NCBI GenBank assembly: GCA_034231615.1
Contig: CM067316.1
Location: 23,955,791-24,019,790, forward strand
Source: Meghimatium bilineatum
Lineage: Eukaryota; Mollusca; Gastropoda; Stylommatophora; Philomycidae
Direction: 5' to 3'
DNA length: 64,000 nucleotides
Under the pieces are notes generated by a model. The model worked only from the letters and a program-made list of their open reading frames with translations, did no database searches and was not told the origin of the DNA. Every line of letters starts with the position of its first letter. The stretch's first letter is position 1. Positions 1-64,000 of this stretch are shown here, in pieces. Made by a program: the position numbers and the translations under genes.

Positions 1-384
1 AACACCACTGATGACCAGTCTTATGAGTACCACACTGAATACCAAATTCTGCCTATTATATTCCAGATGCATTATTTATAATGCATTCATTATTTATAGC
101 GACTTCATTCAACAGTCGCTTGCCAAGCAATTGAAAAATGTCTCCCTATCCATTCTCAATTCATCAACTATAGATTTGGTAAAAGCCTATCTACTCTTTC
201 ATTTCTGCAAATCCTAGCATGTCCTAGGCAGTAACTCTGTGTGACACCTTCAAGGTTAGAAGAGGCTATAGAGGTCACCCACTTGTACCAACATCTACCA
301 TTTTGAATCTTTCATAGCCAAGAATGAATCAGATAATATAACTGCCCTAGTAAAATGAGTCTCAGAGAGTCATTGGAAATATAC
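1..384. other. No recognised feature
   Basis: AT-rich sequence before the LINE insertion. Short ORFs have no recognisable domain. It may be LIG4 intron or upstream flank. Its last 13 bases are the left copy of the LINE target-site duplication. Confidence 0.5.
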
Positions 385-552
385 TCCATCGAGACCAGCA
401 CCGTGCAGAGGTGATGGGGCTTAGTTCAGCCATCAGGGGCTGGAAACTAAGACTGGTCGGGCAGTCCCACTCGAGCAGGACCATAGTCCTGCCCTAGTAA
501 GCAGAGTGCTGAAGACGGAGGCATCCAGCCAAAAGGCGCACAGATAATCAGG
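385..552 (+). promoter_or_regulatory. 5' UTR of the full-length LINE, with two hairpins
   Basis: This 168-nt leader precedes the first ATG of the LINE ORF. It can form a hairpin at about 420-451 (CTTAGTT pairing with AACTAAG, plus CAGCC with GGCTG inside) and a second at about 475-491 (GCAGGAC pairing with GTCCTGC around a CATA loop). LINEs of this type need an internal promoter and may use 5' RNA structure, but no particular promoter box or ribozyme fold is established here. Confidence 0.4.
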
Positions 553-3500
553 ATGCCACGCACAAAACACAATGGAAACATGTCTACATCTATAAATAGT
601 TATGGTGCCTGCCCTGTGGCGGACGTTCAGGCAGGGACGGTCCCGGGCCCTATACCTCGAAAGGGCCCAACCTCAGTTACTGGAAGTCCTTCTCAATTGC
701 CCCGAGGAGCCAGGAGGCAAGGGAATAGAGCTACTGGCCAAACAAACAAACGACCAATAAAAATAATGCACTGGAATGCTGAGGGTGTCAACAGTAAAAG
801 AGATGGATACAGCAAAAAATTGGAACTTGAAAATGTCCTCAGTGAAGAACAAGTTAACATATGCTGTATCCAAGAAACACACCTCAGCAGCGACATAGCC
901 TTCAAAATCAGAGGCTACCAGTGCTACCGATCTGACCGAAAGGACAGGCGAAAGGGTGGAATTCTGACACTTGTTAAAAACAATATCAGCGCATGTCAGC
1001 TTGAAGTATATATGGAAGGGGCAGAATACCAGATGCTCCAACTAAAAACAGACAGTGCAGAATTCCATCTCCTGAACTACTACTGCCCAAATGATAAACC
1101 ATTGGCACTAGACACAATTCCAGACAAAGAGAGACTTATGGTGTGTGGTGACTTCAACAGCCACTCTCAGAGCTGGGGCTACGATCATATCGACAAGAGA
1201 GGTAAGGAACTTGAGAGCTGGCAGGATGAAAATAATCTCATCCTTATTAACCAGCCAGCAGACTCGCCAACCTTCTACTCGAGAGCATGGCACACCACCT
1301 CTACACCAGACCTAGCATTCCACTCACCAGGCTTGGAATGGAACATCACACGTGTTGTTGGAAAGCAGCTTGGAGGTAGTGACCACAGACCAGTATTTCT
1401 GGAAATCCACAATGAATTTACCAAGGACAGCAGCACGCTCACTAGGTGGAACTATAAGAGGGCAGACTGGAAAATGTACCAGCATTTAACCAGTGTTCTA
1501 GCTAAGGACATGAACTTGGACAAAGACATCAATAGAGCAGTGAGTGAATTTAATAGATGTATACTACATGCTGCTAGTAAAACCATACCCAGGGGGGCAC
1601 GCAAAAACTACAAACCCTACTGGAATGATGAACTGGAAAAGCTGCAAAATGAGATGGAAACATCTAGACAGCAGGCTGAGAACAGACCTAGCCAAGAACA
1701 TCACAACAAATATCAGCAAACAAAGGCTAAATTTCAAAGAGCCAAGTTACAAGCCAGACGGAGCAGCTGGAAAGAAAAAACAGAGTCGCTGAACCTAGAA
1801 AGAGATACTAGGAAATTATGGAAACTTGTAAAACAACTAAATGATGAAGGTACAGGGAGAAATACCAGGATCACACTTTATAAAGATAGTGTCATTTTAA
1901 CAAGTAAACATGCAGCTGATTACTTTGCAGATTCCTTTGCAGAAGACAATAACGTCAAAGTCAGCCCAGACAAACAACAGGAGGTTCGAGAGAACCAGCA
2001 AAACATTGGACAAGGTGAACCTATACCTGAAGTCATGGAGGCACCAATCACAATGAGAGAACTGGAGCATGCAATATCCAAATTGAAAATGAAAAAGTCC
2101 CCTGGAGCTGATGGAGTGTCCAATGAAATGATTAGAAACCTGGGAAGTGCAGCAAGAGCAAAGCTACTGCAGATCTTTAACACAAGCTGGTCCACAGGTA
2201 ATGTACCACAGGCGTGGAGAGAAGCAATAATGATACCACTCCTCAAATCAGGAAAAGATGGCAACACAGTCTCCAACTACAGGCCCATCAGCCTCACAAG
2301 CTGTCTATGTAAAACAATGGAACGCATTATCAATCTTAGGATGCAGTGGTACCTTGAAAGTGAAAACCTTCTGGTATCACAGCAAGCAGATTTCAGACAG
2401 TGCTACTCTACTGAAGATCAGGCAACCTACCTCTCCCAAGAGATTGAGGATGCCTTCCAAGAAAAGAAACTGGTACTAGCAGCATGGATAGACCTCAGGA
2501 AAGCATTTGATAAGGTCTGGAAAGAAGGGCTCCTAAAGAAATTGCGAAATTGCAGGGTTAGCTCAAGAATGTACAAATGGGTAAAAGAATACCTGCATAA
2601 TAGAAGAGCCAGGGTACAATTAGATGGTCGCAAGAGCAAGAAAGTTCTACTGCGTCATGGAGTCCCCCAGGGAGGAGTCCTGTCACCCACACTTTTCTTG
2701 GTTTACATCAATGACCTAGTTGCTGAACTACCACACGGGATCAAAGTGGCAATGTATGCTGACGACCTGGTGATCTGGTGCACGGAAGAACATGCAACAG
2801 TGGCCACTAAACAAATACAAAGAGCTATCGATGCCCTAACCTTATGGGCTAATAGATGGTGCGTCAGCATTAACACAGATAAGTGCAGCACTACACTCTT
2901 TACCCTCTCACCAAAACAAAAAGCTGGTCATATCAAGATAGATGGAGAGCTCTTGAAAGAAGACAAACAACCCACATACCTCGGAGTTACTTTTGATGAT
3001 AAGCTGACATGGAAGCAGCACATAAACAAAGCAACAACAAAAGCCAGGAGGAAGCTAGCTATCCTGAGAAAACTAAGTGGAACCACATGGGGAGCCAGTG
3101 GAAATATACTCAGTAAAGTTTACCAGCAAGGCATAAGACCACACCTGGAATACGGTTCAGCTGCGTGGTGTCCTGCATCAAACACCACATTACAAGATCT
3201 AGATAAAGTGCAAAACCAGGCACTTAGAATAATGTTGGGAGCAATGAAATCAACACCCATAGCAGAGATGCAGAAAATGGGAAGAATGCAAACACTTGGC
3301 GAACGCAGAGACACAAAAGTACTAATTCAAGCAGAAAAGTTTCAGTGTATGCCAAGCCATCCAATGAAGGAAAGATTCCAAAATCTAGCAATGGGACGAC
3401 TGAAAAGGAGCAGCTTTATCCATCAAGCTAAACGACTCCGTAGACAACTTACAGACCTACCTGAAGTTGACAGCCCCTTAAGGTCTGTACCAGAGCAAAC

Positions 3501-4404
3501 CCCGTGGAGTGAAAGCCATGGAATGCCAATATACATTCAGACCCATGTGAAAGGAATACTAAGCGAGGACGAACAGAACAGTGTGCAGCGAATGACAGTC
3601 ACCCTCAGTTTCCTGGATGAGGAATATCCACAAGATATATGGGTCAGAGTGTACACAGATGGGTCAGCACAGAATGCTGTGAGGAATGGAGGTGCAGGTG
3701 TATATATAGAATATCCACACAAGCCTAGAGATACAATCAGAACACCGACAGGAAAATTCTGCAATAATTATGATGCAGAAATCCAGGCAATTAGTGTGGC
3801 AGCTAAAAAACTGCTGAACTCCAACTCTGACCTACAGCCTGTGGTATTCCTGACAGATGCAAGGTCAGTGCTTCAAGCTCTCCAGTCTGGAAAACTAACA
3901 GACTTAAAAAAACTACTTAGCGAATTGTCTTACCAGTATAGGGTAACCATGCAGTGGATACCCTCTCACTGTGGAATACCAGGAAATGAAAAAGCAGACA
4001 AACTGGCTAAGGAAGGTGCTGCCGAAGACCAACCAGATATACCAATCACCTACCATCAGAAAAAACAGATGATAAAGTCAATAAGAAAGCCACAAACACC
4101 AACACAAGATGACTATCACAATATGAACAGATCAGAACAAGTTATAATTCTACGTCTCAGAACAGGACACAACCGACTCCGCAGTCACATGTATACAAAG
4201 TTCAAGATTGGCAACACGGCCATGTGTACATGTGGACAGGCAGCACAGAGTGCCAAACATATACTTCAAGAGTGTTCTGAGCATGAAACGCTGAGGCAGA
4301 CATATTGGCCAGAGGAAACAACACTGGAATCAAAACTCTATGGGACACTGTATGAACTACAAAAGACAGTGAGTTTTATTAAGGAGACAGAATTACAGAT
4401 ATAG
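553..4404 (+). CDS. LINE polyprotein: AP-endonuclease, reverse transcriptase, RNase H
   Basis: 1283 residues with no interruption. The endonuclease spans about residues 72-285 (HWNAEG, QET near 109, GDFNSHSQSWGY at 199-210, GSDHRPV near 275-281). The reverse transcriptase spans about 500-830 (KSPGADG, IDLRKAFDKVW with D647, GVPQGGVLSP, catalytic YADD at 735-738). RNase H has D1036 (YTDGS), E1076 (DAEIQA), D1102 (LTDARS) and the IPSHCGIPGNEKADKLAKE segment with H1139 and D1149. A CxC-x8-H-x4-C motif at 1225-1241 follows. All catalytic residues I can place are present, so the protein may be functional. No separate ORF1 (gag-like) protein is encoded. Confidence 0.95.
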   Translation: MPRTKHNGNMSTSINSYGACPVADVQAGTVPGPIPRKGPTSVTGSPSQLPRGARRQGNRATGQTNKRPIKIMHWNAEGVNSKRDGYSKKLELENVLSEEQVNICCIQETHLSSDIAFKIRGYQCYRSDRKDRRKGGILTLVKNNISACQLEVYMEGAEYQMLQLKTDSAEFHLLNYYCPNDKPLALDTIPDKERLMVCGDFNSHSQSWGYDHIDKRGKELESWQDENNLILINQPADSPTFYSRAWHTTSTPDLAFHSPGLEWNITRVVGKQLGGSDHRPVFLEIHNEFTKDSSTLTRWNYKRADWKMYQHLTSVLAKDMNLDKDINRAVSEFNRCILHAASKTIPRGARKNYKPYWNDELEKLQNEMETSRQQAENRPSQEHHNKYQQTKAKFQRAKLQARRSSWKEKTESLNLERDTRKLWKLVKQLNDEGTGRNTRITLYKDSVILTSKHAADYFADSFAEDNNVKVSPDKQQEVRENQQNIGQGEPIPEVMEAPITMRELEHAISKLKMKKSPGADGVSNEMIRNLGSAARAKLLQIFNTSWSTGNVPQAWREAIMIPLLKSGKDGNTVSNYRPISLTSCLCKTMERIINLRMQWYLESENLLVSQQADFRQCYSTEDQATYLSQEIEDAFQEKKLVLAAWIDLRKAFDKVWKEGLLKKLRNCRVSSRMYKWVKEYLHNRRARVQLDGRKSKKVLLRHGVPQGGVLSPTLFLVYINDLVAELPHGIKVAMYADDLVIWCTEEHATVATKQIQRAIDALTLWANRWCVSINTDKCSTTLFTLSPKQKAGHIKIDGELLKEDKQPTYLGVTFDDKLTWKQHINKATTKARRKLAILRKLSGTTWGASGNILSKVYQQGIRPHLEYGSAAWCPASNTTLQDLDKVQNQALRIMLGAMKSTPIAEMQKMGRMQTLGERRDTKVLIQAEKFQCMPSHPMKERFQNLAMGRLKRSSFIHQAKRLRRQLTDLPEVDSPLRSVPEQTPWSESHGMPIYIQTHVKGILSEDEQNSVQRMTVTLSFLDEEYPQDIWVRVYTDGSAQNAVRNGGAGVYIEYPHKPRDTIRTPTGKFCNNYDAEIQAISVAAKKLLNSNSDLQPVVFLTDARSVLQALQSGKLTDLKKLLSELSYQYRVTMQWIPSHCGIPGNEKADKLAKEGAAEDQPDIPITYHQKKQMIKSIRKPQTPTQDDYHNMNRSEQVIILRLRTGHNRLRSHMYTKFKIGNTAMCTCGQAAQSAKHILQECSEHETLRQTYWPEETTLESKLYGTLYELQKTVSFIKETELQI

Positions 4405-4744
4405 ACATGTTTCAAGTGAACGAAAGAAGAAGAAGAAAAAAAATTGGAAATATACAGTAATAGCCTCAACCTCCTTCCTCATATTAGAAGTAGTTGTCCT
4501 ATATGCTCTGTTGCACTTGGTAATAATTATATCACTTGTACTAGTTATAAAAACCCCAGCCAGATTTCTCACACACAACTGTCAGATTCTTCTGCGAACA
4601 CTATGAGATCATCATCTCCAGTTATCTTCTATTAGTTGATTCATTTCAAGGTTTGTTATTCCACCGCCCCACTCTCTACATTCTCTGTCAAACATAATGA
4701 TAATCTTATGAAAGTTTGTCATTGCTTTATCCATCAGAGACCCT

Positions 4745-4905
4745 TCTTCTCTTGAATAACTAGTCATGCTGAAGTCGGATGTGTCCGGCTGAAAGACACA
4801 GATATCGCAGAAAATCTGTAAACTATGACACAATGCATTCTGTTATCCATACTACATCCTGTAATTCTGCAGAATTTCAGGCAGTACAAAGAAGAAGAGT
4901 GGCTA
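4745..4905 (+). repeat. SINE-like dispersed repeat copy 1 (divergent)
   Basis: The stretch around GACACAATGCATTCTG and ACTACATCCTG, followed by AAGAAGAAGAG, matches the core of a repeat found about ten times in the window. The sense strand is set by the GAA-type tail. This copy belongs to a subgroup with GATATCGCAG upstream of the core, as do 11366-11480 and 25690-25960. Confidence 0.6.
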
Positions 4906-5054
4906 TTATTCAAATTGGGGGAACAGGACTAGCAAGTAATGTTGTTAAACAGGTTGTGCTGCGTGGCTGGCTTGCTCACAATATATGGCTATGGCTGCCC
5001 ACAATTCACTGCAATTGATAAAACACAGAATGTATTAGATACCACTGCCAAAGT

Positions 5055-5205
5055 TTGGATGTTGGGACATTGGCACAAATAAAATAGTGGCACAATTAAT
5101 CTCTATTCTCTAGACTACATCCCACTAGACTTCTAGTAGAACCCTAGACCTTGTGTGGGAATAGAACCAAGAGAGATCCAGCGAGAGTTTGAGAATGATT
5201 ACTAT
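5055..5205 (+). repeat. SINE-like dispersed repeat copy 2
   Basis: It shares with the other copies the blocks TTGGCACAAATAAAATAGTG, ATTCTCTAGACTACATCC and GAGATCCAGCGAGAGTTTG. It ends about 107 bp before LIG4 exon A. The remainder of 4456-5311 shows no gene. Confidence 0.65.
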
Positions 5206-5311
5206 AAGAAAATAACAAATATAATACTAACACAAAATGAGATTAATTAGTCAGTTCAGAAATTTTGTTTTCAGATATGATATATAGATGTAAGATTTTT
5301 GTATTCCCAAG

Positions 5312-5479
5312 GTTGGTTCAGGCTACAGCAAGAAACAGCTGAGAGATTTCAACCAACAGCTTGCTCAATACTGGAATGTATATGACAAAAAGAATCCTCC
5401 CAAACATCTTGAGTTAGCATCAGGATTTAAAGAAAAACCAGATGCATGGTTGCCTCCAAATAAATCTTGCATTGTTCAA
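5312..5479 (+). CDS. LIG4: LIG4 exon A: OB-fold region of the ligase core
   Basis: This exon encodes 56 codons, phase 0 at both ends, beginning [20 protein letters not shown] and ending in SCIVQ. It matches the stretch of DNA ligase IV just before motif VI, in the OB-fold of the catalytic core. The acceptor is AG at 5310-5311, after a T-rich stretch. The donor is GTGTGT directly after the CAA codon. No upstream exon is visible between it and the full-length LINE at 385-4442, so that element sits in the preceding intron or upstream of it. Confidence 0.9.
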
Positions 5480-8400
5480 GTGTGTACACATTTTATTGTT
5501 GTTTTCTTTATTATAAGCTCAGTGTGTTTAATGAATTTTTATTAGAATTTTGTCTACATTATATATTTCTGAGAATTTTTGTGTTTTTTATATTAGACCC
5601 TAAATTCCGTCATTTTCATGCATGCATCTATCAGAAGGTTATATGGGAGCTACAAAACAGAATATGCACATCACACTTGGCTTGTATCTTTTGTCCATAT
5701 TTTTATATGTCCCCATACCTAGATCTGTGTACTGGAGTAATACATTCTACATGTGACAACTTCTGATGAAGTTCATGGCCACACTTCACCTGCTTAAAGT
5801 GAATGTTGGTTATGATCATATTTATTCACTTTGACCAATCAAGTTTGTTCTTACATCTCTTTTTACACAGAACGATATCAGATGTGTACAACATTATAGC
5901 ACATGAATATTTCAGCTGTATACAACATTATAGCACATGAATATTTCAGCTGTATACAACATTATAGCACATGAATATTTCAGCTGTGTACAACATTATA
6001 GCACGTCAATATTTCAGCTGTATACAACATTATAGCACATGAATATTTCATCTGTGTACAACATTATAGCATAACAATATCTCAGATGTGTACAACATTA
6101 TAGCACATATTTCAGCTGTGTACAACATTATAGCACAGACAGATCTCAACTGTGTACAATATTATAGCACAGAAAGATCTCAACTGTGTACAATATTATA
6201 ACACAGAAAGATCTCAACTGTGTACAATATTATAGCACAGAAAGATCTCAACTGTGTGCAATATTATAACACAGAAAGATCTCAACTGTGTGCAATATTA
6301 TAACACAGAAAGATCTCAACTGTGTACAATATTATAGCACAGAAAGATCTCAACTGTGTACAGTATTATAACACAGAAAGATCTCAACTGTGTACAATAT
6401 TATAGCACAGAAAGATCTCAACTGTGTACAATATTATAACACAGAAAGATTACCCAAATGTGATTTATTTGTCTATGAAAAGTTTTTATTTGATCAATGA
6501 AACTCTAATCATCCTCACATCAGCAACCTTTACTTACCCAGATTTGTTTCAGCTCTCGTTTTCTTGAGGCTGTGTTAACATGCAGATATTTGTGTCTCTG
6601 AAATTTGATCCTAGACTGGAAATCAAATCATGACCACTTGACTAGGAAGTAAGTTCACTAACCACTGTGCTGCAGCTTAAAGAAGCTTAACATGTCTCCC
6701 ACATTAATATGCAGCACTCTAGGTACTTTTTAACCATGACTTGTGAATCCCAATGTATCCAAGACCATATATCCACACAAAAACTTGGACGTGTTTAAAG
6801 TGTAAAATAGTTTAGCCATTACTATTTTCTTTGGAGAATAGACACAAGATAGAGATAAAATAAAAGATATCTCTACCAGAATTGCGTTGACATCAAGTGT
6901 GTTGCACCACCTAACAAACATCTAGAAATTAAAAACAATAAGTAAACATACAAAACTACGACTGTTCAACTCCGATGTGATATCAGTGTTGACATATGGT
7001 TGCGAAAGTTGGAAAATGACAAAAGTGCTGGAGAAGAAATTGAACTCATTTGAAAATAAGTGTCTTAGAAGACTCTTAAATATTTGTTGGGAAGAATTCA
7101 AGTCAAACATCCAAGTAAGAGAAGACACCAAACAGCAATATGTTTCTACAACAATAAGAAGAGAATGATGGACTTATATTGTACATGTACTTAGAATGAA
7201 TCAAACAGACTGCCAATACATGCATTAAAATGTGTACCAAATGGCAAAAGAAAAAGACAAAAAGAGACTCTTCGCAAACAACCATTAAAGAGGGTATGAC
7301 TGCAGGTCTCAACAACATACAGGAATTACATACATTAGCATCACATCGCTTCAACTGGACAGCCTTGGTTTCTTTCCTATGCACCGTGTTCAGCTCTGAA
7401 GGAACATAGATAGATTTCTTTTTCACATCTGCTATAATTTTTTATTATTTGTCTTAAATATTGATGTTCTTCTTGTTGTAGTTTCCATGGTATTTTTTAT
7501 ATTTAGCACCTATTCTTCTGTGACTTTACTGGATGAATATACCATCATCCTAACAAACTTATTAATACAAGATACAGGTAATTGTGGATAAACATGATTG
7601 CATATTGCCACTTGTCATTACACTTGATTGGTTGAAATATTGAAAATTTGAAATCTTTAACATACAAATAAAATTGTATAATTTGTATAAAAAGTAAACT
7701 TTATTATTTTTTTAATGAATATGTTCTTTTTGCCAACAGGTCAAGGCTGCAGAAATTATAAAAAGCGATAGCTTCAAAGTAGGATGCACGCTACGTTTTC
7801 CAAGAGTAGAGCAAATAAGACATGATAAGCCCTGGTGGGAATGTATGACAACAGCTGATATTGAAGATCTCAGACAGGTAAGTAAAAAACAAATAAATAA
7901 AGCTGAAACAAAATACAATTTTACTTTTCTATTTTATGTGCAGTATTTTCTTGTATTAGATGTCTTATTAGAATCCAATGACTACAGTAAAAGTAGAGTC
8001 CCCATACCATTGACACCTTTTTCTTCCTCAATCTCCAGTCAGAGTCAGATGTTGACATGGATTTCTTCAATGAATATGTCCGTCAGATTTTTGTACAAGA
8101 TTTTTCAGATGGCCATAGTTTTCATTTAGTACATAGTACAGTGAGCAGTTATATAAAATATATGGTCCGTGTTTTCTGCAGATTGTCCACAGGGTCAAAT
8201 ATCAGTATTATAAATATAAATTGCAATTCTCCTATACATGTGTTATTTGAGTATGTTGTTGGTTTTTCTCAATCTAAAAATTATTGTTCTTTTGTTCCAA
8301 ATTTGTGGAAAGCATTGTCTTTTGGCAGCATGGATTAGTTGAGTTCCATTCCATGTCCATGAAACTTTTAATGATGGGCTCATTTCTGGAAATGATACTG

Positions 8401-11400
8401 TGTCTTCTATTTGTTTTTGCTGGCAGTTATTTTCAGTTTTGGCTAGCTGATCTGCTATCTCATTTTCCCTGATTTGTGATCATTGAGATCTGTAGGGAAC
8501 ACAGATTCAGACTTGTATTAACTGTAAGATAGTCATGGCAAAATCCTATCTATAGAAGAACTGCCTAGTTTGTCCCTGTATCTCTTTGTTAGATTGTTTT
8601 ATGTTTTATTTTGGTAACACATTTACCTATTTTTTTATATCTTGACATTATATTGAATGATGTTTACAGTGAATTGTATATGTAGTGCACATTTTCACAG
8701 AAATAAATCAATCACTTTATAGAAATCAGGAGGAAAACTGGCGGGATCAAGATTTGAGCTAGGAGAGACAGAAAAACCAACCAAAAGGAAAAGAAAAGCT
8801 GGTACCCAGGCAGCACATCCAACATTGATGGAACAGTTTAAGGGGATTAATACTTCTAAAGTAATAAAGGTACTGAAAGAGAATCAATATAAAATGAAAT
8901 TACATATTTAATATGTTTAATATTACATTTTTATAATGTAGTTATTCGAAGTTAAATTTGGTTTAACTCATGTAATTTTTTGAAGTTAAATTTTGTTTAG
9001 CTCATGTCTAGAAGTGATTTGTAGCCAAACATCTCACAAACTAAAAATAAAAACTATTAAGTGTTATTTATCTTATTCATTGTGACATGTCCTTTGCAGA
9101 GAGTTGTCCTTACTGCTATTCCTTTAATGCTTACTGCTATTACTTTAATGCTTACTGCTATTACTTTAATGCTTACTGCTATTACTTTAATGCTTACTGC
9201 TATTCCTTTAATGCTTACTGCTAGTCCTTTAATGCTTACTGCTATTCCTTTAATGCTTACTGCTATTCCTTTAATGCTTACTGCTATTCCTTTAATGCTT
9301 ACTGCTATTACTTTAATGCTTACTGCTATTACTTTAATGCTTACTGCTATTACTTTAATGCTTACTGCTATTCCTTTAATGCTTACTGCTATTCCTTTAA
9401 TGCTTACTGCTATTACTAAGCCTTCATACTTCATATTTTTAATAATCTCCATTCATTTTGTTGGTAGACTTTGGCAGGTGACACAAAGTATATACATGGT
9501 GACCACAAAAAGCACATAAATAATAAAAATCATAATGTATGAAGGCTTGTTTTGATTTTACTTGCAGGCCTTTCTGGCAAAAGTCACGACCGAAGTCTCA
9601 CATCCATGTACTGTCACGGGAAAAATATAACTTCTTGATAGTTGTAGTTTTGTTTTCCTGTTTTCCCCTTGCCATATTTCCATGATGTTTTCTGTAGAGC
9701 CATTGTTTATCTCTTTCTGATCTCTGCTGAACAATCTCCTTTGGATTTTAACGATATATCTGCCTGAGACGTATTCAAGCTTCACGCTTGACTGACAGCC
9801 TGTTAAAAGGTCATAAAGTTGGTGATGTCATGTTAAGATTATCTCCATATGCATGATCTGTGTTGTCAACTAGTACACTTAAAATCTTATTTTTGGCGAA
9901 TTTATGCATATGAGACACAATAACTTTTAAGCACACTGGTATAAGACAATTTCCAGCAATGCATTGTGGACCCCATAGAACATGGTGAGATACATAGAAA
10001 GCTATGGTCATTCATTACATCCAGTTGTCTCAATTTGTCTTTTCACTGGTTTCAAATGAGGTCCAGCAAGAGAGTACGGTCGACACTTTGCTTTGCCTCA
10101 TTTAAATCCAAATCCCTAGTGCAAGTCATTTTTTCATCCACGAAAATTCACAACTTGTCTCAGAAATGTTATCTACATTAGGTGGCAAGAGATTATTTGG
10201 TATCCCTAGCATTGACACTATTCTGATGCAGACACAGATTTGTTTGGCAGGTCATGTAGTATGTATGCCAGATCATGGCTTGTCAAAAATACTTCTCTAT
10301 GGTGAGTCACAGAAGGGCATATGTTCTCAAGGTGGCCAAAAGAAGTGTTACAAGGACTCACTCAAAACTCACTCAAAACCATTGAAATAGACCAAGATAC
10401 ATGGGAAGACGCTGTACAAAAGAGCTACATGGAGCTCTACAGTAAAAAAGGCACAGCATCTTGTGGAAAGAGGAGAAATGCAGCAGCTCAACAGTTGAGA
10501 GTAGCTATAATTTCACAGGTAGATCAAAAACTATCTACAGTCATCATCCCATGTCCAAACTGCCCAAGGATATAGCTGCTAGATTAGGGCTTATTAGCCA
10601 CTTAAAAACTCATAATCAAGGACATAACTCTAACTGAATTTCAAAAGTGGATGTAACAAATGGTCATTATCACTTGTGATGGACAAACAACAACATATTA
10701 GGTTACACAAAAATATTGCCCTAAAACTATATCAACAATAAAAATATCAACAATATGCCAGAATGGTTTCATAAGAGACTTGATTTACATTTACAGGAGA
10801 TGTTGGAGATATGTTGCAGCCAACCTTCGTTGCGGAGACGGCACTTGATGATGATGACTATAGAATGATATTTTTTGTGTAGAAAATATTACTTGACTTT
10901 GAATACAGCGGAATCCCTCTAAAACGCATCCTTTTATAACAAATTTCTTTATTTAACAACACTAGTCAAAATTCTCAGTTATATTTCTTCTTTATTATTT
11001 GTACTGGTATATAGCACATTTCTATTCTTACATGATATTGGTCCAGACCAAGTTATTATAATAGGATTTTACTGTATTAGGTTTCCAAACTATTGGAAGG
11101 CAAGGAATTCTGTGTGATCAATGGACCTGCACACTATTCCAAACAGAACCTGGAAACAAAAGTTGCTGAGCTGGGAGGATTGATTGTACAAAACCCAGGT
11201 AATTAGTTATTTATCCTACCATTAATCAAATAGCTTGAGGGAGAAAGGGAAGCACACACAAAAATGGTGACAATCGAATCTGACATGTATGTCATAAGAT
11301 GGCTAAAGAGGTTTTGAGGATGGAGTTAGCAGTCTCATCTCATAGGTCAGTGACCCAAAATCTATGCTGAAGTCAAATATGTCAAGCCAAAAGGTTAAGA

Positions 11401-14400
11401 TATCACAGTTAAGCTGCAAATCATGACAACACATTCTGGACTATATCCTGCTAGCCAGCAGGAATTTGAGAATGAGTGCTTATAAGTGTTAACATTGTTA
11501 TATTGTTTGTCATACATGAACATCTCAATGGCAGGTTGCTGCCATGCGACATACCTTACCTTTGTCATACAATATTTTCTCATATCGTCTTCGTTCTTTC
11601 TCCTTGTCCATAGTCAACTCATGGTGCATACTGTTGACCACAGGGGCATGTCACAGTGCAGCAGACCATGTAACACCTATGAGTTTGCTATTCAAACAAA
11701 CACAGTGTGCTCTCTCAAGGCCACTTTCGGCATCTGTGGTAGCCAAACATGTAACATTAGGAACATTATTTACACAATTATTTGTAATCACTGCCAGCTT
11801 AAATATATAGGAGAAACTGGCTTGTGAGTTGTTGATTGTTATATGCAATGATAAAAAAAAACTCAGCTGGTGGCCCATTTTAACGCTCCTGACCATAGAG
11901 GCACGTTGGATGCCTCTGTCAATGCCATCTTGTCATACACATCAAGCCATGAAAGTTGTATTTTGACTGAGAACCACCTCATCCATGACATGGGTACTCT
12001 ATGTAACTTTATATTTGTCCATAACATCCTTCTATAATAGCATAACTCTACTGCTTCTAGATGATTGCTTTTGCTTTCTTTCTCACTGCTATGTAAATTA
12101 TAAATTCTAAGAACTCTTTATCTCACTGCTATGTAACTTCAAAGAACTATATCTCACTGTTATGTAACTTCTAAATTCTAAGAACTCTTTATCTCACTGT
12201 TATGTAACTTCAAAGAACTATATCTCACTGTTATGTAACTTCTAAATTCTAAGAATGCTTTATCTTACTGCTATGTAACTGTTATGTAACTTCTATTAAC
12301 TCTCTATCTCACTGTTATTTAACTTCTATTAACTATCTATCTCACTGTTATGTAATGTCTATGACCTCTCTATCTCACTGTTATGTAGCTTCTATTAACT
12401 TTCTATCTCACTGTTATGTAGCTTCTATTAACTCTCTATCTCACTGTTATGTAGCTTCTATTAACTCTCTATCTCACTGTTATGTAGCTTCTATTAACTC
12501 TCTATCTCACTGTTATGTAGCTTCTATTAACTCTCTATCTCACTGTTATGTAGCTTCTATTAACTCTCTATCTCACTGTTTTGTAATGTCTATTAACTCT
12601 CTATCTCACTGTTATGTAGCTTCTATTAACTCTCTATCTCACTGTTATGTAATGTCTATGAACTCTATCTCACTGTTATGTAATGTCTATGAACTCTATC
12701 TCACTGTTATGTAATGTCTATAAACTATCTAGCTCACTGTTATGTAATGTCTATGAACTCTATCTCACTGTTATGTAATGTCTATGAACTCTATCTCACT
12801 GTTATGTAATGTCTATGAACTCTAGCTCACTGTTATGTAATGTCTATGAGCTGTCTATCTCACTGTTATGTAATGTCTATAAACTATCTATCTCACTGTT
12901 ATGTAATGTCTATAAACTATCTATTTCACTGTTTTGTAATGTCTATGAACTATCTATCTCACTGTTATGTAATGTCTATGAACTCTAGCTCACTGTTATG
13001 TAATGTCTATAAACTATCTATCTCACTGTTATGTAATGTCTATGAACTCTATCTCACTGTTATGTAATGTCTATGAACTCTATCTCACTGTTATGTAATG
13101 TCTATAAACTATCTATCTCACTGTTATGTAATGTCTATGAACTCTATCTCACTGTTATGTAATGTCTATGAACTCTATCTCACTGTTATGTAATGTCTAT
13201 GAACTCTAGCTCACTGTTATGTAATGTCTATAAACTATCTATTTCACTGTTTTGTAATGTCTATGAACTATCTATCTCACTGTTATGTAATGTCTATGAA
13301 CTCTATCTCACTGTTATGTAATGTCTATAAACTATCTATTTCACTGTTTTGTAATGTCTATGAACTATCTATCTCACTGTTATGTAATGTCTATGAACTT
13401 TATCTGACTGTTATATAACTTTTATGAACTCTCACTGCCTATAATTTGTTTTCATTATTTTGTTGTCTACATCACTTATGTCTGTCTCTTCCTATAGAGG
13501 ATAACAACTGTATTACAACTCAGACTTGAATTACAACTCTCCAACTGAGCACAGAAATTGTTTACATACAGATTTAATTAGTAATTATATTATTGCTTTT
13601 GAATTAACTTTTCTGTTAGATACTGTGTCTTTTTGTAAGGTAGTTTTTTATTCTTGTATTGTGTCTTTTTTTCTTATTTGCTATACTTGTTTTTAGAATT
13701 TGTGTTAGATTGTTGAAGACTACATAATTCTATGTAATTCTGGTTTGGCGACCTTTTCTTTGCTTGTTTGTCCCTATCTTGAAAAAGACCTTTTGGTCGA
13801 AACATCAATTTGTTCTGTTGTAAGCACCCTATAAATCCTATTTTTAAATAAATATTTATCTACCTATAGGCCCACTGTTGTGCATTGTTTGATAGTGATT
13901 TACATTAAAACTTTACCGGTAAATTGTTTTTTGATTAATATATTCTGAAAAATTAAAGCACAACTATATGACATTCTGACATGGCCACTGTTGCATTTAA
14001 TAATATACTCCAGTATCTATAAAGTGCTTGGGTTCTTGTAGAAAAAGTTACTTTTGTCAGATGTCTAACCACTTATGCACCAACGTCTGCATTTCTTCAT
14101 TGAACCTGAAAGACAAGCTACCATGGTACCCACCTTGAAGTTACTTTTTGGTACTATAGCACACCATTGATGGTGTGATAGTCTAAATTTGACAGATGAC
14201 TAGATGAGCAGCAATGTCACTCACAGTTAATCCGTAGTTCTCCTGTTCAACAGTTACAATTAACTCTAGGAGGCACTACTCAGTGTGCCTGACCTGGTGA
14301 TGAATAGTCTGTCACAGAACTCACACCATTTTGAAAAGTCCTACTCCACTCACATACTCGCCGGATTGACAGGCATCCATAACCATACTGTACCACCTTT

Positions 14401-17400
14401 CATCGAAGAATGTCTATAGGTTTAACTGATTAAAAAATGGACAATGAATGTTGCTTCTCTTTGGTGCATTTCAGTAGTGGGGTGATCATCTTTAAACTGC
14501 CATTATGACATTACATTGCCTTGTCTGCATCAAGATAGCACTTACAGGAGACTCTTAACATCAATAACAACAATTTTGGCAGGCAACAAACACTGTTCCC
14601 TCTAAGGCAAATGGGCAAAAATGTATCTTCGTGGGCTGATAAATTTTGAACACCACATTTTCTGGACTTTTTCTACTTTTTTCTACCAAAATGACACCAA
14701 TTTTTTTCAGCGTGTTCTATTTACACATATTTTTATTATATGGACTTTTACACACAATTATGTACGTGTCTTGTGTGCCAAATTCAAACTGTGTGTGCCA
14801 ATGAATATAAATGTGTTCACTAGCGCATAGTAACGCAGCTTAGTGGGAACAGTGGGTTAATAAACAATGCCATGGTTATTCTAATTTTTAATCACACTTT
14901 TAAGGTTTTCATTTGAAGAACCCTCGTACCAAACTTCTGCTAGTATTGATTGATTGTCTATTTTTAATATTAAATATTCACTCAGATGACATATTATTTA
15001 CAGACTTTAGTCTTCTTTATGGAAGAAATCATGATTCTGAATGAGTGTACCTGCTGCAGTTAAACACACACTCAATAATTCTGAAATATCTCTTGGCCAT
15101 CATCTTGGTCTACTATTTTTTCCTGTTACCAGCAACCATGCCTTATATTACTAATTTTTTTCTATCCTGTTATCTTTCATATGGCTAAAACATCATTAAA
15201 AAAATTTCTTGTTATGTTGTTTAGGAACCAACCTTTTACAACTTTCAATGCTCTTAGCACTTCTTAATTTAAAAATCTGGTCTGCAATACTGTTACTAAT
15301 ATGATGATATTTCACATTTCAGACTTGAGCACTGTCTACTAACATGATGATATTTCACATTTCAGACTTGAGCACTGTCTACTAACATGATGATATTTCA
15401 CATTTCAGACTTGAGCACTGTCTACTAACATGATGATATTTCACATTTCAGACTTGAGCACTGTCTACTAACATGATGATATTTCACATTTCAGACTTGA
15501 GCACTGTCTACTAACATGATGATATTTCACATTTCAGACTTGAGCACTGTCTACTAACATGATGATATTTCACATTTCAGACTTGAGCACTGTCTACTAA
15601 CATGATGATATTTCACATTTCAGACTTGAGCACTGTCTACTAACATGATGATATTTCACATTTCAGACTTGAGCACTGTCTACTAACATGATGATATTTC
15701 ACATTTCAGACTTGAGCACTCTCTACTAACATGATGATGTTTCACATTTCAGACTTGAGCACTCTCTACTAACATGATGATATTTCACATTTCAGACTTG
15801 AGCACTGTCTACTAACATGATGATGTTTCACATTTCAGACTTAAGCACTCTCTGTGTCATAGCTGACAAGTCCACGGTTCGTGTCAACAATTTGATTAAG
15901 AACAACAAATATGACATTGTCAAGGCAGATTGGTTGATTAAAGTTGTTGAATCAATGACATGGATTCCATGGTAAAACTTTCTATTTACAAATATTATTT
16001 TGCCTTAAGAACATATGTTCGGTCATTCGTATAGCAGAAAGCAGACTCACCTCACAAACTCAACTCTGGCTAATTACCTTCGAAAGTTCAGATTGTGCTG
16101 GCAGTACAATTGGATTATTAGTGGCACTTCAAAATGCAACAATAGCTGAATAGCAATGTCCTTATAGGTTATACTTCAATTATTATTTAAGGACATTCAT
16201 CATAAATCATCTCAAGGCTGTATCTTGATAAAGTTTTCAGTATTATTTTGGTTCTGGTACAGCTTTCTATAGTTTCAGGTGATAGTCTTTGTTAGGTCAA
16301 AAGTGGGAGCCTCTTCTGGGATCAGATGGTAGCTATCTAGGTGCATGTGGTAACTTAATCTAAGTGCAGATGATACACTTCTTTAGGTCCATATCTAGGC
16401 TTAAGCTGACACACATGTTATCTGATAAATCAAATAGTGATTTGTTTTCAGTCTAAGCTATCTTTCTACAATGATATCAAGACAGTATATTTAATTGTTT
16501 ACCAAGATCTCCTTGATTGGAGTTTATAGCAGCTCATGTATTCTTGATTTCCCTTCTCTCCCCCCCCCCCTCAATTATTGGACATACATTTCAGTTATTT
16601 CATTTTGGAACATCAGTGCCTCCAGAATGCTCCATCCCATTCTGCAAGAAAAAAAACATTATCAGTCAGACATTCTTTATTAAATGAGCATGGTATTTGT
16701 ATGGCTTAGACCTCAGAGGACACTCTATGAAGATTGTCTCATTATCTCCAGTTGTGGATACATATTGTTGAAGTCTTGTCATCTCTTCTGGCAAGGCAAA
16801 TCTTAGAAACTAAAGGAACAGTATCATCTGATGTTTACAGTAATTTACCATTTGTGTGAACCCAGTGCATGTATCTTATGTGATCATAGTTTCTGTATCA
16901 TTTGTCAAGCAAAATGAATTAAACAGGTTACTAAAACACTTACCTTGCCTATTAATAAAAATATATAACAAAGTATATATAAAAAACATACAATAAAACT
17001 AAACAGGACAATTCTCCACGTATCGGCTCAAATTGAACCTTTTTCAAGAGACAAACACCAGAAAACAACACAATAAAAAACAAAATAGATGACTAGATTT
17101 CATCAAGCCCCGTCTCCATAACGCAGGGATGGCAACGCATCTAGTAAAAGAGAAAATACGTGCATTCATTATGTTTTCCCATGTGATGAAAGAGCCTATG
17201 CTCCTGTGAGTCTGCCTGACATGTATTAACTAACTTACTAGAATCTAGCAGTTGTTTAAATTGAAATGTACAGTGGATTTAGTGTCTTATTTTACACTTT
17301 GTTTTCTTACAGTCCATGCCATGTGCCTTTGGCTAATCATCTCAGTCCACAGCTTGAGCTGTCTAGTGTCTTCTCTCTTGGTCTCCAAATACTCTTTCTC

Positions 17401-20400
17401 TTCAACTTGCCTGTTGTCGCAACATGCTCCATCTTTCCATATCCATGTTACTATCATAATATTCATTTAATATCTCAACCATGAAGGTCTCCAGCAGATA
17501 TGATACATGTAACAGCACGTACACAGAAAGTTTTCCAGCAGGGCTTTGATCTGTATGGTGACAGCTATACATTAGAAACTACTGAAGAAGAATTGCAAAG
17601 TGTGTTTCATAGAATGGTAAGTGGATACTGAAGTAGTCATGGTAAAGCAAATAATGTTTAACTATTTCAAGATGGAATTATTACAGGGATGTAATTATTA
17701 CAGGGATGTAATTAATTTGTAATTATTACAGGGATGTAATTAATTTTAGGTTAAATTTTTGGACCACAACATAATTTAGGCGCAAGCTTCCTGAAGACAA
17801 AGTAGTAGCTCTGGAAGGTCATACAAGGTATTTAAATGAAAAAAGGTGTTGATAATTGAATGTAGAATCCATATACAATATAAGAATTGTAACAACAAAA
17901 TACAAAAACTACACCAGAAACAGGAATGTTAGATGAACATAAATTATTTTTACGTATATTTTGTTCTACTCACCCTCAATTTTACTTGTCTTGAAATGTT
18001 GATATCCAATCTTACTAAAGTAGATGCCTTGACTGTCCATTTACTGATCAAAGTCTGTTTATCTGAAGTTAGATAGTCGTTGGATCATCGTCACTGCACT
18101 CCGGACAAGTCCATAGGTTCTCAGATCTCTCCTTGAGTGTAGCCGCAATTACACGTTGACTCATGGCCCCAGTACACATTTGATTGACTATCATTATTTC
18201 TTGCCCACGAAACAGCTCCTTTCTAGCAACACCACATTTCAAACCAAATTCCTTTATTCTAGTCATGGAATAAGAGTCATCATCACTTACACAGTCATTT
18301 GCTCGTGCATTTTCCCGTAGGGCGTTCAAAATGTCTGCTTGATCCATTGCTCCATCAACAGCCGTAGTAGCCGCATGTGCAGCCAACCTATCTGCACTCT
18401 CATTACCCCGGACTCCCGCATGTCCCGGCACAAAAATGAAAGTCACTTTATGCAAACAGGAATTCTTCACTGAATCCGGCCACTGTTCCCAAATGTATCC
18501 CGCCTGAACTAACTTTCACAATCATGCTCATCGAGTCACAGAGTATGCAAGCGAGCTCGCAGATTGTCTGCAAGCAAACCCATTGCAAAGCTTTGGTTAC
18601 TGCCAAAATCTCCATTGTCATGCTGCTTGTCATCTGAGTGAATGCACCACTTTCCTCTCCGATGGTTGCCCCCCACCTTTGAGCCATGAAGGCTCAGGCA
18701 CTTCTGATGTGTCTCTCAACCGACCCATCTGTATATACAATCATATGACCTTCCCTGTAAATTTCACAGATTAGAGTGAGTACCTCCGACTGTTTAGAAA
18801 GACAAATAATGGAGGGAAGAGTACCTGGGAAGAGGAGAAAGGGCAGACCAAGAAGACAATGGACAGACGACATTAAAGATAACATGAATACATCGCTAGA
18901 AAATGCAAGCCACATCGCCCAAGACAGAGAGAGGTTCAGAGAGTTCATTGGGAAGACAACGTTCTGGAAGGAATACGTCACATGACACCTCCGACTCCAC
19001 CACTGTCAGACACCATTCTCTGCATTCTCTATTTAGTTTTATTATTACTTTGAAGGCTGTCGGACAATCTAAGGGCGCACGACTCCATTCCGCACCAGGT
19101 AGCACATCTTCCAATCTGCACACACTCTGATTTATTTGAAGTAAATCGTGCAACTCCCTAGTGTTTTATGCCATTTTTTTTTATTCCATGTCCAATTTCA
19201 GACCAAAATTTTTTTTGAAAATTAAGGAAATATTCCAAAGTATTTCCAAAGTTGAACTTCATTCCACTCAATATTACCATTAGGTCTAACTCTATTTTTT
19301 GCATAATGTAGTGCAAGATTATCATTGCTGTCACTAGACCTATCTTATTCTTCAGAAACAATAGCAGTGGGAAAGTTTCAGAATTTTGTAGCTGCTACCT
19401 ATTAGATTTTCCTATTTTCAGCAAATCTGTAATCTCCACTGTCAAAATCAAAAACACTAGCAATTTGTCTGCATTTATGTTACCAATTATTACGTACTGA
19501 GCTAGTATCCATTGTAGTACTAACAGAGTTTTTCTAGATAATTCAAAGATATATTTTATCTGATATTGGGAATAAGATTGTCTTTTTTTGGTATTTTGGA
19601 TGGTTTACATATTCAGTTTTACTAAGATAAACATTTAATGTTGAAGGAAGTTGAACCAGTTTGCCAGGAAACCATAGCAGAGCTGGAGGAAGAATACTTT
19701 CCAGATGACTCACCCTATGGTCTTTTTAGAACTTGCAGGTATTTATAACTTTATAACATGGTACAGTGGAATCCCTTTATAACATGTCCCTCTATAACAA
19801 AATTGCTTATTTAACACTATTTAAAATCTCCAATTAGTTTATTCCGTAATGTATATAACTATATTTAGCATATGGTTATTGAATGGTTATCATTAAACAT
19901 ATATATTTCATTGGTCGGGGCCAATTTGTTATAATGGGATTCCACTATATCAACTTTAAAATGTTGAATACCAATTTTTATTTATTAATTATTCATCTTT
20001 CTTGTGGAAGTTTGAAGGTGTTATTACAGAATCTAATGATGTAAACTGTGTTTGTGTATGTATAATATGTGCGATGGTGGTGAAGGTAATAAACAATGTG
20101 ATAATCTGAGAAAGAAAAAAATACTGACACCTATCTTCTTCTTATTCTGTGTTCAGCATCTGTGGTCATGTTATATTGGTAGGACTGTCATCAGGGCTAA
20201 GTCCACTGTCTTCTCCAGGTCAGAGAAGCTGCCCCATAGCTTTTTCCTAAAAATCTGTATTCTCTGGCCATGTCTGCTGATCTTTGTATGTTGGACAATC
20301 CTGAAGTATGTGTTCAGCAGTCTGGGTTCCGGATCCACATGGGCATTCATCTGTGTGTGAGATCCTCAATCAGTAAAGGTGACCCAAAAGTCTGCAGTGG

Positions 20401-23400
20401 CCTGGTCTAAGGTGAAATATTGTGATCTATTGATATCTTTGGAGGTGATGTATTGCCTCACGTTTGTCTTATACTTCCATTTGTTTCTTCCACTTTGATG
20501 TTTATGTGTTCTGGATTACTGTTTTTGTTTCTCTGTAGGGCAGTAGGTGTCTGTAGGACAGTAGGTGTCTGTAGGACAGTGGGTGTATGTAGGACAGTAG
20601 GTGTTTGTAGGACAGTAGGTGTCTGTAGGACAGTAGGTGTCTGTAGGACAGTAGGTGTCTGTAGGACAGTAGGTGTCTGTAGGACAGTGGGTGTATGTAG
20701 GACAGTAGGTGTCTGTAGGACAGTGGGTGTCTGTAGGACAGTGGGTGTCTGTAGGACAGTAGGTGTCTGTAGGACAGTAGGTGTCTGTAGGACAGTGGGT
20801 ATCTGTAGGACAGTGGGTATCTGTAGGACAGTGGGTATCTGTAGGACAGTGGGTGTCTGTAGGACAGTGGGTGTCTGTAGGACAGTGGGTGTCTGTAGGA
20901 CAGTGGGTGTCTGTAGGACAGTAGGTGTCTGTGTTGTTCCATTTTGCTTCATTTTCATGACAGAGCATCCGCTTTCTCATTTCCCATGATTCCACAGTGT
21001 GATGGTATCCATTGACGAGCAATAACTGATGATTTTTGGATATGTCTTAGCTCATGTCTGATGTTGTGCAGAAGGCTTTCAGTTCTGGTATATAGCTTCC
21101 GTGCTTTGATTTTTTCCAGTGTCTTGGTGAGGTTTTGATTTTCTTCTAGGTATTTTTTACTCTAGATGTGACCATTCTCTCCATTGCTTATCTTATGCAG
21201 CTCAACAGACTTTACTGGTCAGTAGCTTGACTTGCTGGTTTTTTTCTATTTGTTTCTTACCTATTGGGATGATGACAGCTTACAACAGAACTAACCTTGT
21301 CGGTCCATTTATCTGGGCCTAGGTCTAAAAAGTTATTTAATTTTTCTGGGCATATATCTAAAAAATTGTTTAATTATGACAAAGAGTTAAAATAATCAGG
21401 GATTTTGGTAGTTAACCCTTTCATTTCCGACTGATCCCCCAAAAAACTTTTAGCTTCATTCCCAGGGCTTCCTGCCGAAGACAGAGGTGTCGGGCCATTG
21501 GCGCAAATAAAGCGGTGACACAATGCATTTCTATTCTCTGGATTACATCCTGCTGGAAATCTTGTACGATCATTGTCCTGCTGCGAGAGAGATCCAGCGG
21601 GAGTTTGAGAATGAACATTGAGGAAGAAGACGATGATTCCCAAGACAAAGGAAAATTTTTGCAAAAATCGGAAGGGATTGAGCAAGAAATTTAATATAAA
21701 ATTCAATTAACAATCAATTTTTATGATTCAAAGTCCAATTAATAAATAAATGGAAGATGTACTGATCTGTGAACATATCTTTGTGAATGTCATGTAAGAT
21801 AAGTTTACTTGTCATGTAACATGCAAGAGGGGGAAAAATGATCATGTTTTATATCAGCTTCATACTTGTGTCAAATTGTTTACTGATAGATGTTCAAATT
21901 AAAGCTGCAAAGCAGTCTCCCTTAAACAACATAATTCTGTAACTGTTAAAAACTCCAAACATATAGGCCTAGTTCACATAAAGAAAGCCCTAGATATCTG
22001 GTGAAACAGGTTTCCAAAAAAAGGATCTTGTTTTTCTGAAAAATGTTGATACCAGCACAAACATTTGTTTGTTCTATGTCTATCTCAAAGATCAACTCAT
22101 GTAGAATTAGGGAAAAATAGGCCTAGTCATAATCAAAAGCAGAGTTCAATCTGGATGAATGTTGTTTACAGGACCTGATTTCTCGTTAATTTGATAAATA
22201 TTGACATAGATCAGCTGTGTTGACTATTCTCAATCATTAGGGGGGGGGGGCGCACACATCATCCATTAAGCCTACACTACAGATCGATGCTAATTTCAAC
22301 TACTAAATACTGAACTACTTCCCATCAATATCTGATTGATTCACATTCTGTAAAATTCCATTTAAAAATTGCCTATCAAAATCATCAGAATCATAAGTAG
22401 GTCCATTCTTATCAAGTTTTGAAGAAAATGTAAGGTCATATTCACAAGTTTACAGTTCCTATATGACACATATTTTTTACGACTGGAAAACAACACTGGA
22501 AGCTGCATTACTGGTAGTCATGTCAGGGTTAAATGTATCATGTCTATTCGCAAAGAAATCATAAAGGACATCAATCTAAATGACAGTTAGTAAATTGGAC
22601 GAGAACGACTGATTCTGGAATTAATATATGGTGGAAGTTTTTGGCAGATAGGGGATTGAATGGTTGAATGAGTTAATGAGGGAAATTAGTTAAAAACAGA
22701 TTTATTGGAATGGGATTCCACTGTATAAACAATAAAGAAGAAATATAATTGCAGATTTTGAAAACTGTTGTTAAACAGAGAAATTTTTAATAAACATATG
22801 CACTTTAGAGGGATTCTACTGTATACATTTAGGAGTTTTTCATAATATTTATAAAATTTTTCCCTCAGAATTTATATTGACAGTTATTTGGTTCTTGGAG
22901 AACCTGACACCCATATTCCAAATTGCCCACTAGATTTGCTACAGCTTGAGTTGCGATTCTTTGGTGCTGTTGTTTCAGACAAGCTTGACGCTGATGTTTC
23001 ACATGTAATTGTGCATGAAAGGTAAAAGATCATTGATATTGTCTAGGATAGTGCTTTTCAATCGCTAGACCATAACAAAATTTCTATCAGGCTGCAAGAG
23101 CCTGTCTTTGGATTTTAAAGTTATTTATGAGCACCAGAGTTTATTTTGACCGGAACCTGGTCTTATGAAAAAATAGGTTCTTGTTTGAAACCTGTGTCCC
23201 ACGGTTAAATTAATTTTTAAATAATTAATTTAATTATTCCCCTTGGCAGTGTTTGTCATTTGATATTTATCAATTATTAATATAACTATTCATTTATTTA
23301 GGGTTTAGGTTTTGTTTGATATAACTAACCCTAAATACATTTATATTAAAATAAAAAATAAACTTAGACTGACAAACATTGCCAAGGGAAATAACCACAT

Positions 23401-26400
23401 CAGGGACATGGGTTCCAAACAAGAACCTAAAAAATATGTTACTGTCCTATGTTTTACAAAAAGTTAAAAATCACTAGTCTAGGAGATATTTAAATTTTTC
23501 GAGCCTTTATATATGTCATACCAAATCATGAGCAACATGTGGGTTGTAATTGCCTGAGTGTTACAGCTAATCGCTGACATAAATTAGGGTCTGTAAACTG
23601 TAAAGACTGTGTTCCACCTCCACATGGTGATCCTGCATAACAAACTCCATCAGGGAAGTTGATTCTTGATTAGAATCTAGCATTATAGCACATAAGACAT
23701 TCCCATAAGTGCTCCTCTCTCCATTCCATCAGCCATTGGAGAATATGTAGACTCAAAATTCCCAGTGAGGTGTTGATTACATGATCTTTGGTTCTTCCAA
23801 AAAGAGTACATTTTCTTCCTTCACCTCTAATCAGTTCCATTTCTGTCATTCTTTGTCATTGTCAGCATCTTTGTGATGAATTTATGACAGGTTTAATTAA
23901 GTCAGCTTTATATCTTCTCAGTACTGTGACATCAATCTCAGCATTGCCTACCAATGAGTCAGCTCTTTCATTTCCTCTGACTCCAGCGTGACCTGAGCCA
24001 GTATACTCATGTAATGCTCTGTAAAATTGAATTTTTCAATAATGCAAACCCATTCCTTTCTCAGCATGTTTTTTTCTATCTTGCGCAGCATGCTCTGAGA
24101 ACAAGTGGGTTGATGTATCAGTTATCAAACCAATTTAGTGCTGCTGTAACTTCCTCTATCTCCATCCTCATGCTCAATGTAATAGTGGAGTATGCAGATA
24201 GTGGAGTATGCAGATAGTGGACTATGCAGATAGTGGAGTATGCAGATAGTGGAGTATGCAGATAGTGGAGTATGCAGATAGTGGAGTATGCAGATAGTGG
24301 AGTATGCAGATAGTGGAGTATGCAACAGGTAGACTTATGTAAAACACAGGTTTATATTCCGTTTCAATGGGACACCACAGACTATATCTAAAACTAGTGG
24401 GTAATGATGGGCAATGATGAGCACACAAGAAATCATAAAAATTACAATACACAAATCACATTCAACGTTTCAACCAAAAGGTCTTTATCAAGACACAAAC
24501 AAAACATCAAAAGACGACGAATGGAAAAATTATCACAACGTCCAAAGGAAATATGGAAATGATATGCCGGAAGGTCAGAAAGTACATAAAATGTAAATAT
24601 ATGTGGAAACGAAATGAACAAAAAGATGAGTAAATGACGGAACAAAAAGAATAAAGACAAAGACCACACCAACCCAGTACTAGACATAAGAGTGGTCGGA
24701 ATAGAGTCCAAAAGGCTTGAGTGTACCCAATTCAAAAATGAGACGATTTTCTAGAGCATACCTAGATCTATCATCGGTGGTGCAAGATCTGATGGCGGTG
24801 ACCTGTATGCAGAAGAACAACTGTTTAGCAAACCTGCTTCAGATTTAAAGGTGAAATGAAAGTAGAGATAAAGTACAACTGGTAGAGCATTTCTCTCCAA
24901 CTAAAGTTATTCAGGTTTTTTTTTTAAATCTGAAAATTTAGTTAGGAATCATCATCATCAAGTGTTGTCTCTGCAGCGAAGGTTAGTTGCAAGTTAGGAA
25001 TATTGATATTTAATTGAATTATAACATTTACTAAGGGCATTTATAGAGGGAATAATAGAATAAGGAATTATAACATTTACTTTGTTAGTTAAAGCTTATG
25101 TAATCACTTGATGTAATCTATAATTTGCACACATTTTCTAATTCAACTATTTAATATTCTTTCTTATAAGCATTCTTCATCTAAGAACTGTATATTTGTT
25201 AATCTAATTTACATTTTCTGGTCTTTTTTCACCAAAAATTATATATAAATTTGGGAAGGTTAATATAAAAATATATCAAACATTGTTTCTTTAGTTATTT
25301 CACAATTTTACTGCACTTATTTACATAAAAATTTGTGTTTTTTGTTATAGAAATTTTATATATATTTAATAAATATAAATTTATATCAAATTTAAAATAA
25401 TAAATGCTATATTTCTATAAAAATATAAAGATTTTGTTATATTAACCTGTAGTCTACAAATCTCATCTATTGATAGACAACTGATGTCAACAAATATCTA
25501 CATTGAGGTAGCTATTTGTAGTCATGGACAACAAATAGTAAGTGTATGCTAGAGTTATTGTTTCTTAGTTTTCCGCAGCGATATAAATACGTAGTCTAAT
25601 TTATAGACCTTTCATGTTTGGAAACCGAAATGCGTAGACTCCTGCAGAGTCTATGTTGTCATTGTCTTGGTCGTGTCAAGAAACAGAGCTGGAACTAAAT
25701 CTGTGGCGCAGATGTATGTTGCCGGCCCAAAAGGGGAGCAAAGAATAGCACCACTGTTTACCTTCTATGCATGCTGTAAAAGGGGACAAAGGAGGTTATG
25801 GGGTGGACTTGAACCCATATAGGGTCAAAGTGACTATGAAGCCTTATGTCAAAAGGCGAAGATATCACAGCAAAGCTGTAAAATATGTCACAATGTATTC
25901 TGCTCTCCAGACTACATCCTACTAATTTGCAGGAGTTTGAGAACGAACACAGTAGAAGAAGAATAGGCAACCATGAGGCCTCCTGCTAACAACTTAATTG
26001 ATTGAGACGGCCCTCCAGCTTCTGAGCATATGACACAGAATATGCTCTTCTGATCGCAGAAGAAATGCAGACATATGCACAGTGAAATTCCACTAACACA
26101 CTTGATCTGGACCAACAAAATATGTATGTAATAACAGAAATTTACTATATACAGTACAAGTAATAAAGAATAAATATAATTGGAGATTTTGAAAAGTGTC
26201 ATTATATAGGAAAATTAGTTATTAAAAGAATGAACTATAGAGGGATTCCACTGTATATACTACTCTTATCCCTGTTGATAAAAAAAATGGAAAAATCATC
26301 CATGAAGATTCTTTAATTTGAGGTCTTCTTAGTCCATACATAGTCAAATTCCATTATAACAACTTGGTCTGGAACAATGAAATATTCATGTGATCACAGA

Positions 26401-26930
26401 ATTCGTTCTATCTATCTATACGCTGTGTTTGCCTTGCTGCGTGAGGGATGCAAGAGTTCTCTGGAGATGGCCTTCTTGTGCGCTGTTTGTAAGCTTGTTC
26501 CTGTGGCTTCTTTGATTTCTGTGATCCATCTTTTACATGGTCTGCCTCATAATAGAATTCGTTATTTAGTGCAAACAATAAAGAAGAAATCTCATTGGTG
26601 ATTTTGTAAAATGTTAAATAGGGGAATATGTTATAAAAAGATGATCTACAGAGAGATTCCATTGTATAACTTGTACATTTACCTGCTTCCTGGCGATCTG
26701 TACAGATTCAACATGTCATTATCTTATTAATTTAATGAATTTATTCAGTTTTTTTTTATGAACCAAAAATATTTTCTTTATATACTTTGTCTAGTGACCT
26801 GACCAGAGTCTTCATGATGAAAGAACTACGTCGATCCAGACAGAAAAAGTTCCATATTGTGCAAGAGAACTGGGTGAGAGCTTGCATGAAGGAAGGATCC
26901 ATCTGCCTCGAGAGAATATATGAACCATAA
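5312..26930 (+). CDS. LIG4: DNA ligase IV, C-terminal 304 residues in nine exons (5'-partial gene)
   Basis: Joined exons: 5312-5479, 7740-7877, 8723-8869, 11081-11198, 15839-15971, 17487-17616, 19647-19738, 22869-23021, 26795-26930. Every intron is GT..AG, all junction phases agree, and the conceptual product runs without a stop to TAA at 26928-26930. DNA ligase IV seals double-strand breaks in non-homologous end joining with XRCC4 in the nucleus. The order seen is: OB-fold end with ligase motif VI ([13 protein letters not shown]), basic linker, BRCT1, XRCC4-binding linker, BRCT2. The catalytic lysine domain and DNA-binding domain must lie on upstream exons outside the window. Family assignment rests on recognised similarity along the whole C-terminal part. 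I see no disabling mutation. Introns are 0.8-4.6 kb and mostly filled with repeats. Confidence 0.93.
5870..6450 (+). repeat. Minisatellite, 34-bp unit, about 17 copies
   Basis: Tandem units around TGTGTACAACATTATAGCAC. The first third has ATGAATATTTCAGC as the second half of the unit and the last two thirds have AGAAAGATCTCAAC, so two higher-order types are stacked. The array lies in the LIG4 intron between exons A and B. The unit is not a multiple of three and codes for nothing. Confidence 0.92.
6575..6675 (-). repeat. tRNA-derived SINE head (relic)
   Basis: On the minus strand the sequence has an A-box-like GCACAGTGGTTAGTG and, about 35 nt further, a B-box-like TGATTTGATTTCC, which is the pol III promoter layout of tRNA-derived SINEs. 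It is too decayed to be a tRNA gene and is not obviously joined to a SINE tail. Confidence 0.45.
6950..7410 (+). mobile_element. LINE reverse-transcriptase C-terminal fragment, decayed
   Basis: A reading frame from about 6977 gives [20 protein letters not shown] and [13 protein letters not shown], the usual post-catalytic region of LINE RT ORFs (YG.E.W, then LRRLL.I.W). Frameshifts follow, with GKRKR-like and ASHRFNW-like remnants to about 7400. A shorter relative is at 39395-39600 (same DTKQQC segment). It lies in LIG4 intron A-B. Confidence 0.7.
7740..7877 (+). CDS. LIG4: LIG4 exon B: ligase motif VI
   Basis: These 46 codons (phase 0-0) begin VKAAEI and contain [16 protein letters not shown], which is nucleotidyltransferase motif VI of ATP-dependent DNA ligases. 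In the family this motif contacts the ATP phosphates during self-adenylation. The acceptor is TTTTGCCAACAG and the donor is a consensus GTAAGT. The VKAAEI start continues directly from the CIVQ end of the previous exon, as expected for the family. Confidence 0.93.
8160..8520 (-). pseudogene. RNase H fragment of a LINE, decayed
   Basis: The minus strand reads [20 protein letters not shown], matching the GIRGNEIADRLAKE segment at the end of retroelement RNase H domains, followed by about 40 more open residues. It lies in LIG4 intron B-C, antisense to the gene. Upstream catalytic residues are not seen. Confidence 0.6.
8723..8869 (+). CDS. LIG4: LIG4 exon C: linker with probable nuclear localisation signal
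   Basis: These 49 codons (phase 0-0) begin [15 protein letters not shown] and end in NTSKVIK. The exon links the catalytic core to BRCT1. It contains the basic run KPTKRKRKA, a good candidate monopartite nuclear localisation signal; a similar basic cluster lies at this place in vertebrate DNA ligase IV. The acceptor is TCACTTTATAG and the donor is GTACTG. Confidence 0.88.
9109..9418 (+). repeat. Minisatellite, 21-bp unit, about 14.7 copies
   Basis: Units read TGCTATTCCTTTAATGCTTAC or with ATTAC in place of ATTCC. Because 21 is a multiple of three, open frames of 131 and 152 codons appear on both strands (seven-residue repeats such as LTAIPLM), but they are by-products of the repeat. The array lies in LIG4 intron C-D. 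Confidence 0.93.
10150..10690 (+). mobile_element. LINE ORF C-terminus with terminal zinc-finger remnant
   Basis: Frames from about 10166 give [19 protein letters not shown] and [11 protein letters not shown], then [12 protein letters not shown] and PCPNCPRI. This is the usual end of a LINE RT ORF (GH..RMPD, LLYGEL, KRYKD.LK) followed by the CPHC.R-type finger. Stops break the finger. A copy of its 3' end is at about 55290-55372. It lies in LIG4 intron C-D. Confidence 0.75.
10797..10857 (+). mobile_element. 3' end of an RTE-like LINE with TGA-repeat tail
   Basis: The sequence encodes [13 protein letters not shown] and then a (TGA)n tail. The same end is seen at 28823-29553 (minus) and 24953-24995 (minus), and a related one at about 41750-41795, so this is a defined 3' terminus of a LINE family. 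Confidence 0.65.
10906..11074 (-). mobile_element. TA-flanked MITE copy a, abutting LIG4 exon D
   Basis: It starts CAGCGGAATCCCTCT and ends GGATTTTACTG, with TA on each side (10904-10905 and 11075-11076). The family consensus ends are CAGTGGAATCC and GGATTCCACTG. The TA duplication and terminal inverted repeats are those of Tc1/mariner-superfamily (pogo-like) MITEs. It supplies almost the whole 3' splice-site region of the adjacent exon. Confidence 0.85.
11081..11198 (+). CDS. LIG4: LIG4 exon D: first half of BRCT1
   Basis: The exon (118 bp, phase 0 in, phase 1 out) encodes [20 protein letters not shown] and continues to [12 protein letters not shown], the first strands and helix of BRCT1. 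The donor is GTAATT. Its 3' splice site is unusual: the 169 bp just upstream (10906-11074) are a TA-flanked MITE copy, and only the six bases TATTAG separate the MITE end from the exon. The branch site and pyrimidine tract are therefore MITE-derived. Confidence 0.92.
11366..11480 (+). repeat. SINE-like dispersed repeat copy 3
   Basis: It contains GATATCACAGTTAAGCTGC, ACATTCTGGACTATATCCTG and GGAATTTGAGAATGAG, matching copies 1 and 5. It begins after a region (11300-11360) similar to the 5' part seen at 25720-25840. Confidence 0.6.
11560..11830 (+). pseudogene. Penelope-like element: GIY-YIG endonuclease fragment
   Basis: The + strand reads [20 protein letters not shown] after a Cys-containing stretch ([10 protein letters not shown]), the arrangement at the C-terminus of Penelope-like element ORFs (NVIY.I.C..C..QYVGETG). 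The frame stops at 11825. A 1.3-kb minisatellite follows, then a Penelope-type 3' end at 13778-13803, so this looks like one element split by repeat growth. It lies in LIG4 intron D-E. Confidence 0.75.
12085..13432 (+). repeat. Complex minisatellite of 31- and 33-bp units, about 42 copies
   Basis: All units contain TCTCACTGTTATGTA. Early units are 33 bp with GCTTCTATTAACTCTC. Later ones alternate between 31 bp (ATGTCTATGAACTC) and 33 bp (ATGTCTATAAACTATC). The 33-bp units leave open frames in some stretches that are not genes. The array sits between a Penelope-like GIY-YIG fragment and a Penelope-like 3' end, in LIG4 intron D-E. Confidence 0.93.
13700..13870 (+). mobile_element. Penelope-like element 3' end with hammerhead-like core
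   Basis: At 13778-13803 the sequence reads CTTGAAAAAG, then ACC-TTTT-GGT, then CGAAAC, a short stem flanked by motifs like the CUGANGA and GAAA boxes of the hammerhead ribozymes known in Penelope-like element terminal repeats. Four more copies of the motif occur in the window, two of them next to clear Penelope-like sequence. Confidence 0.6.
13880..15080. other. Intronic stretch without recognised feature
   Basis: Part of LIG4 intron D-E. Short ORFs here have no recognisable domain. No clear repeat unit or terminal inverted repeat is seen. Confidence 0.5.
15080..15275 (-). mobile_element. Short LINE fragment (LINE-C family)
   Basis: The stretch resembles 27830-28050, which on the minus strand encodes a LINE RT C-terminal segment (LQSLNIEEGWLLNNIITRKL). 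Here the frame is broken by stops. It immediately precedes the splice-site minisatellite of LIG4. Confidence 0.5.
15295..15853 (+). repeat. Minisatellite of the LIG4 exon E splice acceptor: 13 x 43 bp
   Basis: Exactly 13 tandem 43-bp units. Each consists of 28 intronic nt (ACTAACATGATG through TTTCACATTTCAG) and 15 exonic nt (ACTTGAGCACTGTCT). The last unit is the real junction: its AG at 15837-15838 precedes exon E and its final 15 nt are coding. The other acceptor AGs end at 15322, 15365, 15408, 15451, 15494, 15537, 15580, 15623, 15666, 15709, 15752 and 15795. Units 2-13 carry TACTAAC 23 nt before the AG; the first has TACTAAT. Confidence 0.95.
15839..15971 (+). CDS. LIG4: LIG4 exon E: second half of BRCT1
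   Basis: The exon (133 bp, phase 1 in, phase 2 out) gives [20 protein letters not shown] and ends ESMTWIPW. It completes BRCT1 with the conserved W of the last helix (KADWL). The codon GAC is split over the intron, which confirms the junction. Its first 15 nt and the preceding 28 intronic nt are the last unit of a 13-copy tandem array, so twelve decoy acceptors with almost the same sequence lie upstream. The donor is GTAAAA. Confidence 0.93.
15972..17486. other. LIG4 intron E-F, mostly featureless
   Basis: AT-rich, with a C10 run near 16560 and one degenerate Penelope-type motif on the minus strand at about 17030-17065 (CTTGAAAAAG then GATACG). Short ORFs show no domain. Confidence 0.5.
17487..17616 (+). 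CDS. LIG4: LIG4 exon F: inter-BRCT linker
   Basis: The exon (130 bp, phase 2 in, phase 0 out) starts with the G that completes the TGG codon begun on exon E. It encodes [20 protein letters not shown], then [20 protein letters not shown] and ends HRM. The family shows the same order (M-I-H, then D-x-YGDSY) at the end of BRCT1 and the start of the XRCC4-binding linker. The acceptor is weak (AACCATGAAG) and the donor is GTAAGT. Confidence 0.92.
17740..18069 (-). mobile_element. piggyBac-associated repeat, left part (split by insertion)
   Basis: Closely similar to 60990-61310, which lies next to a piggyBac-like transposase remnant (61504-61870). Shared blocks include ATAAGAATTGTAACAACAAA and CTTGACTGTCCATTTA. 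The similarity breaks at 18069 and resumes at about 19131, because a LINE inserted here. The strand follows the transposase orientation at the other copy. Confidence 0.7.
18070..19130 (-). mobile_element. 5'-truncated RNase H LINE inserted in the piggyBac repeat
   Basis: Flanked by a 12-bp duplication with one mismatch (TTTATCTGAAGT at 18058-18069, TTTATTTGAAGT at 19131-19142). The minus strand encodes RNase [17 protein letters not shown] (first Asp), a middle part with ACILCDS (Asp), then after a frameshift [20 protein letters not shown], ending [14 protein letters not shown] and a stop. It is interrupted by a second insertion at 18792-18986. It is a different RNase H family from the full-length LINE at 385-4442. 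Confidence 0.8.
18792..18986 (+). mobile_element. LINE 3' fragment (LINE-C) nested in the RNase H LINE
   Basis: A 195-bp insert flanked by the perfect 10-bp duplication ACCTCCGACT (18782-18791 and 18987-18996). It encodes [20 protein letters not shown], then TDDIKDNM and ends [13 protein letters not shown], the C-terminus of a LINE RT ORF. The same terminal motif recurs at 27735, 34275, 39085 and 39800. Confidence 0.85.
19131..19260 (-). mobile_element. piggyBac-associated repeat, right part
   Basis: Continues the repeat interrupted at 18069. The blocks GAAGTAAATC, GTTTTATGCCATTTTT and TTCCATGTC match 61306-61370. Starts with the right copy of the 12-bp duplication. Confidence 0.7.
19647..19738 (+). 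CDS. LIG4: LIG4 exon G: XRCC4-interaction region
   Basis: The exon (92 bp, phase 0 in, phase 2 out) encodes [20 protein letters not shown] and then [10 protein letters not shown]. It lies where the XRCC4-interacting helix and loop of DNA ligase IV lie, and the SP..(M/L)FR pattern is kept. The acceptor TTAATGTTGAAG is pyrimidine-poor. The next AG, four bases on, would give an early stop, so 19647 is the start. A MITE begins 25 nt after the donor GTATTT. Confidence 0.88.
19764..19947 (-). mobile_element. TA-flanked MITE copy b
   Basis: Starts CAGTGGAATCCCTTTATAAC after TA and ends GGGATTCCACTA before TA. It begins 25 nt downstream of the LIG4 exon G donor. Same family as 10906-11074. Confidence 0.85.
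20155..21200 (-). pseudogene. RNase H LINE relic split by a minisatellite
   Basis: On the minus strand, about 20970-21020 encodes [20 protein letters not shown] (RNase H His/Asp segment), preceded by broken coding sequence to about 21200. At about 20290-20350 lies [17 protein letters not shown], the same CxC-x8-H-x4-C motif found after RNase H in the LINE at 385-4442. Between them is the 18-bp array 20533-20930. It lies in LIG4 intron G-H. Confidence 0.8.
20533..20930 (+). repeat. Minisatellite, 18-bp unit, 22 copies
   Basis: Unit GTAGGACAGTGGGTGTCT with A/G and C/A variants. The length is a multiple of three, so all frames stay open on both strands, giving ORFs of 146-178 codons (for instance CRTVGV repeats) that are not genes. 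The array lies inside the RNase H LINE relic. Confidence 0.95.
21455..21640 (+). repeat. SINE-like dispersed repeat copy 4 (good copy)
   Basis: Contains CCGAAGACAGAGGTGTCGGG, TTGGCGCAAATAAAGCGGTG, ATGCATTTCTATTCTCTGG, TTACATCCTGCTGG and GAGATCCAGCGGGAGTTTG, then GAGGAAGAAGACG. One of the best preserved copies, useful for orientation: the GAA-rich end is the 3' end. Confidence 0.7.
21640..22650. other. Intronic stretch without recognised feature
   Basis: Part of LIG4 intron G-H. AT-rich with a G10 run near 22240. No ORF with a recognisable domain and no clear repeat ends. Confidence 0.5.
22655..22821 (+). mobile_element. MITE copy c (partial, two ends in tandem)
   Basis: A MITE right end (GGGATTCCACTG) at 22712-22723 is followed at once by another partial copy ending GGGATTCTACTG at 22821. 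This is either a tandem or a rearranged copy. It ends 47 nt before LIG4 exon H. Confidence 0.65.
22869..23021 (+). CDS. LIG4: LIG4 exon H: first half of BRCT2
   Basis: The exon (153 bp, phase 2 in, phase 2 out) encodes [12 protein letters not shown], then [20 protein letters not shown] and ends SHVIVHER, the first part of BRCT2. The Y-(I/L)-DSY start is typical of the family. The acceptor is a strong ATTTTTCCCTCAG and the donor is GTAAAAG. A MITE end lies about 47 nt upstream of the exon. Confidence 0.92.
23590..24200 (-). pseudogene. RNase H LINE relic with 16-bp minisatellite at its edge
   Basis: The minus strand reads [18 protein letters not shown] (RNase H terminal segment, same family as 18070-19130) and further on remnants such as [10 protein letters not shown] and CGGGTQSLQ. 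Stops and frameshifts are common. It lies in LIG4 intron H-I, antisense to the gene. Confidence 0.7.
24183..24324 (+). repeat. Minisatellite, 16-bp unit, about 9 copies
   Basis: Unit GATAGTGGAGTATGCA with one copy reading GACTATGCA. It lies at the upstream edge of the RNase H relic 23590-24200. Minus-strand ORFs made of [14 protein letters not shown] repeats are by-products. Confidence 0.92.
24440..24860 (-). mobile_element. Penelope-like element 3' fragment
   Basis: Closely similar over its whole length to 62460-62860, which follows a GIY-YIG coding region. Both contain GTGGAAACGAAAT, AATAAAGACAAAGAC, AGAGTGGTC and a hammerhead-like core (here 24468-24492: CTTGATAAAG, ACC-TTTT-GGT, TGAAAC on the minus strand). 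Confidence 0.75.
24953..24995 (-). mobile_element. LINE 3' end relic with TGA-repeat tail
   Basis: Minus strand of ATCATCATCATCAAGTG followed by the inverse of the [15 protein letters not shown] coding end, as at 10797-10857 and 28823-29553. Only the last part is kept. Confidence 0.5.
24996..25690. other. Very AT-rich intronic stretch
   Basis: LIG4 intron H-I. Long A/T tracts; no ORF or repeat unit recognised. Confidence 0.5.
25690..25960 (+). repeat. SINE-like dispersed repeat copy 5 (longest, with 5' part)
   Basis: Holds the 5' part (GTGGCGCAGATGTATG, GGCCCAAAAGGGGAGCAAAG, AGGGTCAAAGTGACTATG), the middle block GGCGAAGATATCACAGC and the 3' core with GAGTTTGAGAACGAAC and AGAAGAAGAA. The 5' part recurs on the minus strand at 39226-39370. 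The minus strand contains GGGTTCAAGTCC, a perfect match to a pol III B box, but no A box is evident with it. Confidence 0.6.
26080..26253 (+). mobile_element. TA-type MITE copy d
   Basis: CAGTGAAATTCC at the left end and GAGGGATTCCACTG then TA at the right end. The internal block ACAAAATATGTATGTAATAA is shared with copies f, g and h. Confidence 0.8.
26340..26664 (+). mobile_element. MITE copy e, interrupted by a LINE fragment
   Basis: Degenerate left end at about 26340 and right end GATTCCATTG then TA at 26664-26666. The copy is split by the 146-bp insert at 26408-26553. With the insert removed the MITE reads through in the usual order. Confidence 0.75.
26408..26553 (-). mobile_element. 5'-truncated LINE fragment inserted in a MITE
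   Basis: Flanked by the perfect 10-bp duplication AGAATTCGTT (26398-26407 and 26554-26563). On the minus strand it ends in a TAGA-type microsatellite tail. Its sequence (GCCTTGCTGCGTGAGGGATG, GAGTTCTCTGGAGATGG) resembles 31310-31440, the end of a minus-strand LINE ORF fragment. Confidence 0.8.
26795..26930 (+). CDS. LIG4: LIG4 exon I: end of BRCT2 and stop codon
   Basis: The terminal coding exon (136 bp) begins with T, completing an AGT Ser codon. It encodes [20 protein letters not shown], then [15 protein letters not shown] and ends RIYEP-TAA. The ENW motif is the conserved tryptophan of the last BRCT helix. The acceptor is ACTTTGTCTAG. Candidate polyadenylation signals AATAAA lie at 27324-27329 and 27523-27528, the latter inside a dispersed repeat. 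Confidence 0.92.
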
Positions 26931-27384
26931 ATACTACTGATTTTAGCAAATGCATGCTCTGATGATGGTCTTCCTGTATTGTTACAACAGTCTCAGTGAT
27001 AGTTATGCTTACAAGTTACTCCCTTTAAGATAGAACTTACTTGAGTTAACTCATATCTTCAAGCAGTTCTCATGCTGGAAACATTTTTTCCAGTTGTTGG
27101 AAATTAGACAGGAGCGACCAAGTAACTGTCATGGGCAGAGGCACCAAAATGAAGTTATTTTATATGAAAAGGGTAGTGGAGCTTGCTCAGGCCGTCAAAG
27201 TTCCTAGTTTCAGCTCTGGGATTACATTTTATCACAATTTAATTTAATTTTTAACATCAATTAAATGTGTGTGTATTTATCACACGTGAAATTTTGTGAA
27301 CTTTTAGTTTTCCACAAGATATCAATAAACCCCTAAGGCATTAGTAAATGATCTGGGTTAACTTTACAATAAGCCAGCAGGATG

Positions 27385-27535
27385 TGTGCCCCCTTTCATA
27401 CCCACTGACCATTTAAGTGTCATAAGTGTAATTCAAGGGCCATACTCGAGACCAATCAATTGTCATTAGCATAATTCAAAGGGCACAAACAAAAAATTGC
27501 AAGGTCACACAAGAACTGACAGAATAAATTCCTAC
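27385..27535 (+). repeat. Dispersed repeat downstream of LIG4
   Basis: Similar to the reverse complement of 38717-38875: CCCCCTTTCATACCCA, CAAGTGTCATTAG-like blocks with ATTCAAGGG, and AAGAACTGACAGAATAAAT. Its AATAAA (27523-27528) could serve LIG4 polyadenylation. Family unknown. Confidence 0.55.
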
Positions 27536-27734
27536 AGAACAAGTCAGTGCATGCTCTAAAACATTAATTTTCTTACGATCTAAATATGTTCAATTTATAA
27601 TTCTAATCATATAACCGAGCTAAAGTAGATCTACCAATAAATTATTGCTACATTATTGCCCATATAAGTTTATTTTGCAAATTTATTTTTTTCAAATTAA
27701 TTTTATAAATTAACAAATTTAATACTTATCTCAT

Positions 27735-28050
27735 CCTGTGACATATTCTTTCCAGAACGTAGTTTTCTTTAAGGATTTTCTAATCACCTCGCGATCTTAG
27801 GCAAGTTGACCTGACATTTCAGGGACATGTTTAAACAGTCAGATATATCATTTGTCCATCATCATCTTGGGCAACCTCTTCTTCTGCTGCCGTTTACTCT
27901 GTCTTCTGCTATTAGTCATTCCATGCTGTTATATCTCTTTAAATACCCAAAAATGTTCAGCTTTCTTGTTATAATGTTATTTAGGAGCCAGCCCTCTTCA
28001 ATGTTTAATGATTGTAATACTTCTTTGTTTGTAATAATTTAACACTATAT
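27735..28050 (-). mobile_element. LINE-C RT C-terminal fragment
   Basis: The minus strand encodes LQSLNIEEGWLLNNIITRKL and NIFGYLKRYNSME, then RVNGSRRRGCPR, and ends in the inverse of the [13 protein letters not shown] terminus (GACATATTCTTTCCAGAACG). Frame breaks are present. Same family as 18792-18986 and 39630-39830. Confidence 0.7.
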
Positions 28051-28440
28051 ATAGTAAATAAAGTAATGTGATTGCTAAATTAACATTAAAAATAACTATA
28101 TTACCTTACCTGTATAAATATTTAAATTCAGCAATCATCAGTAATCCACAGAGAAAATGAATTTTGCAGTTGTTTTTTTGCAAACTGCATGCAAGATTAA
28201 TATAGTAGTGAAAGTGTTAACAATTGCCTGTCTGTAATATATAGAATTTGAATTTTCAGTGTTTTGCTTCACTAGTGTCCAGATTGAGATTCCCCTCAAC
28301 ACCATATAATTAAATCAGTGGCTAGGTAATAAATGTATCTGGTCAGTAATGCCCACTGAATGATCACTGTGATAAGGGGAAAGATAATGTCTTCATGGAA
28401 GCAATAAATGTCAGACTGTTACTAAAAGTTTAACTTTATA

Positions 28441-28613
28441 CAGTGGAATCCCATTATAAAAACTTGGTCTGGACCAACAAAATGTGTATGTAATAACATA
28501 AATTCACTATATACAGTACAAATAATAAAGAATAAATAAATTGAGGATTATGATAAGGTTTGTTATATAGAGAAATTAGTTATTTAAGAATATGTTACAG
28601 AGGGATTCAATTG
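28441..28613 (+). mobile_element. TA-flanked MITE copy f
   Basis: Starts CAGTGGAATCCCATTATAAA after TA, ends GAGGGATTCAATTG before TA. 173 bp. The inner block ATATACAGTACAAATAATAA is common to the family. Confidence 0.88.
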
Positions 28614-28639
28614 TATATAGAAATTTCAGGTGTGTTATG

Positions 28640-28800
28640 TTTAGCTTTTGTTATGATTTCTGAACATTTCTATTCTAATATTAACAATAACAAATAAACA
28701 CCATTTGATTTTGTGGTTTAATTCTGTATTTATCCATTTCTTGATAAAGCTCTCTTGGTTGAAACATTGTTCCTGTGTATTGTTCCACAAAAAATGCTAT
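28640..28800 (+). mobile_element. Penelope-type 3' end fragment
   Basis: A hammerhead-like core at 28740-28765 (CTTGATAAAG, then CTCTCTTGG, then TTGAAAC) in the same setting as 13700-13870, including ATTCTGTATTT upstream. No ORF part is kept. Confidence 0.45.
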
Positions 28801-28822
28801 TTAACCTTTATATATATATATC

Positions 28823-29673
<851 letters not shown>

Positions 29674-30049
29674 ATATTTTTTTATTTTTTTTTGGAATAT
29701 GTATTTATCATACAGTGATTAAGCAGTCTCCCGATCACTCAATTTTACAATATTAGTGTAAAATCTATGAACATTAACTAATTAATAGCCATGTATCATA
29801 AGCGATGATGAAACTTTCACATTTGTGTTGTTGCATTGCTCTTTATGCTGAGATAACTAAAAAGTACATTTCTGACATAGAATCCAGTGCCATATTTTAG
29901 GTTTTGTAGCAAGACTGATGCTCTTGTGTTCCCACACAATGTTATATAGTCTACCATAAGGAAGTAACTTTAGATGTTTTGTTGTTGACTTCAACATTAA
30001 TATCATTTGCTCTGGAGAGGGTACATATAGTAGTTAGGTTAGTGTTTTC

Positions 30050-30430
30050 AGATCATCATCATGGCACTCCAGACAAGTCCATAGGGGTTCTGATTTCATA
30101 TTCATTATGTCCTTCAGCATGTGGTAACTAACTGTTCCACTGTGTTGGTTGATAAGACTTCTTTTTATTCCCATATGCCGCTAATTTCTTGCAAGACCAC
30201 GCGTCATTCACAGGTCCTGCATTCTAGCCATAGATACAGAAGAAATACATCCCATATCTTCCAACTCCATGATTGCATTCAAAACATCAGCATGGTCCAT
30301 TGAACTGCCACTAGTCACTGTTGGGAAGTCTCTACGAGAGGCAACTTCATGCTTTTCATTGGCTGGCAACACGTGAGAAGCTGCTTACAGTGACTGACAC
30401 AAAATAGGATTGTGCAACAATGAATTTCAG
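30050..30430 (-). pseudogene. RNase H LINE 3' fragment (minus copy)
   Basis: GATCATCATCATGGCACTCC and GACAAGTCCATAGG match the 3' end of the LINE at 18070-19130 (inverse of CPECSDDD). Decayed coding remains extend to about 30400. Confidence 0.6.
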
Positions 30431-30439
30431 CAGATAGGT

Positions 30440-30625
30440 CACGAAAAAGTCTCTGGGAATTGGCTGTTTACTTTTAGCATGTAGAGTTATCAGCCAACAC
30501 AGAACAGGAATAGTCGGTCACCACATTCTGAAGGACATAGGTACTGAATATGAGATCGAAGCACATATGTATGTGTCCAGAGTGCCATGATGATGATCTG
30601 ACAACTAACTTTTATCTGTCTAGCC
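30440..30625 (+). pseudogene. RNase H LINE 3' fragment (plus copy)
   Basis: Encodes HICMCPECHDDDLTTN, the same ORF end as 18070-19130, in the opposite orientation to its neighbour 30050-30430. The two make a head-to-head pair of related ends. Confidence 0.6.
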
Positions 30626-30684
30626 TTCTCTTCCATGTGTCAGGGTCTGAATTTGTAAAGCTGGATTTATATACAAACTATTTT

Positions 30685-30800
30685 TCTTGTGTGTTCATCC
30701 TCAAACTCCAGCATGATGAAATCCAGAGACCAGAATGCATTGTATCATGGTTTACAGCATAGCTGCAATATCTGCATCTTTCAGTCTGATACACTGACTT
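30685..30800 (-). repeat. SINE-like dispersed repeat copy 6
   Basis: Inverse of the family core: CTCAAACTCCAGCATGATG, ATGCATTGTATCATGG, AGCTGCAATATCTGCATC, matching the subgroup of copies 1, 3 and 5. Confidence 0.6.
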
Positions 30801-30962
30801 CAGTATGACTTTTGGGTCACTTTATCCTGAGGTGGAACAGACAATGACACCACAAACCTAGTTGGCTCTAATGACATGTATGACTTGTCAGTGCTGCTCT
30901 ACTTTTCTCCCCCTTCAAACAACAGAAACACATGAACAAAAGTTACTTTGTTCCACGCAATA

Positions 30963-31122
30963 CAGTGAAATCTTGTTAGAACAATTTGGCCTGGACTGAC
31001 AAAATATGTATGTAATAACAGAAATTTGCTATATACAGTACAAACAATACAGAATAAATTGAAGATTATGAAAAGTATTGCTATATAGGCCAATATGTTA
31101 TAACGAAATGCATTATAGAGGA
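30963..31122 (+). mobile_element. MITE copy g, truncated on the right
   Basis: CAGTGAAATCTTGTTAGAAC after TA, with the family interior to ATTATAGAGGAATTC, where a SINE-like copy begins. The terminal CCACTG is missing. Confidence 0.75.
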
Positions 31123-31290
31123 ATTCTTCTTCTTCAGCGTTCATTCTCAAACTTCCGCTGGATCTCACTTGTAGAAGAACCATGGTCCTACTAGATTTCC
31201 AGCAGGATGTAGTCTACAGATTGGAAATACGTTGTCGCTGTTTGATTTACGCCAATTGCCCAACACATACGTCTTCGGTGGGATAGAAGG
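31122..31290 (-). repeat. SINE-like dispersed repeat copy 7
   Basis: On the + strand TTCTTCTTCAGCG, then TTCTCAAACTTCCGCTGG, GATTTCCAGCAGGATGTAGT, and CCAATTGCCCAACACATACG. The inverse has the GAA tail at its 3' end. Confidence 0.7.
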
Positions 31291-31309
31291 ATTCAGCTGT
31301 ATTTATGCC

Positions 31310-31625
31310 TTGCAGCATCAGGGGTAGAAGAGCTCTCTGGAAATGGCTTTTTAGTATGCTTCATATATGTTTGTTTCGTTGACCCTTTTATTTCTGTTAA
31401 CCCTTTTATTTCTGTTATCCATCATTTGCCCCTGGCTTTGTATCCATCGTGTCTGTATAGTAATGCTTTTTGAGGGGTACTGTCTGATGGTACTCTGGAA
31501 TCATGTGAAAACCACTTAATCTGTTGTCTTTTGATGTAATTCAGACTTGGCGTTGTGTTTGTTATTCTTCGAATCAATGAATGCTTGTCATAATTTCTGA
31601 CAGCTGGGAAAAGCTGAAAGATCAC
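31310..31625 (-). mobile_element. LINE RT C-terminal fragment
   Basis: The minus strand reads SLIRRITNTTPSLNYIKRQQ and IKWFSH, then QKALLYRHDGYKARGK, a LINE RT C-terminal region with the K-x-RG(R) end. It continues into the sequence shared with 26408-26553. Confidence 0.7.
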
Positions 31626-31733
31626 ATCACATGAAGAATAATTCTGCTTAGTGGAGCTAGGATATTTGAGAACTCAGACTAGAGTAGAGCAGAAGACCGG
31701 AGTCTCAGACACAAAGTGCAATAGTCTAGTGAT

Positions 31734-31878
31734 TTCTTCTTCTTCTTTCGTTCACTTGAAATATGTCTATATCTGTAATTCTGTCTCCTGAATAAAACTG
31801 TTTTTTGTAGTTTATACAGTGTCCCATAGAGCTTTGATTCCAGTGTTGTTTCCTCTGGCCAATATGTCTGCTTCAGCG
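31734..31878 (-). mobile_element. Short 5'-truncated copy of LINE-A with 11-bp duplication
   Basis: 145 bp matching the inverse of the last part of the full-length LINE at 385-4442 (TTCGTTCACTTGAAA, TATCTGTAATTCTGTCTCCT, CAGTGTCCCATAGAGCTTTG). Flanked by the perfect 11-bp repeat AGTCTAGTGAT at 31723-31733 and 31879-31889. A GAA tail is at the 3' end. Confidence 0.9.
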
Positions 31879-31889
31879 AGTCTAGTGAT

Positions 31890-32675
31890 GATATGTTCCC
31901 ATGTTTCTACAGCAGACTGGATCTGCATATTTAGGCTTGAAAAGATGTTTGACTCTTGCTCAGTTCACTCTGATACACGCTTGCTACAGTCTTCTAGACA
32001 AATGTCAATTGACAAAAGTTTAATGTCATATAAAGAACGCGAGAGAATGCACATCTAAGTAGCCACATTGTAAGGACAGCTAGAGATGAGATGGGCACCA
32101 CCACTAGCTAAACCTTTCGCCAACTGAAATACTACAATGGATAATCACAACCAGAGAATAAACAATGAAGCTGTTAAACTTACTCATCCGCATCGTTGAA
32201 GATATAAATCGCTGGAGGACTATGCTGAAACATTCAATGTGTTACCCCTACAGGTTACGTGTTTATAGATTGATCGAATGTCATATCGTATATATTAAAG
32301 GTAAAGGCAGGTCCTATGACAGCAATCTGCCATTGGGGATGAACTTTTCATGTACTAAGCCACAGCAACTATTATAGTAATATAGATATATATATATAGT
32401 AATGTAAAATATAAAGTAATAATAAAGAAAAGATATTTACTCATTCTTCTAATAGTGTTTTGTTTTCATTTGCTCTAGTACAGAAATATATATTGTTCAA
32501 AAACAAACACAACTTTATTGCAGTGCTAATGGACAGCAAATTTCAAATGTTACCAACATTTTATTTTACGGAATTAATGCTTCAACTTTGGCATGAAGAG
32601 CCTTTCAGACTTTAACAATGAAATGATGTTCATTAAATTTGGTTTGGATGTTTATTCTTTATTACTGAGACCTCC
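31890..32675. other. No recognised feature
   Basis: AT-rich. Short ORFs have no domain. A small TATAGATATATATATATA tract lies near 32382. Confidence 0.5.
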
Positions 32676-32678
32676 TTT

Positions 32679-33240
32679 TCAGTAAGATGTATGACCTCTT
32701 CTGGCCTCTATCAGAGAACAACGTCTCCGTGACACAGATTCAATTATCCGTTGGATCTGTTGTTGTGGGATGGCTGTCCACTCTTCCCGCAGTGCAATAG
32801 ACAACTTTCGGAGATTGGCTGGAGCCATGTCTTGCTGGTGAAGTCATCTGTCGAGTTCATCCCATAAGTGGTCTATAGGGTTTATGTCTGATGACATGGC
32901 TGGCCACGGAATGATCTAGATGCTCTTGTCAGCGAGGAACTGGGTGGTGAGTTGTCAGCGAGGAACTGGGTGGTGAGTTGTCAGCGAGGAACTGGGTGGT
33001 GAGTTGTCAGCGAGGAACTGGGTGGTGAGTTGTCAGCGAGGAACTGGGTGGTGAGTTGTCAGCGAGGAACTGGGTGGTGAGTTGTCAGCGAGGAACTGGG
33101 TGGTGAGTTGTCAGCGAGGAACTGGGTGGTGAGTTGTGCCACATGATGTTGAGCGTTATCCTGCTGAAAAAAATCGACCTTCGTGCAGCCAAAATTGGAA
33201 AAACACAAGGATGAACAAGTTCAGCGATGTATCGTTTGAC
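32679..33240 (-). pseudogene. Tc1-like transposase C-terminus, disrupted by a minisatellite
   Basis: The minus strand reads VDFFQQDNAQHHVAQLTTQF (second catalytic Asp in QDNA), then after a tandem array IIPWPAMSSDINPIDHLWDE with the DD34E glutamate, then an intact tail of over 50 codons (QQDMAPANLRKLSIALREEW to RRGHTSY and the stop at 32679-32681). Seven extra 26-bp units add 182 bp and shift the frame between Asp and Glu. One stop is also present. The N-terminal half is absent. Confidence 0.85.
32936..33136 (+). repeat. Minisatellite, 26-bp unit, about 8 copies, inside the Tc1 transposase
   Basis: Unit GTCAGCGAGGAACTGGGTGG plus TGAGTT. Its inverse encodes the QLTTQFLAD segment of the transposase that surrounds it, so the array grew from coding sequence. 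Confidence 0.93.
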
Positions 33241-33457
33241 ACTGAAAGGTAACAAAGGGTTTAGAGAATAAATAGATAACCTCTGAAGATAGAAATAGCC
33301 ATATAATCATATAGGTAGGACTGAGCATGAGGGGTAGAATGAGCCATAGGAACCTAGAATATATTTGCTTGGAGAGACTGGACACTTATGGGTCTGCCCC
33401 AGAATTCTGTGATGTTGGCTCATAATAAATCATTAATAAAATAATCAATTGGTGCAA

Positions 33458-33629
33458 ATGATCAAAGTGGTAGCTACTGTTTGCTCTTCTAGTCAGCTTT
33501 CACATGATCAAAGTGGTAGCTACTGTTTGCTCTTCTAGTCAGCTTTCACATGATCAAAGTGGTAGCTACTGTTTGCTCTTCTAGTCAGCTTTCACATGAT
33601 CAAAGTGGTAGCTACTGTTTGCTCTTCAA
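33458..33629 (+). repeat. Minisatellite, 46-bp unit, 3.7 copies
   Basis: Units begin ATGATCAAAGTGGTAGCTAC at 33458 (first with AA before), 33504, 33550 and 33596. The copies are nearly identical. Confidence 0.93.
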
Positions 33630-33869
33630 TCCAGATTTCTTTCTAGCATATGGTCTCTCCTGCACAAACGTGTCCTTGGTAACACCTTCATGAGGTATTA
33701 GTTTCCGTAAAGTTTGTTATGGAGGCATCCAAGTGCTTAACAGTATAACCAGCCTTCTCCTTTTTTCTCGTCTTGTTTCCTATGCTTTCCTTATCAAATG
33801 ATGATAATCACACCAAGGATTTTTAATTGTGATGGGAAACTTATCTATCTTCAGTGGACCCAGGTCCTA

Positions 33870-34705
33870 CCAATGTCCCAGCTGCAGCTATTGGCATGCA
33901 AACTGACACTGCACTCATCACGACATGCTGTCTATAATGGTATCTTCGCAGTTCATCTTCAGTTTCATATATTAGATCTTGATCATCTGCGAAGAGTAGA
34001 TCGTGCAGTTACCCCTAAATCTCTTGTTGTTTCTGTGATGTTGGTCTTGCTTCTGTCTCTTTCGCTATCCTATCCATGTGTGTAACAAACACCAGTAGTG
34101 ATAGTACACATCTCTGTCTTACTCCCATTGTTGTTTCGAATGGTTCTGTCAGTCCGTTTATTATACTTCAATAGAAGGTGGTACTGCTAGTAGAACATAA
34201 TGGAAATTTATTATACTTCGTGAGTTTTTATATATTGCTCTTATATTGTCTAGTAGTTGTCCATGTATTTCATAGTCTTCTAGTCATCATCATGTGACAT
34301 ATTCTTTCCAGAACGTGGTCTTCCATATGGATTTTCTGAACACTCTGCAATTCTGGACAAGTTGGCCTGCCACAGCTAGAGACTTGTTGATTTGTATTTT
34401 TAGCTTAAGAATATTCAAAATATAATTACTAGGCACATTACTCCTCTTTTAGTATCTGCCACAATTTATCCCTGTCAAAGGCCTTCTCTTGATCTACAAA
34501 GGTGATGTTTAGCTGTTGATCATATTCAATTGCCTTTTTGCTTAATTGTTTCAGTACAAAGATAGTGTCTGTGCACCATACACCTTTTCTGAAGTCAAAC
34601 TGGGTCTTACTAAGCTGTGGTTCTATTGTTGGTCTAATACTTTGTTGTATGATTTTTGCATATATCTTTCTAGTGTGGCTAAGTAGATATATTTCGCTGA
34701 ACATT
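33870..34705 (-). pseudogene. LINE reverse transcriptase relic
   Basis: At 34438-34704 the minus strand reads QQSIRPTIEPQLSKTQFDFR, then CTDTIFVLKQL and NITFVDQEKAFDR (RT block with the first catalytic Asp). Nearer 34130 it reads TTMGVRQRCVLS, and near 33980 remnants of a FADDQ-type catalytic box. A LINE-C end (34275-34390) interrupts it. Many stops. Confidence 0.7.
34275..34390 (-). mobile_element. LINE-C 3' end inside the RT relic
   Basis: Inverse of a coding end reading [18 protein letters not shown], with a CATGATGATGA tail. Same terminus as 18792-18986. Its position between the two parts of the RT relic suggests insertion, but no clear duplication was found. Confidence 0.6.
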
Positions 34706-35300
34706 TCACTCTCTTTTGTGCTTTATTTTTCCATATTGGGATAATAATTGCTTTCTGCCAGTCATCAGGTACTTGTTTTTCTGACCATGCTATATTGAAT
34801 ATTCTGGAAAAAAGGAACTGGTTTGGAATTAGTGCCTACATATTTATTTCCTTGGCTATGTATTTAAAACATAATTAACCCTAACCCCTAACCAATGATT
34901 AACTAATTGATATAATTGACACGAGAGGGGGGTAGGAGTATTATTAGACACAGAAACAGGAAATACGGTGAAGGGTTTTATGGCAATATCAGATCGGGTA
35001 ATATTAGTTAAACTAACAGGAAAACCAAGCAGTTCAGAGAAGGACATCGAAATTTTATATCAAGATCTAGAAATCGCAATGAAACAGTGTAAAAATCATA
35101 AAGTAACTAGTAATGGGGGACTTTAACGTAAAAGTAGGTGAAACAGAAATAAAAGATGTGACAGGAAGATTTGGTTTAGGAACTAAGAGCGAAAGAGGTG
35201 ATTTATTGATGAGTGGGCACAGGCATATAACTTAATAATAGGAAATACATGGTTCAAGCAACATCCAAGAAGGCTGTGTACATGGATTAGCCCAGGAGAT

Positions 35301-36214
35301 TTCTTCTTCCGTTCACTTGAAACATGTCTATATCTGTAATTCTGTCTCCTTAATAAAACTCACAAAAGTCTTTTGTAGTTCATACAGTGTCCCATAGAGC
35401 TTTGATTCCAGTGTTGTTTCCTCTGGCCAATATGTCTGCCTCAGCGTTTCATGCTCAGAACACTCTTGAAGTATATGTTTGGCACTCTGTGCTGCCTCTC
35501 CACATGGCTGTGTTGCCATTCTTGAACTTTGTATACATGTGACTGCGGAGTCGGTTGTGTCCTGTTCTGAGATGTTCAACACAATGTGGTTGGTCTTCGG
35601 CAGCACCTTCCTTAGCCAGTTGGTCTGCTTTTTCATTTCCTGGTATTCCACAGTGAGAGGGTATCCACTGCATGGTTACCCTATACTGGTATGACAATTC
35701 GCTAAGTACTTTCTTCAAGTCTGTTAGTTTTCCAGACTGGAGAGCTTGAAGCATTGACCTTGCATCTGTCAGGAATACCACAGGCTGTAAGCCAGAGTTG
35801 GAGTTCAGCAGTTTTTTGGCTGCCACACTAATTGCCTGGATTTCTACATCATAATTATTGCAGAATTTTTCCTGTCGGTGTTCTGATTGTATCTCTAGGC
35901 TTGTGTGGATATTCTATATATACACCTGCACCTCCATTCTCGGCTGACCCATCTGTGTATACTCTGACCCATATATCTTGTGGATATTCCTCATCCAGGA
36001 AACTGAGAGTGACTGTCCTTCGCTGCACACTGTTTTGTTCGTCCTCGCTTAGTATTCCTTTCACATGGGTCTGAATGTATATTGACATTCCATGCCTTTC
36101 ACTCCACGGGGTTTGTTCTGGTACAGACCTTAAGGGGCTGTCAACTTCAGGTAGGTCTGTAAGTTGTCTACGGAGTCGTTTAGCTTGATGGATAAAGCTG
36201 CTTCTTTTCAGTCG
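35301..36214 (-). mobile_element. 5'-truncated LINE-A copy nested in LINE-B
   Basis: Flanked by the perfect 12-bp repeat AGCCCAGGAGAT (35289-35300 and 36215-36226). It corresponds to 3397-4442 of the full-length LINE and is very similar, with RNase H blocks VYTDGSAENGGAGVYIEYP and IPSHCGIPGNEKADQLAKE. It has an internal deletion of about 36 codons after KEGAAEDQP, a loss of four codons after TDGSA, and frame breaks. Removing it restores the LINE-B junction SPGD-NTRNQIDYIL. Confidence 0.95.
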
Positions 36215-36729
36215 AGCCCAGGAGATAATACTCGGAACCAAATTGATTACATTTTAGTCTCTAAAAGACATAAAACAGCATTATATCTATGAAAACAAGG
36301 CCAGGTGCTGACTGCAACAGTGATCATATACTACTGGTAGCGAAATTGTGTATAAGATTAAAGAAGATCAAGAGAGCACCAAGGAATATGAAATTAGATT
36401 TAGCTTTATTGAAATCAGATGCGGACATTAAAGAAAGATACAACATAATTGTACAAAATAGATACAATGCCATTGCAAAGATTCAGAGTATTGAAGATCA
36501 ATGGAACATGCTAAAACAGTCGATAAATCAAACATCTAAAGAGATTATACCAAAAGTAAAACATACATCAAAACAAAAATAGATGACTGAAGAAATATTA
36601 GAATTGATGAGCACAAGAAGGAAAAATAAACACAAGATAGTGGAATATCAGAAAATACATAAGGAGATATGAGAGAAATGCAAAATAGCAAAAGAAAGCT
36701 GGCTGAACAAGAAATGCACAGAAATAGAA

Positions 36730-37917
36730 TTGCATTACAACCAAGATACAACATTATTATATAAGAAAATTGAGATGATAACAGGAAAGAGAACGCAAAC
36801 AGTTACAGGGTGTCTAAAATCTAAGACAGGGCAGGTATTAATGGGAATAGATCACATAGTACAGAGATGGTCAGAATATATCAAAGAACTTTATGAGGAC
36901 AATAGACCTGAGAAAAACATACAAGATAACGGCGAGGGTCCATCAATACTCACAGTAGAAGTAAGGAAGGCACTAAGACACATGAAATATGGCAAAGCCC
37001 CAGGTCCAGACAATATCACATTAGAAGAATTAGCAGCTTTAGATGACTTTGGAGTTAAAATAATCACAAAATTATTGAATGACATATATAACAGCGGAAA
37101 CATACCCAATGACTTAATGAGGTCCATATTTATAGCCTTACCTAAGAAACCAGGGACCACCGAATGTGAAGAACACCGTACAATCAGCCTCATGGGCCAA
37201 ATAACCAAAATACTTCTCAGAATCATCATGAAGAGAGTGAGAAAAAAAAATAAAATCAGAAATAAGTCCAGAACAATGTGGCTTTGTAGAAGGAAAGGTA
37301 CCAACAATGTCATTTATATATTGAGAACACTAATAGAGAGGTCTATAGAGGTAAAAACAGATCCGTACCTCTGTTTTATAGACTACACTAAAGCATTTGA
37401 CAAAGTTAAACATAGATAAATTATACACATGCTAGAGAATTTGAACATTGACAGCAAGGATTTAAGAATAATCAACATGTACTGGCAACAAACAGCAGCA
37501 ATAAGAGTAGGAAATCAATGTGGCCCTCTTCAACAAATAAAACAAGGAGTCAGACAGGGATGCGTGCTTTCACCAGACATGTCCTCTTTATACAGTGAAA
37601 ACATATTGCATGCAATAGTAGATATCCCAGGAATATCAGTGGGAGGACATAACATAAATAATTTGAGATATGCAGATGACACTGTTCTGATTGCAAAAAG
37701 TGAGGAAGACCTTCAAAATTTAATTAAAGTAGTAGTCACAGAAAGTAAAGAGAAAGGCCTCTTCCTAAATATCAAGAAAACAGAAGTAATGGTTATTTCA
37801 AAGAAACAAAATAACACACCTTGCAAGATCAAAGTGAATGATATAGTATTAAAACAGGTGCATCAATTCAAATATTTAGGTACAATGATTACAGTAGATG
37901 GAAGAAGTTCAACATAA
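36730..37917 (+). pseudogene. LINE-B reverse transcriptase, interrupted
   Basis: Two open stretches (36730-37419 and 37429-37917) are separated by one stop. The first has KYGKAPGPDNITLEE, ALPKKPGTTECEEHRTISLM and YLCFIDYTKAFDKVKHR (first Asp). The second has GVRQGCVLSPDMSSLYSE, NLRYADDTVLIAK (catalytic YADD), and QFKYLGTMITVDGR. A deletion or frameshift lies near 37240, and C-terminal remains continue to 38435. Confidence 0.88.
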
Positions 37918-38716
37918 ATAAGATGCAGAAAAGGACAGGCAAAAACTACATTCAGAAAAATATACTGTGTAATAAGACCTTGTCATTAGAGGTGAGAAAG
38001 AGAGTTCTGCAGTGCTATATAACCCCTATACTAACATATGGGTGCTAGTCTTGGACAATAAACAATCTGGAAAGTGGGAGATTGGAGGCAACAGAGATGT
38101 GGTTCTACAGAAGAATGCTGAGAATACCATGGACTGCCAGAAAAACTAATGTAGAGGTGTTGAAAGAGTTAAATGTGAAACGGACCTTAATCAACAATAT
38201 AAGAAAAAGGCAATCTTCTTTTTTGGCCACTTCATGAGACAGGCAGGTTTAGAGAACATAATCACAACAGGCAAGATTGAAGGCACCAGAGACAGAGGGC
38301 GACAACGTGAGTAAATATTAGACAGTTTGACAACCTGGCACGGCAAGGAAACAACAACGACTTTGATACATAATACTGTGGACAGAGAGCTGTGGAGAGC
38401 CATGACCACCTACGCCACCCGGCATGGCACCTGATGATGATGATGAATTGATATAATATTTAGAACAATTAACCATAAAATACATATGTAGACGCTAATT
38501 GCAAACCAGAACCAATATTCTTTTTAGCCATCCTGAAAAGCCACCCAGTTTAGTTACATGCCTGAATTGTTTCAGTTGTTATGCCAAAGTCCTGGTGATT
38601 TGTTTTTTAGACTTTTGTTTGAAAATGAAAGATATTTTTATGGAGTGCATGACTAATGAGAAAATATATATGAATTGATATAAATAATGTTATATAGAAT
38701 GAACACTGTAGGCCGA

Positions 38717-38875
38717 CAAATTTATTTTGTCAGTTCTTGTCTCTCCTTGACATTTCTTCTTTATCACCCTTGAATCTCTCTAATGACACTTGAATAGTCT
38801 TGCTTATCACCCTTGAGTCTCGCTAATGGGACTTGATGGCCATAAACTACCCCATGGGTGTGAAAGGGGATGAAA
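38717..38875 (-). repeat. Dispersed repeat, second copy
   Basis: Inverse of the repeat at 27385-27535 (shared AAGAACTGACA(G/A)AATAAA and CCCCTTTCA.ACCCA blocks). It leads directly into the inverted duplication. Confidence 0.55.
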
Positions 38876-39170
38876 ACGAATGTCCGGGCCACAATGTGAG
38901 CCAACCGAAGTGCAAGTAACACAGTTCAACTATGGAACTAGCAGTACAACATACTTAACGCTCCCCGTCGGAAATCACATGATTTATTTGTTGTGGTTAT
39001 AAGAGAGCGAACGAAGAAGACTATCCATGTTTCTTTAACACAGAACACGGTGCATGGGAAAGAAACCATTGCTCTCAAGATGTTCATCTTTTGACATATT
39101 CTTTCCAGAACGTGGTCTTCATTATGGATTCTCAGAATACTCCATGATTCTGAGCGAGATGACCTGCCGG
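38873..39170 (+). repeat. Inverted duplication, left arm
   Basis: About 300 bp that match the inverse of 39746-40045. Shared blocks: GTTCAACT, CAGTACAAC, TTGTGGTTATAAGAGAGCGAA, CCATTGCTCTC and the LINE-C end GACATATTCTTTCCAGAACG. The arms have diverged by scattered substitutions and small indels. The spacer is about 575 bp. Confidence 0.85.
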
Positions 39171-39225
39171 TTTATTGCTGCTGGTTTATTAAACTGCTGG
39201 TTTATTGACATCTTGGTGAAAACTA

Positions 39226-39370
39226 AAAGTTCACAGTTGCAGGTGCACTGGGTCACTTTGATCCCTATGAGATGGGACTGCCAACTCAACCCCCAAATCT
39301 CATGTGTCGCCTCATAAGTCATGCATGGCAGGTAACAGTGCTGTTATTCTTTGCTCCCTTTTTGGCCCCC
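39226..39370 (-). repeat. 5' part of the SINE-like repeat
   Basis: Inverse of the 5' block of 25720-25840: GGGCCAAAAAGGGAGCAAAG-like, ATGCATG, and GATCAAAGTGACCCAG. It lies in the spacer of the inverted duplication. Confidence 0.55.
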
Positions 39371-39394
39371 CCATCAACATCTACTTTTGATATT

Positions 39395-39830
39395 GTGATT
39401 AGAATTTCGCCATGACCATTTTGGTCAAACAAAAAGTCAAAGACACCAAACAGCAATGTTTCCACAACAATATGAAGAAAACAATTGACTTAGACGTGTT
39501 TAGAATGAATGAAAAGACTGTCACTACAAACATTCAAATGGGTAGCAGATGGCAAAAGAAAAAGAGGAAGACCAATAGACTCTTCACAGAACAACCACCA
39601 AAGACTAAGGGTCTCAATAATAAGCAAGCTATAAAGCATGGAAAGATTAATAGCTGAAGGCAGAGTTAACGGCAACAGGGGGCCCAAGATGACAATGGTA
39701 CATTGATATATCATTATCAGATTGCTTAAACATGCCTCTAGCTGTGGCAGGTCATCTCGTCCAGAATCGTGGAGTATTCAGAGAATCCACAATGAAGACC
39801 ACGTTCTGGAAAGAATATGTCACAAGATGA
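39395..39830 (+). mobile_element. LINE RT C-terminal remnants
   Basis: First part similar to 7110-7270 (DTKQQC...TTI.R), with GSRWQKKKRKTNR. Second part of LINE-C type (MERLIAEGRVNGNRG, then [17 protein letters not shown]). Stops and frameshifts throughout. Confidence 0.65.
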
Positions 39831-40045
39831 GCATCTTCAGAGCAATGGTTTCTGTCCCATGCACTGTATTCCGTCTTAAAGAAACATGGATATTCTTTGT
39901 TCGCTCTCTTATAACCACAACGAATAAATTGTGTGATTTCCATCAGGGAGCGTGAAGTACGTTGTACTGTTAGTTCTACAGTTGAACTGTTACTTGCACC
40001 TCGGTTAGCTCACAATGTGGCCAGTACATTTGTTTTCATCATGCC
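39746..40045 (-). repeat. Inverted duplication, right arm
   Basis: Inverse copy of 38873-39170. It runs from the LINE-C coding end (TTFWKEYVT at about 39805-39828) through the shared downstream flank to the GTGGCCAGTACATTTGTTTT block. Confidence 0.85.
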
Positions 40046-40159
40046 TTTGATGCGGGTAGTGGGCTTCCCTAGGCTGTGACGAGACGACTGTCTTCGCGAG
40101 ACGGCAGTCGTTCTCGTCAGGTGTTCCCCAGTCAGTGAACTTGCCTCGTGTAATTAGAC

Positions 40160-41060
40160 ATTCTGTGCTTGTGCCTATCGGGTACTGAACCTTTTCTCAT
40201 CCGCGAGCCTGGCTCCGGCTAAGGAAGAACTTGACAGAAGAGCTGGACCTGGGCTCTTTCGTCTTCTTAGCCGAGGTGTCGTTCACCGACATCGTAAACC
40301 TCTCATCCAAGTCAGTCTTACCACACGTTTGGGAGCAAAGCATGTTCTTGAGCTGAACGAAATTGTCCCATTTTTGCTTGAACCAATTAGGTACTGAACC
40401 CTTTCTCTCTGCAAGCATGTTTTCGGTATAGAAAAATTTGAGTGCTGGGCCAGGGCTGCCTTCATTGTCCCATGTGTGTCCGAATCCATCGGGTACGAAA
40501 CCCTTTCTTTCCGTTTGCATGTTTCCGGTATAGGAAAGCTCAACAGGTTGGGCCTGGGCTGCTTTCTTTGCCGGGTGTCCACGATTGGGTCTCTGCCCGT
40601 AAGGATCACCGGTAACTAGAAGCTTGTCTTGAGCTAACAGAGCCTCTAGTACTGATTTCCTTGGAACGTTTTCCCATTCCGATTCGATTTGCACTTGGCG
40701 TTAGTATCTGGCGCTATGCTGCCCTCACATTGTACTCAGTATGTTATCTTTACGTCTCTTGTCATGCATCTACCATTTTGTGTCGTTTTTATTGGCCGCC
40801 CCTCCAATACTAGTGTCAATGTGTCAACAGTGCCACTGCATGTTTGGGCGCAGAGATGACGGAGATATTGTCCGTCTCTTATGCAGTAAATTATCTTCCC
40901 ATCTGCTGCCTCCACATTCACGGACACAATCCCCAAAATGTTTAGCCAGAATCAACACAAGCAGCTGTATTTCTATTTCCAGGGTGCACCACAAGGAGGT
41001 ACTTTTGGGATCTTGGTTATCTGCTAACCCTGGGTCCGCCGAGAGCATGCAGTACCCTTT
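40160..41060 (-). other. Unrecognised ORF region with degenerate ~34-codon repeats
   Basis: The minus strand has a 165-codon ORF (40197-40694) and a 66-codon ORF (40736-40936). In the first, YTGNMQTERKGFVPDGF and YTENMLAERKGSVPNWF are repeats 102 bp apart; two more degenerate units follow downstream, one reading RMRKGSVPDRHKHRMS outside the ORF. The region is less AT-rich than its surroundings. Around 40980-41030 the minus strand reads NQDPKSTSLWCTLE, shared with 59826-59885. I do not recognise the protein. It could be an unfamiliar transposon ORF. Confidence 0.4.
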
Positions 41061-41084
41061 GCATCAAAAAACATGGATATATAT

Positions 41085-41480
41085 ATAAAGGTAGTCTATT
41101 GTCTTTCGCCAGGTGAATAATGGTTGATAGTATCCACACTTGCCATTAAGCGTAAGGAGTGGGAGTCTCGTCATTCCAAGTCCAGATGTGTCATCTTGGT
41201 TTTGTTGAATCCTTGTTTATTGAAGGTTTTCTTGGTCTACCTTTAGCTCCATATCTGGATATTTTTTTTGCAATATGCTCTTATTGTTATTTGGTTTGGG
41301 TTCATTCTCTGGGTTCATTCTCATAAGGTGACTAAACCATTTTACTTGTCTTTCGATATGTTAAATTATCTACTCTTTTCTAAATTTCTTATTTTATCTA
41401 GTTTAGTAATCATTGCTACTTTTTTTCAGACACTTCATTTCACATGTAATGATTTTCCTTTGCTGTGAGGCTGTTAAAGA
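41085..41480 (-). mobile_element. Decayed LINE-like fragment and shared repeat
   Basis: 41090-41165 is nearly the same as 54755-54830 (GTCTATTGTCTTT(C)CCAGGTGAAT, TTGATAGTATCCACACTTGCC). Beyond it the minus strand has LINE-like remains (an NGLVTL.E.TQRMNP stretch). No intact domain. Confidence 0.45.
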
Positions 41481-42670
41481 CCATGTTCAACATTGGTAGC
41501 GGAGTGTTTGTATAAAAATTGTAGATATCATATGTCTTTTGATTTCCATCTTGATCTTTGGGTGGAGAAGTAATCATGAAAGTTGGTAAGTTATCGTGTT
41601 TGCTTTTGTGGCACCTTGTTTCTACTTCTCTGTTTCACCTGGAGTATGATGTGAATCTTATGACTCAAGCTATTTGATAAACGAATAGTTGACCTGGTCC
41701 ATTTATTCACTAAGTTTTTTTTTTATTTTACCGTAATGGTTGATGCTTTGATTGCAACCAGTCTTTGTCACGAAGACGGCACTGATTGAATGAATCATAT
41801 ATCTCGGAATACTCTGATGCCTGGTGGTCACACTATATTATTCTTGATGTATTTTATGTGAATACCTGTAGAGTGGGGGAAATTGAAGAAATTACCTTGT
41901 GTCTTACAATTACTTAAGTTTGTGTTATTTTCCTTTTACCAATTCACTTGTCCCCTCATTCTTATAACGGGATTCCACAGTATCATTACTGGTATTACTT
42001 TTCATTACTGCAATCTATACAGCTTTCCGATTTTAGTCACATTTTGGATATTAAGATTCTCAGTTTATATACAAATTTGCTTACATTATGAAATATACAG
42101 TAGATTTTGCTGATGTCTTTTTTCTTTCATTGTATGCCGAGACACTAAGTGAACTAAGTAAACTTTAGATGTGAGAAAATAGTAATAAATATAAATGAAG
42201 AATATCCTTTATAGGACATTGCAATTTTTTATTATTGTATTTTTAGGCACCACTGACACATCCAATCGCATCACCAGTATCATGTAGACAATTGGTTTTC
42301 AAACCATGAGGTAATTCATCAGTGTTTGAGCAAGTTCATTGGGCCCACTATTCATCAAGCAGAGATTGAGAACATAATAATTTTATTCTTAAACTATCAT
42401 TCTACAACAGTTTTTAGATTAGCATTGATAAAATGTATAGCTTTCATGAGAGATACTACAAAATACTCATATATGAAAAATCACACAATTATTAAGCTCA
42501 AGACATGATTGATGGTATAAATGGATTTAAAAATGATAAAAATACAATTTTATTTTCTTTATAACAAGTTACAAATGCATAAGAATGACTTACAATGTAA
42601 GGTCGTTTTACAGAATAAATTCATCAAATTGTATTTATAAATTTCATTGAAACATCAATTTAGTTTGTTA
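41481..42670. other. No gene recognised
   Basis: AT-rich. Holds a LINE 3'-end-like stretch near 41750-41795 (GCAACCAGTCTTTGTC, GAAGACGGCAC) and a lone MITE end (ATAACGGGATTCCACAGTA) near 41965-41985. Nothing else recognised. Confidence 0.45.
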
Positions 42671-42672
42671 TA

Positions 42673-42852
42673 CAGTGGAATCTCATTATAACAACTTGGT
42701 CCACACTGACAAAATATGTATGCAATAACAGACATTCTATATATATATATATAGTACAAACAATAAAGGATAAATATAATTGGGGATTTTGAAGAGTGTT
42801 GTTATATAGGGAAATTTGTTATAACAGGATACGTTATAGAGGGATTCCACTG
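42673..42852 (+). mobile_element. TA-flanked MITE copy h
   Basis: CAGTGGAATCTCATTATAAC after TA, GAGGGATTCCACTG before TA; 180 bp with the family interior (ACAAACAATAAAGGATAAAT). One of the cleanest copies. Confidence 0.9.
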
Positions 42853-42999
42853 TACTTTGTAAACCTACCTCACTTTGGATATTTTGATATTGTAGAATTA
42901 GGTATATAGTTCTAATTCAGTCTTCATTATCCACAAGGATAAATTAAGTTAAGCACAGATGAAAATGAAGTAACTACACAGGCAATCAATGAACTGATC

Positions 43000-43970
43000 A
43001 AGGAAATTTACAAACTAAAACCTACATCTCTACGACATTGGAGAGGGAAATGATAGAGGAGAGAAACTTCTTGAATGGGCACGGGTACAAAACATGATTA
43101 TTGAAATACCTCTCAATAACACCCTACATGTCTTTGGATGTAAAGTGCAGAAAGTAACTATCACAACCAACTTAACTAACTAATATGCAAACAATTTTGA
43201 AACTGCTTGCTGTGAAAACAAGACTAGGAACAGTTTATAATAGAGACAATGTCCCAGTAATAGCAAAATTAATAATAAAATTAAAGAGAGTTCAAAGAAA
43301 TATCAAGCTAGACTTGGCAATGCTTGAGTCAAAGAAATTAATGAAAGATGCATACACCAATGCTGTAAAGAATAGATACTCCTTTTTGAGCATTCATTCA
43401 ACTCTCACTGGATCTCTCTTGTAGAAAGGACAGTGGCCCTACTAGATTTTCAGCAGGATGTAGTCCAGAGAATAGAAATGCATTGTCACCATTTTATTTG
43501 CGCAAATGGCTTGACACATCTGTCTTCAGCGGGATAATAGATAAAATGCTGTATAAAAATAAGCAGTATAGATGAACAATGGCAAAAGTAATAAATTCAA
43601 CAAATATCAATGAAGAAATAATACAAGTAATAAAGGGACAGCAGAGAAAGGATGACAAAGAAATGGAGGAAATTTTACAGTTGATGAACACATGAAGAAA
43701 ACGCAAACAAATGTAAGACAGCAAAAGAAGCCTCGCTGAATGATAATTGCAAGAATCTTGAGGAACAAAGAGAAGACACATAGTATATACACACTAAAAT
43801 AAGTGGACAAACAAAAATTAGAAAGCAGTCAACAAACAGTTTTTTGAAAACAAAAGGTGGTAAAATAATAAATAGAAAATAATAAACAGATGTTCAGAGT
43901 ATATACAAGAATTGTATGATGACAGCAGCAGATCAGAAACAAACACCATGACCAATATGAGGTATCATTA
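43000..43970 (+). pseudogene. LINE-B-like relic, 5' part
   Basis: Frames such as KLIIKLKRVQRNIKLDLAML and LMKDAYTNAVKNRYS match the endonuclease-RT spacer of LINE-B (36330-36480: RLKKIKRAPRNMKLDLALLK). Interrupted by SINE-like copy 8 at 43383-43550, then continues (EEI.QLM, TR.KRKQM) to about 43960. Heavily mutated. Confidence 0.65.
43383..43550 (-). repeat. SINE-like dispersed repeat copy 8
   Basis: On the + strand TTCATTCAACTCTCACTGGA, TTTTCAGCAGGATGTAGTCC, GAATAGAAATGCATTGTCAC, TATTTGCGCAAATGGC. It is inserted in a LINE-B-like relic, so it is younger than that insertion. Confidence 0.7.
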
Positions 43971-45400
43971 TTAATTATTAATAAATCTCCTTCGCTACGC
44001 AGGATTGAATATTCATGTCTATGTTATCATTACAAATTATGCAGTCGAAAAAGTGATGTGGGCATATTTTAAATTTTTTTTAAATTTAATAATTTTCTGT
44101 ATTTATATCAACATGATGGTTTTGACAGCAAGTGTAATATGCCCTCATTACTTCTGGCATAGCTTTGATGTTAAACTATCAATTTCGTAAGTTAGTGAGA
44201 AGTTTAAATGTGTGTAGTATGCGACACCATTTTCCTTTATATTTCCTCTATATATTTTTGAGTGCACTTATGTTTCATGCAAGTATAGCTACAGTATTTT
44301 ATTTAGTTTGGTCGCATTAATTATTGAATTCAACCTGGCAATTACTGGCAGTTCTATCCCATATCCTGGACATACCAACTTTCCGGGATGTGAGACGAAA
44401 TATAGAATTTATTTTATTTTTATCACTTCCCATGACTATTGATCAGAAGATGAGTATTTATTTAAATATAACTTTATTTAGGATGATTGTATGAGAAGGT
44501 GAGTGGTTATAAGGGTTGTATGAGTGAAAACAAACAGGTTAGGAAGGGGACCAGTATCCGCTAATTTCCTCCAGTATGGTGTAGAATGTGTTAACTTTCT
44601 CATGTAGCCTAGAGTGTAAAAGGAACTCGGTCCGATAGCGTTTCAAGTGTTGTTACAGTAGCACTTTTAGTGAATTCTTCACTTAGTGCACTAGGCTAAT
44701 GTTATAGCATGTCACTTTGCGCACATATCTTTTCATCAGGCTCCTCGTGTATGTAATGCGCATAGTTCATTTGCACCAGTCAAGTCAAGTTCAGCATATT
44801 TACAGGAGCCATTTTGTAACTAGGAATGACACCAGAACAGTGACATCACAAAATAACTAAACAAATTTTAATCAGCGTTAATTTTTTTCAAAGTATGAAA
44901 GGCCAGTATATGTAACATAACCTTACTGGTAACATAACCGAAGCCACAATTTTTGAAGATTTAAAAGTATAAACTTGTATTAGAAACAATAAAATATTGA
45001 TCAAAATTGTAGGCCTACCTTGAAATCTCAGAAACTTGCAAGCAACTTTCAAGTTTCTAAAAATCTCAAGAGAACCAGGTCAGATGTTTTGTGAATAACA
45101 TAATTGAAGCACTATGCCTATATACTATGTTTTTGTGTTCTTAATTGGATTATTTACAAAACTGATACAGTTTGAGTGTAAGTTATTGATTTCTGAACTT
45201 TGGTACATTCAAATTTCATGTCCGAAAGTATTTTTATTTTATACATTATATTTTATTTTTTAAATTAATTTTTCAATAATAAAAGTAATTTTCTTGACAA
45301 TAAACCTGCGATAACCACATTCTCTGTCTGTTTATGTTTCAAAATATATACATTACATTATAATTTAAATAAATTTATACCGGTAAGTACTTTCCTTGTT
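43971..45400. other. Unidentified 1.4-kb segment within a LINE relic
   Basis: Lies between the two halves of a LINE-B-like relic (43000-43970 and 45400-46195). AT-rich, no ORF with a recognisable domain, no terminal inverted repeat found. Either an insertion of unknown type or a rearranged junction. Confidence 0.4.
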
Positions 45401-46195
45401 CCCATGATGAAGAAGAAGACACAATACAGCATATGAAGAAAACTAAAACCCCAGGAGTGGATAACATTACTATTGAAGAAATTTAAGCTGTTGGTGAATT
45501 GAGTGAAGTGATAAAATTGCTGAATGACATCTATATCAGTGTATTATATATACATGAAGATCTCTTGAAATTTATCTTCATAGCTCTACCAAAGCAATAT
45601 GGTGTCATAAATTGTGGAGAACATCGCACAATTTAATGAACCATGGTGACAAAAATTATGATGCGAACTGTAATGAAAAGAATATGCAATAAATTCACAC
45701 CAAACATTGGAGATGAGCAATGTGGATTGTAGAAGGCTGAGGCACAAACGTCAGGTACATCTTGAGAAAGAATGATGGTAGTAAACAGAGATCTGTATTT
45801 GTGCTTTATTGACTATAGTAAGGCATTTGATAAGGTGACACATGAAGATATAATTAAAATATTTAAGAATTTAAACATTGATGGTGAAGATATAAGAATA
45901 ATAAGGAATATATATTGGCAACAAAGACCAACCATAAGAATCACTAACCAAACAGGGATTGGCAAGGTTGTGTGCTGTCACCCGATCTGTTCAACAGATA
46001 CAGTGAAATAATAATGAAATCCATACAAGATATGCCAGGAATATAAGTTGGAGAGCATATTATAAACAACATGCGACAACCTAGCACTGTGGTATGGAAG
46101 AACATCAGTATTGGAAATGATTGACAGCACATGAAATAGAAGGTTGCGGAAAGACATGATAACCAGTGCCAGAAGAAGAACACCTACCGTACATG
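45400..46195 (+). pseudogene. LINE-B-like relic, reverse transcriptase part
   Basis: Remnants KTKTPGVDNITIEEI, FIALPKQYGV, then an open stretch (45772-46011) with DLYLCFIDYSKAFDKVTHED (catalytic Asp), NLNIDGEDIRIIRNIYWQQR and a broken G..QGC..SP box. Parallel to 36960-37600 of LINE-B, but more decayed. Confidence 0.75.
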
Positions 46196-46800
46196 TACAA
46201 TTTCAACAATGAAATCTATAAATGGAAACAAGCAATCCACAACCTAACATAAGCAAACTCACATATTAACACAGGCAATACATAACCTAAAACACACAAT
46301 ATTAAAAACAAAAAAAGTAATTCTCAAACAATAATAATAGAACATGCTAGAATCGTAGAGGTGCAACATTGAAACATCTACACAAAAAGCCTGCCAAACA
46401 CCCCTTAATTCTGTCATACAGGCGAGATGTATAAAAATAATTCCTTGATGTTATCAATCCTGGATTATTTCTGACTGACTACTCTTTCCATCCTTAACTG
46501 TAGACTGCAGGAAAATCTTTGAAAGCGAATTGTCTCAATACATGTCCAAATCACGCACGCGTAAGCCATTTCATCACTGTCGACTAGTACATGTCGACCA
46601 TACAATTTCAGTTATTATGCCTCTGACAAATACATTTCTTTTATAATTTTTTTAAAGTAAATCTGTAACACATTTCTGTAACACTTGTATTCAAACTCCT
46701 ACAATATTCTTTCTGTATCTGTAGCAAGTATCCAGCTTTCACATCATTACAAAAGAATAGATAGTACTAGTGATTTGTATAGAAAACAATGGAAATCTAC
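46195..46800. other. No recognised feature
   Basis: AT-rich, A-runs, no ORF or repeat recognised. Confidence 0.45.
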
Positions 46801-46803
46801 ATA

Positions 46804-46974
46804 CAGTGGAATCCCTCTATAGCACATTCTTTTATAGCAAAAATCCCTATATAACAACACTTTTAAAAATAACCAATATTTATTCTTCATTATTTGTACT
46901 GTATATAGTGAATATCTGTTATTACTTGCATATTTTATTGCTTCGGACCAAGTTATTATAACAGGATTCCACCG
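46804..46974 (-). mobile_element. TA-flanked MITE copy i
   Basis: CAGTGGAATCCCTCTATAGC after TA, AACAGGATTCCACCG before TA. Same orientation as copies a and b. Confidence 0.88.
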
Positions 46975-47189
46975 TATTAGCAAAGTCAATACACATCTAA
47001 AAACTACATGAGGTACTCTACAACTACCAGTAGCGTAGGCATTCTACTAACATAATGTATTGAAAAGTACACAATTACTAATAAATTAATACAGTGAGGT
47101 TTATGAAAACAAGTGTCATCAGAATACAAATTGTTACAATGCAAAATTTATCCTATTTAAACTAATACCCTTCTACACAAGTGTTGCTT

Positions 47190-47195
47190 TTTATT
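47190..47195 (-). terminator. Candidate polyadenylation signal of the zinc-finger gene
   Basis: AATAAA on the minus strand about 510 nt after the stop codon at 47702. The stretch 46990-47700 has no other ORF or clear repeat and may be its 3' UTR. Confidence 0.35.
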
Positions 47196-47701
47196 ACAAC
47201 AAAAAGTTTATGGAATGATAATGCTGCTGTCAATTTCATTTGTGGCAAGCATTGCTATACACATTTGCCAGAATAGAAAACACGATGTCCTGATTACGAT
47301 CTATAAAATCCATAACCCTTCAAGGTTATTTATGACCCCTAGTGTATTTCTTTTCAGGCGCATAGCATTGAATGTATCAACACACAGTCCTCCAACAATT
47401 TCTATACTCAACAATGTGAATGAGAGTTGAAAAAATCATGGTATTCATTCTTTGATGTCTGTCCATGATTCTTGTCTTCCTCTGTTTCTACTTACTTGCA
47501 GGATCATTTCTGATGGAATCAATAATGTTCATGTATAACCCATGTAATGTTTCATTTTACTATTGAAAGTAATAATTCTTGTGGACCTGTATGTAGTACT
47601 CCATGTCTGTAGTAAATGTTCAACTCTCATAAACATGCATAGTAAAAATAACCAGTGAGTAATACATTTTGATTTTTATACATTTTTTGTTAACCTCCTG
47701 A

Positions 47702-50392
47702 CTATCGCAAAACCTTCTTTGAAGTCTGACCATACTCGTCCATAGAAACCTGAGTGTGCACTAAAGAGGCAGTCTTTTCATCAGCATGTTGAGTCTTTAC
47801 ATGATGGTAGGCAGCAGAATAAGATGCAGAGTACCATCCACAACTGACACATTCGTGCATTAACGTTAGGTTCATTTTGTGGATTTTAGCATGGTCATCC
47901 AAGTCCGATCGATTAATATAGGAGCAGTCACAGCTAGGGTTCTCGCACACATAAATACGTGAAGGTAATAAAGACCTGCGTGCCTCAGTGTCTCGCATGA
48001 CAATCAGCTGTCCTTCATGTTCTTGGAAGTAGTGACCTTTCATTCCAAGTATTGTTTCATTATAAATGTAATTGGTGCAATACAAACACTGATATCTTTT
48101 TTCTCCTGGTATGGCTAGGATTGAACTTATCGAATTTACTCTGGATATATCCAGCAGATCAAGTTGAACTTGGCAGGAGCGAACAGTTTCTGCATTTGAT
48201 GTCCGTCTTACACCCTTTACATGTTTGCTTGATGACAAAATCCCATTTTTTTTACATCTTACATTGATCTTAGATGTGCTCTCACTAGGAATTTGTGATC
48301 CTGTTGGTCTTTCATGTGTGGACTTGTGAGCTTCAAATTTTTCTTGTGTGCTTGACAGCTTGTAACATGAATCATAGGGGCAAATATAAAAATGACAATT
48401 AGTATGATGTCGCTGTTTGAAACAATTTATCACCATTGGAGGCATAGAGCTATGCTTGCTAAGAACATGAGGTTTAATTTTAGTTAAGGGTCCTTCATTG
48501 ATATCAAGGCAATACTGACACATGTAAACGGACTGTGATATTTGATCTGCTATTGACTTCCGCTTTGCACCAGGTCCTGGTTTGTGATTTGCTGAAAAGT
48601 ATGATTTTTTATGAAATTTTTTGTATCGCAGAGCTGACTTTCTGATACTGAAATTAATTTTTGAGTTTTCATCTTGATTTGTTTCTTTACTGCAAAATGC
48701 TGGTATAATTTTTGATATAGCTTTTACAGCAGCAGAACGTAGCGGCACATATGAGCTATATGATTTCATATCTCTCTTTATTGAAACTAACTTTGATGCT
48801 TCTGTTGTAGACAGAGACTGGTTTCCTGATTCGGAGAATATGTTATTTTCTTTGGGAGTTGATTTTTTTGGTTCTTGAAACTCACCGTTATCACAAATGT
48901 TATTGTCTAGTTCACATACTTGATCCTCTAGATTGGAATTCTCACATACTTTAGTGGCTGATCTTACTAAGGGAACACTACTTGCATGATCAGATGCAGC
49001 TTCACTGTCTGAATCTTCAGTAGAGTCTATTAGATCTTTTAGCCACATAGGGTCCCCAAAGTTGTCTAGTTTGGAATACACACTTTGCATATCAGTTTCA
49101 TCAGTGTTATCACCGAGATTTAAACTTGGGCAGGAATCACATGTATAAGACACCGGAGACTTAATTCCTCTGTAAGTATCTGGTCTTACTGTCTGCACAC
49201 TTTTGCTTACACTACAAACATGTTGAAACATTTGCTGTACTTTTTTCACTGCATGAAAACTAAGTTCACCTGTATCACTATCAGCAGATGCATCATATGA
49301 GTTTCCTCCTCTTGTTTGGAAGTTCATTCCCAATTGGTTATTTTTATATTGAATAATTTCTGTGTGTTGTGTATAGTCTTTGTTAATTAAATTTTCAGAA
49401 ACATTAGCAGTATTGCATTTTACAACTTGTGTCATTCTACTGCCTTTGGGGATTAATTCACATTTATTTGTGAATGCTGGTGTAAGAAATGACGCTTCTA
49501 TTTCACTTTCAAGTGTTAAAACTGTTTCACTTTCAGCGCTGTCTCTTTCAGACAACACACTTTCCTCATTTACAACTTGTGTCATTCTACTGCCTTTGGG
49601 GGTTAATTCACATTTACATGTGAATTCTGGTGTAAGAATTGTTTCTATTTCACTTTCAAGTGTTAAAACTGTTTCACTTTCAGCACTGTCTCCTTCAGAC
49701 AACACACTTTCCTCATTAGTTTCAATATTACAAGTTGTAAGTTTATTCTCATCAACATTTCCACTTGCAACAGATAATCTAGGAACATGCTCAACCAAAC
49801 TGTTTCTAGATACAACATTACCCTGCTCTATGAAATATTTGCTAACAATTGCAACTTCCTTGTCTGATTCATCAACAACACCAACAGGTAAAATATTATC
49901 TTGAGGTAATACTGAAATGCATGGATCAAATTCTTGCTCACTTACATCAGCTTTAGAAGAATCAGATTCTGAATTGCATAAATAATGCTGATTTTTCTCG
50001 AAAGTTTTTATCTTTATGTATTTGGATGTCGATAAAGATTCAGCGTGGTCTGAAGATAAAACTTCCTGGGCAACATTATCTTCTGAACATTGTGTACTTT
50101 CACATGTTTGATTGTGTATATTGCTATGATTATTTACACTTTTAGAGTTAATAGCTATAGCATTATCAGAGGTTACATCTGCTGTATCCAAGGATATAAC
50201 ACCTCTATCCTCAAGATCTGATCTTGAACTATGACAAGATATCTGATCTTCACTTTCGCACGAGAATCTCCTTTCCATCAAGGGTTTTCCATTGCATACA
50301 CTATGAACCGCATCCTCAGATTCTGTATTCCAACTGTCTGTCCAGGTTCTATGCCTGTAAACATAAGAATAAGACTGCTTATTACTCATCAT
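47702..50392 (-). CDS. C2H2 zinc-finger protein, probably the last coding exon
   Basis: 896 codons open, unrecognised protein. Residues about 1-600 are Ser/Glu/Asp-rich and look disordered, with a duplicated block of about 49-50 residues (226-274 and 275-324). The C-terminal third has five C2H2 fingers near residues 625, 672, 771, 814 and 849. They alternate C-x2-C...H-x4-H and C-x4-C...H-x3-H. A KSIADQ/KKFHKKS basic stretch precedes them. It probably binds DNA or RNA in the nucleus. The first 13 residues may be intron: the minus strand has TTATTCTTATGTTTACAG just before 50354, a strong splice acceptor. No sign of decay. Confidence 0.8.
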   Translation of the reverse strand: MMSNKQSYSYVYRHRTWTDSWNTESEDAVHSVCNGKPLMERRFSCESEDQISCHSSRSDLEDRGVISLDTADVTSDNAIAINSKSVNNHSNIHNQTCESTQCSEDNVAQEVLSSDHAESLSTSKYIKIKTFEKNQHYLCNSESDSSKADVSEQEFDPCISVLPQDNILPVGVVDESDKEVAIVSKYFIEQGNVVSRNSLVEHVPRLSVASGNVDENKLTTCNIETNEESVLSEGDSAESETVLTLESEIETILTPEFTCKCELTPKGSRMTQVVNEESVLSERDSAESETVLTLESEIEASFLTPAFTNKCELIPKGSRMTQVVKCNTANVSENLINKDYTQHTEIIQYKNNQLGMNFQTRGGNSYDASADSDTGELSFHAVKKVQQMFQHVCSVSKSVQTVRPDTYRGIKSPVSYTCDSCPSLNLGDNTDETDMQSVYSKLDNFGDPMWLKDLIDSTEDSDSEAASDHASSVPLVRSATKVCENSNLEDQVCELDNNICDNGEFQEPKKSTPKENNIFSESGNQSLSTTEASKLVSIKRDMKSYSSYVPLRSAAVKAISKIIPAFCSKETNQDENSKINFSIRKSALRYKKFHKKSYFSANHKPGPGAKRKSIADQISQSVYMCQYCLDINEGPLTKIKPHVLSKHSSMPPMVINCFKQRHHTNCHFYICPYDSCYKLSSTQEKFEAHKSTHERPTGSQIPSESTSKINVRCKKNGILSSSKHVKGVRRTSNAETVRSCQVQLDLLDISRVNSISSILAIPGEKRYQCLYCTNYIYNETILGMKGHYFQEHEGQLIVMRDTEARRSLLPSRIYVCENPSCDCSYINRSDLDDHAKIHKMNLTLMHECVSCGWYSASYSAAYHHVKTQHADEKTASLVHTQVSMDEYGQTSKKVLR
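50355..50385 (-). promoter_or_regulatory. Likely 3' splice site upstream of the zinc-finger coding exon
   Basis: Minus-strand CTTATTCTTATGTTTACAG then GCATAGAACC. A pyrimidine tract with ACAG sits inside the annotated ORF, 39 nt after its first ATG. Use of it would place the real start on an upstream exon and drop the MMSNKQSYSY segment. Confidence 0.5.
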
Positions 50393-50865
50393 TCACAAAA
50401 ATCAAAAACATTTTTTAGGCAATAAATAAAATAAAAGACTTCTAGTTAGCTGCTTCTGGAAAATTCCACAGCTTAAACACAAAATTGTTGCATGTGCTTC
50501 AACTGTTTTTCATGAGACACATCACACTAGTAAGAAATAGCTACCGGTATATATAATGCAGTGATGAAATGTGGTACTGTATTACTCTCCACAGTGATTA
50601 ACTCATTAAAAGCTATCAATTTTACAAAATTGCCTGCTGAAAATAATTGCATGAATGTAATTAAAAGAAAAAGTATTTGATTTGTTATGTGAAAAGGTGT
50701 CAGAGAAATATCAACTTTTGTATATAACCTCTCAATTCATGGTAACTTTACATTTACACTCATAAAAACAAATTATTTGACTCTACATTCTGTCTTTGCT
50801 CAGTAATATTCAATAATACCACACAGATAAACACTTATTTGGGTGTTGGGGGGGGGGAGAAAGAG

Positions 50866-51000
50866 AGAGATGTTGCCTTCTCAAACTCCTACTGGATCTC
50901 TCTTGCAGCAGGACATTGATCCTCCTAGAATTCCAGCAGGATGTAATCCAGGGAATAGATATGCATTGTGTTGTCATTTTACTTCCATGAATGGCCTGTT
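50866..51000 (-). repeat. SINE-like dispersed repeat copy 9
   Basis: + strand TTCTCAAACTCCTACTGGAT, TTCCAGCAGGATGTAATCC, GAATAGATATGCATTG. Follows a G8 run. The next 300 bp (51000-51300) hold no recognised gene. Confidence 0.7.
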
Positions 51001-51149
51001 TTATTTAGTCCCTGAAGTATGGAGGCATTCATTCCCATGTGGAAGTATCCTAAGATCACTATGTCCTGCCAGGAGCACATTATATGTCTGGACCAACCAG
51101 CTCATCATTCTTCTGTCAGATTCTGTTGACCCATCTACAGTGATCTACA

Positions 51150-52075
51150 TGTAACAGTGATGGCACAGCTAGCATTCCCCACCACCTGGGAGTGTGCCAC
51201 AAAGGTGCAATATTTGCTGGTCTGTATCTCTTCATCATCCATGGGGATCATTTGACAGTAGCTAAAAGTAAGATATCAAGATGAGACTTAAGTGACAAAT
51301 TGTCAGCCGATCCCCCAACTTTCCTATGACATGCCTGGAAAGGAGATAGTTCTTTGCACTTTGAACTGGAAGTCCAGGCCCCGGTTGCCACATGGATGAT
51401 GTTTGTTGTCATGTTATCCAAATATCCGTCTCATTTTGTGATCAACAAATAAAGACTATTGTACTTGTGCCTGATGTTGCTGAGTAACCTTGTTTCATAC
51501 ATGTCTCAGCATCTTTCATTTATTTCAAGCTGTCCTCTCAATATTTGTATACAGAGCAGCAGCTCTATTGTCTCCAGTTTCACACCCTCTCCTGCTTATT
51601 TACTGACTATGATTTACATACAAGTTGGAAACAGTGTTGTTTAGAACTCAAAAACTTTTCCTTACCTCTAATAACAGGGACAAATTGCAAAATATTTAGT
51701 TCCATTTTTTGAAACATCTGATTTACTTGAAATATTTTATTTCTTATGTTTGTTGAACTTCTTCCATCTAATTTATAATTTTTCTCATATACTTGAATTA
51801 TGCTCTTATTTTAGTACTGAACCATTCACTTTGATCTTACATTTTACTTGCTGAGTAGATATGTTAAACTGTGAATAGATCTTACATATTCATACAGATA
51901 ACCACCAGCTCTGACTTGTTATTTAAAATGAGAACTTTCTCTTTACTTTCTGCTACTGTACCACATAATCAGCTCTTGTCAATCTTTCTCCTTTATGGCA
52001 ATCAGATCAATGACAACTGCATATCACAAGTTTTTTTATGTTACCGGTATGACAATTCACTGATATTTATGGAAT
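51150..52075. other. No recognised feature
   Basis: AT-rich; short ORFs without domains. Confidence 0.45.
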
Positions 52076-52123
52076 TGGTAGTAAAATACACTTATAACAA
52101 TGGCTTGCACCGACAAAATATTT

Positions 52124-52480
52124 AATGTCTTTTCTCTGCAAAATTAAATCAAGCTGGTAAAGTCAAGTATCTTGGCACCATTTTAACATCAGATGGCAGG
52201 TGCTCCAATGAGATCAAGAATAGGACAGCACAAGCAAAATCAACATTTCAAAAATGAGAAACATTCTATGCAATGGAGTAATATCAATGCATACACGAGT
52301 TTGAGTGCTAGGATGTTATATTGAGCCAATCCTTCTTTATGGAAGCGAAGCATTGACCATAAACAAAAGTGCACAAGATAAGATGGAGATTTTCTGAGAT
52401 GTGGTTTTTAAGAACGATACAAATTGCATGGACAACAAAGACAACTAATATAGACGATCTGAGATGCTGGAGTAAAACAA
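52124..52480 (+). pseudogene. LINE RT C-terminal fragment
   Basis: Reads KYLGTILTSDGRCSNEIKNR, then in shifted frames remnants of a YGSEA.T box and MWFLRTIQIAWTTKT. This is the region after YADD in LINE-B-like RT (compare 37860-38150). Confidence 0.7.
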
Positions 52481-52502
52481 TACATTTTTGTGCAAATTAG
52501 AG

Positions 52503-52630
52503 ACAGACAATCAAGATTTTATACATTTGACCACAGACAATCAAGATTTTATACATTTGACCACAGACAATCAAGATTTTATACATTTGACCACAGACAA
52601 TCAAGATTTTATATATTTGACCACAGACGC
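52503..52630 (+). repeat. Minisatellite, 30-bp unit, about 4 copies
   Basis: Unit GACAATCAAGATTTTATACA plus TTTGACCACA. Directly follows the LINE fragment. Confidence 0.92.
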
Positions 52631-52804
52631 TGTTTATCAGTTTTTTGTAATCACTTCATTCCTCACATGGTCTCTCCTTGTTCTGTTTGTAAATATGTAT
52701 GTAATAAAATAAATTCCCTAAGACTAAGTACAACTGGGGATTTTGAAAAGTTTTGTTAAATAGGGAAATGTGATATAAAAGATGGCTATAGAGGGATTCT
52801 ACTG

Positions 52805-54350
52805 TATATGTAATGTTGTACCCACGCAGTGGATTTTTAATCAACATATATCAATTACATACTGCCAAGTCATCATTCATCATGCACAACTTGCACACAA
52901 GACCTCCAAATTTATAATTCATCTTCAACAGGATTATATACTTGCTGCAAAAAACATCTCTAAATAAAATGGAATTAATTCTGAAACTTTGTTGTGAGAC
53001 GTCACTGTTGATCATCAATATATATTACATTTAAAAAAATAACAAATGCTTAAAGACCCTATAAAAACATATTTTTGTTTTAGATACATTTTAAAGTTGG
53101 TAGTGTTCAAAGATTTATGGATTTTTTTATTTATAAATCCATTTTCTGCAATCAAGGTGCCTCCATAATCTTGGTCCTCATCAGCTATTCTAAAGCTGGC
53201 TCGGAGTATAAATACCAGAACCTTACTCAAGGTTTGGCAGCATTTCTTAATTTTCAAGTCAGTTACTATTTTAAGATAGGCTGACTAGAAAACTAAATGC
53301 ACTGGAAAATGATCACAGCACAATGATGATTAAATCAAACTCACTGTTTTGTGCTGTGTTGGTATGCAAAATTATATAAAGTTACAAAATAAAGGCAAGA
53401 CACTAAACATCCAAACAATGAAAGTCAAAAATAAATATAAAACCTGAAATAGATAAAACCCTTGCTAACAGTGGATATCTTGGGTTGAAAGGGAGAAACA
53501 ATACAACCCAGCTATAAAAACAGCAGTACAATGCACATATGCTCAAAATACAAACAAGAAATTCAAGTGGCCATACCAGATAAAATGTAAAAGACAAATG
53601 GGAAAAAAGGATAATATGGATGCTTATGGCAGTCAGCATGGCTCTTTGTGATGATTAATCTATTTTGAAAATGTCAATATGACTTTCATACTGATAAAAA
53701 CCTTATTTTAACTAGTAGTGATTAGACCTTCATAAATATTTGTATGGTTGTGATTATACCTTTATAGTTGTATCTTTGTCTCTTTTAATGTTCTCCATTT
53801 TTCTGAGCCAAGCAAAGGTAGCAATTTAACAGTTAAATATTCTTAGTTTTGTAGCTATTAAAAATGTGTTTAAAGTGGGATTGTATGTGTCGCTAGTACA
53901 TGAGTTTATCAACAAACAGTTCTTGATTCAACTTCTGGAATGGCTACTCTTAAGTTGACCAAGCTTTACAGACGAGTAACCAACTCACAGTTATGACAGT
54001 AAACAACAAAAAAGAGAACTGGTTTTCCCAACTCAAAATACATACTAGTTTGACCTTTCACAAGGTAAAAAACACAACAATATAAAGCTTAGTAATGTGA
54101 TAGGTGCAATACCCATATGACATGATATGCTACAGGACTGCTTTTATGCGTAATTTCCCAACGAAAGTGTTTCATCTTGCCTTTTATAATTTTTCTTGCC
54201 TGTTTCACACACTCGCTCTCTCTCTATTTGCTATGATTTTACTTATTATTGAATTTCTTTAATTTATATTATGTGACCTTATTCTGAAAACTATCTTCTC
54301 TGCATATTCCAATCTATTTTCTATAATCAATCATTTAGAATATCCTGTTT
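52805..54350. other. No recognised feature
   Basis: AT-rich. Several short ORFs on both strands lack any recognisable domain. No tandem repeat or transposon end seen. Confidence 0.45.
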
Positions 54351-54754
54351 TAAATGTGTGTTACGGATTCCCAAAAGAAGAGCAAAGAATAGAGACACTG
54401 TCACATGTCATAAGATGCAGCACAAAAGCTACTTATAAATCAAAAAAGGAAAATGTGCAAGAAAGGAAAAATGTAACAGCTCAACAGTGGAGACTAGAAA
54501 AACAAGTACAGATGACATCATATAAAGCAGTGGCTCCCAATGGAAAAGTCACATTTGGGACCGTGACAGGTTTTCTGTGAGGTAGTAAGCTTAAATCATA
54601 AACTAGCATGATTACTCCCCTTTGCTTCTATATAACCATGTGAAAGTGGACGATTCTTTATTTGAAAACCAAAAACAAGAAACATAAAATGTTGAGAATA
54701 ACATGTCAAATATGTTGGAAAACTCAATGGCTAATTATGAAGCTTGTTTATTGT

Positions 54755-54835
54755 CTATTGTCTTTCCCCAGGTGAATGTTTGTTGATAGTATTCACACTT
54801 GCCCTTAAGCATAGGAGTGGGAGCTTAAGCAATTT
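54755..54835. repeat. Shared repeat fragment
   Basis: Near-copy of 41090-41165 (TGTCTATTGTCTTTCCCCAG, GATAGTATTCACACTTGCCC, AGGAGTGGGAG). Family unknown. Confidence 0.55.
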
Positions 54836-54856
54836 CAATTTTTATCATAGCATTAA

Positions 54857-55255
54857 TTAAACTCTGTACAAGTCACAAAACAGTCTAGTTTATTTGAAAA
54901 TAAACTCTGTACAAGTCACAAAACAGTCTAGTTTATTTGAAGATAAACTCTGTACAAGTCACAAAACAGTCTAGTTTATTTGAAGATAAACTCTGTACAA
55001 GTCACAAAACAGTCTAGTTTATTTGAAGATAAACTCTGTACAAGTCACAAAACAGTCTAGTTTATTTGAAGATAAACTCTGTACAAGTCACAAAACAGTC
55101 TAGTTTATTTGAAGATAAACTCTGTACAAGTCACAAAACAGTCTAGCTTATTTGAAGATAAACTCTGTACAAGTCACAAAACAGCTACCGTTAGTTTATT
55201 TGAAGATAAACTCTGTACAAGTCAAAAAACCGTCTAGTTTATTTGAAGATAAAAC
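54857..55255 (+). repeat. Minisatellite, 43-bp unit, about 9 copies
   Basis: Unit AAACTCTGTACAAGTCACAA, then AACAGTCTAGTTTATTTGAA and GAT. It happens to have the same length as the LIG4 splice-site repeat but an unrelated sequence. Confidence 0.93.
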
Positions 55256-55289
55256 AATTTAAGATTATTCCAAGCGAATGAAAGAAGGC

Positions 55290-55372
55290 GAAATCTACAA
55301 ACTCATAGATAAGGATATAACTCACAGTGAATTTATTTAATTAGGTATAACACATAGCATCATCATTTGTGA
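55290..55372 (+). mobile_element. LINE 3' end fragment
   Basis: Similar to 10605-10685: AAACTCATAGATAAGGATAT, GTGAATTTATTTAA, CATCATTTGTGATGGACA. Belongs to the zinc-finger-ended LINE at 10150-10690. Confidence 0.55.
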
Positions 55373-55449
55373 TGGACACAAGAGGTAACTAAGGAGTTTC
55401 CAGGGTGGAGTTGGCTGTTCAATCATATGGATCATGACCCAACATTTGT

Positions 55450-56469
55450 ATTTTCAAGTTATCATCTCTAAGACTGTCTATCAGTCTAGTACTATAAGTA
55501 TCATCATAAAACCAATCATACTTGCAAATAGATGACACTGAAAGTAATAGGAAAGTAGAATATGTAGAAGATAAAACATTTTAAAAAAAGAACAATTAAC
55601 AGTAACTGAAAGTAATGATAGATATAAAACAGAAATATGAAAAGACAATTTCCATAAAAAAGGACATTTATAATCAGCTGCAGGACAATAGTTGTAATTA
55701 AATAAATGTATGTGCTTGCTTCTATCTGTGCAATATGGTTGCCGTTACATATTTAGAAAATAAAGTACTTTACTGATGACAAACTTTTAATTAACAGTTA
55801 GTAGCTTCAAAGGGCAATTTGTGAAATCATGCTGCAAAGCCAGACCTGATCATGGGATGAACATGCTTGTTGTAAATAGTATTGTCATTAATTATGTTTT
55901 ATTGGTATGGTTATTAAATGTTTTATTGGTATGGTCATTAAATATGTTTCTTCTTTATTTATTTTTTTTTGGGGGGGGGGGGGAGAAAGAAGAGATCACC
56001 GACCCCTATCAAACAAATCCACAGGTGGTGGATAGTGGAACAGTCTCCACATATAGAGGTCAAGTGTGGTATAAGCCAGAATTTCTCTGGCTGAATTAGC
56101 AGTCCGGACCAAATCAGTGTTGCCGCCTACCAGACCACTTTCGATATCCCCAGTGAAATACTGCATGTGTCCAGTAATGAGTAACATTAAGCAAGTATGA
56201 GCTGCTATAAGCTCATGTTGCTGGTGTGTGGTTATCAATTCCCTACCAGGAGTGTGCCTGGGGCTTAGTTAGGGTTAGGGGTAAGCACGCACAGTGAAAT
56301 GACAGATGAACACATTTCAGATCACCCTCCCTCTATGTAGGTAGTGCTTCATACTACAAAACCAGATCATCAAGAAGTATAGTAAATCATTGGCAAAAAT
56401 CATCCTATGAGAGGGGAACTCTGAAACCTGGGCAGAATGGTGCTCATTAATTCTGGTAGGCAAGTCATC
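55450..56469. other. No gene recognised
   Basis: AT-rich, with a G13 run near 55970 and a short telomere-like TTAGGGTTAGGGG at about 56266-56280. No ORF with a known domain. Confidence 0.45.
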
Positions 56470-56477
56470 TACTAGAA

Positions 56478-56815
56478 CAGGGGTGGGAAAACTTTTTGTG
56501 CAGAGGGCTGCATTGCAAATTGTAAAGCTATTGGAGGGCTGCATATAATATTATGTATGTTTTTGTCTAAAATTCTCGGTAAGTAATCAATTAAATATTT
56601 TTATTGTAAAGAAAAGTAGTTTTACATAATGTAGATAACTTCTGAAATAAATTACTTTTGTAACAGACTTACACTATAACAGTATATTTTCTAATATGGA
56701 TAAAAGGTTTTGCAAATATTTTAACAATGTTCGTGTATTTAAAATGTGTTTGAGGGCCACAAAATATCCAATGGCAGCCGCATGCGGCCCGCTGGCCGTA
56801 GTTTGCCCACCCCTG
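56478..56815. mobile_element. hAT-type MITE with perfect 8-bp duplication
   Basis: Ends CAGGGGTGGG..AAACT and AGTTTGCCCACCCCTG are inverted repeats, flanked by the perfect 8-bp repeat TACTAGAA (56470-56477 and 56816-56823). 338 bp, no ORF. CAGGGGTGGGCAAACT ends with 8-bp duplications are typical of hAT elements. Confidence 0.95.
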
Positions 56816-57349
56816 TACTAGAAGGAAAATTCAAAAAAAGCCCCCACTGCACTTTGGACAATCCTTGGATGAATATGAACTAGAGAAATGTATCCTGACT
56901 CAAAAGTAAGATGTAAGATGGAGGTACTGGATCTAAAAGTGCAAAATAGTACATGAGTAACTGCCAGGGCTGAAAATCAGTGACATGCAATGACTTCATA
57001 AGTCAAATAAAAGATGAAAACAAAATGTTTTATTGTTATGGTCATTAAACGTTATGTTTTATCATATTGAAATGAAAAGGGTCTTAGCTTTTATTTAATG
57101 CATATTTTGCTATATCCACCATTTACATAATTAGAACAGTACTTTATGAAAAGCTCCAGGAAATTCAAATAAAAGCATACAAAAGAAGTATAGCCACTCG
57201 TGAACAAATAATCAGAATGATCAGTACAATGAATTAAGAATGCATGTCAATAAGTAAGTCACAAATGGCTAAAAAAAATAAAATAAAGATGATAACTTGG
57301 AAATTGATTATTTTTAAACTGACATTGTCCTTTTTATTTTTCAATATTT

Positions 57350-57505
57350 CTAATTCAGCGCACATTCTCAAACTCCCACTGGATCTCTCTTATAGCAGGA
57401 CAATGGTCCAACTAGATTTCCAGCAGGATGTAATCCAGAAAATGGAAATGCATTGTCTTGCCGTTTTATTTGCGCTAATGGCCTGACACATCCATCTCCT
57501 GCGGA
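57350..57505 (-). repeat. SINE-like dispersed repeat copy 10
   Basis: + strand TTCTCAAACTCCCACTGG, GATTTCCAGCAGGATGTAAT, ATGGAAATGCATTGTC, TTTATTTGCGCTAATGGCC. It abuts the 3' end of the mariner transposase relic. Confidence 0.75.
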
Positions 57506-58495
57506 ATTTTTCAATATAATTTCCACCTGCATTGATGTACTTATCCCATCGTTTTATCAGTCTTCCCAAACCTGCTGCATAGAATTGAGTGCTCTGGTTT
57601 CTAATCCACACTTTCACTTCACATTCAACTTCTGTGTCATTTGCAAAATACCGCCTGCCAAGGTGGGTTTTCAGTGGACCAAAAATGGTGGAAATAGTTT
57701 GGGCTGTAAGGTGAATGTTTCAGAAGTTCCCACCCTAGATGGTCAATTCTCTCCTGATTAAATGAGCCATAAGTGCTCTGCCTTTGTCATAAATGAGTAG
57801 TGCTCCTCTAGTCAGCAGGCCTGGACGTTTTCTTCTAATTGCATCCTGAAGCATCAACTGTACTTCCCAGTATGATTCAGAATTCACATTGTGAGCTTAT
57901 TTTTTAAAATTGTTTAGAAGCACTCTTGACAATCCCAGAGCACTGTCAGCATAACCTTCCCTGCTGATGACATACCTTGAATTTTTGGACGCATCGTGAA
58001 GAAGTATGTTTCCATTGTATTGAAGCACGCTTTGATTCAGGTTATTAATGATGCACCCATGATTCATCGCCAGTAATAATCCTGTTCCGCATATCTTCTT
58101 CACATGCGCTGCGACAGAGATGCTGCAAGGACAGGCCTAATCAGTTAATTTTGATTTCGTCCGTCAATTGTCCCGGTACCCACCTTGACCACACTTTCAT
58201 AAATTTCAATCGATCATGCATTATGTGGAACCATGTGGGCATCCTATTACAGCTGCAAAAGAGTCTATCATTACTCAACTGTCATCTCTAATCACTAATC
58301 ATCTCCTCCACCCACTGCATAGATGTGTCGCTGCAATCTGAACAGGAAGGCCAGATCAGACTTCATCAACAATTTTAGAGCCGTCTCTGAGACATTTTTT
58401 TTACCCAATTATGCACTGCTTTACAGGACAAACATTCAGTATAAATGGGAGCAATTCCTTATGAATGTCCTTTGCGAGCAGTCCTTTCCCCCCCC
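57505..58495 (-). pseudogene. mariner transposase relic, nearly full length
   Basis: Read on the minus strand with frameshifts: GLLAKDIHKELLP near the start, KAVHNWVKK, FMKVWSRWVPGQLTDE, RNRIITGDESWVHH (first catalytic Asp), a broken second-Asp region, LGWELLKHSPYSPN (third Asp of YSPD replaced by Asn), RYFANDTEVECEVKVWIRNQ and FYAAGLGRLIKRWDKYINAG at the end. This is the mariner family close to the transposase part of SETMAR. Many frame breaks and the lost Asp make it dead. Confidence 0.88.
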
Positions 58496-58499
58496 AAAA

Positions 58500-59000
58500 A
58501 AAATACACAACAGCATGCTGTTCTTTGACTGTTCCCTCTGTAAGTACAGTCACCATTTTGTTTCAGCGCATGCACCTAACAAACGGAAACATAAAATTCT
58601 ATGTTGCTGTCACCTAATGTAACCTTTAGAACCACCTACTACATTTTCTTGCCATCCCACAGAACTTTGTGACTTTCTTATTGACTTGCCCTCGTACCAT
58701 TGTAAATACAAACCATCATTCAGAGATGAGGTAATCCTTTCTTTAATTAAACTACATGGGACTAACACAGGTGATATAATTCAGTTGTCATTTATCTTTT
58801 TCCTTTGTGGTAAGGGAGACATAAGATTCAAGTGCCATTTTAAGACATTTATAAGAGATAATCTTATATCAAAACCTGGATATGGTTCTTAGAGAGAATG
58901 CCCAATGAAAAAAAACTGCAAAATGAATTTACTTATATGTCTGTCTTATATAATAATTTAAGTCAGTGTAATGTAAGTGTGGTTTCCTAGTGTGATCTGT
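58500..59000. other. No recognised feature
   Basis: Contains open frames up to about 100 codons (58323-58622, 58686-58892) that partly run antisense to the mariner relic and show no known domain. Confidence 0.4.
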
Positions 59001-59007
59001 CTATTGG

Positions 59008-59212
59008 TGTGCATGTTTGATACAAAGCTTGTGAAATTATGACTGTTAAGTCTAGTAGGTGTGCATGTTTGGTGGGAAGCTTGTGAAATTATGACTTAAG
59101 TCTAGTAGGTGTGCATGTTTATTTCCAAGCTTGTGACATGACTTAATTCTAGTAGGTATGCATGTTTAGTGAGAAGCTTGTGAAATTGTGAATGAATTTC
59201 CAGTAGGCTTAG
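59008..59212 (+). repeat. Degenerate tandem repeat, about 4 copies of 50-57 bp
   Basis: Each unit has GTGTGCATGTTT, AAGCTTGTGAAATTATGACT and TCTAGTAGG. The copies differ by indels. Confidence 0.8.
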
Positions 59213-59539
59213 TAGTGTGATTTAGATATAGGTCTTTCAACTACCAATAGATAAATAATAGCAAGTCCTTAAATATTACATTCTGCAGCCACATGCCAAT
59301 ACAAATCAAGATGTCCTGCTTATAACAATAGAATCTCCATCACATTTATTTGCCAATGAAAATACCACTAAATATTAACGTGAGCATATTGTAAATGCCT
59401 GTTTGTCATTCCACTCAGGAATTACAAGTGATTAGCTATTACTTCCTATGTGCAGTGGGGTAGTTTCTCAGTTTTCTTTCATACCCAGGATACTTCAGCT
59501 TTCGGCTTAATGTAATGCCTTTTAAGGAAGCCTTCTACT

Positions 59540-59900
59540 TGGATCGGATCTATGTTACAAGGCGAGTTGATATTTGGTATGCATCTTTCTGCTGAAGATG
59601 TGCTCCGATGTAGGAAGCTGCCTCCATTGCTCCATGTCCAGATCTAATTCCTTCTATATGAGCTGTTTTGCGTGCCAGTGACAGTCGAATTAGACTAGGG
59701 TCACTAAGTCTTCGTAAATAACATTGGAGCGACATCGAACACATCCAGAGTTTGGGACTTGACCTATGCATTTCCAGCGCACGTGCCTCATTTACCTGTG
59801 AGGGTCTTCTAATCCATCATGTTTCCAGGGTGCACCATAAGGAGATACTTTTAAAATCTTGATTATTTGCTAACCCTGGGCTAACACAAGAACAACGTGA
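59540..59900 (-). other. Unrecognised transposon-like ORF fragment
   Basis: Minus strand: an open stretch with LWMCSMSLQCYLRRLSDPSL and GHGAMEAASYIGAHLQQKDA, preceded by SLWCTLE, which is shared with 40980-41030. I do not recognise it. The shared segment shows it is a dispersed element. Confidence 0.35.
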
Positions 59901-60985
59901 AGTCTCTTGTCCCCTAAATGATTGTAAAATACCATGTTCTTGCAGAAACTGTACACATGCTTTTGAATCTTCAACATATCATAGAAGATCTTGATAATTC
60001 ATTCTTGGAGTAGCAGTCACGTTTATCGTGTAGTATTGTCATTTCAAGAATCAACATAACTTCATTTATGGAAATTCATTAATAACAAAACTATAACATT
60101 TTATTTTTCACAGGGGGCATTATTTCTAAGTACACTAGAATACTGTTTACCTCTTTGCATTGTGACTGCATTCACCAGTACATTGGGATTCTTTTTTTTT
60201 AAACGCTGGCTAAACTATAAATAACATAATCTCAACTCTAAACTATAGATTCGTATATGTTTTATATCTGATTTTGTAGATTTATCAATTGATATTGCCT
60301 TTGAAAGCCAGAAAATAATAGAAATAGATGAAAAGGTGCTTACATAATGGGCTCAATTTCCTGAAAGAAAAATTACATAGCAAAGTCTTACTTACGGTAA
60401 ATCCAGCAAAGTTTAAAATGTCTTTAAAAAGAAAAGGCAATTTATATTTTTTTAAACAAATCTTCATAAATATAAAGAATATGTCACTGAAATTATATAA
60501 AATGAACTAACTTAACAACACTACACTACAGGTAGAATGATAGGCGTTTCGTTTCTTTAGCACACAATAGACAATATGCACACTGGAGGCTGATATAGTT
60601 CATTAGTTATATGTCTTATTCATGTTCACAGACTTCCAGACAACATGTATAACAATGTCATAGTTCATTGTCTAGTAAATATGTTGTATGAGGAGTCACT
60701 GTCACAAATTAAAGTGAGCTGAATTTAAGAACCAACGTAGTGTTCAATTCCTGAAGGTTTCAATGTGTCAAATAATAAAAGATTCTATCTTTTAGGATGA
60801 AGAGTTTTGGGTTGAGTTGGCAACCCGCTGCCGCACAGCAGATTCATAGGAATCGTACACGAGGTGGACAGGAGTGTGGGAACCAAATAGGATCCTGGCC
60901 TTCCCAAGGGGAAGTAATGAGGTTGAAAATCACATACATTTAGAGTTGCCTTAACCCTTTCAGAATGCAATTATTCCGGAGTTTG
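59900..60985. other. No gene recognised
   Basis: AT-rich. A less AT-rich patch at 60790-60930 (TTTTGGGTTGAGTTGGCAAC) resembles the GAGTTGGCAGTC block near 39285 but I could not extend the match. Confidence 0.4.
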
Positions 60986-60989
60986 GGCA

Positions 60990-61370
60990 TAATTAATTTT
61001 GGCTAAATTTGTGACTGCAACATAATTTAGCTGAAAGCTTCTTGAAGACAAAGTATTAGCTATAGAAGACCATATGAGATATCAAAAGGAAGAACTGAAT
61101 GTGGAATCCATACAACATAAACATATAAGAATTGTAACAACAAAATACAAAAATTACACCACAAACAGAGATGTTAGATAAACAGAAAAATTGTCAATTA
61201 TTTTGTTCTGCTCACCTTCAATTTTACTTGCCTTGTAATGTTCCTATCCAATTCTCACTAAGGCAGATGTCTTGACTGTCCATTTAATGATCATGATTTT
61301 TTTTAATTGAAGTAAATCTTTCAATTCCCTAATGTTTTATGCCATTTTTGTGTGTTCCATGTCAAATTTC
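60990..61370 (-). mobile_element. piggyBac-associated repeat
   Basis: Near-copy of 17740-18069 plus 19131-19260, here uninterrupted. It lies just downstream of the piggyBac transposase end and may be its 3' flank. Confidence 0.7.
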
Positions 61371-61503
61371 AAATTTAAACAAGTGTGAAAATTTACGAAA
61401 TATTTCCCAGTACTGGATTTTTCAGTTAAAGTTTAAAACTCATATATATGTCCTATTTATATCATTTATATTTTTACTATTTAAAATCTTTATTTTTACA
61501 CTA

Positions 61504-61870
61504 TTTGGTGTGATATACCCTAAAACAGACTTTGGGACACAGGTGGGGTTTGTCTATACACCCCACACAGTAGAAACTGCTGCGTTTTCTCAGTTTTGAT
61601 TTACTGCACTGTGCACATTGCCGATCTTCACCATCATAATCAATTAAATGTACAGCGCCAACACATACTTCATCCTTTGAGAGTACTGGCCTTGGTCCTC
61701 GTTTCTTAGCTATGGCTGCAATTATGTCTCTGGGAATTTCCTGGCCGGACAGAAATGAATTGATAAGTTCATCTTTATACTGTGCAAAGGTCATACGCTT
61801 GGATGCAGTATGGTGGGATAAAACATACAGAATGTGTGCATTGACCTGGCGTCACTTCTATATTAGTTGG
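61504..61870 (-). pseudogene. piggyBac-like transposase C-terminus
   Basis: The minus strand reads VNAHILYVLSHHTASKRMTF, then AQYKDELINSFLSG, and after a linker CAQCSKSKLRKRSSFYCVGC, DKPHLCPKVCFRVYHTK-stop. The (V)NA..LY helix followed by a CxxC...CxxC...C...C.CF..YH cysteine-rich domain is the end of piggyBac transposases. The catalytic aspartates upstream are not found. Confidence 0.88.
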
Positions 61871-61899
61871 AATTTTGTTCAAGAATACATAATCTTGAA

Positions 61900-62450
61900 C
61901 CATGGAATAAATTTATAGCGAATTGTGGTCGAGTAATCATTTAATCCATGTTTTGGTAAGATTCCCGTTGCAATTATTTTATTAGTATATAAAATATATT
62001 GCAAGAAATTTTAAACTCTGCTCTGGTAATTGTTTACCATGCAGAAAATGTAAATCTCTTTGTCATTAGTGTTCTTCTTTATTTTATCCTCTGCATAAGC
62101 ATTTATATTTGCTATCAGACTGTCAATAATATCAGTTGTCAGTAGTGTAACCAACAGGCCAGTGCTGATGAATTTTCATTCAGCAGTGCTTGGACACCAG
62201 ATGCAGTTGATCTAAATAGAAATAACCCAATAGATACATTCTGTTTGAGTTCTTTCTTCTGAATATCATTAGGCCTATTGTCTGTAAGAACAATCAATAT
62301 AAAGTAATGCTGCTGTAAAACTATGAAAATAGTACTTACGTAGAACACAGGTCATGTAGTTGTACTGGACAACGACTAATACACTATTACTGTCTGATGC
62401 TGACATGAAAGAATACACACAACAGCACACAGGATATAATCATACAAATA
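61900..62450. other. No recognised feature
   Basis: AT-rich, no ORF with a known domain. Confidence 0.4.
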
Positions 62451-63440
62451 ACAGTACACAGGACATAACTAATGTTTCGACTAAAAGGCCTTTATCAAGA
62501 TGATAAAGCACATAACATCAAAAGACGCTGAATAGGAATGACGCGATGACACACTAACATGTCTAAGAGAAATGTGAATGCGAGGTGCCAAAAGGATAGG
62601 AACAAGAAATACATAAAAACGTAAATACATGTGGAAACGAAATAAACAAAAAGATGACGTAACTGACAGAACAAAATGAATAAAGACAAAGACAACACCG
62701 ACCAATAATTAAACAAAAGAGTGGTCAGAATTAAGTCCAAAAGGCGTAAGGATACCAAACTCAAAAGTAAAATGATTTTAAAGAGCGTAACTAGATCTAT
62801 TATCAGTGGTGCAAGATCTAATAGCAGTGACCTGAATATAAAAAACACCAAGATGGCCATTACCATTGAAGTGTGTGGCGACAGGAGTACGGTAGGTTTT
62901 CTGTGTTTGATGGCATAAAGATGGTTGCAGAAGAGGTCGTTCAATCTCGAGCCAGTTTTACCAATATACTGTTTGCAGCATCGTTTACATATGATAACGT
63001 AAAAGACATTACGGGATTCACATGTAAAGGCTTCATCAATAAAGTGACCGTAGGAAATGAAACGGAGCTCATCTGAACCACATAAGGACATATGTGGCAA
63101 CGACCACAAGAGAAATGAAGTGCCAAAATTGTCAGGAACAGAAGGCCTAATGTAAGGTGGCTGTGGATCAAGATGTCATTGAGATTTTTGTCGCACCTTT
63201 AGGCAACTAGGGGCAAGTCCTGGAAAGCGGCATGAGTGTTAGGATCAAGCTGGAGAAGGGAATAGTGTTTAAGCAAGATATATCGGACAGTAGAGTTATG
63301 GGGATGAAAGATAAGGATAAGTATAACTCTATTAGGGAAGGAAGGCGAACCGTTGGAATTAGTCAAGGTATCAAGGCGAGATAACTGACATACACAGAGC
63401 CACTCAAATGAAAGGATACTTTCAGGGAACAAGCTTCTGT
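62450..63440 (-). mobile_element. Penelope-like element, C-terminal half and 3' end
   Basis: Minus strand, with frameshifts: FHPHNSTVRYILLKHYSLLQ and DPNTHAAFQDLPLVA.R, KNLNDI (end of RT domain), CGRCHICPYV, then FTCESRNVFYVIICKRCCKQ and YIGKTGSRLNDLF (GIY-YIG endonuclease), followed by a 3' region ending in the hammerhead-like core at 62474-62499. The RT catalytic core is missing or beyond recognition. Confidence 0.88.
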
Positions 63441-63459
63441 AGGAGCAAGAGTATCATAG

Positions 63460-64000
63460 CTGTCACTATCTGATTTATCAGAAACAGCAGTAGGAACAGT
63501 TCTAGATTTTTTCAGCTGTTATTTTTCCTTTGCCCTTACCATTATTAGGTTTATTTCTTTTCAGAGTTCACTGTGGTATTCTACATCATTGTCAAAATCA
63601 ACCAATTCGTCACTTGAATTAGACTTAATATCTTCAGTTATCGAACTCTTAAAAAATAATAATACCTCATCTTTGTTCAGTCTTTGAGCTCTCTTATCAG
63701 TGGAAGATGAAGCTATTTTTCTCTTCTTCTTCTTTCTGTTTTCATGTACGTTTCAGTGTTGAGAGGAGAGTGAGTTTACAGTCTGTTGCCCTTCTATTTC
63801 CCATTTCAGTGTGTTTCTAATACACTATTTATCCACCTTTTACGAGGGCGTCCAATAAGTCTAGTTTTCGTATCATTTGTTAAGGGTTTCTTGGATACTT
63901 TGCTCTTTCTGTCTGGTTATGTGGCAAAACCATGTAACTTGATGTTTATGAATATATTCTTAACGTTGGCGTGATCCTTGTTTTCTTAGTTCTTCATTCC
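63460..64000 (-). pseudogene. Possible LINE-type C-terminal fragment
   Basis: On the minus strand, 63790-63985 reads KSKVSKKPLTNDTKTRLIGR and PRKRWINSVLE, similar to the GRP(R)KRW ends of LINE RT ORFs. Stretch 63540-63720 has an open acidic/Ser-rich segment (SSITEDIKSNSSDELVDFDN) of unknown origin. Confidence 0.4.

Follow-up and report, generated by a model that had tools for sequence, protein, structure and literature searches.

In a gene for DNA ligase IV (LIG4), the junction of intron D and exon E has become a minisatellite in which 13 head-to-tail copies of a 43-bp unit each carry the end of the intron and the start of the exon, and only the last of the 13 predicted acceptors keeps the conserved protein in frame. 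Our preferred reading, to which we give a probability of roughly 0.7, is that the array is a minisatellite of the kind called a mirage (a name reportedly originating with Canestro et al. 2002), that it was formed by slippage or unequal exchange, that it is largely tolerated, and that copy 13 is the acceptor mainly used. Mirages are minisatellite-like duplications of exon-intron boundaries and have been described in the amphioxus Adh3 and globin genes (PMC3087553). Positions are those of the window (the whole stretch of 64,000 nucleotides that was analyzed) unless another locus is named, and the features are collected in Table 1.

The array comprises exactly 13 x 43 bp (559 bp). TRF reports it as 13.2 copies with 98% match over 15289-15853, and the extent given in the earlier note proved exact to the base. 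In each unit, 28 nt of intron end, closing with CAG, are followed by the first 15 nt of the exon. Copy 1 has TACTAAT as its branch motif and copies 2-13 have TACTAAC, the AG and the 15 exon nucleotides are present in 13/13 copies, and the pyrimidine stretch is short and weak (TTTCACATTTCAG), so the unit has the content first described for it. There are five distinct unit sequences. Nine copies (2-9 and 12) are identical, and copies 1, 10, 11 and 13 differ from them by 1, 1, 2 and 3 bases, respectively; the observation that the 13 acceptors look alike is borne out by this near-identity. The identical copies suggest recent turnover of the array. When an 83-nt two-unit probe was searched against the 1.61-Gb, 32-contig genome, 12 matches were returned, all within the LIG4 array, by a search that skips very common words.

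Among the few differences between units is a codon that reads CTC (Leu) in copies 10, 11 and 13 and GTC (Val) in copies 1-9 and 12. At this position Leu is found in 4/5 named heterobranchs aligned, while Physella and the other named gastropods have Phe. Because the Leu of copy 13, as against the Val of copies 1-9 and 12, matches these four relatives, copy 13 is probably the ancestral copy. The left flank of the array (ACTGTT) has a short, imperfect similarity to its right end (ACTCTCT), which could have been the seed of the first duplication. No unusual RNA structure was found in the array, which folds less stably than 100/100 shuffles (z +3.6). Masking of the upstream acceptors by RNA structure was rejected for this reason.

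Table 1. Positions of the LIG4 exons, of the junction array and of the repeated junctions at myosin-head exons (L loci in their own coordinates; a slash marks the splice junction).
Feature	Position	Strand	Description
LIG4 exon A	5312-5479	+	
LIG4 exon B	7740-7877	+	
LIG4 exon C	8723-8869	+	
LIG4 exon D	11081-11198	+	start of BRCT1; donor CCAG/gtaatt, phase 1
Minisatellite	15295..15853	+	13 x 43-bp units; each combines a branch motif with a pyrimidine stretch, an AG and the opening 15 nt of exon E
Copies 1-12	15295..15810	+	upstream acceptors, all leading to DLST(V/L)Y-stop
Acceptors 1-12 (first exon base)	15323, 15366, 15409, 15452, 15495, 15538, 15581, 15624, 15667, 15710, 15753, 15796	+	
Copy 13	15811..15853	+	joined to exon and probably the ancestral copy; variants TTA and GTTTCAC; Leu (CTC) shared with several relatives
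LIG4 exon E	15839-15971	+	133 nt as read from acceptor 13; remainder of BRCT1
LIG4 exon F	17487-17616	+	nearly all of DNA_ligase_IV motif
LIG4 exon G	19647-19738	+	
LIG4 exon H	22869-23021	+	
LIG4 exon I	26795-26930	+	
L052 donor array	L052:381-602; copies at 406, 441, 476, 519, 562		five tandem copies CTTGTTAGAAAAG/GTAATC, first joined to exon
L092 donor array			three copies TTCAG/GTA; two extra with GTAGG, not GTAAG; runs past fetched end
L093 donor array			ATTT/GTAAG; four copies with GT, one with GT lost
L083 donor array			14 bp x 2.1; CACAG/GTATGT twice; either copy may be native
L075 donor array	TRF start 430; GT at 428		33-bp array starting at the donor GT; seven GTAAG; intron letters only
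L090 acceptor array	L090:60-259		51 bp x 3.9, 81% identity; upstream copies without AG in place

Exons A-I (5312 to 26930), when joined, give a product of 404 residues from the C-terminal part of DNA ligase IV. The product matches solved human LIG4 chains over residues 506-898 (E 1e-94), and it contains the ligase C-terminal domain, the DNA_ligase_IV motif and two BRCT stretches (by Pfam matches of the joined exons), with homology over its full length. Upstream of the window (L015-L018), 10 more LIG4 exon cores were found that encode catalytic parts, one of them with KYDGER, which we take to be the ligase active-site motif. Some short stretches, e.g. human ~343-365, are without a match among the exon cores. 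The gene spans ~66.5 kb, with intron D of 4640 nt and intron E of 1515 nt. The closest proteins among the 120 matches listed are a transcript-sized record (77%) and the heterobranch LIG4s of Aplysia (72%) and Plakobranchus (70%). Judged by these matches, the array-bearing exon is part of the DNA ligase IV gene, here that of a heterobranch-like gastropod, and the gene was named correctly at the outset.

Other features of the surrounding DNA were recorded. A long open frame of the non-LTR retrotransposon type, in which endonuclease, reverse transcriptase and RNase H are all represented by domains, lies in a LIG4 intron (487-4404), and another stretch of LIG4 intron, at 25571-28841 in the joined coordinates of L015-L018, holds 68 copies of a 48-bp unit. 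Due to the unit length being a multiple of three, mechanical ORF calling gives long open frames there. On the minus strand at 47702-50392 there is an 896-codon open frame with a 147-bp tandem duplication (49419-49717), for which no Pfam match was obtained at E 0.001.

The consequences of using each acceptor were derived by translation of all 13 junctions with exon D. From acceptor 13, the frame continues into the conserved stretch of BRCT1. The predicted product is colinear with human LIG4 with no gap at the junction, and 10/10 aligned homologues (7 named gastropods and 3 further records) agree in length at this place, reading QNP-(5 residues)-CV. From any of acceptors 1-12, the reading would be VQNPDLST(V/L)Y followed by a stop, which is the seventh codon if the codon split by the junction is included, because the stop codon sits in the branch motif of the next unit. 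Exon length would be 133 nt from copy 13 and 176-649 nt from copies 1-12. As exon E begins within BRCT1, truncation would remove the remainder of this domain along with BRCT2 and the DNA_ligase_IV motif (model residues 247-279). The earlier note was therefore right that the last acceptor alone keeps the frame and that the others meet a stop within the next branch motif; its wording that only this acceptor gives BRCT1-BRCT2 stands for the frame but not for the whole of BRCT1, which begins already in exon D.

We propose that a first tandem duplication arose across the junction of intron D and exon E, and that it expanded recently to 13 units via replication slippage and/or unequal exchange in a genome rich in tandem arrays. 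The twelve extra copies would lie on the intron side, and the spliceosome would mostly use copy 13 because no other copy adjoins the authentic body of the exon, and because the next donor is 133 nt away from it, as exon definition would favor. Splicing to the upstream acceptors would give the longer exons with an early stop, and these RNAs would probably be degraded; there is perhaps minor leakage to copies 12 and 11.

Human data bear on this choice from both directions. In these data, 250 nt serves as the mark for exon definition, and the preference for the upstream acceptor is significantly reduced in long-intron settings (PMC9225289). Introns D and E are both longer than 250 nt, which places exon E in the exon-definition range with reduced upstream preference. 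Note, however, that the human data show an overall preference for the upstream 3' splice site, that long introns only lessen this preference, and that competing 3' sites of similar strength show no clean switch to the downstream site; shorter exons were favored in the matching analysis of 5' sites (PMC9225289). Two alternative 3' splice sites that are occupied together can also inhibit splicing (PMC5389562). Copy 13 is the likely main acceptor, though not securely so, since it gives the shortest exon and has the amphioxus precedent. Given the human upstream preference, the equal upstream acceptors could well be used too. The array may come at a modest cost or influence dosage modestly; arrays also become sparse near acceptors, as described below, which points likewise.

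Tandem repeats were counted in a genome sample of 16 pieces of 10 kb at preset positions (160 kb in total). Using a period of at least 10 and at least 4 copies, 44 arrays were found in the sample and 8 in the 66.5-kb LIG4 gene. At a looser threshold, arrays cover 22% of the sample pieces (16.8% without one all-satellite piece) and 13% of the LIG4 gene. One preset-position piece (L034, C13:15000001-15010000) is a single 27-bp satellite from end to end, with ~380 copies. Other minisatellites in LIG4 introns are found in the window at 5866-6450, 9109-9414, 12081-13433, 20532-20932 and 24182-24324, and each of them is more than 60 nt away from the nearest exon core detected; among the 19 LIG4 exon cores, only exon E has a junction array. 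Motif counts were also made genome-wide. Pairs of CAGGTAAGT separated by 12-42 nt (tandem strong donors) number 1321, versus 528 for the reversed pattern, a comparison that serves only as a guide because real donors raise CAGGTAAGT over its reverse and one array is counted repeatedly. The 100 matches listed correspond to 25 separate loci on two contigs. Tandem TACTAAC-TTNCAG motifs show a modest excess (719 versus 512 for the reversed control), which was rejected as decisive evidence since such arrays may be unrelated to exons.

To place the LIG4 array among the junctions of this genome, 67/67 myosin-head profile matches, all from one protein family, were collected with 250-bp flanks. Arrays were listed up to 40 nt from the profile-match edge for 60 loci and up to 120 nt for the remaining seven, and junction arrays were judged by eye. 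The TRF row for L052 begins outside this range and this array was found by reading the sequence, so weaker cases can be missed. Repeated junctions were found at 6/67 exon matches, with 5/67 on donor sides and 1/67 on acceptor sides. Expressed over all junctions, this is 6/134 (95% interval 1.7-9.5%), or 5 without L075, and the strictest count, for which the array must include exon letters and the splice dinucleotide, is 5/67. The six exons all score as Myosin_head and lie on six different contigs. LIG4 was accordingly rejected as a singular case, and the idea that this gene had been singled out could not be kept. The L052 array is the donor-side mirror image of that in LIG4, and the degenerate array of acceptor and exon start in L090 may represent an older state of an array like that in LIG4. 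A reading that continues beyond the native donor runs into a stop in each of the four arrays whose frames were examined (L052, L092, L093 and L075). None of five ligase-family exons (L009-L012 and L014) has a junction array.

Five further loci were considered and excluded from the count. In L058, L067, L097 and L101, the arrays start roughly 7-25 nt past the donor. The array of L082 (minus; 89-222 in coding orientation) has a 35-bp TTCCAG..TACTAAC unit and ends ~30 nt before its acceptor, with the last TACTAAC placed as a branch site.

Array coverage was also profiled around the myosin-head exon matches, whose edges merely approximate the positions of the junctions. Inside the matches it is 0.5%, and in the 250 nt downstream it is 10-17%. 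Upstream, it climbs from 2.7% over the nearest 25 nt to 12-14% at 101-200 nt, with 9-12% farther out at 201-250 nt. Constraint that acts on the branch site together with the pyrimidine tract, or on additional AGs upstream, fits this gradient. The difference between 1/67 acceptor and 5/67 donor sides is not significant alone (Fisher p 0.21); the findings suggest that repeated junctions are frequent on the donor side in this genome and rarer on the acceptor side. The drop in coverage near acceptors, together with the loss of AGs in L090, suggests that acceptor duplications are harmful, in which case 13 intact ones may be non-neutral. With arrays thinning beside acceptors, the 13 intact acceptors are the unusual part of the LIG4 array.

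These considerations lend something to the proposal that copy number acts as a rheostat, a tuning that the earlier note held to be possible. The extra acceptors would divert splicing to stop-containing exons or jam the 3' splice site, and array length would thereby determine the amount of full-length ligase IV. The 12 upstream acceptors hardly differ from copy 13 and without exception lead to an early stop, array coverage is low beside acceptors, and both the human preference for upstream sites (PMC9225289) and the inhibition by dual occupancy (PMC5389562) would act in the required direction. We nevertheless regard such regulation as unlikely, as mirages, including the acceptor-type array of the amphioxus globin gene BflGb6, are reported to be without effect on regular splicing (PMC3087553, PMC3902484), and because repeated junctions in myosin genes argue that the array structure is not a LIG4 adaptation. 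The same units could instead be imagined as a selected splicing enhancer, in which the series of branch sites and pyrimidine stretches would attract U2AF/U2 and so aid recognition of the weak acceptor of a 4.6-kb intron. The short pyrimidine stretch and the placement of the closing TACTAAC in L082, as the branch site of a true acceptor, are in keeping with this, but the tandem motif is only modestly above its reversed control and array coverage beside acceptors is low, not high, which makes selection of this kind improbable.

A stage of intron gain or exon re-shaping, with an array copy turning into an alternative exon, has been put forward for the amphioxus globin mirages (PMC3087553), and repeat-driven intron changes are known from human paralogs (PMC2812944). 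For LIG4 we hold it to be very improbable, given that the only GT after the exon piece of the unit is GTCTAC, which read by eye is no convincing donor, and that every upstream exon piece hits a stop in the frame offered by exon D. Tandem arrays are prone to mis-assembly, as happened with one amphioxus mirage (PMC3087553), so the repeat number could be wrong or the array absent from the animal. The assembly, however, is chromosome-scale (32 contigs), 559 bp is short for any long read, copies 1, 10, 11 and 13 carry diagnostic variants, and comparable arrays are common in this genome; an artefact is the least credible of the explanations. The mirage-type reading, with copy 13 mainly used, is thus the one that we retain.

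Were several percent of junctions in this genome to lie in mirages, with those on the acceptor side selected against and LIG4 holding an extreme intact one whose copy number varied between individuals and set the amount of full-length ligase IV, an end-joining gene would provide a naturally occurring series of many copies in which 3' splice sites compete; we consider this combination quite unlikely. The 13 near-identical acceptors, of which the last alone is predicted to be productive, are a natural test of spliceosome choice among equal 3' splice sites. Reed and Maniatis (1986) are said to have used duplicated splice-site competition constructs and to have found that exon sequence and proximity decide. 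Those constructs reportedly resemble LIG4 in having identical tandem splice sites but were engineered, whereas the LIG4 array is a natural 13-copy series. Repeated junctions, described case by case in amphioxus, also become countable genome-wide and testable against RNA.

The earlier note knew of no described case with this many copies in a DNA-repair gene; that no such case at all is described does not hold, because junction minisatellites are known in amphioxus. In addition to Adh3, where units are 10-72 bp and somatic instability was observed, and the globin genes BflGb6 and BflGb9 (PMC3087553), cases include troponin C and PGBD5 (PMC3902484). The mirage of BflGb6 has 6 and 3 units in two haplotypes and is made of the 3' end of an intron and the 5' part of an exon (PMC3087553). 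Results on Adh3 and from RT-PCR indicate that mirage genes probably keep their regular splicing (PMC3087553, PMC3902484). Human genes in segmental duplications have variable internal tandem repeats at exon-intron boundaries, averaging 30-bp units x 4, which can alter splicing (PMC2812944). These are boundary minisatellites as in LIG4, but they belong to recent paralogs with exon changes and newly formed introns, and that account, in its available part, includes no amplified single acceptor in a repair gene. For earthworm metallothionein, the minisatellites described are intronic, not junction arrays (PMC12783039). Our literature search returned no mollusc mirage, which is no proof of absence.

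Like LIG4, the amphioxus mirages have boundary-spanning tandem units, many copies with AG or GT, and an authentic copy joined to the exon, and BflGb6 is likewise an acceptor-type array. Its units are 150-160 bp with 81-100% identity (n=6 and 3), whereas those of LIG4 are 43 bp and nearly identical (n=13). The amphioxus examples come from a cephalochordate with splicing seen by RT-PCR, and the LIG4 array, from a mollusc, was read from genomic DNA. None of the amphioxus mirage genes in the available accounts is a DNA-repair gene, and their unit numbers are lower. The LIG4 unit contains both intron end and exon start (28 nt + 15 nt), its length lies within the 10 to 160 bp of the described cases (PMC3087553), and of its 13 AGs, whose use is predicted, acceptor 13 alone preserves the conserved protein by sequence. 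It therefore joins the known kind and looks like a mirage, a striking case of an oddity already described and not the first of its sort, which differs from known mirages in its mollusc host, its place in a repair gene and its 13 intact acceptors.
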